The notes under the pieces were generated by a model. That model had not been told where the DNA came from. It worked only from the letters and a program-made list of their open reading frames with translations, and ran no database searches. This document shows, piece by piece, positions 1 through 64,000 of a DNA stretch of 64,000 nucleotides; within the stretch, counting starts at the first letter, position 1; the number at the start of each line of letters is the position of its first letter. The stretch is taken from positions 994,501 through 1,058,500 of the forward strand of contig OY727099.1 of assembly GCA_963402885.1 (NCBI GenBank). Direction: 5' to 3'. The DNA comes from Antedon bifida (taxonomy: Eukaryota > Echinodermata > Crinoidea > Comatulida > Antedonidae). A program made the translations under genes and the position numbers.

Positions 1-280
1 AATTCTGGGCTCTATTTTCATTATTATTAGCTCTGCCACAACCATGGTGGGCTAGTACTGGAGACTTAATATTTAATTTCATATTTCCATGAATAGGTGC
101 ACTCTCCGGAGACACTAAATAAGTATTTATCTTAGACAAACGCAAGTTATTAAAATCACTGATATGGCTTGAAACTAATTTTTCTTTTGCATTACGGATG
201 GAGTAACCGATATTTAACATATATAGCAAGTTTGAATATTTTTGAAGTATTTCCAGAAGTATTTTTTCTCGATGTTTTAA

Positions 281-640
281 ATACGAAAAGATATTTATAG
301 CTTATATCACTGTGCTCCACTGGTGCCAAATTGTGGCCACTTGAGCACAGCGTATTAACATACGAAAAGATATTCAATTCAATTCATATTTATAATGCGC
401 CGAATTCTTTCCAAAAAGATAAGTTCTAAGGCGCAACGCCAGAACCGCTAGCACTCGTAAATTTGTTGAAATAAATATGATTTCAGATGCCTTTTAAACA
501 TATAATATTGAAACTTATTGAAGCGACTTCAAATTAGGTCCACTTGAGCACAGTGTATTAACATACGAAAAGATATTTAAAGTAGTGACTTATTTCTATT
601 ATATCACTGTGCTACCCTGGTGCTAAATTGGGTCCACAGT
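281..640 (+). repeat. Two-copy direct repeat (about 75-100 bp each)
   Basis: The block CCACTTGAGCACAG followed by GTATTAACATACGAAAAGAT occurs near 337-374 and again near 540-577. The block TATATCACTGTGCT followed by CTGGTGC occurs near 303-330 and again near 600-630. The order of blocks differs between copies, which suggests a partly rearranged duplication. No coding content was seen. Confidence 0.75.
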
Positions 641-1289
641 TACCGTAGTACTATTTATATTATTGAAGTTAATAAAGGCATAAATGGCGCTCCGTAGAGA
701 AGTAGAGAATGCTCCAGTCGTCAGAATGACGCTCTGAATATACCTCCGTGTGAAGTGCAGTGTGAAGTATCATGGGACTCATAAATACCAGAAATGCTTT
801 GGGATTTGTCGTTCAGACTCTTTTCCCAGACGTTTTGTGTGCCCATCAGCTGTTACCTATAAATTATAGTCGAGTTTGCATTTTCGCATTTCTGTCATCC
901 GTAGATAGATAACTTCTGCTTACTTCCGGTTTATTAATGAGTCATCCTCCTGGGACGTAGCGGGCTAAAGCAGCAGCGTGAAAAAGTATGGACGAACAGT
1001 GAAACATAATAAGAATAGACACGAAACTAGGTTCAATAAAGTTGAGGACATAAATCCAACTTTCATGTGGAAAAAGTAAAGACTCTATAGTTTCCTACAA
1101 TTGTGAAAAAGTGACACTAAGATCTTTCTTTGCTAGTTTAACAAAGTCGAAAATTCAGTAAGATTTAATACCATTTATCCAACAGAAAAAAAAGAGAATA
1201 GACAAACACACACACACATGATTCAACAAAGGAAAAGATTTCCAACTTACAAGACTTTGTTTAAGTCCAAAATATCCCAACATTTTCTA

Positions 1290-1460
1290 CTGTTGTTACG
1301 TTTGTGGTTAAATTTGGTTAAGGTAGTGGTTAATGAAGTTGTTACGTTAGTGGTTAAATTTTGTTACGTGTTACGGTAGTGGTTAACGAAGTTTTTTACG
1401 TTAGTGAGTGATTGCTTTTTGTTACGTTACTGGTTGATTGTTACGTTAGTTGGGTGATAG
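1290..1460 (+). repeat. Degenerate minisatellite around GTTACGTTAGTGGTTA
   Basis: The phrase GTTACGTTAGTGGTTA and close variants recur about eight times with irregular spacing. It is a low-complexity, G/T-rich tandem tract with no open frame of interest. Confidence 0.7.
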
Positions 1461-2680
1461 GCCTACAGGAGTAGCATAGGTCTGATAAAAAGGAGACAGT
1501 CACCATCTATCATGATCTAAGGGGAGTAAATTAAGTTTGGCACCAGTGAATCAAACCAGTGCCGACGGGTCGCGACGACGTAGCCACGAGAAATAAAGTG
1601 GTGCAGTTATTGAATTGATTGTCAAAGACCTCTGAACTATTTGAGAAATTATCTCACTATGCCAAAGATCTACTACACTATCTTTGACTACGCACATGTT
1701 TAGAAAGAAGAGGTATATAGCCCCCTCTAAATATTTTTGAAACGTCTAATTTTGTATAGGGCTATATAAATTAACAATTAAGGTTAATATATTGGTTATT
1801 AAACTATACAATATAGAGAGGTATGTATATAAGATTAGTTGTTCTTAAATATACATAGACCTAATATACTTTCTTATATTTTTGACGTTAATCTATATTC
1901 TGATTTTTTTTTTACATTAACCCCCAATAAATAATATAATCATCTAACTTGAAATCTGTTCAATCAAAGTACGACAGTCTATGTTCGCGCGGCACTTGTG
2001 TGTTATCAAAACCAAAACAAACCAAGGATGGAAAACGTGTATACGAAGTGGATTTAAAATTGCTGGACGTCTTTCTTTTTTTTTTGTTGACATTTAAATA
2101 ATTTTCTTACATGGGAGATATGTGGCTATAAAAACGTAAGTACACTAATAATAAATATGAGATTGTGACAAAGTACGGTACTATTTGAATACACTAATCC
2201 CCGGCTCAAAATATCTTGTTTTGATTATTGTGGGGACGACGTGTGAAGTACGGGGAACAAAATTGCAATCTGCGCATGCGTTACAGAGTTCAGAGACGGA
2301 GTTATGTCGATTGAAAAAAAAAATGTTCCCCCATGTGTGAACTAAGCCAGAGAAATATCTCTGACTAAGCACAGAAGTAAAGGCTTAAAGCGTTCTTCGG
2401 ATGACCTGGTGCCGTGGTAAGACCCCAACCAGCCAGTCAAACAAGTGGGTACCAATACCATGTTAAACTTATGAATACAAATACCGCAAAAATGAATGAA
2501 GGACCTATGAAGTTGTATGCGGCGTACAATACTGCAAAGCATACTCTGTAGAGTAGGTCTGAACATTTATGATAATAATATTTATATCAAATTTTTGCAC
2601 CCAGGGGTATAAAATACAAATTTCAAATAATAAAAATACATAATAACATAATGCACTTTGGTATAAACAACAATTGGGAA

Positions 2681-2750
2681 AAGTGCATCAAGGATGCCCT
2701 GGGAGAGGTGCATCATGGATTCCCCAGGAGAGGTGCATCATGGATGCGTA
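2681..2750 (+). repeat. 25-bp tandem repeat, about 2.8 copies
   Basis: Three successive units start with A(A/G)GTGCATCA(A/T)GGAT at 2681, 2706 and 2731. Related words (GGTGCGTCA, CACCTCTCCC) lie further on to about 2980, so the tandem block may be part of a longer repeat element. Confidence 0.8.
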
Positions 2751-4100
2751 ATTTACAAATAATTATTGGCGCAATGGTGCGTCAAAAAACCCACATGCTA
2801 TGTCACATCAATGAACAATAATGTGTTAATGTCCGTTACTTTACCACCAACCATATGAACAACATGGTCACAAGGCATCAAAATGGGTGCGTCATCCTCA
2901 CCTAAAGGTAAGTCAATTTTTTTACGCAGGCGGACAAATAACGCACCTCTCCCGGGGATTGTATGGTGGGTCATACAATTGACAAATGCATAATATTGAT
3001 TTTTTCCTTGAAAACCACCTTTCTTTTTCAGCTAATAGACATTGCTTCCATATTTTTGGTTGAGTGAGCATATCCTACTGTTACTGTACTAATATAAAAT
3101 AGGATCTTGCACATTGCCCCTGCAGCCTGCATTAACTCATTTTAATTAGAATGATGCAGCTGGTGAAAAAATGGCGTGTCCCAAAGTTTTTTTGTTTGTC
3201 TTGCGTGGGTTCATGCAACTTTATTACAATTCTCTCTTATAAATATGTATGGGTATATTACGTGATAATTACGTATTCAGCACATTGTTTTTCTCTCATT
3301 TGAGAGACAGTGTTAAAAGTACAAAATATACATAATGAGATGATTGATTTCAAAGTTAAAACAAATTTTTACTTCATTTATACGTTTAGAAAAAGTTACT
3401 CATCAAAATATATAAATAAAACATGGCAATAAAAAGATGATAAACAGAGGTTAAAATCATATTTTTTTAACAACATTGGCAGGTAGAGAGGCTATAAACT
3501 CATTTATATAATGGCATGGCACAGGTTCGTTTTTTAGTAGGGCATCTATTTATGTTGGAACAACTAATTTCACTGTATTATAAAGTAATTGTTTGCTAAA
3601 TTAAGTTACAAAGCATTAAAATCCCTTAATTAAAGTTGCAAATAGGGGTTGCTATAGTAGTGTTAAACCATTATTTCCCAGTGTTCATTCAAAGAATGTT
3701 TCCCTTTAATAGTTTGGTGTCCTTTGAATAGTAATTTATTTTCAGTAAGTGTAATAAAATTATAGATAAATTATAGATTAAAAATATAAAATTATTTGGA
3801 GATAATTCCACAGCATCACCTCAGCAAACAGCTTCAAGCCAGGATTAAATTGGTTTCTTTTTCTGGGCATTTTCCACTACAATGTGAATCAAGGACAGGT
3901 GCACTTTGTAATTTACACCTTTCTTTATATTTAGGAACCAGTACATTTATCCACAGGCCTATAGATCTAGTTCTTATTTTTAGATGAATTTAGCCTAAAA
4001 AAACCATTTCATACATTATTTTCTACAATTTGATGCATTTCAAATGGTATTGGTTGAAAGCTTTTTGTTGTCCCTTGACCTGATGAACATCTTTAATATT

Positions 4101-4372
4101 GGAGTGAGTGGTCTAGAGGTTACGATAGTGGAATTATAATCCATAGCCATAATATCGGTAAGTATTAGGCTCGCTCGATCCATAGTTCTGTCAGTAGATC
4201 AAATCTTTTATGGAATATTAAAAAAAATTCTAGTCTGCACTTTAAAGAACCGTAATAGGCCATCTTTTGAGATGAGTAGTGAGTTGTACTACTGTAGTTT
4301 ACACACAGCCACTCTGTTGTGGACAGATGAGAGAAGACTTGAATAACCTGATGCATGTACCTGATGCATACA
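4101..4372 (+). mobile_element. tRNA-derived SINE, family 1, plus strand
   Basis: The head has a tRNA-like A box (GAGTGGTCTAGAGGTTACGA) and a degenerate B box (AGTATTAGGCTCGC). The body contains GCACTTTAAAGAAC, CATCTTTTGAGATGAGTAG and CTGTTGTGGACAGATGAGAG. The same words occur in the minus-strand copies at 41411-41702 and 55208-55560. The copy is diverged. Confidence 0.8.
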
Positions 4373-4714
4373 ATACAACAACATTAGTTGAAAGTATTGA
4401 GGACCTGTCAGCTTAATACAGCTTCTAGTACTCGTTAAACATAGTTCAATAAAATTAAAACATTGATTTGCATGTTAAACGATTGCACAGGAATCCTATA
4501 CTTACAGATCGTACACTGCAAAGATTTCTGTACTCAGTTTCATTTTATACAACACTGAACACCTATAGCAAGTCATTGTAAATGGCAGTGTTACTACTAC
4601 AGTACCTTTAAATAACTAGCTTTATTATAGACCATTTCATCTCGCAATACATGGTTACAAGATTATTGTGAGATTCGAGCCTTGTGGTGCAAAACTATTA
4701 ACATGTATCTTATA

Positions 4715-4805
4715 CACATCCCCTCCATTTCAAACATTCTCCCTCACCATCTTTTCCCATCCCTTCCTCCTCACCATCTCTTCCCACCCCTCCCAGAACC
4801 CTCTC
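4715..4805 (+). repeat. C/T-rich low-complexity tract
   Basis: A pyrimidine-rich run with repeated CCATC and TCCC words. A second such tract lies at 7441-7500. An open frame crosses this one but has no recognisable features. Confidence 0.6.
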
Positions 4806-5190
4806 AATCCGTGATAAAGCTTAAATGTATTTCATTACATTCCACCACTTCTCTTTGTTATTACACTACAGTGAAAAAAAAAACTCCTGCATACTTTTTA
4901 ATAACAAACCATAATGAAACATGGCATTTAAATCACTTTAATCATTGTAATTACTTATGTTGCTAAGTAATTGCAATTAAACATGTTTTATAAAACTGCC
5001 TGCTGTGTAAAAGGACAATGAACTTCATATCACATAAAATAGTAACTATGATTTAATGCTCTAATATTGTGCAGTATATATATTTAAGTATATTGCCCCA
5101 TAGAACTTTAAAGTTTTATGTCTAACTCAATGCCAACAAACCATTTTTAAGTTAATTAATGTTTATCCAAGCAGTAATCTAAAGTTGTTG

Positions 5191-5264
5191 ATGATGTCAT
5201 ATCAGTACCATATTTGGGCATATCACTACCATATTTGGGCACATCACACTTTTTTTTCAAACTT
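5191..5264 (-). mobile_element. Partial MITE copy (CTCTGTCTACAC family), minus strand
   Basis: The reverse complement reads AAGTTTGAAAAAAAAGTGTG, then GATGTGCCCAAATATGGTAG. This matches the left half of the MITEs at 7619, 47065 and 62309. The outer terminus is missing. Like the 62309 copy, it carries the ATATGGTA phrase twice. Confidence 0.75.
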
Positions 5265-5346
5265 GTTAAGTAATGATTTTACTTATAAAAAAAAAAATAA
5301 ACAATTAATTTAACAAAAAATCAATTGTCTGACAGAATGTTTTGCT

Positions 5347-5433
5347 TTAAATTACAGTTTTTTCAGGTAAATATTTGTTTGGATCCAACTTTTGGTCATA
5401 GTGAATAACTATTATTTGACATTAAAATGGCAT
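5347..5433 (+). repeat. Dispersed repeat, copy 1 (pair at 29031)
   Basis: CTTTAAATTACAGTTTT, TCAGGTAAAT, GATCCA and TATTTGACATTAAAA occur in this order here and at 29031-29113. The two copies lie on either side of the transposon array. Confidence 0.6.
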
Positions 5434-5531
5434 TTAAAAAAAAAAAAATTAATTCCGGGGATGCAATATATCTCTAAATATGTTAATTCATAATTTCATT
5501 TACATAGGTTGCAGGCCTTTGATACTGCAAT

Positions 5532-5625
5532 ATGGCATCTTCACATGCAGAGAATGGCCTTCGATCCCCTGAACAAGAAGCTCAAGAAGCCGAAAAGTTT
5601 CGAAGAGTAATTAAATCAAGATCAG
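5532..5625 (+). CDS. Dystrophin/utrophin-like protein, coding exon 1 (N-terminal leader)
   Basis: It encodes residues 1-31 plus the first base of codon 32. The ATG at 5532 has A at -3 and G at +4, and an in-frame TGA lies just upstream at 5520-5522, so the start is well supported. The exon ends at a GT donor (5626) in phase 1. Joined to exon 2 it reads IKSRSDEREDIQKKTF. The IKSRSDE stretch resembles the utrophin leader, whereas mammalian muscle dystrophin has a different short leader. Possible acceptors for an upstream untranslated exon lie at 5506-5507 and 5513-5514. The product should be the large cytoskeletal linker that joins actin to the dystroglycan complex at the membrane. The family call is strong; choosing between dystrophin and utrophin makes little sense for a single invertebrate gene. 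Confidence 0.88.
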
Positions 5626-7440
5626 GTATTTACAGTATTTTATTATTTATTTCTTGTGTACAATGTTTGAACCAGGTTTGTTTGATTGTTGTGCTTATTG
5701 ATCATTAGTTTTCAACAGTTTCGATTACAGGACTTGATCATCTATTCCAGTGGTCCAGTGTTCGATTACGTAAATGTCTTGCTGACCAATAATATCCATG
5801 ACAGGCCTTTAACATCTTCCAGTAACTGACCTGTTATGATTTACAAAAATCTTTAAAACTGGGTTTGCTTTTAAACCATTATTGGCCAGAGTAAAATTTA
5901 ATTCCATATAACCTTAAGGATGACACTTGCTCCTTGTCTAAGAGATCCATTGTTTTAATTTAAAAAATTTGAATAACAAGTAATATTAAATAAATAACAC
6001 TGTAGAGTCAGAGAAATCAAATTCAGATAGATATATATATAACTAGATTGAATATAAATAGTACACAAAAATCTTTGGTTATCCATGCAATCACAGCATG
6101 CAAGTACGTTGTGCTGAATTTATTTATTTATTAAACATTTTGCAAATAGCTCCAGAGGAAATGGGTCAATGTTCCAACACAGAAATGGGTACCTCTTGAA
6201 ACAATATAATAAATATTTAAAAAGTATATATACAAAAACAGAATAAACTGGACATTAAAATTAACAAGAAAAATTACTTCACATCTGAAATGTGTCTGAT
6301 TGTCATAGAATAGTACATAATGTACTACTATATAGTGTAGCACAATTAACACTACAGAAACGTGACTGGAAAACCCTATTTCTTCAATCACAAAGTAACT
6401 GTTACCCAACATTGTTGTTTTGTTCAGTGGCCTTTGCATTCAATAAAGAAAGTATACCAATTAACAAAATTCCCTATACCACCTGAACAGTTTATAATAG
6501 CATGGATTTCCACAAGAGTGGTTTGATTGCATAGCCAATGATAGCAAATATCAAATCCCTCATTATGAAAACAATTCCCACTGTACCTGTCCCTGAGAGT
6601 ACCTGTAGATGTAGAAACAATAGAATAGTCATCCTGACAGAAGCATATCAAAGAAAATAGCTCTTTGTTTATTTTTTCCTGCTGAATTTACCTATGCACT
6701 GCTGTTATTTAAATTCAATCTAAACTTGATATAGGGAACAGTATTATGTGACGAAGGCACATGTGCTCTATATTATTTAACTGTACTGTAGGCCTACATG
6801 TACTAATATTATTACATCATGTACTATGCATAAATTGAGCGGTACAAATTTTGGTTGCCATATACCAATAAAATTCTCGTCAACTTTGTTTGAACATCAC
6901 ATGTTTTTAGAATTTGATGTTTCTATATTATCAATATACAGTATTTGCTGACATTTTGTAGGCGATTGCCGCATCACATGCCACTTGCTTTGTACAAAAG
7001 CATGTTCCAGTCAAAACAACTTATCCCTAAACACGCACCCCGAAGTAAGTTAATCATACTCATAGACAGAGTTGGGGAGGGCTGAGGTTTAGAGTTTTAA
7101 CTACTCAGTTTGTGTATAACATACTCTGATCCACATCGATACCGGTAGGAGGCACTACAGTATACATTATTGTTTACCATATTGTTTATTGATCGTTTAC
7201 GTCTGAGAATATCTATTGCGGAAATTGTTAATTATATGCAATGCATTTCAATATCACGTAACAATCAATGTATGTAATTTGAGATTCTTTCTTTTTCATA
7301 GTATTGACTTAAATTTTAGAGAGGTACATTATATTGTTTGGCAAAATAATTGTTCAAAGAAAAAGGAAAGAAAAAAAAAATACAAAAGAAACACCGTTGT
7401 TTTAGTGTCTAGTATTAATTTATAGTTTAATTGATGATAA

Positions 7441-7500
7441 TCTTCCTCCCCTTTTCCCTCCTCCTTCTCCCTCATCCTTCTCCCCCTTCTTCTTCTACTT
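7441..7500 (+). repeat. Polypyrimidine tract
   Basis: About 60 bp of C and T, with repeated CTCC and TTCTCC words. It is a simple low-complexity sequence. Confidence 0.75.
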
Positions 7501-7618
7501 GGATCCTACATTTTTAGATCCATGGGTGGGTCACCAAATTCTTTTATGTTTGTAAAATGTATCTTGAACACCAGATATTTCAGAAAAAGGTTATTAGCGG
7601 CTTTAAAATAGACTAAAA

Positions 7619-7737
7619 CTCTGTCTACACTATCAAACTAGTTTGATAAAAAAAGTGTGATGTGCCCAAATGTGGTAGTAATATGACATCATCATGTCCA
7701 TATATGGGCACATGAAGTTTGATAGTGTAGACAGAGC
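7619..7737 (+). mobile_element. MITE, CTCTGTCTACAC family, complete copy
   Basis: The termini are perfect inverted repeats: CTCTGTCTACACTATCAAAC on the left and its complement on the right, ending GTGTAGACAGAG. The interior has GTGTGATGTGCCCAAAT and TATATGGGCACAT. The flanks suggest a TAA-type 3-bp target duplication as in PIF/Harbinger elements, which is inference. Related copies are at 41868, 47065, 58487 and 62309. It has no coding capacity. Confidence 0.88.
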
Positions 7738-8177
7738 CTAAGAGAGGTGGATGGCAGGCCTTTAGGCTCCCTGACTTTGACTAGCTAAATTATACATTTG
7801 TTATTTAATGTAACAGACTGTAATGACTGATGTGACTTTCATTACTCCATATGGAGTGTGTCATTTTAAAATCTAATTGACCTTTCTATGTTTTTAATAC
7901 AAAAATTATAATGTTGTTTTTTATGAACTATGTTGAGAGGCTACTGTATGAAATATTATCAAATTGTAAAAATGTATGGGAGATATTATTAATATAGAAA
8001 TTATTTTTGTCTACTTTTAAGTATTTCAGGTTCATTAAGGAGTGGATGGTCCTAATCCCTAAAACCCTTCTTTCTTTGGTCATTTCAATTTATATGAATA
8101 GTTGGAAGATAGAACAGTCTTCTAGAACTACAAAATGTACATTACTGTAGGTACAGTATTTAATGAATTAATTAACT

Positions 8178-8235
8178 TATAGAACCTCTATTGAGGGGAC
8201 ACCTTCAGGATCCAACAAAGTGTCCAGGGATTGTT
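8178..8235 (+). repeat. GGGACACCTT dispersed repeat, copy 1
   Basis: AGAACCTCTATTGAGGGGAC, then ACCTTCAGGATCCAACAAAG and TGTCC. Longer relatives lie at 32822-32999, 35172-35293 and 50258-50392. Confidence 0.6.
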
Positions 8236-9419
8236 CAAATTTTTTTTTTCATTTTTTTCAACGACTAACCATCATTTTTTCAACGACTAACCGACCGAGT
8301 AACATCGTTTGGAAATTGCTCTCTGTACTCCATTCAAATGGGATAAGTTCTTAACTTAATAGTCGTCTGCCTGAACATTGAAAGGAAGAGTTCTACTTAT
8401 TGTGTTCTCTAAACTTTTGTATGTGTGTGATTGAATACAACTAATGTCATTTATTAGTATTTCAATTTGATTTTAGTAAATTCTAGATTGTAAACCATCT
8501 TTTACAACAAACAAAATATTATCAAACAATAAATATATGAATGTAAGCATTTTCCCTGCAACTTATACTAGATTTGTTAGAAAGTAAAGAATGTTTTCAT
8601 CAAACAGAATAAAAATGAGTTTATTATCATAATTTTTTCATAAATGATTCTGCAAATTCTGACCTTTTAACAAATATGTAGGTGATTAATTAACATCATT
8701 TTTCTGAGTTCAATTTTGGTATTAATTTACCAGGTCACCAAGCTTGAAATGTCCCAATTTAGAAAGAATGCGTTTAATAGATCTAGATGTTTTGCAACTA
8801 AAGAACTCATGGCATATGGTCCAAGCTATTTGAGTAGGAAATAATTAGGCTGCACCTTTGGCTATGACAGCCAGCAGAAAAAATGTAGACGTGGGTATTG
8901 ATTAGGCACTCATCAGTATTTTATGTTAATAATAATAATTATTGATATATTCATATACAGTAGCAGCAATTCCAGGTATTATATCTATTGCAACAGCATA
9001 CCACTGTCTGTTGGTTTGTGTAATTTCAATGAAAAATAAGATAACTGTAAAAATGATACACAAATTTTATTTATTAAACTTTATCACTGCACATAACAAC
9101 ATAACAAAAAAGCAGCGAAAAGAAAGTGAATGTGAGTACAGTGACGAGTATAATCTCATTATAAATCTACCACCCCTTATATTTGGTCAATTCCATTGTC
9201 TTATCATTGGTCAGTCTATTGTTGGTTATCAGATGGCTATTAACCCTGAAGATGCAAGCCTGTATCCATGATTTTTTACTAGGGGTTATTTTTTTTTTCA
9301 AAAAGAGGCAAGTGCAAGAAAAGAAACTGAACAAAAAATAAATTTAGGCCTAGTCTAGTAGAAGAAAGTAATTGTCTGCTGGCTAGGTAAAGGATTGAAA
9401 AAAATAGGCCTATTTACTA

Positions 9420-9545
9420 ACTGTAGCACTTTCGCTGATGGTCTCTGTTTGAAAAGGGCACTTCTGGACAAGGTGGGTTCTTTAAAACCCTACAAACCCC
9501 ATCCCTCTGGCTATGGGCTTGATATGCCTCCCTGGCTAAACCCTA
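9420..9545 (+). repeat. GTTTGAAAAGGGCACTT dispersed repeat
   Basis: GTTTGAAAAGGGCACTT and AAGGTGGGTTCTTT occur here in order. The first half recurs at about 31305 and the second half at about 31925, so those two look like one copy of the same element split or enlarged by about 600 bp. Confidence 0.55.
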
Positions 9546-9858
9546 TAGTCAGTTGCTTCATTTATGAATAAGAAGAAGTAGGTAAAAATATGAAAGATAG
9601 ACTACACGAATGTGTGTAATTGTAAGGGACACCTTCAGACCAAACAATGTATTTATCCTTAACATAATAGGGACTTTCCCTGTAGGTGTTGGCTTAAAAA
9701 GAGTTAAACAAAACTTTATTGTTTTTGTAAAAATACAAAGAAATATATGGTTGCCAGCAATTCTGATAGTAAAAACATACATATTGTACGGTACATAAAC
9801 TGACTGATAAAATATTCACAAATGCAGTCAGTTGATGCTAAAAACATCAATATTATTA

Positions 9859-9913
9859 TTAGGTGATCATTTAGAATAAAATGATCACCTATTGTTATTG
9901 TATAAAATCTTTA
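9859..9913 (+). mobile_element. Helitron/Helentron-like family A, 5' end of outermost unit A0
   Basis: It starts TTAGGTGATCATTTAGAA and continues into an imperfect palindrome, with the inverse arm ending GATCACCT at 9890. It then follows the family-A leader ATTGTTATTGTATAAAATCT and stops at an A, where A1 begins. The imperfect palindrome suggests it is older than A1. The preceding host base is A, consistent with insertion at A|T. Its 3' remainder is probably A5 at 27183-28528. Confidence 0.8.
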
Positions 9914-11490
9914 TTAGGTGATCATTTAGAATTCTAAATGATCACCTATTGTTATTGTATGAAATCTTTATTTTTTTTCTTTTTATTGTTTCTGTACACT
10001 ATTTTGTGTAACAATTATCTCAAAAAGTTTAATGTCAATGATTACAAAAATTTCAGAATATCTTTCAAATAATATAACTTAATCCTAATAAGCTTTCCAG
10101 CGTGATCACTCATCCGTGACGACATTTATACGCCATTTTGCGAAATCACATTATCAATCATATCTCCACAATTCATTATCACATATTAATAAAATTCACT
10201 ACACGTAAACTTCAGATCAAGGGTAAAAATATTAGCAAATAAAAACGCACGCGCACGTAGGTTCATGCGCGTGATATCGCGCGTTAAAAATTTAAAACGC
10301 TCAAAATTAAGTTTTGATCAATTTAGAGCATGAATTAGGCCATTTGCGTGTTTCAAAAAATTACTGCGCAAAAATGCGTTTTTGCGCGCGCGATACTTAA
10401 AAAGCGTAAAAAATATGAATTTCTTTTACAAATCTCATTCTACTCATCATCCTTAGTACATTCACCAAATTTGAGTCAGTTCCGACTTAAAATAACGCTA
10501 TACGAGCACGTTAAAAATGACAAAATGCGCACATTAATTTTACAAAATTTCTGAAAATGGTGAAAAATAGGTCTTTTTTAAAATGAAAATAATTCTTCAG
10601 AATGCAAGATGACCCCCGATTTTTTTAACTTATTCTGGAAGCCATTGAGTTGTAGATATGAATTCATGTACACATTTTACGTACAAAATGTTTTGACGTC
10701 ATCAAATGGCCACTTGAATTTAAAAATTAGGATTTGTTATCTTTTTGTGTAGATTATCACATTCAACAGAGCGCATCTTGGTTATGTGTGCTCGAATTTC
10801 GCACAACTTTCAGTATGTGCTTGCTTAATTAATTATCTTTATCATGAGTTGACACTATCTTCATTTTAATGACGTCATCACGCGTAAAAACTTGAATAAC
10901 GTAGGCCGTGTAATTTCACCTTCACAGTAAATTTGAATATCTTACAGCTCTTCAGAATTGAAGGTTACCTTGATGATTATAATTTATTATGAAAGCTGAT
11001 GAAATGTAGATATTAATTCATATAAAAATTAAGCCTATCGGATGTTGTGACGTTAACATATGGCCAGTTGAAGTGAAAAAGTAGTTTTTTCATATTTTTC
11101 GTCAAAGTTATACACAATTCAAAGAGCGCGCACAGCGCTTCTACGTGCCAATTTTTTTTCAAAATCTTATATTTTTTTGCTCAATTAATTATCTTTCGAA
11201 ATTGTCATCTTAAAGTTTAGTTTGATAACGTCATCATGCCAAAAAATTAGAACATGTGTGTCCCGTAATTTCACCTATGCTACACTGTATATATAGATAT
11301 ACAGTATATACTGTACATATTGTATATGGCATATAGGCACAACTCAGCACTATAAGCATATAATAGGATGGCATACATCAACATTTTCCGATCGTATGTT
11401 AACGTACGTGCATGTTTAAAAAAAATTAATTTCAGTAAAATGATAAAAGTGATCACCTATAATTCGTCAAAGTGACGAATTAAATTCTAG
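9914..11490 (+). mobile_element. Helitron/Helentron-like family A, complete unit A1
   Basis: A 1577-bp non-coding element. The 5' end is TT followed by a perfect 32-bp palindrome with arm AGGTGATCATTTAGAA (9916-9947). Next come a T-rich tract, a CpG-rich region, and a core with TGACGTCA at 10694 and 10870 and variants at 11048 and 11226. The 3' arm TGATCACCT (11450-11458) is the inverse of the 5' arm. A hairpin follows (AATTCGTC, loop AAAGT, GACGAATT, 11461-11481) and the unit ends in CTAG. A 3' hairpin, CTAG end and no target duplication are Helitron features; subterminal inverted repeats are typical of the Helentron branch. No Rep/helicase protein is encoded. Confidence 0.85.
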
Positions 11491-11554
11491 TTAGGTGATC
11501 ATTTAGAATGCTAAATGATCACCTATTGTTATTGTATGAAATCTTTATTTTTTT
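11491..11554 (+). mobile_element. Family A unit A2, 5' part (split by B1 and B2)
   Basis: It starts TTAGGTGATCATTTAGAA directly after the CTAG of A1, a clean head-to-tail junction. The palindrome is followed by the family-A leader and a T run. It joins in sequence to 14760: together they give A, eight T, C, five T, ATTG, the same as in A1 (9970-9987). B1 and B2 therefore sit inside A2. Confidence 0.85.
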
Positions 11555-13149
11555 TTGGTTTTCCGCAACGAAGTTGCAGGAAAACCTCTTGTGATTGTAC
11601 GAAATCATCATCATCATCTTTTTTTTCATCTTCTTTCTTTCTGTATGATTTTTGTGTAACGCTTTTCTCTAAAACTTGCAAACATAACATTTTTTTAACT
11701 ATGTTGACATTTTGACATTTATGTAACGTCGTCAAGCGAAGCTTTTCATGATGCTTACAATTGCGCAACGTGACGTACGCGCGATTTAACGATTTTCTCG
11801 TATTTAACATAGCTCGACAACCAAATAACATTTCAACTTGAAACTTTGCAAAAGTTTAATTTATATTATGCGCTAACTTTCTGTGGAAAAAAAATTGCGT
11901 GTTTTACACAAAGTTACGCGCGCACGCGCATTTAAAATTTCAAAATGCGCAAAATTAATTTATAATCAACTTTCTACGCGTTTCATGTCGTTTTAAGCAT
12001 GTCAAAAATTCCCACGCGTGCGCACATTTTTACGTGTGCGGTGCGCACGTAGCATTGAAAACGTATTTTTTTCGCGTGATTTATGTTTTTCCAGCCTTTT
12101 CTAGTAATTTTTCCAAATTTTAAACAATTTCGACTTAAAGATACGTCATACGAGCACGTCGAATTGGACAATTTGCGCGCGTTTTTTATGAAAAGGTTAA
12201 AAAATTCGTTTAAAATATGCCTTTTTTTAAACAGTCGTAATTTCTAAACTAGACGGTCAACTTTTTGTGGATGGCATATTCTGGAAGTAGATGAGTTGTA
12301 GATATCGTATCAGGTATTAATATGGCTAACCGGACATTGTGACGTCATCGTATGGCCACGCGAATATAAAATTTAGGATTTTTGTATCTTTCGTCATAGC
12401 TTACCACATTGAATAGAGCGCATCTCCACTTATCCGTTTTCCATTTTCACCCCGATTTTGATATTGTCTAGGTCAATCAACTATCTTTCGCAGGAGTTAA
12501 AAATATTTTAATTTTTTTGACGTCATCATGCCTAAAAATTTAAATCACGTGTGGCATTAATTTCATCTTTACAGTAAATTTTAATCTGTTATAGCTCGTA
12601 AGAATAAAATGTGATAATCACGATTAAAACTTTTTCTGGAAGCTATTGGATTGTAGATACGAAACTATGTAAAAATGTTGCCAATCGGATGTTGTGACGT
12701 CATCATATGGCCAGTTAAATAAAAAAGGTCGTATTTTCATCTTTTGCGTCATAATTCATTACATTTAAAAGAGCGCGCATCAATATTTCACGTATTCAAA
12801 TTTCTTCTACACGCTAATACGTTGTTGCTGAGATAATTTCCTTTCGGAAATGCTACCTTCGCGTTTCATTTTAAAACCGTCAACATGTTAAAAATTGCAA
12901 TAAATATCGGGTCCCGTAATTTCACCTATTCTACACTGTATGTGATATGGATACAGATTATACTGTGTATACTATATATGAATTTAAATAATAAAATTCA
13001 GCAATAACAACATATCATATTCTTCAGTTCAGGTCATAATGCCAACGTGAACACTTCCTTTTGTCCTCAACCTATCCCCTTAATGTTAATGTTGCACCAC
13101 TTGCGCGGCGGAAAACCAAACTCGTCAAAGTGACGAGTTACATGTCTAG
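11555..13149 (+). mobile_element. Family B unit B1, complete, subtype GGTTTTCC
   Basis: A 1595-bp element. The 5' hairpin has arms GGTTTTCCGC (11557-11566) and GGAAAACC (11579-11586), with an inner GCAAC/GTTGC stem. It continues with an (ATC)5 and T-rich stretch and a CpG-rich region. The core has TGACGTCA at 12340, 12518 and 12695 and a variant at 12875. The 3' arm is GCGGAAAACC (13108-13117), then the hairpin AACTCGTC/GACGAGTT and CTAG. Small open frames on the minus strand recur between copies, but only because the DNA does. Confidence 0.85.
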
Positions 13150-14759
13150 TTGGTTTTCCGCAACGAAGTTGCAGGAAAACCTCTTGTGATTGTACGAAAT
13201 CAACATCATCTTTTTCTTGATCTTCTTTCTTTCTGTATGATTTTTGTGGAACGCTTTTCTCCAAAACTTGCAAACATAACATTTTGTAACTTTCTCAACA
13301 TATCGTCATGCACATGAAGATGTGCTGCGAAGCTTTTCATGACGTTTACAATTGCGCAACGTGACTTACGCGTGATTTAACGATTTCTTCGTATTTAACA
13401 TAGGTCGAAAACCAAATAACATTTCAAATTGAAACTTTCCAAAAGTTTAATTTATATCGTGCGCTAACTTTCTGTTGAAAAAAATTTGCGTGTTTTACAT
13501 AAAGTTACGCGCGCACGCGCATTTAAAATTTCAAAATGCGCAAAATTAATTTCTAATCAACTTTCTACGCGTTTCCTGTCGTTTTAAGCATGTAAAAAAT
13601 TCCCACGCGTGCGCAAATTTGTACGTGTGCGGTGCGCACGTAGCATTGAAAACGTATTTTTTTCGCGTGATTTATGTTTTTCCAGCCTTTTCTAGTAATT
13701 TTACCAAATTTTAAACAATTTCGACTTAAAGATACGTCATACGAGCACGTCGAATTGGACAATTTGCGCGCGTTTTTTATGAAAAGGTTAAAAAATTCGT
13801 TTAAAATATGCATTTTTTTAAACAATCGTAATTTCTAAACTAGACGGTCAACTTTTTGTGGATGGCATATTCTGGAAGTAGATGAGTTGTAGATATTGGA
13901 TCATGTATTAATATGGCTAACCGGACATTGTGACGTCATCGTATGGCCACGCGAATATAAAATATAGGATTTTTGTATCTTTCGTCATAGCTCACCACAT
14001 TGAATAGAGCGCATCTCCACTTATCCGTTTTCCATTTTCACCCCGATTTTGATATTGTCTAGGTCAATCAACTATCTTTCTCAGGAGTTAAAAATATTTT
14101 AATTTTTTTGACGTCATCATGCCTAAAAATTTAAATCACGTGTGGCATTAATTTCATCTTTACAGTAAATTTTAATCTGTTATAGCTCGTAAGAATAAAA
14201 TGTGATAATCACGATTAAAACTTTTTCTGAAAGCTATTGAATTGTAGATACGAAATCATGTGAAAATTTTGCCAATCGGATGTTGTGACGTCATCATATG
14301 GCCAGTTAAATGAAAAAAGTCGTATTTTCATCTTTTGCGTCATAATTCATTACATTTAAAAGAGCGCGCATCAATATTTCACGTATTCAAATTTCTTCTA
14401 GACGTTAATATGTTGTTGCTGAGATAATTTCCTTCCGAAATTGCTACCTTCGCATTTCATTTTAAAACCGTCAACATGTTAAAATTTGCAATAAATAGCG
14501 GGTCCCGTAATTTCACCTATTCTACACTGTGTGATATGGATACAGATTATACTATGTATACTATATATGATTCAAAATAATAGAATTCAGCAATAACAAC
14601 ATATCATATTCTTCAGTTCAGGTCATAATGCCAACGTGAACACTTCCTTTTGTCCTCAACCTATCCCTTAATGTTAAAAGGTACGTCGTTACACGTTCAT
14701 GTTGCACCACTTGCGCGGCGGAAAACCAAACTCGTCAAAGTGACGAGTTACATGTCTAG
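13150..14759 (+). mobile_element. Family B unit B2, complete, subtype GGTTTTCC
   Basis: A 1610-bp unit in direct head-to-tail contact with B1 (CTAG followed at once by TTGG). The 5' arm GGTTTTCCGC (13152-13161) and 3' arm GCGGAAAACC (14718-14727) match. Apart from the 5' spacer, it resembles B1 closely throughout. Confidence 0.85.
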
Positions 14760-16254
14760 TCTTTTTATTGTTTCTGTACACTATTTTGTGTAACAATTAT
14801 CTCAAAAAGTTTAATGTCAATGATTACCAAAATTTCAGAATATCTTTCAAATAATATAACTTAATCCTAATAAGCTTTCCAGCATGATCACTCATCCGTG
14901 ACGACATTTATACGCCATTTTGCGAAATCACATTATCAATCATATCTCCATAATTCATTATCACATATTAATGAAATTCACTACACGTAAACTTCAGGTC
15001 AAGGGTAAAAATATTAGCAAATAAAAACGCACGCGCACGTAGGTTCATGCGCGTGATATCGCGCGTTAAAAATTTAAAACGCTCAAAATTAAGTTTTGAT
15101 CAATTTAGAGCATGAATTAGGCCATTTGCGTGTTTCAAAAAATTACTGCGCAAAAATGCGTTTTTGCGCGCGCGATACTTAAAAAGCGTAAAAAATATGA
15201 TTTTTTTTTACAAATCTCATTCTACTCACCATCCTTAGTACATTCACCAAATTTGAGTCAGTTCCGACTTAAAATAACGCTATACGAGCACGTTAAAAAT
15301 GACAAAATGCGCATATTAATTTTACAAAAGTTCTGAAAATGGTGAAAAATAGGTCTTTTTTAAAATGAAAATAATTCTTCAGAATGCAAGATGACCCCCG
15401 ATTTTTTTAACTTATTCTGGAAGCCATTGAGTTGTAGATATGAATTCATGTACACACTTTACGTACAAAATGTTTTGACGTCATCAAATGGCCACTTGAA
15501 TTTAAAAATTAGGATTTGTTATCTTTTTGTGTAGATTATCACATTCAACAGAGCGCATCTTGGTTATGTGTGCTCGAATTTCGCACAACTTTCAGTATGT
15601 GCTTGCTTAATTAATTATCTTTATCATGAGTTGACACGATCTTCATTTTAATGACGTCATCACGCGTAAAAACTTGAATAACGTAGGCCGTGTAATTTCA
15701 CCTTCGCAGTAAATTTGAATATCTTACAGCTCTTCAGAATTGAAGGTTACCTTGATGATTATAATTTATTATGAAAGCTGATGAAATGTAGATATTAATT
15801 CATATAAAAATTAAGCCTATCGGATGTTGTGACGTTAACATATGGCCAGTTGAATTGAAAAAGTAGTTTTTTCAAATTTTTCGTCAAAGTTATACACAAT
15901 TCAAAGAGCGCGCACAGCGCTTCTACGTGCCAAATTTTTTTCAAAATCTTATATTTTTTTGCTCAATTAATTTTCTTTCGAAATTGTCATCTTAAAGTTT
16001 AGTTTGATAACGTCATCATGCCAAAAAATTAGAACATGTGTGTCCCGTAATTTCACCTATGCTACACTGTATATAGTGTACATATTGTATATGGCATATA
16101 GGCACAACTCAGCACTATAAGCATATAATAGGATGGCATACATCAACATTTTCCGATCGTATGTTAACGTACGTGCATGTTTAAAAAAATTAATTTCAGT
16201 AAAATGATAAAAATGATCACCTATAATTCGTCAAAGTGACGAATTAAATTCTAG
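14760..16254 (+). mobile_element. Family A unit A2, body and 3' end
   Basis: It continues A2 from 11554 and is very close to A1 in sequence. It ends with the 3' arm, the hairpin AATTCGTC/GACGAATT and CTAG. With its 5' part the unit is 1559 bp. Confidence 0.85.
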
Positions 16255-16288
16255 TTTTTTTTATTTTTTTTATTTTTTTTATTTTTTT
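16255..16288 (+). mobile_element. Family A unit A3, T-rich 5' remnant
   Basis: A tract of T runs with single A bases, directly after the CTAG of A2. No AGGTGATCA palindrome is present, so A3 appears to start within the T-rich zone. Its body resumes at 20987 after the inserted B5, B3 and B4. Confidence 0.6.
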
Positions 16289-16350
16289 TTGGTTATCCGC
16301 AACGAAGTTGCAGGATAACCTCTTGTGATTGTACGAAATCAACATCTTTT
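16289..16350 (+). mobile_element. Family B unit B5, 5' part (split by B3 and B4), subtype GGTTATCC
   Basis: A 62-bp 5' end with hairpin arms GGTTATCCGC (16291-16300) and GGATAACC (16313-16320). It joins 19468 to give AACATCTTTTTCTTGATC, identical to intact B6 at about 22637-22654. The joined length is 1581 bp, exactly that of B6. Confidence 0.87.
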
Positions 16351-17952
16351 TTAGTTATCCGCATTTAGCGGATAACTCCTTGTAACTGTCCTGTTTCATC
16401 ATCTTTTTTTTTTTTCTGTATTCTTCTTTCTTTCTGTCATTTTTGTGTCACGCGTAACTCAAAAACGTGTAAACATAACATTTTATAACTTTGTCAACAT
16501 GTGGGCGTTCACGTGAAGTTGTGCACCCGCTATTGTGAATGACGTCATAGTTGCGCAACGTGACTTACGCGCGTTTTTATGAATTTCGCGTATTTAACAT
16601 AGATCGAAAACCATATAACATTTTAATTTGAAACTTAGAAAAAGTTTAAGTTATATCTTGCGCTAACTGACTGTGAGAAAAAAATGGCATGTTTTACACG
16701 AAGTTACGCGCGCACGCGCGTTTAAAATTTCAAAATGCGAAAAATCTATTTCTAATTAACTTTCTACGCGTTTTATGTCATTTTGAGCATGTCAAAAATT
16801 CCCACGCGCGCGCATATTTTTATGCGCGAGGTGCGCACGTAGCGTTATAAACAATTTTTTTTCAGGTGATTTATGTTTTTCCAGCCTTTTCAAGTAATTT
16901 TACCAACTTTTAAACAATTTCGACTTAAAATTAACGTCATACCAGCACGTCGAATTGGATAATTTACGTACGTTTTTTATGAAAAAGTTCAAAAATTCCT
17001 TAAAATTTGTCAAAATTATACCTTTTTTAAAACAGTCGTAGTTTCTAAACTAAACGGTAAAAGTTATTTTTATTACGTATTCTGGAAGATGATGAGTTGT
17101 AGATATCGTATCATGCATCAATATTGCTAACAGGACATTGTGACGTCATCGTATGGCCATGTGAATATAAAATATAGGATTTTTGTATCTTTTGTCATAG
17201 AGCATCACATTTAATAGAGCGCATCTTCGCTTATCCGTTTTTCATTTTAACCCAGATTTTGATATTTTTTAGGTCAATCAACTACCTTTCGCATGGGTTA
17301 AAAATATTTTAATTTTTTTGACGTCATCATGTCTAAAAATGTAAATAACGTGGGTCACTTATTTTCATCTTTACAGTAACTTTCAATCTGTTATAGCTCG
17401 TCAGAATAAAAAGAGGTAATCATGATTAAAACGTTTTCTGGAAGCTATTGTATTGTAAATACGAATTCATATCAAAATTTTTCCAATCCGACGTTGTGAC
17501 GTCATCATATGGCCAGTTGAACAAAAAAAATTGTATTTTCATCTTTTGCGTCATAGTTCATCACATTTAAAAGAGCGCGCATCTATATTTTACGTATTCA
17601 AATTTCTTCTACATGTTAATATGTTGTTACTGAGATAATATCCTTCCGAAATTGCTATCTTAGTGTTTCATTTTGATACCGTCGCCATGTTAAGAATAGG
17701 AATAAACGGGGGGGTCCCGTAATTTCACCTATTCTACACTGTATGTAATATGTATACAGATTATACCGTTTAATACTGTATATACTATATGACACAAAAT
17801 TGACAGAATTCAAAACTAACAACATATCATATTGTTCAGTTCAGGTCATAATGCTATAATCTTTTTCCGTGTGCTATATTCCAACGTATGACGTGCACGT
17901 GGCGTTTGTCGTGCGGATAACTAACTCGTCAAAGTGACGAGTTCAAATCTAG
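16351..17952 (+). mobile_element. Family B unit B3, complete, subtype AGTTATCC
   Basis: A 1602-bp unit, visibly more diverged from the other B copies. The 5' hairpin is AGTTATCCGC (16353-16362) paired with GCGGATAACT (16368-16377). The 3' arm GCGGATAACT (17913-17922) matches this subtype, not the GGTTATCC subtype of B5. An extra TGACGTCA lies at 16540. It ends with the hairpin AACTCGTC/GACGAGTT (17923-17943) and CTAG. Confidence 0.85.
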
Positions 17953-19467
17953 TCTTTATCTTCTTTCTTTCTGTAATTTTTGTGTCACGCGTATCTGTAA
18001 AACTTGCAAACATAACATTTCGTAACTTTCTCAACATATCTTCATTCATATGAAGTTGTGCAGCGAACCTTTTCAGGATGTTTACAATTGCGCAACGTGA
18101 CTTACGCGCGATTTAACGATTTTCTCGTATTTAACATAGGTCAAAAACCAAATAACATTTTAAATTGAAACTTTGCAAAAGTTTAATTTATATCATGCGC
18201 TAACTTTCTGTTGAAAAAAAATTGCGTGTTTTACAAAAAGTTACGCGCGCACGCGCATTTAAAATTTTAAAATGCGCAAAATTAATTTCTAATCAAATTT
18301 CTACGCGTTTCATGTCATTTTAAGCATGTCAAAAATTCCCACGCGTGCGCAAATTTTTACGTGTGCGGTGCGCACGTAGCATTAAAAACATATTTTTTTC
18401 ACGTGATTTATGTTTTTCTAGCCTTTTCTAGTAATTTTACCAACTTTTAAACACTTTCGACTTAAAAGTTACGTCATACGAGCCCGTCGAATTGGACAAT
18501 GTGCGCGTGTTTTTGATGAAAAAGTTCAAAAATTCGTCAAAATTATGCCTTTTTTTAAACAGTCGTAATTTCTAAACTGCACGGTCAACTTTTTGTGGAT
18601 GACATATTCTGGAAGTTGATGAGTTGTAGATATCAGATCATGTATTAATATGGCTAACCGGACATTGTGACGTCATCGTATGGCCACGCGAATATAAAAT
18701 TTATGATTTTTGTATCTTTCGTCATAGCTCATCACATTTAATAGAGCGCATCTCCACTTATCCGTTTTCCATTTTCACCTCGATTTTGATATTGTCTAGG
18801 TCAATCAACTATCTTTCGCATGAGTTAAAAATATTTTAATTTTTATGACGTCATCATGCCTAAAAATTTAAATTACGTCTGGCATTAATTTCATCTTTAC
18901 AGTAAATTTTAATCTGTTATAGCTCGTAAGAATAAAATGTGATAATCACGATTAAAACGTTTTCTGGAAGCTATTGGATTGTAGATACGAAATCATGTGA
19001 AAATTTTGCCAATCGGATGTTGTGACGTCATCATATGGCCAGTTAAATAAAAAATGTCGTATTTTTATCTTTTGCGTCATAATTCATTACATTTAAATGA
19101 GCGCGCATCAATATTTCACATATTCAAATTTCTTCTACACGTTAATATGTTTTTGCTGAGATAATTTCCTTCTGAAATTGCTACCTTCGCGTTTCATTTT
19201 AAAACCGTCAACATGTTAAAAATTGCAATAAATGGCAGGTCCCATAATTTCACTTATTCTACACTTATGTAATATGTATACCTGTTATACTATATATACT
19301 ATATGACACAAAATTGACAGAATTCAGCACTAACAAAATATCATATTCTTCAGTTCAGGTCATAATGCCATAATCTTTTTCTGTGTGCAATATTCCAACG
19401 TATGACGTGCACGTGGCGTTTGTCGTGCGGATAACTAACTCGTCAAAGTGACGAGTTACATGTCTAG
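17953..19467 (+). mobile_element. Family B unit B4, lacks 5' hairpin
   Basis: A 1515-bp unit that starts TCTTTATCTTC directly after the CTAG of B3, without a 5' hairpin. The 3' arm is GCGGATAACT (19427-19436), the same subtype as B3, followed by the standard hairpin and CTAG. B3 and B4 may share one 5' end after incomplete rolling-circle termination, or B4 may have lost its own. Confidence 0.8.
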
Positions 19468-20986
19468 TCTTGATCTTCTTTCTTTCTGTATGATTTTTGT
19501 GGAACGCTTTTCTCTAAAACTTGCAAACATAACATTTTGTAACTTTCTCAACATATCGTCATGCACATGAAGATGTGCTGCGAAGCTTTTCATGACGTTT
19601 ACAATTGCGCAACGTGACTTACGCGTGATTTAACGATTTCCTCGTATTTAACATAGGTCGAAAACCAAATAACATTTCAAATTGAAACTTTCCAAAAGTT
19701 TAATTTATATCATGCGCTAACTTTCTGTTGAAAAAAAATTGCGTGTTTTACATAAAGTTACGCGCGCACGCGCATTTAAAATTTCAAAATGCGCAAAATT
19801 AATTTCTAATCAACTTTCTACGCGTTTTATGTCGTTTTAAGCATGTAAAAAATTCCCACGCGTGCGCAAATTTGTACGTGTGCGGTGCGCACGTAGCATT
19901 GAAAACATATTTTTTTCGCGCGATTTATGTTTTTCCAGCTTTTTCTAGTAATTTTACCAAATTTTAAACAATTTCGACTTAAAGTTACGTCATATGACCA
20001 CGTTGAATTGGACGATTTGCGCGCGTTTTTGATGAAAAAGTTCAAAAATCCGTTAAAAATATGCCTTTTTTTAAACAGTCGTAATTTCTAAACTACACGG
20101 TCAACTTTTTGTGGATGACATATTCTGGAAGATGATGAGTTGTAGATATCGGATCAGGTATTAATATGGCTAACCGGACATCGTGACGTCATCGTATGGC
20201 CACACGAATATAAAATTTAGGATTTTTGTGTCTTTCATCATAGCTCCTCACATTAAATAGAGCGCATCTCCACTTATTCGTTTTCCATTTTCACCCCGAT
20301 TTTGATATTGTCTAGGTCAATCAACTATCTTTCGCATGAGTTAAAAATATTTTAATTTTTATGACGTCATCATACCTAAAAATTTAAATTACGTGTGGCA
20401 TTAATTTCATCTTTACAGTAAATTTTAATCTGTTATAGCTCGTAAGAATAAAATATGATAATCACGATTAAAACGTTTTCTGGAAGCTATTGGATTGTAG
20501 ATACGAAATCATGTAAAAATTTTGCCAATCGGATGTTGTGACGTCATCATATGGCCAGTTAAATAAAAAAGGTCGTATTTTCATCTTTTGCGTCATAATT
20601 CATTACATTTAAAAGAGCGCGCATCAATATTTCACGTATTCAAATTTCTTCTACACGTTAATATGTTGTTGCTGAGATAATTTTCTTCCGATATTGCTAC
20701 CTTCGCGTTTCATTTTAAAACCGTCAACATGTTGAAAATTGCAATAAATAGCGGGTCCCGTAATTTCACCTATTCTACACTGTATGTGATATGGATACAG
20801 ATTATACTGTGTATACTATATATGAATCTAAATAATAAAATTCAGCAATAACAACATATCATATTCTTCAGTTCAGGTCATACGTGAACACTTCCTTTTG
20901 TCCTCAACCTATCCCCTTAATGTTAATGTTGCACCACTTGCGCGGCGGATAACCAAACTCGTCAAAGTGACGAGTTACATGTCTAG
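19468..20986 (+). mobile_element. Family B unit B5, body and 3' end
   Basis: It continues B5 from 16350. It is nearly identical to B6 (22646-24164). The 3' arm GCGGATAACC (20945-20954) matches the GGTTATCC arm of its detached 5' part. It ends in CTAG. Confidence 0.87.
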
Positions 20987-22497
20987 TATTTTTATTGTTT
21001 CTGTACACTATTTTGTGTAACAATTATCTCAAAAAGTTTAATGTCAATGATTACAAAAATTTCAGAATATCTTTCAAATAATATAACTTAATCCTAATAA
21101 GCTTTCCAGCGTGATCACTCATCCGTGACGACATTTATACGCCATTTTGCGAAATCACATTATCAATCATATCTCCATAATTCATTATCACATATTAATG
21201 AAATTCACTACACGTAAACTTCAGATCAAGGGTAAAAATATTAGCAAATAAAAACGCGCGCGCACGTAGGTTCATGCGCGTGATATCGCGCGTTAAAAAT
21301 TTAAAATGCTCAAAATTAAGTTTTGATCAATTTAGAGCATGAATTAGGCCATTTGCGTGTTTCAATAAATTACTGCGCAAAAATGCGTTTTTGCGCGCGC
21401 GATACTTAAAAAGCGTAAAAAATATGAATTTTTTTTACAAATCTCATTCTACTCACCATCCTTAGTACATTCACCAAATTTGAGTCAGTTCCGACTTAAA
21501 ATAACGCTATACGAGCACGTTAAAAATGACAAAATGCGCATATTAATTTTACAAAAGTTCTGAAAATGGTGAAAAATAGGTCTTTTTTAAAATGAAAATA
21601 ATTCTTCAGAATGCAAGATGACCCCCGATTTTTTAAACTTATTCTGGAAGCCATTGAGTTGTAGATATGAATTCATGTACACACTTTACGTACAAAATGT
21701 TTTGACGTCATCAAATGGCCACTTGAATTAAAAAATTAGGATTTGTTATCTTTTTGTGTAGATTATCACATTCAACAGAGCGCATCTTGGTTATGTGTGC
21801 TCGAATTTCGCACAACTTTCAGTATGTGCTTGCTTAATTAATTATCTTTATCATGAGTTGACACTATCTTCATTTTAATGACGTCATCACGCGTAAAAAC
21901 TTGAATAACGTAGGCAGTGTAATTTCACCTTCGCAGTAAATTTGAATATCTTACAGCTCTTCAGAATTGAAGGTTACCTTGATGATTATAATTTATTATG
22001 AAAGCTGATGAAATGTAGATATTAATTCATATAAAAATTAAGCCTATCGGATGTTGTGACGTTAACATATGGCCAGTTGAAGTGAAAAAGTAGTTTTTTC
22101 ATATTTTTCGTCAAAGTTATACACAATTCAAAGAGCGCGCACAGCGCTTCTACGTGCCAAATTTTTTTCCAAATCTTATATTTTTTTGCTCAATTAATTA
22201 TCTTTCGAAATTGTCATCTTAAAGTTTAGTTTGATAACGTCATCATGCCAAAAAATTAGAACATGTGTGTCCCGTAATTTCACCTATGCTACACTGTATA
22301 TAGATATACAGTATATACTGTACATATTGTATATGGCATATAGGCACAACTCAGCACTATAAGCATATAATAGGATGGCATACATCAACATTTTCCGATC
22401 GTATGTTAACGTACGTGCATGTTTAAAAAAAATTAGTTTCAGTAAAATGATAAAAATGATCACCTATAATTCGTCAAAGTGACGAATTAAATTCTAG
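20987..22497 (+). mobile_element. Family A unit A3, body and 3' end
   Basis: It starts TATTTTTATTGTTTCTG and follows A1 and A2 closely to the 3' arm, hairpin and CTAG (22494-22497). Confidence 0.83.
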
Positions 22498-22521
22498 TTA
22501 TTATTTTTTTTCTTTTTTTTT
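22498..22521 (+). mobile_element. Family A unit A4, T-rich 5' remnant
   Basis: TTATTA and T runs directly after the CTAG of A3, without the family-A palindrome. The body resumes at 25697 after B7 and B6. Confidence 0.6.
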
Positions 22522-22583
22522 TTGGTTTTCCGCAACGAAGTTGCAGGAAAACCTCTTGTGATTGTACGAAATCATCATCATCA
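22522..22583 (+). mobile_element. Family B unit B7, 5' part (split by B6), subtype GGTTTTCC
   Basis: The arm GGTTTTCCGC is at 22524-22533. Joining 22583 to 24165 restores five ATC units and eight T, exactly as in B1 (11605-11628). The joined length is 1594 bp against 1595 bp for B1; one visible difference is a single T lost near 24576. Confidence 0.87.
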
Positions 22584-24164
22584 TTGGTTATCCGCAACGA
22601 AGTTGCAGGATAACCTCTTGTGATTGTACGAAATCAACATCTTTTTCTTGATCTTCTTTCTTTCTGTATGATTTTTGTGGAACGCTTTTCTCTAAAACTT
22701 GCAAACATAACATTTTGTAACTTTCTCAACATATCGTCATGCACATGAAGATGTGCTGCGAAGCTTTTCATGACGTTTACAATTGCGCAACGTGACTTAC
22801 GCGTGATTTAACGATTTCCTCGTATTTAACATAGGTCGAAAACCAAATAACATTTCAAATTGAAACTTTCCAAAAGTTTAATTTATATCATGCGCTAACT
22901 TTCTGTTGAAAAAAAATTGCGTGTTTTACATAAAGTTACGCGCGCACGCGCATTTAAAATTTCAAAATGCGCAAAATTAATTTCTAATCAACTTTCTACG
23001 CGTTTTATGTCGTTTTAAGCATGTAAAAAATTCCCACGCGTGCGCAAATTTGTACGTGTGCGGTGCGCACGTAGCATTGAAAACATATTTTTTTCGCGCG
23101 ATTTATGTTTTTCCAGCTTTTTCTAGTAATTTTACCAAATTTTAAACAATTTCGACTTAAAGTTACGTCATATGACCACGTTGAATTGGACGATTTGCGC
23201 GCGTTTTTGATGAAAAAGTTCAAAAATCCGTTAAAAATATGCCTTTTTTTAAACAGTCGTAATTTCTAAACTACACGGTCAACTTTTTGTGGATGACATA
23301 TTCTGGAAGATGATGAGTTGTAGATATCGGATCAGGTATTAATATGGCTAACCGGACATCGTGACGTCATCGTATGGCCACACGAATATAAAATTTAGGA
23401 TTTTTGTGTCTTTCATCATAGCTCCTCACATTAAATAGAGCGCATCTCCACTTATTCGTTTTCCATTTTCACCCCGATTTTGATATTGTCTAGGTCAATC
23501 AACTATCTTTCGCATGAGTTAAAAATATTTTAATTTTTATGACGTCATCATACCTAAAAATTTAAATTACGTGTGGCATTAATTTCATCTTTACAGTAAA
23601 TTTTAATCTGTTATAGCTCGTAAGAATAAAATATGATAATCACGATTAAAACGTTTTCTGGAAGCTATTGGATTGTAGATACGAAATCATGTAAAAATTT
23701 TGCCAATCGGATGTTGTGACGTCATCATATGGCCAGTTAAATAAAAAAGGTCGTATTTTCATCTTTTGCGTCATAATTCATTACATTTAAAAGAGCGCGC
23801 ATCAATATTTCACGTATTCAAATTTCTTCTACACGTTAATATGTTGTTGCTGAGATAATTTTCTTCCGATATTGCTACCTTCGCGTTTCATTTTAAAACC
23901 GTCAACATGTTGAAAATTGCAATAAATAGCGGGTCCCGTAATTTCACCTATTCTACACTGTATGTGATATGGATACAGATTATACTGTGTATACTATATA
24001 TGAATCTAAATAATAAAATTCAGCAATAACAACATATCATATTCTTCAGTTCAGGTCATACGTGAACACTTCCTTTTGTCCTCAACCTATCCCCTTAATG
24101 TTAATGTTGCACCACTTGCGCGGCGGATAACCAAACTCGTCAAAGTGACGAGTTACATGTCTAG
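22584..24164 (+). mobile_element. Family B unit B6, complete, subtype GGTTATCC
   Basis: A 1581-bp unit inserted between A and T of B7. The arms are GGTTATCCGC (22586-22595), GGATAACC (22608-22615) and, at the 3' end, GCGGATAACC (24123-24132). It is nearly identical to B5, which indicates a recent duplication or transposition. Confidence 0.87.
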
Positions 24165-25696
24165 TCTTTTTTTTCATCTTCTTTCTTTCTGTATGATTTT
24201 TGTGTAACGCTTTTCTCTAAAACTTGCAAACATAACATTTTTTTAACTATGTTGACATTTTGACATTTATGTAACGTCGTCAAGCGAAGCTTTTCATGAT
24301 GCTTACAATTGCGCAACGTGACGTACGCGCGATTTAACGATTTTCTCGTATTTAACATAGCTCGACAACCAAATTACATTTCAACTTGAAACTTTGCAAA
24401 AGTTTAATTTATATTATGCGCTAACTTTCTGTGGAAAAAAAATTGCGTGTTTTAAACAAAGTTACGCGCGCACGCGCATTTAAAATTTCAAAATGCGCAA
24501 AATTAATTTATAATCAACTTTCTACGCGTTTCATGTCGTTTTAAGCATGTCAAAAATTCCCACGCGTGCGCACATTTTACGTGTGCGGTGCGCACGTAGC
24601 ATTGAAAACGTATTTTTTTCGCGTGATTTATGTTTTTCCAGCCTTTTCTAGTAATTTTACCAAATTTTAAACAATTTCGACTTAAAGATACGTCATACGA
24701 GCACGTCGAATTGGACAATATGCGCGCGTTTTTTATGAAAAGGTTAAAAAATTCGTTTAAAATATGCCTTTTTTTAAACAGTCGTAATTTCTAAACTAAA
24801 CGGTCAACTTTTTGTGGATGGCATATTCTGGAAGTAGATGAGTTGTAGATATCGTATCAGGTATTAATATGGCTAACCGGACATTGTGACGTCATCGTAT
24901 GGCCACGCGAATATAAAATTTAGGATTTTTGTATCTTTCGTCATAGCTTACCACATTGAATAGAGCGCATCTCCACTTATCCGTTTTCCATTTTCACCCC
25001 GATTTTGATATTGTCTAGGTCAATCAACTATCTTTCGCAGGAGTTAAAAATATTTTAATTTTTTTGACGTCATCATGCCTAAAAATTTAAATCACGTGTG
25101 GCATTAATTTCATCTTTACAGTAAATTTTAATCTGTTATAGGTCGTAAGAATAAAATGTGATAATCACGATTAAAACTTTTTCTGGAAGCTATTGGATTG
25201 TAGATACGAAACTATGTAAAAATGTTGCCAATCGGATGTTGTGACGTCATCATATGGCCAGTTAAATAAAAAAGGTCGTATTTTCATCTTTTGCGTCATA
25301 ATTCATTACATTTAAAAGAGCGCGCATCAATATTTCACGTATTCAAATTTCTTCTACACGCTAATACGTTGTTGCTGAGATAATTTCCTTTCGGAAATGC
25401 TACCTTCGCATTTCATTTTAAAACCGTCAACATGTTAAAAATTGCAATAAATATCGGGTCCCGTAATTTCACCTATTCTACACTGTATGTGATATGGATA
25501 CAGATTACACTGTGTATACTATATATGAATTTAAATAATAAAATTCAGCAATAACAACATATCATATTCTTCAGTTCAGGTCATAATGCCAACGTGAACA
25601 CTTCCTTTTGTCCTCAACCTATCCCCTTAATGTTAATGTTGCACCACTTGCGCGGCGGAAAACCAAACTCGTCAAAGTGACGAGTTACATGTCTAG
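24165..25696 (+). mobile_element. Family B unit B7, body and 3' end
   Basis: It continues B7 from 22583 and is nearly identical to B1. The 3' arm GCGGAAAACC (25655-25664) matches its own detached GGTTTTCC arm rather than the neighbouring B6 subtype. It ends in CTAG. Confidence 0.87.
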
Positions 25697-27182
25697 TTCT
25701 TTTTATTGTTTCTGTACACTATTTTGTGTAACAATTATCTCAAAAAGTTTAATGTCAATGATTACAAAAATTTCAGAATATCTTTCAAATAATACAACTT
25801 AATCCTAATAAGCTTTCCAGCGTGATCACTCATCCGTGACGACATTTATACGCCATTTTGCGAAATCACATTATCAATCATATCTCCATAATTCATTATC
25901 ACATATTAATGAAATTCACTACACGTAAACTTCAGATCAAGGGTAAAAATATTAGCAAATAAAAACGCACGCGCACGTAGGTTCATGCGCGTGATATCGC
26001 GCGTTAAAAATTTAAAACCCTCAAAATTAAGTTTTGATCAATTTAGAGCATGAATTAGGCCATTTGCGTGTTTCAAAAAATTACTGCGCAAAAATGCGTT
26101 TTTGCGCGCGCGATACTTAAAAAGCGTAAAAAATATGAATTTTTTTTACAAATCTCATTCTACTCACCATCCTTAGTACATTCACCAAATTTGAGTCAGT
26201 TCCGACTTAAAATAACGCTATACGAGCACGTTAAAAATGACAAAATGCGCACATTTATTTTACAAAAGTTCTGAAAATGGTGAAAAATAGGTCTTTTTTA
26301 AAATGAAAATAATTCTTCAGAATGCAAGATGACCCCCGATTTTTTTAACTTATTCTGGAAGCCATTGAGTTGTAGATATGAATTCATGTACACATTTTAC
26401 GTACAAAATGTTTTGACGTCATCAAATGGCCACTTGAATTTAAAAATTAGGATTTGTTATCTTTTTGTGTAGATTATCACATTCAACAGAGCGCATCTTG
26501 GTTATGTGTGCTCGAATTTCGCACAACTTTCAGTATGTGCTTGCTTAATTAATTATCTTTATCATGAGTTGACACTATCTTCATTTTAATGGCGTCATCA
26601 CGCGTAAAAACTTGAATAACGTAGGCCGTGTAATTTCACCTTCAGTAAATTTGAATATCTTACAGCTCTTCAGAATTGAAGGTTACCTTGATGATTATAA
26701 TTTATTATGAAAGCTGATGAAATGTAGATATTAATTCATATAAAAATTAAGCCTATCGGATGTTGTGACGTTAACATATGGCCAGTTGAAGTGAAAAAGT
26801 AGTTTTTTCATATTTTTCGTCAAAGTTATACACAATTCAAAGAGCGCGCACAGCGCTTCTACGTGCCAAATTTTTTTCCAAATCTTATATTTTTTTGCTC
26901 AATTAATTATCTTTCGAAATTGTCATCTTAAAGTTTAGTTTGATAACGTCATCATGCCAAAACATTAGAACATGTGTGTCCCGTAATTTCACCTATGCTA
27001 CACTGTATATAGATATACAGTATATACTGTACATATTGTATATGGCATATAGGCACAACTCAGCACTATAAGCATATAATAGGATGGCATACATCAACAT
27101 TTTCCGATCGTATGTTAACGTACGTGCATGTTTAAAAAAAAATTAATTTCAGTAAAATGATAAAAATGATCACCTATAATTC
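25697..27182 (+). mobile_element. Family A unit A4, body, 3' hairpin deleted
   Basis: It follows A1-A3 closely up to GATCACCTATAATTC and then breaks off. The hairpin and CTAG are absent, and the sequence runs straight into an internal position of A5. Confidence 0.8.
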
Positions 27183-28528
27183 AATGTGAAATCACATTAT
27201 CAAATATATCTCCATAATTCATTATCACATATTAATGAAATTCACTACACGTAAACTTCAGGTCAAGGGTAAAAATATTAGCAAATAAAAAGTTGCGCGT
27301 TTCAAGGTCATGCACGTGAAATCGCGCGTTAAAAATTTAGAACGCTCAAAATTAAGTTTTGATCAATTTAGAGCATGAATTAGGCCATTTGCGCGTTTCA
27401 AAAAATTACTGCGCAAAAACACGTTTTTGCGCACGCGATTCTTAGAAAGCGTAAAAAATAAAATGTGATGTATAAATCACAATCTACTCACAATTCTTAG
27501 TACATTCACCGATTTTGAGTCCATTCCGACTTAAGATAACGCTATACGAGCACGTTAAAAATGACAAAATGCGCAAATTAATTGCATCAAAGTGCTGAAA
27601 ATGGTGAAAAATAAGGCATTTTTAAAATGAAAATAACTCTTCAGAATGCAAGATGACCCCCATTTTTTTTAACTTATTCGGGAAGCCATTGAGTTGTAGA
27701 TATGAATTCATGTACACATTTGACGTACAAAATGTTGTGACGTCATCAAATGGCCACTTGAATTTAAAATTAAGTTTTTTTTCTCTTTTGTCATATTTTA
27801 TCACATTCAATAGAACGCGTCTCTAATAATTTGTGCCTGATTTTCGCTCAAATTTTAATATGTGATTTCTCTATTAATTGACTTTCTCATGACCTGCCAC
27901 TATTTTTATTTTGATGACGTCATCACGCGTAAAAACTTGAATAACGTAGGTCGTGTAATTTCACCTTCGCCGTAAATTTGAATATCTTACAGCTCTTCAG
28001 AATTAAAGGTTACCTTGATAATTATAATGTATTATGAAAGCTGATGAAATGTAGATATGAATTCATATAAAAATTAAGCCTATCGGATGTTGTGACGTTA
28101 ACATATGGCCAGTTGAAGTTAAAAAGTAGTTTTTTCATCTTTTTCGTCAAAGTTATACAAATTTCAAAGAGCGTGCACAGCGCATCTACGTGCCAAATTC
28201 TCTTCCAATTCTTATATTTATTTGCTCAATTCATTATCTTTCGAAATTGTCATCTTCGAGTTTATTTTGATAATTCCATCATACCAAAAAATTAGAACAC
28301 GATGTGTGTCCCGTAATTTCACCTATGCTACACTGTATATAGATACATTATATACTGTACATATTGTATATGGCATATAATAGGCACAACTCAGCACTAA
28401 AGCGTATAATAGGATGGCATACATCAACATTTTCTGATCGTATGTTAACGTACGTGCAAAAAAATTATTTCGGTCAAATGATAAAAATGATCACCTATAA
28501 TTCGTCAAAGTGACGAATTAAATTCTAG
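27183..28528 (+). mobile_element. Family A unit A5, 5'-truncated and diverged
   Basis: It begins inside the family-A sequence (GAAATCACATTATCAA) and keeps a complete 3' arm, hairpin and CTAG (28525-28528). It differs from A1-A4 at many more sites than they differ from each other, so it is probably the oldest copy and the 3' part of A0. The host base after CTAG is T. Confidence 0.8.
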
Positions 28529-29030
28529 TTAATATTATTAATGTATGAACTGCTATAAAATTATTGATTCATTTCTTTAAGCCAACATTGCACTTACAAA
28601 TGGAATGTCGATAAAATTTGATAAATGGTTGTTAAATATTATATGTTGTGAATAATTATTTGATTCATCCGACATGCCTTTAAAGAGAGAGAAAATAAAA
28701 TGGTCAAAGTTAGTTACATACTCAAAGATGTATAATTTTTTGATAATTTTCTAAGCATAAAAAACAACAATAAATGAGATTTTTAATTTGTTCATTATAT
28801 TAATTTTAATAATAATTTATTAAAAAAAAATCTCTTTAATGTAAAGATTTCATAACAAATAAAGACAAATGAAATCAAATTTGAATTATCCCATTTTGTA
28901 GTTTTTAGAAATTACTCACTTTTGGCAAAATGAAAAAGAATATATAACAAATTCGTTTATAAAAAATAAATTAACCTAAAACTCACTGACTTCCAGGCAA
29001 TAGGCGTCTGGTTGTATATTTATTTCTTTA

Positions 29031-29113
29031 AATTACAGTTTTATCAGGTAAATTATTTTCTTTTTCGATCCACTGTTTTGTCAAACTGAATACAAATATT
29101 TGACATTAAAAAT
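29031..29113 (+). repeat. Dispersed repeat, copy 2 (pair at 5347)
   Basis: CTTTAAATTACAGTTTTATC, AGGTAAAT and ATATTTGACATTAAAAATG match the copy at 5347-5433 in the same order. Confidence 0.6.
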
Positions 29114-30099
29114 GAAAAAGAATTAGAAACAATTATTTTAAATTTTCAATCAATATCTTTAATTATTATTGAATTGAAATTTCAGATTAAAAACCCAATG
29201 AATTTTTAACTCTAATTACGCTTAAAAACTTTTGTCCATGTGTATAGACTGTCCAAAAACATTTCTACATCTTTTTCATTTGTCATTACCAGACTAATGT
29301 TACATAGAATGTTATATATGAACAATATACTTCAGAAAACACCATAAGTTATGTGTAATATTCTTAGGAGAATTAAGTTAAAGATATTTGAAGAGTCCCT
29401 TAGGATGACTTTGCTGTGGGAGGTATGGATACATTGAAATGATTATTTACAACAGTCATCTCATAAACAATATAACATGTGAATTTGGATATAAATTCAT
29501 TGCTGTTACTAAAATACTGCTGTTTCATGCACATACTGTATGGCTTCTGCTACTGTTTGCCTACTGTTGCCCTGGACTGTTGCTAACAAATACAGTGGGG
29601 AAATCATCCTCAGGGTCTGTTTCTGTTGCATAGCGCAGAATAATCCATTATTTAAAAAATGTTATTTTTAGGCCGACCACATTTTTTGCTCTCATAATCC
29701 GTTTAATTTTGTGGTTGGTAATTAATAATACAGTTAAAAATACCCAAAATGCAATGTGATCGGCGATCAAACGTTCAAGATACTACAGCTGTCAATATTA
29801 ACAGCTAAAAGTTACACAGCGATAACCGGTTAAATTGCGCTATAACACCAAATAAATTGTGTTTTTAACCGTTATTTTCAGACTGACATTTAACCGTTTA
29901 TTGAAAATTTGTCCTGTTTCTATTGCCAAGAAATTGTGATTAATTTATTCACATGGTTATTTTTTCGCATAAACAAAACCTCGAAGGTCACGTCCAAAAA
30001 GTAGGTTCTTTTCAGCAGACACCATTTGAAACACAATACTTTCTGACTTACAATTAAAATACAAAATTCATTGTTTAATTTGTTTTAGATCGGACAATT

Positions 30100-30290
30100 T
30101 CATTTATGTTATTCACAGCTGTTGCTTTCGGTTTAGTCTTTATCAATGTCATTGTTGTTATGTTATTAATGTCATGTCACAGAGTAGAATATGCTTTGCA
30201 TTGTCTTTGCTATGTAAGGGTCTCTTGTGATCAGCTTTGGCTGGATGGACCTCTCTCATTGAAGATCACGGTTGAAATAAAATAAATTTT
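30100..30290 (+). mobile_element. Possible non-LTR retrotransposon 3' end
   Basis: A more complex stretch ending CACGGTTGAAATAAAATAAA, which looks like a 3' end with an A-rich tail. It is open in one frame but I recognise no domain. A single-copy exon remnant is an alternative. Confidence 0.25.
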
Positions 30291-31159
30291 ATTAGGTCAG
30301 AGTTAATATAAAAAATCACTATATTGTAAGGTAGTTTATTATTTCATTGCATGCCTAACTCTCGAAAGGAGGTGTTCCCTAGCTCTACCTCCTGTATCTG
30401 CCCATATCCTATCTAACGTCATAGTTCCCAACCCTCTATCTGACATCATCTACCTTAATGCCATCATGTTTCTTTGCATTCACGTTCCATCCAACATTCC
30501 ATTTCCATAATTCACAAATATCAATGTGTTTAAGAGTAATACTCTATTAGTATTTAGGTAATTACGTTTATTTAATGTATATCTCAGATCTAACCCTCAC
30601 GGGATGCTAATTGAGTGAGTTACCAGAAAAGGGATATAGGTTTGATATAATATAACAATGTTTGGTAGTATTTGGGTTATAATAAGATATAACAATGACA
30701 TGTTGGATAGAATTTATTTTGTCTTTTGTAATACAGTACAAAGACTTGTGAATAATGATGTGAACTTGTTGTAATCATTAACCAGTGTTCTGTAATAAGT
30801 ACAATACAGTTACAGTACTGTTCAAGTTTACCTAAACTGTATACCGCTATATTTCTGTCATTATTGTTAATATTTACCAACGAGTCCCTACGACCTACAT
30901 TTACTCAAAACAGGTTTGTATACATAGCAGAAAGGTCAAGTATGATAGCAAATAGATCTAGGAATATAGATGTTTAATCAGATACTATTGATGAGCTTTA
31001 TCCACTCAGAATTATCAAATTTGTATGAATGATAATGTCCTTAGGAGTTGGTGCCATCATCAATATATAATATGTTGATGATGGCACGACCAACTCAAGA
31101 AAAAACATGATCAGTGGAAAGTGAAATTTTTGCAAGGGAGTTCTTTTTTTTCTGCAAAT

Positions 31160-31260
31160 AAGGGCAACTAATGAAAAGATCATAGATTTATGAATGGTAA
31201 TTTGAAGATAATATTCCTGCTGGCTACGTCCAGTAGGATTGGTGGAAAAAATTGTTAGAA
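31160..31260 (+). repeat. Direct repeat pair, copy 1
   Basis: GCAACTAATGAAAAGATCAT, then CCTGCTGGCTACGTCCAGTA and GGATTGG. The same words occur in order at 32660-32785, about 1.5 kb downstream. Confidence 0.7.
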
Positions 31261-32659
31261 GTTAAGTTTTAAGCCTATGAATGTTTACTGCATAAGTCTC
31301 TAGTTTGAAAAGGGCACTTTAAAGCTCAGGTACAGGCATGAATTTTAAATATAATATCTGATTAATTGTACATAAATCAAATATTTGTAACAGAAATCAA
31401 AACGAAAAAACATGAATTTCCCTCAATATGGTCAAATACAAAATTTGGCAAAATTCTGCCATTAAAACCAGGAAGACTTTTTTCAGTAGTTAGGTAGTTT
31501 AACCTAATGTAATAACATGTCTGGTGACTCCCTAGAAGGTGAAAAAAGATGGTGGATATACGGTGGATAATTTTTGCTATAGCATGAAAATAAAAATCTG
31601 AAGTTGAATAAAAATACCAGAAATGTAAAATTCAAGTTATATTAACTATATTTAGTCATGTGATAAAATTTTTTACCACACCGTTTATTTTTCATAGCTT
31701 TTTAAAATGCCTCTCTATTTACAAAATTTGTGTACAAAAGAATAGAGATTTTACTGTGTAATTTGAACTATCCCCCCACTGATAAGAAAGTGCTTATTTT
31801 CAACAAGCTCGTGTAACACAAATAAAATCCCCCAAAATTATGAAACATAGGGGAAACTATAGATCGATAATTATTGGAATGTATGATCAATAGACATTTT
31901 TTACCCGCACCTGGCCTTTAAGATAAAGTGGGTTCTTTCGAACATTATGGACCTTCCTCCTGGCAACTGGCTTGTCACTGATAAAAACCAGCCTGTAATG
32001 CCTTAACATAAAAACATTTACATGTACCATGAGTTATAAAATAATAATGTCTATGTGTGCAACAACTTTTTAAAAAACAAACTTGGGTGAAGCTCCCCAT
32101 GAAGCTCATATGAATGAAACATTTTCTGAATTTTCATGACAAACCAGAGTGAACACTTGAGGATATTAAAAGGTTCTTTCAAATGCTTCCATCAATAAAG
32201 AGTATTTTGTCCAAATACAGATTTATTAATTACAGTATTGTCGTGAATGTGAATTACTGAAATCTACAAAGGACAGGGATATGAAACAATTGATGCCATA
32301 CTGTACAGTACACTCTGGCAGAAGATTTTGATTTGATAACATTGTACTGTCGTGTTGCATACTAAAAATGTTTTTATTATTCCACGATTACGTTGCTATG
32401 GTTTTAGGAATAATAAAATGAACATTCGAAACAACGCATATTGAGATAATACATATTGATTGTTATGTATGCATTTTATTGTTATCATTTGTAGTTTTAA
32501 TATTGCTGAATTGCTTGATATCGCAATTACCGTCAAAGAACAAGACTCGTAAAAGATTTCAGTGCGCCACTTTTTTCATTTATTTTTTATTTTATGAATG
32601 TAGCTATTGTTTTTTTTAACTTTTTATGATATCAATTACTGAGTGCCAAAGATCTAAAA

Positions 32660-32785
32660 GTTAAGCAACTGATGAAAAGATCATATGATTTAGGCCTACT
32701 ACTATTAGTATATGAATGATAAGTTGAAAATAATTTGCCTGCTTGCTACGTACAGTTGGATTGGGCAAAAAATTATTCAGGTAGT
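32660..32785 (+). repeat. Direct repeat pair, copy 2
   Basis: GCAACTGATGAAAAGATCAT, then CCTGCTTGCTACGTACAGTT and GGATTGG, matching 31160-31260 with scattered differences. Confidence 0.7.
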
Positions 32786-32821
32786 ATTCACCAGCAGTAT
32801 CTTACTCTTACATCTGTATGT

Positions 32822-32999
32822 AGAAACCCTTTTGCTGTATGAGGACATCTTTGGGTACCCTGCAACAAAGAGTCCTTTGTATAGGGGTTGACTGTAGTGT
32901 TAAAACATATATTTCCCCTAGTTCCATAAGGAAGTGTCCCCTTAATAGGGATGACAACTATATAGAGATGTCCCAAAGGAGGAGTTGTAAGTCCCACTG
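32822..32999 (+). repeat. GGGACACCTT dispersed repeat, copy 2
   Basis: Contains GAGGACATCTTTGGGTACCC, AACAAAGAGTCC, AAGTGTCCCCTTAATAGGGA and GATGTCCCAAAGGAGGAG. The order matches 35172-35293 and 50258-50392. The overlapping open frames are repeat-derived. Confidence 0.65.
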
Positions 33000-33742
33000 T
33001 AGTATCATACAGGTAGATGGTACCTAGTAAAGTGGGAGGGTTTGAAGATTTAGATATAAAAATTTAAAATGATATGGTAATGTACTTTAATTATTAGAGT
33101 GAGGTAAAACAAAATAGCAATGTTATTAATTATGAATCAGTCTTTGAATTTTGCAACATATTGATATTTTGAAATTACCTATTTACTTCACAAAAGAGAG
33201 AAAACTGTTGCTATGGAAACTTATGTCCTAGTGTCAATTAGTTCATAGTAAACCGTAATTTCTTTCAGACAATACATTATTGAAATGTAACTAGTCTATG
33301 TAGTAGAGCTGTTTATAGGTTTTCAATCTTTACTGATAATACCTAAATTGAAAATATTGTCTAATAATAAAAGTCTTCTTATAGTATACAGTATATAGAT
33401 AATGTTTATGAGTGCGATGGTACAAATAATTTCATGATTTGAAAATATATCCAATTTTCATCTTTCACTGAATGAAATTTTTTGTTTCATTGCACAAATA
33501 TAAAATATTCATTATTTGTTTTATAAGACACCTACTTAATAGCGAGAGGTTAGGTCCAAACCAGTCGAAAAGGCAGTGCTCCAATTTTGGACGCGAAGTA
33601 AAACAATTATAGACGGCGCACACTACTGATCAAACATGATAGTCAAGATCAGCCTCTTGTCGCGCGTGTTGTTGCTCTCTTTGTGTAACAAAAATAAACG
33701 TGAAAAACGAGATTGCAGTACTCGCATATAAAAAATATTTAG

Positions 33743-33792
33743 AAATTTTCTATTGCACTCTGTGATGTCATTAACAGTGCAATAGAAAATTT
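33743..33792 (+). repeat. Short perfect inverted repeat (hairpin)
   Basis: The arms AAATTTTCTATTGCACT (33743-33759) and its exact complement (33776-33792) are separated by 16 bases. The stem is 17 bp without mismatch. It is short for an animal microRNA precursor. Confidence 0.8.
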
Positions 33793-35171
33793 ATTTATTA
33801 ATATAAGTGACTGAACAATCCACTCAACAAGAATCTACTTAGGTGCATTATTGTATTAGTATATACACAATGATATTGTATGGAATACAGTGCATACTAT
33901 TGTTAAGAAGTAGGAAATGTTTTGAAAAAAAGTAAGATTGTGACAGTGGTTGGCCCATTGAAGTGAATGTACAACCCTGTAAACTTCACATTGAATTATG
34001 TCTGCAATAAATTGTAAAAAATATGTTAGTGTTGCTGTTTACCAAGACTTGTGTGCCAAATTCCCACAGTGGTAGTATTGTACATTAGATTGTCATACTT
34101 TAAAGAAATATAATATATATAAATAAAATGACATAAAGCTGGGACTTCTGGCTTACAAGCTATCAAAATTCACTGTCTCTAGAAGCCCCAGAAGTTTTTT
34201 GTCAAACAAATAAATGAAAATGAAATGAAATACTGTACCGTAGAAGGATGTTTGTTTACAGTACCATGTGTGAAAAACTAAGAAATTCCCTATGTGGTGT
34301 TTATTGTATCAGATTGTCATACTTTATAAAGATCGATGAATATTAGTATTTGTGAGACTGTTCGTTTGTGTGGTAGTTTATATTGTACATTAGATTGTCA
34401 TTTATGAAGATAGAAGGATGTAGTGTTGTTGTGTTGTTACCATAAGTTAAAAACTTGTTAGAAATTCCCTATTAGTATTAGTTATTGTAAATTTAATAAA
34501 TTATCGTACTTATAGAAGGCAATGATATAGGTATGTGTATCTGTCATTTAAAGCCACCTGACAGTTTGAAAGCCTTTGGGGCATAAAGTATTCGATAACA
34601 GTACATTATGGTATTATTATACTTGGTATTATCCAGACTAATATGGGTATTTTAAGAACATGTTTCTTCTCAAAGAACCATCCCATTATCATGACAGATT
34701 ACAGAGATTAGATTGTACCATTTTTAGTTCCGCTTGTGCCCAATAGACCGATATAGTCAAAGCTTTAGTCATTTGTTGTGTGTACTCTAGGATCAAGTGG
34801 GTTTAACCCGTTAATAATGATTAAACCTTAATAAAGATTCACAAAAGTACACCAAGTCTATCCTTGATGTTCATATCATGCAGGAATTAACTTTAATTCC
34901 TCTATTTTCATATCAATGATATATCTCGTTTAACCAGTTCATTGAATTATACTGTATTAAATACCGGTGATCTGACTTAAAGTTCTTGTTAATACCAAAC
35001 AATATTAGTGAACCTTTTCACACTGCCAGTGAATATGCACAGGCGATGTGATATACCTGGGCTGTAGAAATGTATAAGTAAACGTTTTTTCTTCAACAAA
35101 TTTACCTGGGTTTTATAAAAAATGTTTTCTTCATTGCTCAATCTCAGTGATCTTTCAAATACTCTAGAATC

Positions 35172-35293
35172 CTTTTTAAGGGAACACCTTTGGAACCCTA
35201 CAAAGTGCCTCTTTAGTAAAGATGTCCCCTGAATACAGTAGTGGTAGTTTTAAAGCATATTGTCCTTCGTTTCACGGGAATAGGAATTTCTGA
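35172..35293 (+). repeat. GGGACACCTT dispersed repeat, copy 3
   Basis: Contains GGGAACACCTTTGGAACCCT, ACAAAGTGCC and GATGTCCCCTGAATACAGTA, related to the copies at 32822 and 50258. Confidence 0.65.
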
Positions 35294-38200
35294 AAAGCAG
35301 AAAATCTACTGTAGTTTGTTATTTCGAAGAGGCAATCATTCTATTTGCTAAGAAACTCTAAACCAGATCCATTTCAACTGAACTACCATTAATTTTTATT
35401 GTAGGGTAGTGTATAAATACGGCTTTGTATTTGTGGTTAATCAATGGGTGGTAAAAATGAAATATATCTGTACATGACACAGATTTTTTTTTTGGTCAGT
35501 AAAAAAATGGATGGAATTCAATTTTTGTACCATAAATTTCATGTTTTTGGTTAAAACTATTTGCCTCTGTGTCTCAGACCTACTATTGAATCTACACTTA
35601 ATCATGTGATGCTCTTTCAACCAATTAGTAGACGGTAGATAATATACTGTAATAGAATTGATATTTCTATATTTCTATCTTCTCATACAGTAAGTAAAAC
35701 ATGTACACATTAAATTGGCTGTCATTCCATCCTGTCCTTTCACGATTTCCCAAAACCTTTACAAATTACATCAGCAAACAAGTCTGGCTGATATTAACGT
35801 GATCATCGACTTGCGGATCAATAATTTGTCAAATTGAGCAGCTCATATCGTCCTCAAATGCCAGTTCATGTGAACTTAATGTGAGGAATATATGCTAAGG
35901 TAAAATGGTACATGATGTGATTAATAAACGTCAGATAAATGGTGTAAATATTAATTGGTTATTGATTTACTAATTATTTTCTGAATATACATGTTTTTTT
36001 AATGATTTAGGGAGTATTTGTAGTCTTTTATTACCTTTTTAACATTTTATGCTATGTAAGGACATTTGGCGCAGTGTGTTGGACAAAATTACTTCCATTA
36101 AAATGTTTTTTTCTGGAGAAACTAATGTTTAATTGTGTTCCTCATATTCTGGTATTGTACCCAACACAATTTTCAAAATGTGTATTGAGAATACAGGATT
36201 TGTTTTGCAAGTTTCAAATAAAACTTTAGGCCAACCTGTATGTTGGGTTGTTATTGAAGGAGTTCTTTTTACTAGAAATCTGACTAAACCTGCCTGGGTG
36301 ACCCTTGCTGTATAAATCTTTCCTCTCTATAATAAGTATTGCTGATAAATTGTAGCATGTAGTCAATATATTTGTATTCTACCCGTATAACAGACATTAT
36401 GAAAGCTTTGTTGGTAGAACTTTTAAAGTAAGCCCCTTTAGGGTGTATAACAAAATTTACTAAGTCAAGCCAAAGGCCTACAGTATAGTACCATCTGTTG
36501 TAGCAATTTACCTGAACAATTTACAGATAGAAGGATATATCTGTTATACGACATCCTTTATCAAATGATAAATTAAATATTTAAAACGTTTGTATAATTA
36601 TATACCTTAGAATTACAGGGTTCTTGGTTCAAGTCCTATATGGTTACAAATCAAAGTTAGATAAACTTAGTTTCATTTATTATACAATTAAAAAAAAAAA
36701 ACCAATTACATATTAAAAACATATTTTGTGCCTGCTTACTTAGATAAAACAACTATAGCCTCCGAAGAAAGGAATTGCGAAAAAAATAATTTTAACATTA
36801 CATCATATATCGTATCGTAATTGAATAATCCGTTGAACAGCACCCTCTATATCATACAATTTCAGGGTACTTGCTTAAATTCTTATATGGTTATTTTACA
36901 ACTCAAAGTCAGACAAAACTTTTGTTGAACAGTGCCTGCCAGAGCTATAAAATGGTAAAATGTCTGAGAAGTATCTTAACGCCTTTGTCATCACAATGTA
37001 TTTTTGTAGAAATAATCACAAATGACTATAATTCACTAAAAAGGGTTGTCTATGTTTTGTATGTTATGAGACCGTATTGAATTGAGTATAGTTTTATTTC
37101 TTCCTTGTATTTTTGCATTTTTGAAAAGCTACTGTTACATCCTCGTATAAGTTTACTATTCTTTGTGCTCAATTTTAAATAACTATCATTTAGTAACCTC
37201 TCTTTTATTAATTTCTTGTATCAAACAACTATAATTGCCTAGAGTCATTTTTAAAATTGATGTTTAGTATTGTTCAAAGTTGAATATTGTGAGATGTGGT
37301 TGAGTGCCCATGAAATCTCTCTGTGTTGTATCTGATATATATCTTTCTTTTATCCTTGCACCCTTTGATCCACACTATTATCTATGTTTAAAAAAGCTTT
37401 GTTGCATATATCTTTTCATCAATATTGACATTTGCGGTTATTTTATTATTTACCCTATAATTCAGAAAAGTCAAGCTTGTATCAGAATTTACAGTGTTAC
37501 AAAATTCCACCTACCTGAGAAGCGCAGATTAAAGTTTATTTTTGTTTTATATGTAATCAGCCTTTTCTTTTCAATCAAAAAAATAAATATAGGCGGCTTT
37601 GGATTAGTATAGGCCTTATGACAGTGATGAATTCAGGATTTTGAAATAGGTGGCCAGGCTTAAAAGTAGTGAAACTTGTTGATAGTTTACTAATACATTT
37701 AATTTTTTAAATGGGCTCCACGCATGTGCTTGCTAAGGGTATACCGCTTGTTAGTATATCAGCGAAGCTGTGTAAACTGGGTATAATTTGGAAAATAAAA
37801 ATTAATGACATCATCAAACTAGAAAATAACACATTGCGATTCTCTCAGCTATAACATTGAAATATAATTTATTCAAATCAACATTCAAAATAATATACTG
37901 TAACATTGACATATGAACATTTGGGACATTTCACCTTTGTAACAGGCACTCACAAAAACTGTAGTGCAGTCAAGTACAAACATAAACAGATAAACGAAAG
38001 TATATATAGTACAAAACTAAAAGTTAACATATATAGTTAGTAAGAACAGGAACTATATTAGGAAAATTAAACGATGGTATTACTATTCATACAGCAGTTG
38101 ATCACCATTATGTTTACCACAAAATATGTGATTTGTAAAGAATATGCAATGTCGCCCTCTATTATGATAATTGAAAATAACTTTTTTTAACAACAGAGTT

Positions 38201-40215
38201 CTGTTTGGCATCATAGTATGTATGGTTTATTCTAGCCTAAATGCGTACATTGTTGCTGTTATGAAGACTTTCTTATTGTTTGTGCATTATGATGAAAACC
38301 GTATTTTCATATGTTCCAAAAAAGCCATTAGAAACCACCTCTTAAATTGGTAAGCTGACGATATTATTAAATGGATACATCAACGACCCATGCCATGCAA
38401 AATGCCTTTGATATGGTATTTCCCCAACCATACGTGTGTCAAAACACAGGAAGCAAAATGTTGGCCAATCAGAGAGTTTCTAATATTCACCATGTGACTA
38501 CAGCTGTGAAGTAAAAAAATCATTCGGAACATGCTCCTTAGAAACATTTGAGGACATTTCATTTATTTGGCATTTTCAGTAAAAATTGTAGAAATAAAGA
38601 CAGATTGAGATAATATTAAATAATAATAAAGATAAACTAAATCATGATGACATGATGATGAAAAGAAATTACTGAAAAGATTGAGATGTCTGCCATATGC
38701 ATTGCACTGATGAGGATGTGTTTTCAGTAAACCGAAGGCCATAAATATATATTATTTGAATGAATGCTTTTTTATTTGCATTAATGTATTGCATTATAAT
38801 CAGTAATATACAATCTAATATTGTGTTCCAAAATGAGATATAGTAACATTTATGTTTGCAATAAATGTGATAGGTAAAACATAAAAATTCACATTTTCTA
38901 CTCGTTTACCGTAAAATTACCAGTTACAATAGAACCACTCGTTTTTTGCCATTTCTTGGAGAAAAATAGACAGAGGCGACTGAAAATCAGGACCAGACAG
39001 TGACGCTTAAAAAGTATGGAATATATTTTTGGCATAAGTATAGCAGGCTACTTTTATATTGAAAACACTAAACTACAGAATTTATCCAATGGTCTCTGCA
39101 GTCTTTAACAATTATCTTTTAAGAAGAGTTGAGACACCTGCATGTCTTAAGAGGGCAAGAGGTTCACAAAGGGTGAAAATATATATTTATTATATAACAT
39201 TGGAAGTAAAAATAATTGGTAATTCAAAATAATCAGCTATAAATTTTAAAACATCCTTAATGCTTGAATATGAAAAAAACCATGTTTAACTAGTTGGACT
39301 TTCACATTTGTTTTTATAAACACAAGCTGAAATATCTGAACATTAAGGCTGAGTTCAATTTTACAGATTTACAATAAAGCTGTATAAATAGTTGTGTAAG
39401 TACAGTTACTATAGTGGTCATCCGAGCCAAGTTTGTCTAATACCCAAAAAGGATAAAGTAAGAACTGAAATAGCAATTTAAGGTAGAAACTTGACCAGTT
39501 ATAAAAAAGAATCTACAGATACGACAATAGCAAGCTCTGTTAATATGAGTTTATGTCTGTGGCTAATCGCCACCTAATCAAAACTGTGTATCTGATTTTG
39601 CCCAATTTCCTGACGAGTCAATCATTTTTACCTGTAGGGAATTCATAGAACATTAGGTTTTGATAGTTGTACAAAATCCTGAGATACTGTTATTAGGAAT
39701 GGTATTATTGTCTTCTAACGAAAACACCTGATGTTGGCGTTATTGGACGGTGATGAGCATAATGTGATGTTTAGTTAATCAAGCATAGTGTGATTGATGT
39801 TAAAATCGTTATCTCCCGCTCACCAAGATGTTATTGCCATGACATCATAGGCAGAAAAACTCTGCAGTATCACGTATACGCAGTTAGCTGTTAAACGAAA
39901 CGCGTGGATTGTGGCCGAATTGAAAACAGAAGTTCCTATTACAGCCTTCTCGCTGGGCAGTGGTAAGCCCTCGGCTATATGGACTGCTAACTGGGTATGG
40001 AATGCTAATTCCAGGGTCATTATAACTCAACTATTACAAGACCTATTTTCTTGAAGAAGCTACATGCTAATGGTGTTTTCGAGAGCTTACTGATAACGCT
40101 ACCAAGTGGATATTTACCTTCATAAAATTACTAGCATACTTTAACTGATAAAGAAAATGTTACTATGATTATAAGAAACAGTTCTTGCTGAGTTTTCTTT
40201 GAGGGATTTTAGAGC

Positions 40216-40243
40216 ATGGATTTGTTTCAACCAGAACCGAAAT
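40216..40243 (+). CDS. Candidate alternative first coding exon of the dystrophin-like gene
   Basis: ATG with A at -3 and G at +4, an in-frame TAG six bases upstream of it, nine codons (MDLFQPEPK) and one extra base, then GTAAGT at 40244. The phase is 1, as for exon 1. Splicing to 48553 would give KYEREDIQKKTF. The tyrosine would sit where mammalian muscle dystrophin has it, whereas the 5532 exon gives D. The leader itself has no clear homology. By rough estimate, one or two such ATG-to-GTAAGT frames are expected by chance in an intron this long, so this is a candidate only. Confidence 0.3.
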
Positions 40244-41410
40244 GTAAGTATTTTAACTTGTGTGGAACACACACTGTTAGAGATACAAGACAGAATCGTA
40301 TTTCTGTCCATTAAAGTTATTTATATCACTTTTGTACCAATAGGGTATTAGATGGTATCAAACTCGTTGAATGTGAGAATGATGTTAAAAAAAAAGTAGT
40401 ACTCGATTACATAAGTCTACCAGTATTTTGTATGAATTGAGTAATAATATAATATAAGAAATTGTTGATCTACTTTATACAAATTATAAGAAAATACTGT
40501 AGAGTATTATAAACATTATTTAGTTACTTAACTGGATTATTAATATTTTTGGAGAAAAAAATAATTTAGTTTCTTTTGGTTATTCTCCATTTGTTAACTT
40601 TATGTTTTTGAAAAACATATTTCATGCAAAATTATCAGGAACCTAGATCACTGTGTGTATAAGGGAACTAGTGTTAAATAGGGACAAACCTATTTATGTA
40701 AAATATTATTACACAACATCCGAGGCAAGTTGCTGGTAGGCTAACTATACCTACAGTCAGAGGTTGAACTACAACAGATGTAAAAGTGGGTGCAGCACTT
40801 TTAAACTTAAAGTGTACAAACTTATCTGGCGATAACATTTTGGCTCAATTGGTTTCTTGAAGTGATTCAGTAGGTGATTGTGTTAAAAAACTCACTTAGT
40901 ATCTTTCGTCTCAAACGTTCCTGTCAAGAAGAACTGATTTTTAAAATGTAAATTCTATTTTCTTCAAACAAGATTATTTTAAACCAATATTCAATACCCA
41001 TATAGCCTACTATTGGTTTAAATTAAAGATGTTCCTTTCTGTTGTTCTGTTGTTTATAGTATCAACTAAAAAGAAAACTGTTTATTTAGGAAGGTCACCT
41101 CTGTTTGTAGTTAGCACCACATGTCTTAAGACCCACCATATATTAACGAACCAGCCACACCATGTCATTATTCATTACTTGAATGTCCAGTTGGATGTCC
41201 AGTTTAATTGACAACATGACTATCTTCCTTTGGGGATTGACCTCATATGTATTAAATTAAAGTACTGAAATTCATCACAAATTTTGAAAAACTATTCTGT
41301 TTTGATAAGTTGTATAAGGTTTGTTAATTTTATAGGTGTACATGTTTTATCGGGTATGCATTAGAATCAGCATTATATTCAAGACTTTTTTGAATTTGTT
41401 ATTTAATTAT

Positions 41411-41702
41411 ACTGGTGGGTGATCTCTTCACACCCAGAGGGCTCAGTTTTGATCAGTGGCTGTGTGTGTACTACTACTAGTAGTAGTACACCGTGGAAAC
41501 CCCCTATTCGTCTCAAAAGATGTACCATGTTCTTTAAAGTGCACATGAGCTAGATGTGTATATCGGACCTATATTTTATAGTCCTTATCCGAGAAGACTT
41601 GTTCTACCACCAGAACCATGGAGCAATTGAGCCTCTAACCATTGCCAATGTTATGGCTACGTAATTACTGTTCCACTGTCTTAACCGCTCGGCCACTCAC
41701 TT
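41411..41702 (-). mobile_element. tRNA-derived SINE, family 1, minus strand
   Basis: On the minus strand the head reads GGCCGAGCGGTTAAGACAGT (A box), with a B-box-like GGTTAGAGGCTC. The body shares GTGCACTTTAAAGAACATGG and CATCTTTTGAGACGA with the other copies. It contains the perfect palindrome TACTACTACTAGTAGTAGTA. The GCGCTATACAAG tail of the 55208 copy is not seen here. Confidence 0.82.
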
Positions 41703-41867
41703 GCTTAGATATTAAATGCAGTATATATTACATATGATATTGTCAAATCACAATGAAATAAAAAACAATACACCTATGAAAAGCTTAAATCTAAAGTTGT
41801 CTCCCAAAACATGAAAAATAAAGATGAATATAATCAAACTTGGAATACAGGACATTTTGTAGTTTTA

Positions 41868-41940
41868 ATCTCGGTCTACACTATCAAACTAGTTTGACAA
41901 AAAAAGTGTGATGTGCCCAAATACGGTAGATGACATCATT
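41868..41940 (+). mobile_element. MITE, CTCTGTCTACAC family, left half
   Basis: AATCTCGGTCTACACTATCA, then GTGTGATGTGCCCAAATACG and ATGACATCATT. The right half and right terminus are absent. Confidence 0.8.
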
Positions 41941-42841
41941 AACTTTAATATAGCCCTAAATCTAATCGTACCTTCTAAATTGCTAAAACGCATCATGCTC
42001 ATTTATTCTTGAAAATGATTAATGTTGCCAAATACATGATGCCTATTTGCTGCCCTCACAACTTAAAATAAGTTGTAACATGTTATAGGGAACATGTTAA
42101 AAGTAGAAGAAATTAATTTGAATAGGAATTTGATGTTGGGAACTAGGAAAAAAGATAATTTTATTTTAAATCAAGGAATTGAGATTTGAAGGGATAATCT
42201 AATTATAGATTAACATTTGATGTGAACCTAGGGATTTTGGATTGAAATTTAATCTGTTTTGCCATTGAATTTAATCATTATGGGCAAAGTAATGTATTAT
42301 AATGTAATCATAGGCAAAATCAAATTCCTATGGTTCTTCTATAATTATTCTGATTGAAGGGCACATAGCATTAAATTAATCCATTATACTGATTTGGGGG
42401 CCTAGTGGTGCGTAAGTAACAACTGACAATAGACGTTTTATTGGATTTCATTGAATAATTGTTAGTGTGGAAGAATTAACCCATAACAAAAGCTGCTGGA
42501 GCTATAAGACTAATCAGTAATGTGCATGAAAACCGGTTTTTCATTTCATTATTTTGTTAAACACACAATGGTGTATATTTGCGGGAATATTTACAATTGA
42601 TGAAACGGTATACGAAAAGTTGTTCTAATTGTAAATTTCGATTCATTATTACGTTAAAGTCGATTGTATTATCAGTATCAGCAGGCTGTAGTGACAGCAA
42701 CAAATTTTAGACTTGCAGTATTTGTTTTATAATTGCAAACGGAAGATCTCCACTACTTTGTGCTCTGAATTAATTTGGATTATGTAAAGAAGCTTGGATA
42801 CTATAATTATTATTTTTTGTTTGATATCTCATCATTTTAAA

Positions 42842-42887
42842 ATGGATTTTTATTTTGAGAATAAGATGAGGTCCTCTTGGAAAAAGG
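42842..42887 (+). CDS. Second candidate alternative first exon (weaker)
   Basis: ATG with A at -3 and G at +4, 15 open codons (MDFYFENKMRSSWKK) and one extra base, then GTAAGT at 42888, again phase 1. Splicing to exon 2 would give KKDEREDIQ. There is no homology for the leader and no upstream in-frame stop close by. Chance is a likely explanation. Confidence 0.18.
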
Positions 42888-44232
42888 GTAAGTCTGTTAG
42901 GAAGACACTGACATCAGTATCTTTTTATTTAGAAAAAAATATGTCAAGAATTAACAACATGTAATGTAGGCTTGACTTAACTGTTGTATGCACGCTTAAG
43001 CATATCCGAACTATATCCGATGTACAACTCTGTATATCCTTGATATATTGTATTCCTTAATCCTTGTTTTAATGTTAAAGCTTTTATTTTCACATACATC
43101 TTGTATTACCCAACTTTTCCTCGATACAATCCATCTCGTCACCTTCGCTACTCTGACAAATCATTGCTATCTATTCCATGTTTTCGCACTAAAACGTATG
43201 AAGGACTCACCTTTTTATTTTTTGCATCCTCTTTTTTAGGACAAACTCCCATCTTTTATAAACATTCATCCACTTTTTGATTCATTTAAATTTAGTTTAA
43301 AATTTATATAGCAAATTCAGGATACAATGTGCTTTTGACCATTTTTGGAATTGCCAAATATAAATATTTGATTATTATTTAACTCTGATGGGTTTCAGAA
43401 TGTAACACTAGACAAGCACTTCACATCAGTTGTATATTGGATGGTTAGCCAGTGTTTGCTTGCATTTGAAAGCAGAACAAGCTAAATTCTAACTCTTTAT
43501 TGAATCATGGCAAGAAAAGTTTTTTCATGTTTTATATTTAACTGTAAATTGTGCTTATATTGTTTGTATTTTTACGCTGGCTATTATGTTGCATATTATG
43601 ACGGCCAGCAACCATTCATTATTGATTTATTGAAGTAATTAAACATGACACTTTGATAACGATCTTGTGGACTAATTAAAAAGATGAATACTGGTATATT
43701 GAGGATATATTATGAATAATTTTTACATCAAAGTAAACCATTACATTATGATGTAAATTTTGTATGTATGTAATTAGGTTAGAATCGTCCTCATGCTTAA
43801 TTGGAAATGAAGGAAATTCAGATTTAAGGCTTTTACAGAATCATGCAGCTAGCAGTGCAGCATCTACCCAGATCAACACACTAGGAGACAATCCCCTACT
43901 CTTGAATAGTGTACCAAGTTTATTTAATGCATATAAACACAGGACCACTTTACACCGATTTACGTCCCATCTGAAGGACAAAGCAATGAGAGTATTTAAA
44001 GCATATTAAGGGGTACAATCATTATGCCTCTCAAATTCTAGTTCTCTAACATCTTATCTATAGTACCTGTGTCTCCCATCCAAGTTACCAGGTCCAATTT
44101 TGCTAACTTCGGTGATCCGATTAAAACCAGTATTTCAATGTGATAGTAGATATAGTTCGTCTTTTAATGGTAGATATTTGATCATTCATTATCAGTACAT
44201 ATCGAAAAGAAAGCAGAACCCTGAGTATTTCT

Positions 44233-44812
44233 GATCATTAATTGATGATTATGATGATCAGTAGTGTAGTGTGACAATCAATATATTCAGTGACAATATT
44301 GGAGAATACAATTCCATACAAAATAATGTTCATATATTTTATTCTTGAACAAAAAAAGTCCATATAAAATACAATTATCATACATTGCCAAGGTACATTT
44401 GTATTTGTATATCATTTTTATGATAATATCTATATATAACACTGGTAATTAAAGTTATCAAGATGAGGTGATTATGATATGTTTGATTCACATTGCATTT
44501 TGTGTATTAGATATGTCTTAATAGAAGGAAATTACTGCATATGATATATATATATTAACATCTGCCAATTTAACTCAATCTAGTTGCTAAAATTTATATT
44601 TTACATTTTCGTGGGCAATATGAAATATATGTCCCCTGTAATATTTAAAAAAAAATGGTATACAATTTTGGTCATTCAAGAGCAGTATTTTGTTTTCACA
44701 AGTACCTTGCCAATGTATGATAATTGTATTTTATTTTTGGACTTTTTTTTGTCATTGAATATACTGATTGTCACACTACACTACTGATCATCATAATCAT
44801 CAATTAATGATC
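44233..44812. mobile_element. Foldback element with long inverted termini
   Basis: The 57-bp arms 44233-44289 and 44756-44812 are inverted copies with one mismatch that I can find (outer word GATCATTAATTGATGATTAT). A second inverted pair, about 44 bp, lies inside at 44359-44402 and 44698-44741 (ACAATTATCATACATTG). The left side has about 60 bp between the two pairs that the right side lacks. No transposase is encoded. It is probably a non-autonomous DNA element. Confidence 0.85.
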
Positions 44813-45078
44813 TTTTGGTTACAGTACTATCTACAAATTTCACAGATTTAAATTTGGATATTAAAAAGCATAGATTTAAGATGGTAGTCATGGAAACTAA
44901 TATTTGTTTAATCATGTGATTTATTGGTTTAATTTGGCTAACTCCCAACTGTCTATTTTAAAATGTATAAATAGAAGTTAATAGTAATTTTGTAAATTTA
45001 GTTTAATATGTTAAAAGACTGCTGGGAACTACTTTAAAAGAAAAAAATTATATCGGTGTAGTAAATTTTTTTATTACA

Positions 45079-45540
<462 letters not shown>

Positions 45541-45989
45541 ACTTGTCGAAACCTATTATATTACCATTGATAACCAATCACGTTCGTATATCCTAATGCA
45601 TTTTCATTAGTGTTTGTAAACAAAGTCTAAAGAGCCTTGTATAATGACTTGTTCTGTCGTTTAACGACCAACGATAATGAGTGGTTCCACCATCGAACGC
45701 CTAATAACTAGAATCAGCTGCAATTCAACGCATATCAATTTAGCGGTTCTTAAACTAGATGTTTAGGTAAACAGAGCAAAACATTTGAATTTATGACTCA
45801 GTCGTATATAGTAGATCGTGGTGTTGAAATCAATGGGATGATTTCTGGTTTTGATATATTCCAGTAGTAGTTTTTATGTTTAAAAGATTAGTATGGAATC
45901 GGATGAATTAATTTTTGATAATTCTCTACAGTAAATAGAGATTGACAATCAGACTTTGCTTTAGTTACTTGGTATTTTGTCTGAAAGCT

Positions 45990-46078
45990 GTTTATGGATG
46001 AGCTCAAACCCACAACCTCCCAGCTGATCGCTATAACTAGCCCAGCCTTCATACCTCTAGACCACCGAGCTTCGCTGA
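45990..46078 (-). mobile_element. tRNA-like SINE head, family 2, minus strand
   Basis: On the minus strand: GCTCGGTGGTCTAGAGGTAT (A box), about 35 bases, then TTGTGGGTTTGAGCTC (B box). The head differs from family 1. No intact tRNA fold is evident, so a SINE or tRNA relic is more likely than a working tRNA gene. Confidence 0.65.
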
Positions 46079-47064
46079 TGGCTAAGTTAAATTGTAGTAT
46101 TTCGTAGTAACTATTATCATTATTTACAGTGTTAATTATTAACAGTAATGATGAAACTGTAATTTATCTCCAATGTTGTGCAATAACAATCGCATTGTCC
46201 AGCAAAACTCTGAATTTGCACACACTTGGATGTCAACACCGTTTTGTGTGGTGTGTGCGCTCTGAGGTGTGTAAACAACTGAGTTTTGCTATAGCCAATG
46301 TGAAAGGGATGTGTGACACTTAGGCTGCATTTTAGGCTGGCACTAAAACATTTATATTGTAACTATTGACAAATGACAGTCTAACTAAATGAACATTCCA
46401 TAGATGAAAGTGATGTTTACACAGTAGTGAGAGGTCTTCCAAGTGCGATTCATTGGCTTAGAATTCAATAGAAACATCTTCTAGCTAGGCCAAGTTCATT
46501 GTATTATAGTGTCAGATGAAAGAATTGTGAATGGGCAACCAAGCAATTTATGCCTTAAAAATCAATAAGATTGCCTAGCGGATAACTCCTTCATTTAACA
46601 CATAGCCACGAGGGGGCTGTTAGCCTATGTAACAAAGGTTATGTGGTAAATTGTTACAGGTTATTAGCATTTTGTACTCAAGCAGGTTGCTCACAGGAAG
46701 AAAATCAGATTTTAGAAAATGGATTTAGGCCTAATGAGGCTTACCTGAGGATGAGAAGAGCAATGTTGATATACTGAGTATCTCTGTTTATTCCAATGTT
46801 TATATATTGTATACAACCAAGGAGGTATAAGTAGGGTTAGAATACAAGGAGTGCCTGAGGCAATTGGCCCCATCAACAGTTTTTAGAATCAAGTTCTTGC
46901 TGTAGTAACAGGTCTGAGAATTAAATCAGACGTTTGAGGAATTTTGATTTACAAATGTAACCCTCACAACTACTTTATTAAACCATGCAAGAGGAATTGA
47001 GATTATCATTTGATAAAAAGGATCGTGAAGGTCGTCAATTTTGGGCAAAAGGCGCACGTAAGTT

Positions 47065-47185
47065 AAGCTCTGTCTACACTACCAAACTAGTTTGACCAAA
47101 AAAGTGTGATGTGCCCAAATATGGTAGTAATATGACATCATCTTGTCCATGGGTACATCTCATTTTTTTGTTACGTAAAGTTTGA
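47065..47185 (+). mobile_element. MITE, CTCTGTCTACAC family, degraded right end
   Basis: AAGCTCTGTCTACACTACCA, GTGTGATGTGCCCAAATATG, then ATGACATCATCTTGTCCATG. The right terminus stops at TAAAGTTTGA without the outer part. Confidence 0.85.
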
Positions 47186-47699
47186 TTTTGGTTCCGTTTT
47201 TTGCGCTGCCATGTACGTATATTTACTTCAATTAGTTCCCTGCTTCAGAAACCATTGCACAAGCAGATGCTGATATAGTTATCCACTCAAGAAAAGTGTT
47301 TTAATTCTATGACCTAAGGTGTCTTTTTCCCCTTTCTTAAAAGCATTGATTTTCACACCCTCCCTGTAAATGGCAGTTGATTAATTTAACTCTGATTTAA
47401 AAGGTTCACGTACACGCACATTAATTTTGTTGAATGGAAGTGACAATGCATCTATATGTGGTAATGTTGAGCTATTCTCGTAAAGAAATGCTCGATCAAT
47501 AGATCTAGTTTGCTTTCAATTTCATGTGACGTCGTTGATATACTACATTGTCAATACTCTTGATTCAGCTGTTATCTGTCAGGTGTTTAGATAAAAATAT
47601 TCTTTTGATGTGATGACAATTAAACATTGTAATGTTTAAAGGGACGTAACCACGAATTAATTACAATAATAAAGTGACGTTCCTTTTATATGGTGTTTC

Positions 47700-47845
47700 T
47701 TGTGTAGGATTTTCCTTGAAGAAGGGGTGTCCCAAAAGAGGCGTGTCCTGAAAGGGGTGTCCCGAAAGAGTAGTGTCCCAAAAGAGGGATGTCCGAAAGA
47801 GGAGTGTCCCGAAAGAGGGGTGTCACAAAAGAGCATTGTCATAAG
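47700..47845 (+). repeat. Minisatellite GTGTCCCGAAAGAG, about 8 units
   Basis: Units of about 14-17 bp (GTGTCCC(A/G)AAAGAG) repeat with small changes. The words overlap those of the GGGACACCTT repeat family, so the array may have expanded from one of those copies. Confidence 0.88.
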
Positions 47846-48552
47846 GAAGGGTTCTACTAAATAAACAGCACAAATAAATTATCAACAATTTAAAACTGGA
47901 AGCCTAAGAATTAAAAGATAAACTACACTTAAACCGAAATATTAAGCCAAATAAGATTGATTAAATTATGCAATAGGTATAGTATTTGTAAATATTATAG
48001 AAATTCATAATCAAAACATAATGATGTAACCATGGTAATATTATACATTAACCTTATTGTCCATGATCTAATTATTTTGTAGAAAAGTATTATTTGAATA
48101 TAAGCATGACAGGCAGACGTTGAAATGTCATGAGCTATCACAGAAGAATCAATGAGGCGCGACCATTGATAGAAATATTGCTTGAACTACTTCAAATTCA
48201 TGTCTTTTATTGTTCAGAATTGATCATGTGATCATGTAATAAATCAGAACATTTCAAAATATTTGTAAAATATTATGTTTTTTTACAAATTGTACAGGAT
48301 TGTTTCAAAGAGCATGGCATAGAAAGGAATATTGGACTAGATTTCAAGACTGATAGGTTTGAGACATGTGTCATATTAAGTCCTGAATTTAACATCCATT
48401 TTTTACATTTCAATGTGTGCTATATTTATTTTTTATAACAATATTTTGAATGAAAATAAATGTCTTTTGGCTGCTTAAAGGGACCACTCTATATTTCAAT
48501 TCATACATTTAAAAAATAACATTTACATTTAATATTTCAATTCTTATTTCAG

Positions 48553-48614
48553 ATGAAAGGGAAGATATACAAAAGAAAACATTCTCCAAGTGGGTGAATG
48601 CACAGCTATTAAAG
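48553..48614 (+). CDS. Dystrophin/utrophin-like protein, coding exon 2 (start of CH1)
   Basis: 62 nt between a TTATTTCAG acceptor and a GTAAGC donor. With the last base of exon 1 it encodes residues 32-52: DEREDIQKKTFSKWVNAQ, then LLK. KKTFxKWVNAQ is the first actin-binding segment of the dystrophin/utrophin CH1 domain and matches that family better than the spectrin, plakin or nesprin families. The length equals vertebrate DMD exon 2. It starts in phase 1 and ends on a codon boundary. Confidence 0.96.
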
Positions 48615-50597
48615 GTAAGCTATTAAATGAAAAACAGACAATCATAAACTAACTATTCAAGAATGGATAGGGGAGAACGCAGTGTGCATGCAGTCCTCTT
48701 TGACAAAAATGAAAATATCACCTTTTTCATTGATAATTAATAATTATACTATAGGAAAGAATATGAAATTATCACTGTATGCTCTTGAACCCCTGCACCC
48801 TCCCAACTATGATCACATAAAACCTCCGCCCCTACCAACCCCCTCCCCGCCCAACCACGTTTCCTGTTTCAGAATTCTTAAAATGCACCCTTGTAATTGA
48901 CTTCAGCGTTTAAAAGCTATACAATCTAGTTTCTAGCTAAGTAAGTAATAATAGAGAGAATAATCATGTTTTTAGGTCAAAACTAATTCTACCGTGGCAA
49001 TCAGACCGTAGATAAGGAAATTACACTCATATAGGAAACCATACAAGTAATTATTTTCTTTTAATCATCCACTATTAATGGTTGTTATTGAAACAATCCT
49101 TACCATATTACAAAAAATAACAAAGGATATTCACAACTAAATTAAAAACTGTCTATTGATGGACCTGTACAATAATTCAGATGTAGGCCCAAACTTTTCT
49201 TATTCACCTTGTAATTGAAGATAATAATAATAATGGAATATATTGTCCCCTTGAAAAATTATTTTTTTATTTTTTTGCCATTTTAATATCACATAGTAGA
49301 GTAGTTAAACTTTGACCAAAAATTAGATTTAAGCAAAAAATAGTCAACTTGAAGGACATTGTCTGTCAGACAATGGTTTTTTGGTTAAATTTAACTGTTT
49401 ATTTTCTGTTTATTAGTGAAATTGTTATTTTTATTTGTTTTTTAACTTGATTAAAACAGCAATTCAAATTCTGATTTTTTTGGGGTGGACAATACTTTTC
49501 GTGATAGAAATTTTACCATTTAGTAAAATTAATACTGATACAAAATTAACCAATCAAATAGTAAGGATATTGGTACTGGTAACGCATGTAAAAACAATCT
49601 ACAATTTATCGATAAAATTTTAATTTTTTAGTGGTCTCTAATTAGGGAGGGACATTTAATAGCATCATTCTTTAATTAGAGGAAGTCGCGTAGAATATTG
49701 ATTAATTCAGTAGTTAATACCTTTGAGTTTTCATGAAAAGTTTAGTTTCATATAAACAGCTGTAAATTACTATAACTATTGAAAAGTGTGCCTCTATTAT
49801 TTATAAATATTTCCAGCCATTTATGTTGGAATAAAGTGTGTTATTATAAAGAGAAACAAAGCTCAAAGAGGTCACAATCTCTATTGTCCATTGTGTCATT
49901 TAAATTAGTCTAGGTTTCATTCAGTATAGTAGACAATTTGAGACATTTTGTACCTTAATGTATGTCCGTTTACAACCCTGTGAAGCTTCATAATAACTCT
50001 GACGAACTGAAAGTAATGATGGAAATTATTCAATGAACTGGATATGTGTACTATACTATACTCTACTGTTGTATTTTGGCAGTGACCCCATCATTTTTCT
50101 GTGATCTCGAACATTAATGCTATAAAGTTTCAATTTGATCAAAGAATATTATTTTGATCTAATAGTACTGTAGTAGTAGTCTAAAGGTTTTATTCAATTT
50201 ATAATTCAGTGACGGTCCACATCACCTTTGCTAGGGCCAAAGCAATAAATAGCATAATATAGCAGAACCCATTCGAGACCCAACAAAGTGTCACTTTATA
50301 GGGGCTGGTTAAAACATCATATTGTTTGTTTCACATGGATGTGACTCCTTAACAGGGTTGTCCCCTAAGTACAGTAGGAGTGTCCCAAAGTATCCCTTTC
50401 AAAGGATAACCACTTCGCTGAATCATAGGGTTACCAAATCCTGACAAATACCAGAGTTACCAAATACCAGAGTTACCAAATACCAGCATTGCCGACTCCA
50501 ACGTGTGCGTTATATATGATATAATAATCATTTTCTAAAGTACACTGGCAACTGCTATAGTATACTTATCATTTTATGTTCCTGATTTCTCCCACAG
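48615..50597 (+). other. Intron 2 (1983 bp)
   Basis: GTAAGC to CCCACAG. AT-rich, with a C-rich patch at about 48785-48860 and a GGGACACCTT repeat at 50258-50392. I see no further gene. Confidence 0.9.
50258..50392 (+). repeat. GGGACACCTT dispersed repeat, copy 4
   Basis: CAGAACCCATTCGAGACCCA, ACAAAGTGTCACTTTATAGG, CAGGGTTGTCCCCTAAGTAC, then AGTGTCCCAAAGTATCCC, in the order seen at 32822 and 35172. Confidence 0.65.
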
Positions 50598-50690
50598 TTC
50601 GAGAAGCCCACCGTTGATGATTTGTTTTGTGATCTTCGAGATGGTAACCAATTGTTAAGTCTGCTAGAGGTCCTATGTCAGAAACAATTT
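50598..50690 (+). CDS. Dystrophin/utrophin-like protein, coding exon 3 (CH1 middle)
   Basis: 93 nt from a TTTCTCCCACAG acceptor to a GTAAGT donor, in phase 0 at both ends. It encodes residues 53-83, including VDDLFCDLRDGNQLLSLLEV. DLxDGxxLLxLLE is the conserved helix motif of CH domains. The length equals vertebrate DMD exon 3. The frame stays open for another 267 bases into intron 3, but that extension has no homology and exon 4 fits directly. Confidence 0.96.
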
Positions 50691-51104
50691 GTAAGTTTAA
50701 CAGAATTGTTTTGTAACAGGGGGTTTCTACTTATAATAAGCTGTGCTTCAGAGATTCCCCTTTTCATTCTTTTGTTTTGTACTATGATTAATTATGTATA
50801 TTTATTTATTTATTTTGTGAATGGAAATAAAGAAAGAAAGAATTACTGCTGCTTTTTTAGTTTGACACCTTTGCTTCTTTGGTTGACAGTGATATTTTAT
50901 TTGGCTTTGCTTATGATTAATTTAATTTATGAATATGATTGTTTAATTTATTCATAAACATGAATGATTTGCGTTATTTGTTGTGTCCTTAGATTTCACC
51001 AATACATTTTTGGCCGTGTTTTCAAATTGATTTCCAATAAATATTGTTGATACATATTGCATGATGTTGGCATACATTGTAACTGCTGCCCTCTATCATT
51101 TCAG
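50691..51104 (+). other. Intron 3 (414 bp)
   Basis: GTAAGT to TCATTTCAG. A stretch near 50800-50840 (TTTATTTATTTATTTTGTGA, then ATGGAAATAAAGAA) looks like the tail of an old retrotransposon, at low confidence. Confidence 0.93.
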
Positions 51105-51182
51105 GCCAGAGAAAAAGGTCATATGAGAGTTCACCATCTGAATAATGTCAACAGAGCTCTACAGATTCTAGAAAGGAATAAT
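51105..51182 (+). CDS. Dystrophin/utrophin-like protein, coding exon 4 (CH1)
   Basis: 78 nt from TCATTTCAG to GTAAGT, in phase 0 at both ends. It encodes residues 84-109: AREKGHMRVHHLNNVNRA, then LQILERNN. RVHxLNNVNxxLxxL is characteristic of dystrophin and utrophin. The length equals vertebrate DMD exon 4. The next expected exon, with the rest of CH1 (NI..VDGN..LTLGL.W motif), is not found before 64000. Confidence 0.96.
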
Positions 51183-54148
51183 GTAAGTTGAAGTTCTCTC
51201 TTCTTAAATTGTCATTACTTGTTTGTTGTGTCTCATATTTGTTTACTAACCATTCACCTAACAATAACATTGAATTATGCATGTAGTTTGTTTATTCATT
51301 CATTCAATGTACTAATAATCAATTTGTTTATGTATGTATTTTGTACACTCTTTGTATTTAAATTCACACGTGGAATATTTTAAAGCCTGTTTTCCACTTG
51401 GTAAATTTATTCTCGCAAATTCCATAGAGCTGATTGGCTGCCTGTTCTTTTTACGTCAAAAATATACTGGTAGATGGCAATGTGAATGCATGTGGCGTAA
51501 ACAACAAATTGAATTTTCGAAAAATAGATTCGCAAAAGTGTACAATTGTATGTGTAAAGATATTTTGTCTTTACTTGACTATTGATAATAGTAAAGTCAT
51601 TATATTATTTGGAACTATGTAGAGTACCGTATTTTATTAATATTATTTAAAATAGTTTATTTAATATACAGATTTCTTTTTATCTATAATTACTTAAAAG
51701 ATTGGTTCATTCATCGGTCAATTACGTCAGTCAGAGATTAATATAAACTTAAGTTGAATAGTCACTGTTTTAAATGAGTTATTGAGATTATAGTGACTTA
51801 ACAAACTTTGAAAGGTTTGAGCAGATGCTTAGTTTGTATTTTTTTATTCCAACAAATTCGTACTAAGTGTAAGCATGTTTCATAAATTTGGCCTTCTGTA
51901 ATTGCCGGTACTGGAAATGATGTTTATTTGGATGTGTAAAATAAACATTGAAATAATTTATGAGCACCACCAAGACGTGTAAGAATATTGTGAGTGTGTG
52001 GTAGGAAATGCTCATTGTAACGTTACGCTTAACGTATATAACGAAATTGCACTTGTTTGCATAACAAAATTACACTCACATATTATAACAAAACTGTACT
52101 CGCATATAATGGAATTTCACTCTATAAAACTTGCACTCGCATAATAACAGAATTTTGCTCTTGATGACGAAAAGGTTCATTGGAGTAGTTTATTGAATAT
52201 CATATGATCCAGAATCCCCCAATCAAATGACAAGAATCTACTCAGGTGTGTTATGATATGACTTGAACTATAATGCATTATGTTACAAATTTCACTTTCA
52301 AAATTTGTTCTTATTCAATGTCAATTTTATATTTATATATTTCTGGATCCTATCCTAAATAAAACAAAAAATTTTCTGCCAAACTGAAGGATATTTTAAC
52401 TATATATATATTTCATCAGAAATACGACAAATATAAATACACCCATAGTGTTATTAACGACTATAGTATGGTTAAAATTGCCCATGAATAGTAGCTAGAT
52501 TAGGGTTTAGATGGACAAGTGGATGGATGAGAGATTAAGGGGGATGTAATGATGGATTAGAAGTAGTAGTAGAGTAAAGTAGTATGACTTTAATTAGCAA
52601 TGGTTGTACTGTATGTGATTTAATAAGTTGAGACGGGAGAACTTATTCCATGATAACTTTAAAAAAAAAATGTTTACTCTCGCATCAAGGTGTCTGGCAT
52701 ATTGTAACTGTAGAGTATAAAATTATATAGTGTCACTTCATTGCTATCTCCCGCTTGCACCACCCCGGCTATTTCACGGTAGCTATGTCGGTCCAGATTT
52801 TTAGTCTAGGTAGGATCGCAGTTAAAAATTCCTGTACTTGTACAGGGATTTCAAAAAATTGCAAATTTTTTAGTTTTTGGTTGTTTAGATTATACAGTAC
52901 TATACTAAACTAGTACAATGCCCTAATACATGGAATTAAAAGAATGTGCCCTTGTTCTGGATTTAACTTAATTAATTAAATAAAAACATCATCAGCTTAT
53001 GTCTGGTATCTCAAGCCCCATACTCATTTCACAATTAATCAGTTTGTTAAACAGGTTTTAATTTTTGTATAATGCATCGCATCATGCTTGTTTCTACTGT
53101 AGGATGATGAATAAAGTCATAAAAATGTATTATTTACCCAGATAATTACAATAAAATCCTCAACTTAGCATTCTCATCTAAAGGCTTAGTAGTGCGTGGT
53201 GAATCATGATTTCAGTGGAATTTCGTCCTGTTCATTGCCAGATAAGCAATGTAATGATATCATGTTTGCGAAACGTGTAATGTATCAGCAGATGTATTCA
53301 AACAAACATAAAAGTAATTAATTATTATTATTTATTTGAAATAAATATCGTAATTACAATAAAGAACATACAGTACAATGGATATTAATTTTAAACTGTT
53401 CAAAATGGAAGAATTTTGTGAAATTCTCCTTTAATTAATTAAAAAAATAGAACCTTATAGTTAAATTTGAACTGAACAAAATGGACGAATGTTGTAAACA
53501 AGAAACTTTAAAATGTGAAAAAATAAACTTTTCTATTAATGACTATTGTATAAAAGTGCAATAGTAGAAACTTACTTATATTTAAAAAATAATTTAGCAA
53601 TTCTTATGAAATATAATTTAACTGTATTTATAATAATTGATAATTTTGTAGTTTTCAAATAATTTAAATTTTCAGTAAATTTTACTAATGTTTATTTCAA
53701 TAATTTAAAATTAAAGTTGTAAAGAAGATAATAATTTTGTTTTTCTGAAAGTGTAGGAGGAGGATATTATGTAAAAACTACATTGAAAGAAGGGATGTCA
53801 GAGTTCCTCATGACTATTCATAAGGGACCACCTCAGCATATCACCTTACCAATATCGTTAGGTTCTTATTAAAATCTAGATTAAATCACTTCCGCGCGTT
53901 GATGATTACGTACTGTGACTTGTATGTAAGCACCTTACATCTTACATGTTGCTTTTTCAGTTTGTATACAGAAAAACAACTACAGTATATGTCCGAGTAT
54001 AATCAAAAAGGTGAAAATAATAAATTACAGCCGAGATCAAAATGAACGTCTGCAGGTTAAGAAAGCACGTTCGTATCCGAGTATAATCAAAAAAACTTTG
54101 GTAAACCAATTATTATTGTAATCCATGTATATTTCACCCTCTAATTTT

Positions 54149-54256
54149 TGCCGAGTGGTTAAAATAGTGAAACCATATTCCATAGCTATAATATCGGCAA
54201 GGGTTTGAGGCTCACTCGCTCATTGTTATGATGGTAGAACAAGTCTTCTCAGATAG
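54149..54256 (+). mobile_element. tRNA-derived SINE, family 1, head only
   Basis: TGCCGAGTGGTTAAAATAGT (A box) and AAGGGTTTGAGGCTC (B box), then GATGGTAGAACAAGTCTTCT. It stops shortly after, so the body is missing. Confidence 0.8.
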
Positions 54257-54967
54257 TAAAAATGTTTTTAGTTTTCAGTTTCTGCCTCAACACATTTTAA
54301 ACTTAAAACAGGGGTCTAGCATGACTATTATGCCTTTAAATTTACTATTATTGATAAAAACAAAAAGACTTTTTTTCACTTCTCTGTACAGTTTACTTAA
54401 TAAATTCACAGAACTCGCATTTTATTTTCACAAAAACAGTAAGCAACAAAGGGATGCTTAGACGCGAGAAATGTGTGTGTCTCAAACCAACATTTTGTGA
54501 ATATGGTGGTCACTAAACTGGCTGAAGTTTAATGTAATAGCATTTTATATTCATGGTAGTTGTAATCTTGATGTCGGTCGGCATGATAAAAAATAACATT
54601 TTATCGTTCTATATGCACAAATTTGCTTTCATCTAATATCAAAAACATATGTATTTGAGTACATTCCAAAACAGTAAATATTTTGTTTATAAACACTAAC
54701 ATAATGAGAGAAAAATACCTGAACGCCATTAGATGCCAATAAGTAGCTAATTTCAAAGACTCTCTAGAGACATATAGAAAGAAAAATATGTGGTTTTTAA
54801 ATTTAAGTAATGTTTTTGTTGTTGTTGGTATGTGCAAATATTGTAAATGACATAATAATCATAGTCAAAATGCACTGCAAAACCAAACATGATTTGTTTC
54901 ACTATTAAATGTGCTGCTGAGGAATGAATGTTGCAAGTTGTATTGTTGCACGGCATAAATACCATTG

Positions 54968-55204
54968 AATATTGTCAAATAAACGTCGCTGTCAAATATG
55001 AGACACAGTTAAATAAGCGGTTCAGTCAAATACTGTAAGTGGCGGAGTATACAGTAATAAGCGGTGCCATCAAATACGAGGCGAAGTAAAATAAGTGGCA
55101 CAGTATAATTTAAGTAAAATATTCTAAATAAGCGGTGTAATTAAGTAAGAGGCGTAGTCAAATAAGCGGTACGATAAAATAAGCAGCGTAGTCAAATAAA
55201 ATAT
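54968..55204 (+). repeat. Minisatellite around GTCAAATAAGCGG, left part
   Basis: Irregular units of about 18-36 bp built from GTCAAATAAGCGGT and AGGCG(A/T)AGT words. The same words resume at 55561-55600 on the other side of the SINE, so one array was split by the insertion. Confidence 0.85.
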
Positions 55205-55207
55205 ACG

Positions 55208-55560
55208 AGTTCTTGTATAGCGCCAAATTCCAATGAATGGATCATTGCTCATGGCACTGTGGACTGGGATGTTCCACATTTTTTTACTACACGCTTCTAC
55301 CCTAAGGGTCACTTCATGTCAGCTCTCTCATCTGTCCACAACACACTGGCTGTGGATGAACTAGTACATGAGGGTAACCCTCTACTCATCTCGAAAGATG
55401 TACTAGGTTTTTTTAAAGTGCACACGAGCATGTGCACTAGACCTACGGTTTATAGTCCTTATTCGAGAAAACTTGTTCAACCACCAGAACCATGGAACCT
55501 TGAACCCTTTCCGATGTTATGGCTATCCATTACGATTCCACAGTTTTAACCGCTCGGCCA
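55208..55560 (-). mobile_element. tRNA-derived SINE, family 1, full-length copy
   Basis: On the minus strand: TGGCCGAGCGGTTAAAACTG (A box), AAAGGGTTCAAGGTTCC (B box), the body with GTGCACTTTAAAAAAACC and TGTTGTGGACAGATGAGAGA, and the 3' end TTGGCGCTATACAAGAACTC. The tail matches the LINE 3' end at 45200-45225 (GCGCTATACAAGT). Inserted in a minisatellite. Open frames inside it are not genes. Confidence 0.88.
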
Positions 55561-55600
55561 ATAAGAGGCGCAATCAAATAAGCAATACAATAATTCTGCA
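55561..55600 (+). repeat. Minisatellite, right part after SINE insertion
   Basis: ATAAGAGGCGCAATCAAATA, then AGCAATAC, continuing the words of 54968-55204. Confidence 0.75.
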
Positions 55601-58486
55601 TAGATTACAAATAAGTAAACATTAAAATGTTTCAACAGAAATATTAAAAAAATAAGTAGCACATTCTTCATCTGGCCTTTAGCAAACATCAATAAAAACG
55701 CTTTTGTTAAGTGGGACGATGTTTACTGTTATCAGACAATACAGGTTCAGATGTAAAGTAAAACTGATGTTGCAATGCTAGCTACTCTGCCTTGATAATT
55801 GAAGGTATGGTCGTTAAGAATGTAAGAGGCAAGATAGCAAAGAATTTCTTGATTAATCACCAACTTAAAGGAAAAATAATTAGGGTTAAAGGTTGTCCAG
55901 CCAGTATGTATTTTCGGTGTTAACCTTTTTTGTAAAATGTTATGAGTTTGTTATTATAATGGGATAGGTATTATATTGCTTACAGCAGTTATAGTGATGA
56001 TAAAATGCATGGTATGATATCATTTATTGTTGTTAAGGTAACATGTAGTTGCTATGGTGATATATGTAGTAATCCAGATATAAATTTAAATGGAGAAATA
56101 AGCATTTTGCGCAATAAAAATATGTATTATCGTAATCATAATTCAGGTTTGTATGATAAGATTAGCATTCAACTTTAAAAGACCAATTATTTTCATTGTC
56201 CATATATTTAGTTCATAATAAAAAAGCATTTAACGAGGTATTAACTGTTCGAAATTAATTCTGCAAATTATTTAGGTAAAACAATTAATTATGACAGTGC
56301 TGGATTTTGTTTTTTTTGTGGGTAGGGTGGGGTGGGTGTATTTAATTGAATTCTCTTTTAAACACATTATACCTAGTACATACTGTACCTTTCCTTCGTG
56401 TATTGTAACTTTTTCCTACCATAATAATCAAATTTAAATAAACAAACTTTTCACACAATTTATTTAATTTCTAATCTTGAATTTGATTGTTCTTCATAGT
56501 AAAGTTACCCTTAGTATTATTTTGTGTTTATAGCTGCACCCCCACCCCCTGTCAACTTTCTGGATCTGCCTTTCATTATGTTAGAATTAGACAATGAACT
56601 TTATTGTACTGAAGAGACGTATCATTAGTCCGTCTTAAGCACCGTCATTGTTGATCATGTAAGAAAATAAAATTAGTGTTGATTATGAAGGCTACTTTAG
56701 ATGTGAAGAAGACGACAATACAGTACGCTATTTACATCAGCAAAATATGCATGATCAGTACATGGATGTGAAAAAGACAATGTATGCCCTTCAACATGAT
56801 ATGTAATTATTTTATTGTATGTATACAAGACGTGATTGCTTTTCTTGTTTGTGTTGTTGATTATAGTGATGCAGACATGTTAGATTTGTTTACTTACAGT
56901 ACAGTAAACAGACTTTATTGAAATTACAGATAATTGTATTTCTAATTGTGTACTGTAATATCATTTATTGTTCTTTATAACTATGCTGTATTTATAGTAC
57001 GTCAGTCTATCAGTTTATCCAAAGTGTTGACATATTGCGCATTCATTGCTTATTCTTATTTTTCATCAACTTTTTCTAAGGCGTAAAATGGAATTATACA
57101 TATATTCGCTAGTGGAAAACAGGCTTACACACGCATATCCATCATAATATACTTTGCCTCAATAGTAATAATATATACTATTTGTCGTACTATAGTACTT
57201 TAGTTTCGTATATTTTGCATACAATAAATTGTTTAAATGAATAAACACTTTTAGATTTGGGCTGGTGGTACGAAAGTAGTACACATGCTTAGGCCAGGCT
57301 ATGTGTGTAGCTTAGACCTAGCATAGATCCTTTGCTGAACGAAGGCTATCGTCCTAGTGATAAGACCCAGGCCATAACCTGTAGTATTATATACTCTTTA
57401 TTTAAAATAACCAAACAAATTGATAATTCACAGTTTTCAAATTCACATTTCTGAAATTTGGCAGTTGTGAAATCTAAAAGTTGAACTGGAGAAAAATATC
57501 TGGAAAAAAATCTGAGCAAAATATTGATACCGTACTGGTTCTATTGTGATGTTTTATTTTTTTTTTCGATTATGGAGTACGTCTGCAACTTATTAATCTT
57601 AAATTATCATATACTATCGTATAATGATAATTTCAAACACTTGACTGATTCCAACGATGAAATCTAAAACTAATGAGCCGATTTCAAAGAAGCAGAATGA
57701 GAAAATGTCTTTCTTATCCGTAGGCGATTGTTGATTTGGATAAAGATTCAACAACATAGAAATGTACTATAAATAAACTAGTAAAATGATCAAAGCTATT
57801 AAAGATATTAAATATTAGGTAACATTGTGTTGTTAGAGCTAAGTATTATATCATATTTCTTATGAAATGTCAAATTTTGACCAGTAATTTGTATTGTTTG
57901 TTTTACTAATTCTGTGGCATGCTGTTATATAAATTAAATAAACAATTGTTTAATTAAATTGTTTAATTATAGTTTATTGATTTTTGTGTTAATAATGACT
58001 GTATGTGTTTTTTCTTTTTAAAAATGTTTGTTAAAAATGTTTTTATTCACAGATAGTTTTCTTGTTAATTTTGTGATGTTAACATTTTTATTATTTTGTC
58101 TGAAATATTACACAGTAAAAACGCTGTAAAAATTGACATTATTGGATAGAATATCTCCCTTAAATTTAGAATAGAATAGGCCTACATTTAATTTTGGAAG
58201 AATTAATTTGGTCTACCACTCCGAATCAATTACTAGAACCATTATTTCATGGATTTTGCATAAAATAACAGAATTTTATTTTTAGCAAATGTCTGTTCAG
58301 TATTATTATAACGATAATCAATGTTTTACAGGCAAATATCATCATTTTATGTTTTAATAAAGTTATTTTTGGTGCCAGATTTGAGTGAAATCCATGATTG
58401 TGGTGATTTAAATATAATCGGATCATCATATTGATTTGCGGTGAAATTATTCTAGTCTCATTCATTATTATAAACGAGATGGTTTT

Positions 58487-58618
58487 AAGCTCTGTCTACA
58501 CTATCAAACTAGTTTGACAAAATGTGATATAACCATGAAAGATGGTGATGTCATCGTTTCCATATCGGGGCACATAACATTTTTGTTGTCACATAAAGTT
58601 TGATAGTGTAGACAGAGG
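58487..58618 (+). mobile_element. MITE, CTCTGTCTACAC family, complete copy
   Basis: AAGCTCTGTCTACACTATCA at the left and GTTTGATAGTGTAGACAGAG at the right. The interior is diverged (AAAGATGGTGATGTCATCG). Confidence 0.88.
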
Positions 58619-60039
58619 TTTGGTAGAGTTATAACTGTGATTTATTTTGAAAAACAATAATATTATTACCATTTTACTAACCATGTTTATGTTTTTACTT
58701 TCATGTTCCTAAGCTTACAAGTATGTTTGTTCATCTGCACTGTCATTATATGATTGATGTTGGCCAATCTTATGTGTTGTTGTTGTCATCGTTGTTCACT
58801 TGATAATTTTAACCAGTTTCCATCTAACCAGCTTATCTTAACTTCTTAATTAAAATCCAACATATCATGATTACATACTTAAAATAACCTAAGTATAAGA
58901 TAAGAAACCGGTTTTGAATAAAGACGGTCAGAATGGCAGTGTTTATACTTGAGTAATATGCTAGTAAGTGCCTGACCGATCACATCAATACTCATGCAAC
59001 ATGCCTGGCGTAGGATGTTGCAGGCATTGTTTAGACTTTAGCCAGGTGAGATATGCCTGGTGAGATATGCCTAGTGAGTTGCCTACGTATGTCTTTATTT
59101 GGAGCCGTTTCTTATGTTATTAACATTTCACAAAACTTCTTGTCTCAATATACCAACGTAGTATCATAGTTTCCACTAACATTAATTCAGCAAAAATACA
59201 TTAAAAATATTGTAGCATGCCTTAAATCTTTCAATCATAATAATCATCACTCACTTTGCTGAAAAATTGAAATACAAGTTTCAATATTGAATAGAAAATG
59301 TCAGTATTTTTTTTACGCATCACGTCAACATATCAATACTGTATATCATATATTCGATAGTTTATAGCTAAAGGTAATATTCTCCACAATGGGAATTCCT
59401 TGGTGTGGGCCGTTGATTAATTTGAAAAATATAATTTATTGTGATTTGTACCATAAGATTCCCATAAATTTATGCCAAATCATATTTTTGTTTGAATCAT
59501 AGTATTTACAGTATATCCAATTCCGAACATATGTAAATGTGGCCAAATGTTCATAGTACTTTACGTACTGTACCTAACCCTATAATTATTAGCAGAATAG
59601 AAATAAATTATCAAAGATACAGGGTAGGAAGAAAAAAAATAGGAAAATTCTGTAATATATTGTCACACATGTGACCACTGTAGTACCAATCGCCACAAGC
59701 ATACAATACATAGAGTCTGGTGAAAAGGATTACTTCAACCTTTTAAAGGTGCTTTGCTCTGAATTATTTATTATTTTTTTCACATACGTAGTAGTCCATA
59801 ACGACTGAGAGAGGCTATATATATATACCATCGTTACTATCTCCTCCATACATTTTAATCCAACTCGCATGACATATGTATAATCATTGTTGATCTTCAA
59901 TCAACATCTAATTGCAATAATGTAGCTACGAAAAGCCAATGGTGAATGATTTATTTAAACAGTGCTTTAATTGGTTTTTGAGACTAGGTTAAAGGCCATT
60001 TAACCGGAAAATTTAGGCTAGATATTAACCATCAACCTT

Positions 60040-60575
60040 TGTACATATGACATAAAACATTAATAAAAGTCTCATGAATTAATTAAAATAAAACATACAA
60101 AAGTAGAAGTAGAGCTATTGTCGTTATCATAATGTACATGTATTTCACAATACATTACCAACATTTAAGCCCGCTATACTGTAGATATAACCATGTCAAC
60201 CTTGCTCTGTAAGTATTACATAAAACATTAATAAAATTGTCATGAATTAAATAGAACATACAGAAGTATAAAAGTAGTGCTATTGTTGTTAATATAATAA
60301 TATACATGTATTTCATAATATTAACCATATAAACCTCTGTATATATTACATAAAACATTAATAAAATTGTCATGAATTAATTAAAACACTGTATACTGTG
60401 TACTGTTAAAAATATATTAGAAGTGATCAAAATTGTAATTATATATACAGTACTAGAATTTAAACTAGATATTAACCATGTCTGTGTGTGTATGTATGTG
60501 ATTAAAACGCATTTAAAAGTTGAGCTACAGTATCATCATAATCATAACCTACAGTATTTCATAATATTACATAGC
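60040..60575 (+). repeat. Diverged tandem repeats, about 130-170 bp period
   Basis: ACATAAAACATTAATAAAA, then TCATGAATTAA, recurs near 60049, 60218 and 60348. ATTAACCAT and ATGTATTTCA(T/C)AATA words recur between them. Related units resume at 61546-61735 (CATTTAAAAGTTGAGCTACA). Confidence 0.75.
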
Positions 60576-60599
60576 CTATGTAAATACGTGAACGTGATT

Positions 60600-60870
60600 G
60601 GTTGAAACTGCGTCACGTGACTACCGCTGCGAGGATCGTAAATCGTATATATCCTCGAGAACGATGATATTGACCGATTAATTTTCGCGTAATTATCGTG
60701 TCCCCTGTTATTAAACATACACATTCTCGAGTTCGATGATATTGACTGTGTAATTTTCGTGTGGCAACACTCGCGTTCGCCGATAAATAAACAAAAGTCA
60801 TCTACTGGATTTGAACTCGGGTGGCTCCATCGCAAGACAACGCTTTCATCGCTGCGCCACGCAGCTTGCT
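60600..60870 (-). mobile_element. tRNA-like SINE, family 3, minus strand
   Basis: On the minus strand the head reads GCTGCGTGGCGCAGCGATGA (A box region), then CACCCGAGTTCAAATCCAGT (B box). The body contains two similar units of about 70 bp, each with CGATGATATTGAC next to CTCGAG. Limits of the element are uncertain. Confidence 0.65.
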
Positions 60871-61040
60871 TGAAGAAATTATTCATCTAAACTATTTAAA
60901 CTATGCATACATAGCGCCCTCATTTGTTATTAGTCCTCCCTAAATGTGATGAAACACCGTTTGTGATTGGTCAGTAGTAACCTAGTAACTAGTACGCGCT
61001 GAACATCCGGTGATTCGGCTCGCTCCTCGAAGAGAAGACG

Positions 61041-61197
61041 ATGAATTGTTTATTCGGCCTACCTGATTATAATATTATTATTAATAGGCTTATTGATGGA
61101 AATTCTTCTGTTAATTTAAACGACCTAGGCCTAAGTGAATATTTTATTGCCAAGGAATCATTAATTAGTAATTATCTGTATATTATTCTTCGCAAGG
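61041..61197 (+). other. Open frame ending at a splice-donor-like site, unrecognised
   Basis: ATG at 61041, about 52 open codons (MNCLFGLPDYN, then IDGNSSVNLNDLGLSEYF), then AAG followed by GTAAGG. The composition is less biased than the surrounding DNA. I recognise no family. It could be a first exon of a nested gene or part of a mobile element between the split tandem repeats. Confidence 0.2.
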
Positions 61198-61323
61198 TAA
61201 GGTGTCTAGGCAGGAGGCTTGTTTACATACAATACAAATACTCTAGGCCTACTATAGAATAGGAGGCCTAGCCTGGCTTCACCCAACCCAGCAGACTTGT
61301 TCTAATCTTGGCTATATAATATA

Positions 61324-61507
61324 ACAGATATCGCCTTTTATATCGGTAAAATATAAGATTTAACATCCCCTCGGGATGATATTATGTTCTCGGGGAATTA
61401 TATATCCCTCAGCTGCCGCTTCGGGATATATATATTCCCTCGAACATAATATCATTCCCTCGGGGATGTCAAATCTTATATTTCACCTCTAAGCAGGCAA
61501 TATCTGT
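61324..61507. mobile_element. Near-palindromic element (MITE/foldback)
   Basis: The two halves are inverted copies over about 85 bp each: ACAGATATCGCC on the left against ACAGATATTGCC read on the other strand on the right, then AAATATAAGATTT and ATGATATTATGTTC in both. The centre is about 13 bp (TCAGCTGCCGCTT). ATAATAT flanks both sides, a possible target duplication. Confidence 0.85.
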
Positions 61508-61545
61508 ATAATATTACACAACCTCTGTACATTCTGTTTTGATAT

Positions 61546-61735
61546 TGTCACAGAGTCACAATACATTTAAAAGTTGAGCTACAGTATCATAATCATAACC
61601 TACAGTATTTCATAATATTACCATTAACCATGTCAACCTCTGTACCCACAGTATGTACATTCTGTTTTGCTATTGTCACAGAATCAAACAATACATTTAA
61701 AAGTAGAGTTAATCAAATTTATTTCATAATATTAA
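61546..61735 (+). repeat. Tandem repeats, right part
   Basis: ATACATTTAAAAGTTGAGCT, ACAGTATCATAATCATAACC and ATTTCATAATATTACCATTA match 60510-60575. ATTCTGTTTTG(A/C)TATTGTCA occurs twice within this part. Confidence 0.75.
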
Positions 61736-62308
61736 CTAACCATAGAAAAAAATGAATGCTCTCTATTTTTAAGCCATGGCTCATATCATATTGTCTGAGA
61801 GGTGTAAATGTTTTAATAGCGCTTATACCTTTTTTTAGGCCGGGTGGCTTCTCAAATTCTCCATAACACTGCTACATGTAGTATCTGCCTATTTCACCCC
61901 ACCCTAGAAAGACCCTAGAATTATCTTGGATTAAATACACTCACTGATTCATTTAATCAATCATCTTTTCCTAATCATTTTCAATTACTTATTGTCAGTA
62001 GTATTAATTTATTCATTCAATCACTTACCACTACTCTCAATTCTATTTTCGAAATAATTTAAAGATGACATACAACATTGATGAAAGTTAGATTGCTACT
62101 ATGCTATATCACTCACACACTCTGATACTAATTATTTTATACATTGAATCACAAACTTACATTTTTTTATTCAGCAATTATTGTGACCCATAGAATTTGC
62201 AGAATTGCTCATTTTAAAGTAATTTCAGATTGCATTATTTTTAAGAATTTAAGAATAACAATTTTATTCTATACAAAACGACTCAAAAGCAAATCAAGGT
62301 GTCACCTA

Positions 62309-62441
62309 AAGCTCTGTCTACACTATCAAACTAGTTTGACAAAAAAAGTGCCCAAATATGGTAGTGATATGCTTAAATATGGTAGTAATGTGCCATCATC
62401 ATGCCCATATATGGGCACATCACATTTTGTTTCAGAGCTTT
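62309..62441 (+). mobile_element. MITE, CTCTGTCTACAC family, variant copy
   Basis: The left end is AAGCTCTGTCTACACTATCA. The right end keeps only CAGAGCTT. The interior repeats the AAATATGGTAGT phrase, as in the partial copy at 5191. Confidence 0.85.
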
Positions 62442-64000
62442 AGAACAATTTTATACACTATAATATATATACAATATAATATTCAATTCTCTATAAAAAT
62501 TAATTACGCAATTACATAATGATAACAATATGTAATAATGTTTCAAACTTTATTTTTATTACAAATTTTACTGAATTGGTGATTACATAACATTAAACAT
62601 TGTTAGTTTAAAAAAATTAAAATTTTATTAAATCACTTAGTAAAATCATACTCTATATAAATTTAGATAGTAGTTTTTTAAATGTTCGATTAGTAGTTTA
62701 ATACACACTTTTACAGCCTATTTTCAATCAAATATTTTCAATTAATTAATATAAGATTCTGTTATTTTCACTCATTACATAATGAATAGAGAATCAATTA
62801 TAGATGTCTTAGTTCAACGATTTTAATATAAACACTTTTAAAGAAAGCCAACATAACTTAGGAATACCATCAATCACTGCTGATTAACCTGCATGCTTGT
62901 TTATTATACAAAGCTAAACTTTATTTCCATAATGAAGATGTTAGACATGTCTCAATTATTACTAGCGCGTCATATAATATCTAGTAGAATTGCAATGGGC
63001 CAACGATATGGGATAATGGTATGGGTTAGGAATAGCATCTGAGGGGTAAGGGTTCGGGAACTTCTTCCATATTGCTTCTATCTTTAGGCAAGATGTTTTT
63101 TCACTGCCCCACCCTTCATATAGGATGTAAAGCTGTCGGTCCTGTGCATACAATGCACAAAGTACGTACTGTAAAGTACCATATTGAAAAGAAGCAATTC
63201 GTCTCCTGGTCTGTAAAGGGCCTTACCCAAATTTTCTCAAATGAGGACAAGTAATACATCTACAGTACACGCATACCATGTTGCCTAGAAATGTGTTTTT
63301 ATATAAAAATACCTCTCAAATATAATAAAATATAAATAACAAAATATAATAAAATTGTAATAATTTCATTATAGAATACTAGCTCGTCGAATAAAGACCA
63401 AACTAAATTACCGGCTGTGATTTTACGACTGAATGACAACAATAAGGCACTTGTGTTCAATCACATAATTATTCATTTAATCCTTTAATTACTACACATT
63501 ATAGTTATATGCTTTAACCACAGTATAATTGTATTTCATAATGGTTAATTTGAGGCTAATAAATTTAAATTTGCATTGTTTTGGGGTTTCAGTGAGTACC
63601 TTATTTTGGCCTAATCATTTTATAAATAAGGCAAATTATTTAAATCAGTTTTTTGCTCGGATTTTAGGCTTAATCAGTTTATTTTGCAGAATTTTCACTT
63701 AGAAATGTAAAATATTTTCACAAACACAAACAATAAATTGATATCATTTTTATCAGAATAAAGCTTTTATCACTTTTTAAATTACTAATTTTTAAATTTT
63801 TATTTAATTTAAAAACAATCAGATTACCTTTAAATATTTGTGCTAAATAATTTATGAAAATCTATGAGTACATTTTCCTTTTTGTAACTAATTGTTTCCA
63901 TAGCAACTGGATTCCAGACTAATCAGTATCCATGGTTATAAAATTTTATGCTAACATTCAATTATCAAACTTTTTTTCTATAGCACTTTGAAAATATAAC

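Follow-up and report, generated by a model that had tools for sequence, protein, structure and literature searches.

Positions 9859–28528 of the window, by which we mean the whole 64,000-nucleotide stretch analysed, are filled by 12 non-coding units, which fall into two families (A and B) and probably belong to a colony of HINEs mobilised by Helentron-type transposases, whose copies insert into the leader tracts and at the CTAG ends of their relatives. HINEs (DINE-1-like elements) are non-autonomous Helentrons and include Cg_HINE of the oyster, according to the sections consulted of two publications (PMC4067079, PMC7492417). The limits of the array, its unit order, and its nesting were borne out as an earlier note had given them, and a search of the genome for other arrays, as the note had suggested, yielded eight more with the same grammar.

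Structure and classification of the array units

The order within a unit is a leader with TT and a hairpin, a T-rich or ATC tract, a body, a 3′ arm, a hairpin, and a terminal CTAG. The palindromic subTIR lies 2 nt from the 5′ end (12–15 bp and 2–4 nt in the HINE definition), and the leader hairpins have folding z values of −9.5 (A2) and −5.2 (B6). The 5′ arm shares 12–13 bp, including TT, with the 3′ side (ends read by eye). The 3′ arm is present and type-matched, although its end is about 32 nt from the terminus, compared with 38–60 bp in the HINE definition and in the published descriptions of mite HINEs that were available. The 3′ palindrome has a 9–10-bp stem and a 3-nt loop and stops 8–10 nt before the end (8–35 bp from the 3′ end in the HINE definition). 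T directly follows CTAG at all 97 ends in the nine arrays, and T-rich targets without target site duplication were found at three restored internal sites. The subterminal palindrome 2 nt from the 5′ end, the microsatellite or T tract after the leader, the 3′ arm with its palindrome, the T-rich targets, and the lack of target duplication all resemble HINEs as described in the portions consulted of PMC4067079 and PMC7492417.

Canonical Helitron ends were rejected for the array units. The elements begin with TTAGG or TTGGT instead of TC in an A–T target, and the base preceding TT is G in 36, A in 22, and T in 18 cases (n = 76); CTAG with its hairpin does agree with the canonical 3′ CTRR and upstream hairpin, a feature that is insufficient alone. 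A MITE or TIR transposon was also rejected, as the repeats are subterminal and the three restored sites carry no duplication. The units fit HINEs and not canonical Helitrons. No ORF longer than 100 aa was found within the array, Rfam and tRNA scans gave 0 matches, and a Pfam search with five stop-to-stop frames outside the array gave a single match, under the cut-off. The features of the array are as follows.

9859..9913 (+): LA0, A-type leader (TT and palindromic subTIR) with tract, outermost opener
9914..11490 (+): A1, intact A-type HINE (leader, tract, body, hairpin-CTAG), 1577 bp
11491..11554 (+): A2 leader (folded) and tract, hosting B1 and B2
11555..13149 (+): B1, intact B-type HINE, GGTTTTCC type, 1595 bp
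13150..14759 (+): B2, intact B-type HINE, abutting the CTAG end of B1
14760..16254 (+): A2 body and 3′ end, 99.8% to units on C8, C14, and C10
16255..16288 (+): A3 tract (T8A repeats), without leader
16289..16350 (+): B5 leader and tract, GGTTATCC type
16351..17952 (+): B3 with leader, AGTTATCC type
17953..19467 (+): B4 body, without leader
19468..20986 (+): B5 body; with 16289–16350 it equals B6 (0/1581 differences)
20987..22497 (+): A3 body
22498..22521 (+): A4 tract, without leader
22522..22583 (+): B7 leader and (ATC)n tract
22584..24164 (+): B6, intact B-type HINE, GGTTATCC type, 1581 bp, inside B7
24165..25696 (+): B7 body
25697..27182 (+): A4 body, 3′ hairpin and CTAG gone
27183..28528 (+): A5 body, 5′ part gone, ~89% identity to A1–A4; its CTAG closes the array

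Restored units and the bracket grammar

Removal of 16351–19467 restored B5 to 1581 bp, without a single difference from B6, and removal of 22584–24164 restored B7 to 1594 bp with (ATC)5 and T8 at the junction as in B1, both in agreement with the earlier note; eight substitutions and one indel separate the restored B7 from B1 (1595 bp). Removal of 11555–14759 gave an A2 tract equal to that of A1 (AAATCTTTATTTTTTTTCTTTTTATTG), but the leader, which had been described as exactly that of A1, differs at one hairpin-loop base. Chance is excluded by the perfect match to B6 of the two B5 parts, which lie 3.1 kb apart, and by the architecture shared with the eight other arrays. Both tandem joints in the window read CTAG followed by TT, and the restored B7 site reads CATC; the two T ahead of each leader seem to be part of the element. 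Insertion of the rolling-circle type without target duplication, as first proposed, fits the three internal sites tested, but the ends are those of HINEs or Helentrons and not of canonical Helitrons.

The further claim that bases were neither duplicated nor lost is not confirmed for the full array. A4 breaks off at 27182, its 3′ hairpin and CTAG missing, and A5 begins at 27183 inside its body, so bases were lost at the A4/A5 junction. In view of this deletion and the unmatched leaders, A0(...)A5 was rejected as an outer bracket around an exact empty site. A search with the outer flanks revealed no empty counterpart of the complete array; among the scored candidates, each 800-bp flank matched at full length only at its own locus, and the outermost bracket therefore lacks paralogous empty-site support. 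The window array is also unbalanced, with 9 leaders against 12 bodies: A3, A4, and B4 are leaderless if LA0 goes to A5. LA0 could instead be assigned to A3, and the bracket rule alone does not arbitrate. Two of the nine leader-end pairs in the window are mismatched, and two ends are unopened.

All five complete arrays are balanced (openers/closers 5/5, 12/12, 6/6, 6/6, and 6/6), with the third leader type counted as an opener for this purpose and excluded from the type-match count. Over the nine arrays, leader and end types matched in 71/74 pairs read last-in-first-out versus 46/74 read first-in-first-out, and none of 2000 permutations attained 71/74 (mean 44, maximum 60). The corresponding values for B leaders alone are 21/22 versus 5/21. 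The nine arrays, from an assembly of 27 contigs, have one grammar and different contents. The view of the array as a readable insertion history is upheld by this bracket test, apart from the three missing leaders and the A4/A5 junction, which is a deletion.

Landing sites and relatedness of the copies

Among 41 sampled B-type copies, 37 sit in or at another HINE: the left neighbour is a HINE leader tract in 22, an exact CTAG end in 10, and a CTAG end no more than about 40 bp away in 5, and is non-HINE DNA in 4. The first 20 were drawn from a list ranked by score, for which 26 of 2918 candidate regions had been scored, and the positional sample covered C1, C7, and part of C8. Exact genome-wide counts gave 1531 A leaders, with 298 directly after TCTAG and 280 cases in which the AAATCTTTATT of another A leader lies no more than 12 bp away. 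Exact patterns place 578/1531 A leaders in or behind relatives, and many of the 100 A leaders listed look solitary. The B leader occurs 279 times (58 directly after TCTAG) and the third leader 136 times (132 after TCTAG). Reversed-pattern controls gave 0, save 6 for the 18-letter third-leader pattern.

T-richness alone could guide insertion, with HINE tracts being hit as T-rich DNA, as the T behind every CTAG end and the preference of published HINEs for T-rich sites (PMC4067079, in the part consulted) would suggest. We regard this as improbable, because exact CTAG ends, which are not T-rich tracts, take 10/41 B copies and 132/136 third-leader copies, and because TCTAG is common (32 on the + strand in the 45 kb outside the array), yet all sampled joints follow a HINE hairpin (10/10 for B and 18/18 newly fetched for the third leader). 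The pattern is more than insertion at any T-rich site, with the leader tracts and 3′ ends of relatives being hit repeatedly. Relatives are strongly enriched as targets, and resident copies thus act as landing pads for them.

Exact 3′ joints in the nine arrays connect A to A in 44 cases and B to B in 3, with 0 between families, whereas tract insertions do cross families (B in A, 11 in the nine arrays); one of the 10 sampled exact B joints is cross-family. Units at direct joints have a median identity of 90.7%, with at least 99% in 1/27; 7/34 direct joints have no identity value, and the comparisons of units exclude pairs that fell short of a coverage limit. A pairs between arrays have 95.4% identity. 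The closest relative lies in a different array for 59/82 units (7/10 parsed window units) and in the same array for 22/82, of which 10 belong to an identical segmental duplication in one array. B3 and A4 are missing from the 83-unit set because no body-to-end pair was parsed.

These data bear on other origins of the joints. The head-to-tail joints might stem from homologous recombination of circular HINE intermediates (Campbell-like) or from concatemeric replication, which would leave only the nested cases as true insertions. We consider this unlikely, even though exact joints are family-matched and tract insertions are not, third-leader heads are combined with several kinds of body, which recombination would yield, and joined-end, probably circular forms of a Fusarium Helitron2-type element are described in the sections consulted of PMC5148889. 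Concatemeric copying of one template was rejected: neighbours at direct joints are not mutual copies, and they are less alike than A pairs between arrays. Against recombination of circles, the members of one A subfamily at C8, C14, and C10 have 100% identity across the aligned body and are followed by different third-leader bodies at two of the three loci; exchange thus appears to have taken place at the ends of units and not by crossover within them. Mobile dimers were rejected as a general cause of the joints, since four third-leader bodies are 97.4–98.8% alike and their predecessors just 83.9–91.1%. The B1–B2 order recurs in one other array, C14, and in that case the pair may have moved as a composite.

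Growth of the arrays mainly from a founding nest, by unequal crossing-over or segmental duplication, is very improbable. Array C7a does contain a segmental duplication, with repeated units 100% identical and in the same order, and B5 equals B6 in the window; however, the hosts of B5 and B6 differ (A3 and B7), as do the flanks of the two copies, which stop precisely at element termini, and most units have their closest relative in another array. Near-identical 1.5-kb units are hard to assemble and the array is known from the assembly alone, but collapse or misjoining of repeats is hardly credible as the source of nine arrays with one grammar and differing contents, whose window junctions restore to the base.

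Proposed pathway and comparison with known elements

We propose a pathway of insertion into relatives. A new HINE copy would insert upstream of a T without target duplication. Insertion into the tract behind a resident's leader would split the resident into leader and body and produce nesting, while insertion exactly at a resident's end, between CTAG and T, would produce a head-to-tail joint. The transposase possibly recognises or nicks resident termini as it does those of donors, and each insertion would then add landing sites; the missing leaders were presumably lost from stacks of tandem leaders. Tentatively, and with some doubt, we extend this to a self-seeding, base-exact process in which resident copies steer Helentron-type transposition: the leader would set the target class, third-leader copies would insert almost only at the 3′ ends of their own family, and one terminus would be read both as donor end and as target.

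The putative source of transposase is the set of Rep genes in the genome, which has 39 PF14214 matches and Rep/PIF1/endonuclease genes with open frames reaching 3,182 codons. One 3152-aa frame contains Helitron_like_N, PIF1, Exo_endo_phos, and OTU. Two Rep-bearing genes adjoin HINE units, the boundaries of the Rep-bearing elements being only roughly located, and we infer the transposase link from this neighbourhood in two copies, not from matched full termini.

To our knowledge, the target choice of rolling-circle transposons is poorly understood. Maize Helitrons reportedly prefer to insert near other Helitrons (Yang and Bennetzen 2009, as cited in PMC12477314). Nested copies in maize give rise to multi-terminus elements (PMC3288121, in the portion consulted), and the mutual clustering and nesting seen here are similar; however, the maize elements are canonical plant Helitrons and are described as close to one another, whereas leader tracts and 3′ ends are used base-exactly here. 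The Fusarium element FoHeli (Helitron2-type) shows self-insertion, duplicated short 5′ termini, and joined-end forms, with one insertion lying 2 bp upstream of the 5′ end of a second copy, and three copies stand in tandem in Metarhizium (PMC5148889, in the sections available). Self-insertion and tandem copies are shared with these elements, but the described cases are few, compared with the hundreds of exact joints, the balanced bracket arrays, and the family-matched 3′ joint here (PMC5148889, same sections). The HINE accounts, in the parts consulted, do not describe extended arrays of nested and tandem copies that preferentially target relatives, as found here (PMC4067079, PMC7492417). Helitron self-insertion is already known; we found no description of such precision and family matching in the literature as far as it was covered.

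In each of these hundreds of insertions the target is recorded to the base, the brackets give the sequence of events, and the leader types are natural variants open to comparison. For repeat libraries, stacks of leaders and leaderless bodies may reflect nesting instead of distinct families. The arrays offer a simple route by which dispersed elements become tandem, satellite-like arrays.

The window array and its insertion sites

The window (C12:994501-1058500, within a 315.6-Mb assembly of 27 contigs) is eukaryote-like, with a GC content of about 32% and a longest ORF of at most 114 aa. Its array at 9859-28528 contains 12 bodies of the non-coding families A and B, in the order A1, B1, B2, A2, B3, B4, B5, A3, B6, B7, A4, A5, with nine hairpin leaders and 11 hairpin-CTAG ends. 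These elements are classed as HINEs, a known kind, and their anatomy matches that of the HINEs described in PMC4067079 and PMC7492417. Identity to A1 is 97.6-98.8% for A2-A4 and 89% for A5; A and B bodies share approximately 72-76% identity over parts only. B5 and B6 are identical, and B1 and B7 differ by eight substitutions and one indel. The window also contains the following features.

50586-50700: probable exon encoding part of an actin-binding protein like utrophin, plectin or dystrophin; utrophin scores best (E 3.5e-4), and a Pfam search of the longer frame over it gave no match
45071-45199: (TTA)43 microsatellite, 96% matches
47723-47840: tandem array built of 16-, 31- or 47-bp units (AGGGGTGTCCC...)
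7613-7713, 41862-41929, 47063-47150, 58482-58522 and 62306-62420: other short dispersed repeat family of about five copies, from self-comparison

Removal of 16351-19467 rejoins B5 to 1581 bp with no differences from B6, and B7 without 22584-24164 regains the (ATC)5-T8 tract of B1. Removal of 11555-14759 likewise restores the A2 tract as in A1, but the A2 leader, which had been described as exactly that of A1, differs by one loop base. The base after the CTAG end is T at all 11 ends in the window and at 97 of 97 ends in nine arrays. Judging by the joints CTAG/TTAGG and CTAG/TTGGT and by the CATC site of B7, the element appears to carry TT as its own start and to insert upstream of a T.

The claim that no bases were lost does not hold, as A4 stops at 27182 without a hairpin or CTAG and A5 starts mid-body at 27183. 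The nested bracket parse survives in part: seven of the nine last-in-first-out pairs are type-matched, but nine leaders face 12 bodies and two ends are unopened. A3, A4 and B4 are leaderless bodies if LA0, the outermost A-type leader (9859-9913), is assigned to A5. A simple explanation would be contraction of tandem leader stacks with a unit of about 55-62 bp, because all three leaders would sit in such stacks. Among the matches listed, six A leaders form a stack at C1:19291248-19291573, and a second run lies at C1:20891725-20892044. In these C1 stacks, A leaders number about six or more and recur roughly every 55-75 bp; either deep nesting or an expanded leader repeat may have produced them. 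The word AATATTATTA is present at 9849-9858 and 28531-28540, adjoining or within two bases of both outer array ends; being AT-rich, it may be there by chance, but it could also mark a favoured site or a duplicated target.

Bracket order and unit relationships in nine arrays

The genome search suggested in the earlier note yielded eight further arrays, which were picked from 90 matches of an A-body search (30 scored regions among 3187 candidates) and compared with the window array. With leaders as openers and CTAG ends as closers, the two counts are equal in all five arrays with both edges visible (C13, 5/5; C10, 12/12; C8, 6/6; C11, 6/6; C7b, 6/6), where a third leader type is scored as an opener (one in C10, two in C8 and two in C7b). 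Arrays with cut edges gave 8/7 (C12, right edge cut), 11/13 (C14) and 25/31 (C7a). Leader arm and 3' arm types agreed in 71 of 74 pairs under last-in-first-out pairing versus 46 of 74 under first-in-first-out pairing. Permutation of end types within arrays gave a mean of 44 and a maximum of 60, and 71 or more was reached in none of 2000 permutations. Two of the three mismatches in the nine arrays fall in the window.

The nearest relative of a unit (n = 82) was in another array in 59 cases and in the same array in 22 (10 of them in the C7a duplication), with one tie. Neighbours at direct joints have a median identity of 90.7% (27 pairs, one at 99% or more), compared with 95.4% for A pairs between arrays. 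These other-array relatives and dissimilar neighbours argue against local duplication as the source of the arrays. The array at C7:32746000-32795999 contains a large tandem duplication, in which five unit pairs share their order and are 100% identical. One A subfamily has aligned bodies that are 100% identical at C8, C14 and C10, a degree of sequence identity that indicates recent movement.

Landing sites and family-matched joints

Among 20 near-full-length B copies from a score-ranked list, 11 are located in the leader tract of another HINE, six exactly at a CTAG end, two a few bp after an end and one in other DNA. A positional sample taken against score bias (every fifth row of 100 listed places of the exact leader pattern, which has 279 matches) gave 11, three, four (just after the end) and two, respectively, and four extra rows of the B leader listing gave two, one, zero and one. 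The pooled 41 distinct B copies comprise 22, 10, five and four. Genome-wide, the exact A leader occurs 1531 times, 298 of them directly behind TCTAG, and in 280 cases no more than 12 bp lie between an A leader and the AAATCTTTATT of another A leader (exact pattern). The corresponding counts are 279 and 58 for the B leader and 136 and 132 for the third leader, whose short pattern gave six control matches. From the left-neighbour sample and these counts, attachment to relatives is graded: only partial for A-type copies, predominant among the sampled B-type copies and nearly complete for third-leader copies.

Exact joints, at which a copy starts directly at the resident's CTAG, number 44 for A behind A (12 with the third leader), three for B behind B and zero across families in the nine arrays (Fisher 6e-5, a value that includes duplicated C7a joints, the cases being not all independent). 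Insertions behind a resident's leader comprise A in A (nine), B in A (11) and B in B (four), and those 1-59 bp past a CTAG end comprise A then B (four), A then A (four) and B then B (one). Nine of the 10 sampled exact B joints are behind B ends and one is behind an A end. A ends precede the third leader in all 18 newly fetched flanks, each with the hairpin, and in two further sampled rows. Outside the array, TCTAG alone occurs 32 times on one strand of 45 kb, a frequency too high for the word CTAG to account for the family-matched joints. The third hairpin leader (TGAGAAATTG.../TGTAAAATTG...) was restricted almost entirely to positions immediately behind A-type CTAG ends in the arrays and the 18 flanks. 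It is carried by several body types, some of which are more than 99% identical to bodies without it.

Known systems and candidate transposition machinery

The literature describes self-insertion with duplicated 5' termini (PMC5148889), nesting of Helitrons in maize (PMC3288121) and preferential insertion close to other Helitrons (cited in PMC12477314). Among the open-licence papers listed in searches, titles and abstract openings name neither family-matched 3' joints nor balanced HINE arrays; on this weak evidence of absence, the way in which the arrays grow appears to be a variation not found described.

The genome has 39 matches to PF14214 (Helitron_like_N), 38 of them above the cut-off, and 20 are inside open frames of at least 2000 codons with no stop within the match. 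One frame of 3152 aa contains Helitron_like_N, PIF1, Exo_endo_phos, OTU and DUF6570 domains, a Helentron-like set. At C8:19811500-19829500, this open frame, with its OTU and endonuclease domains, adjoins nested HINEs of opposite direction. B-like HINE units lie around two Helitron_like_N copies and read in the opposite direction; the C8 copy has stacked leaders on one side, and the C11 copy has a B-type CTAG end on the other side. The 3152-aa Helentron-like protein would be a candidate for moving both the A and B elements.
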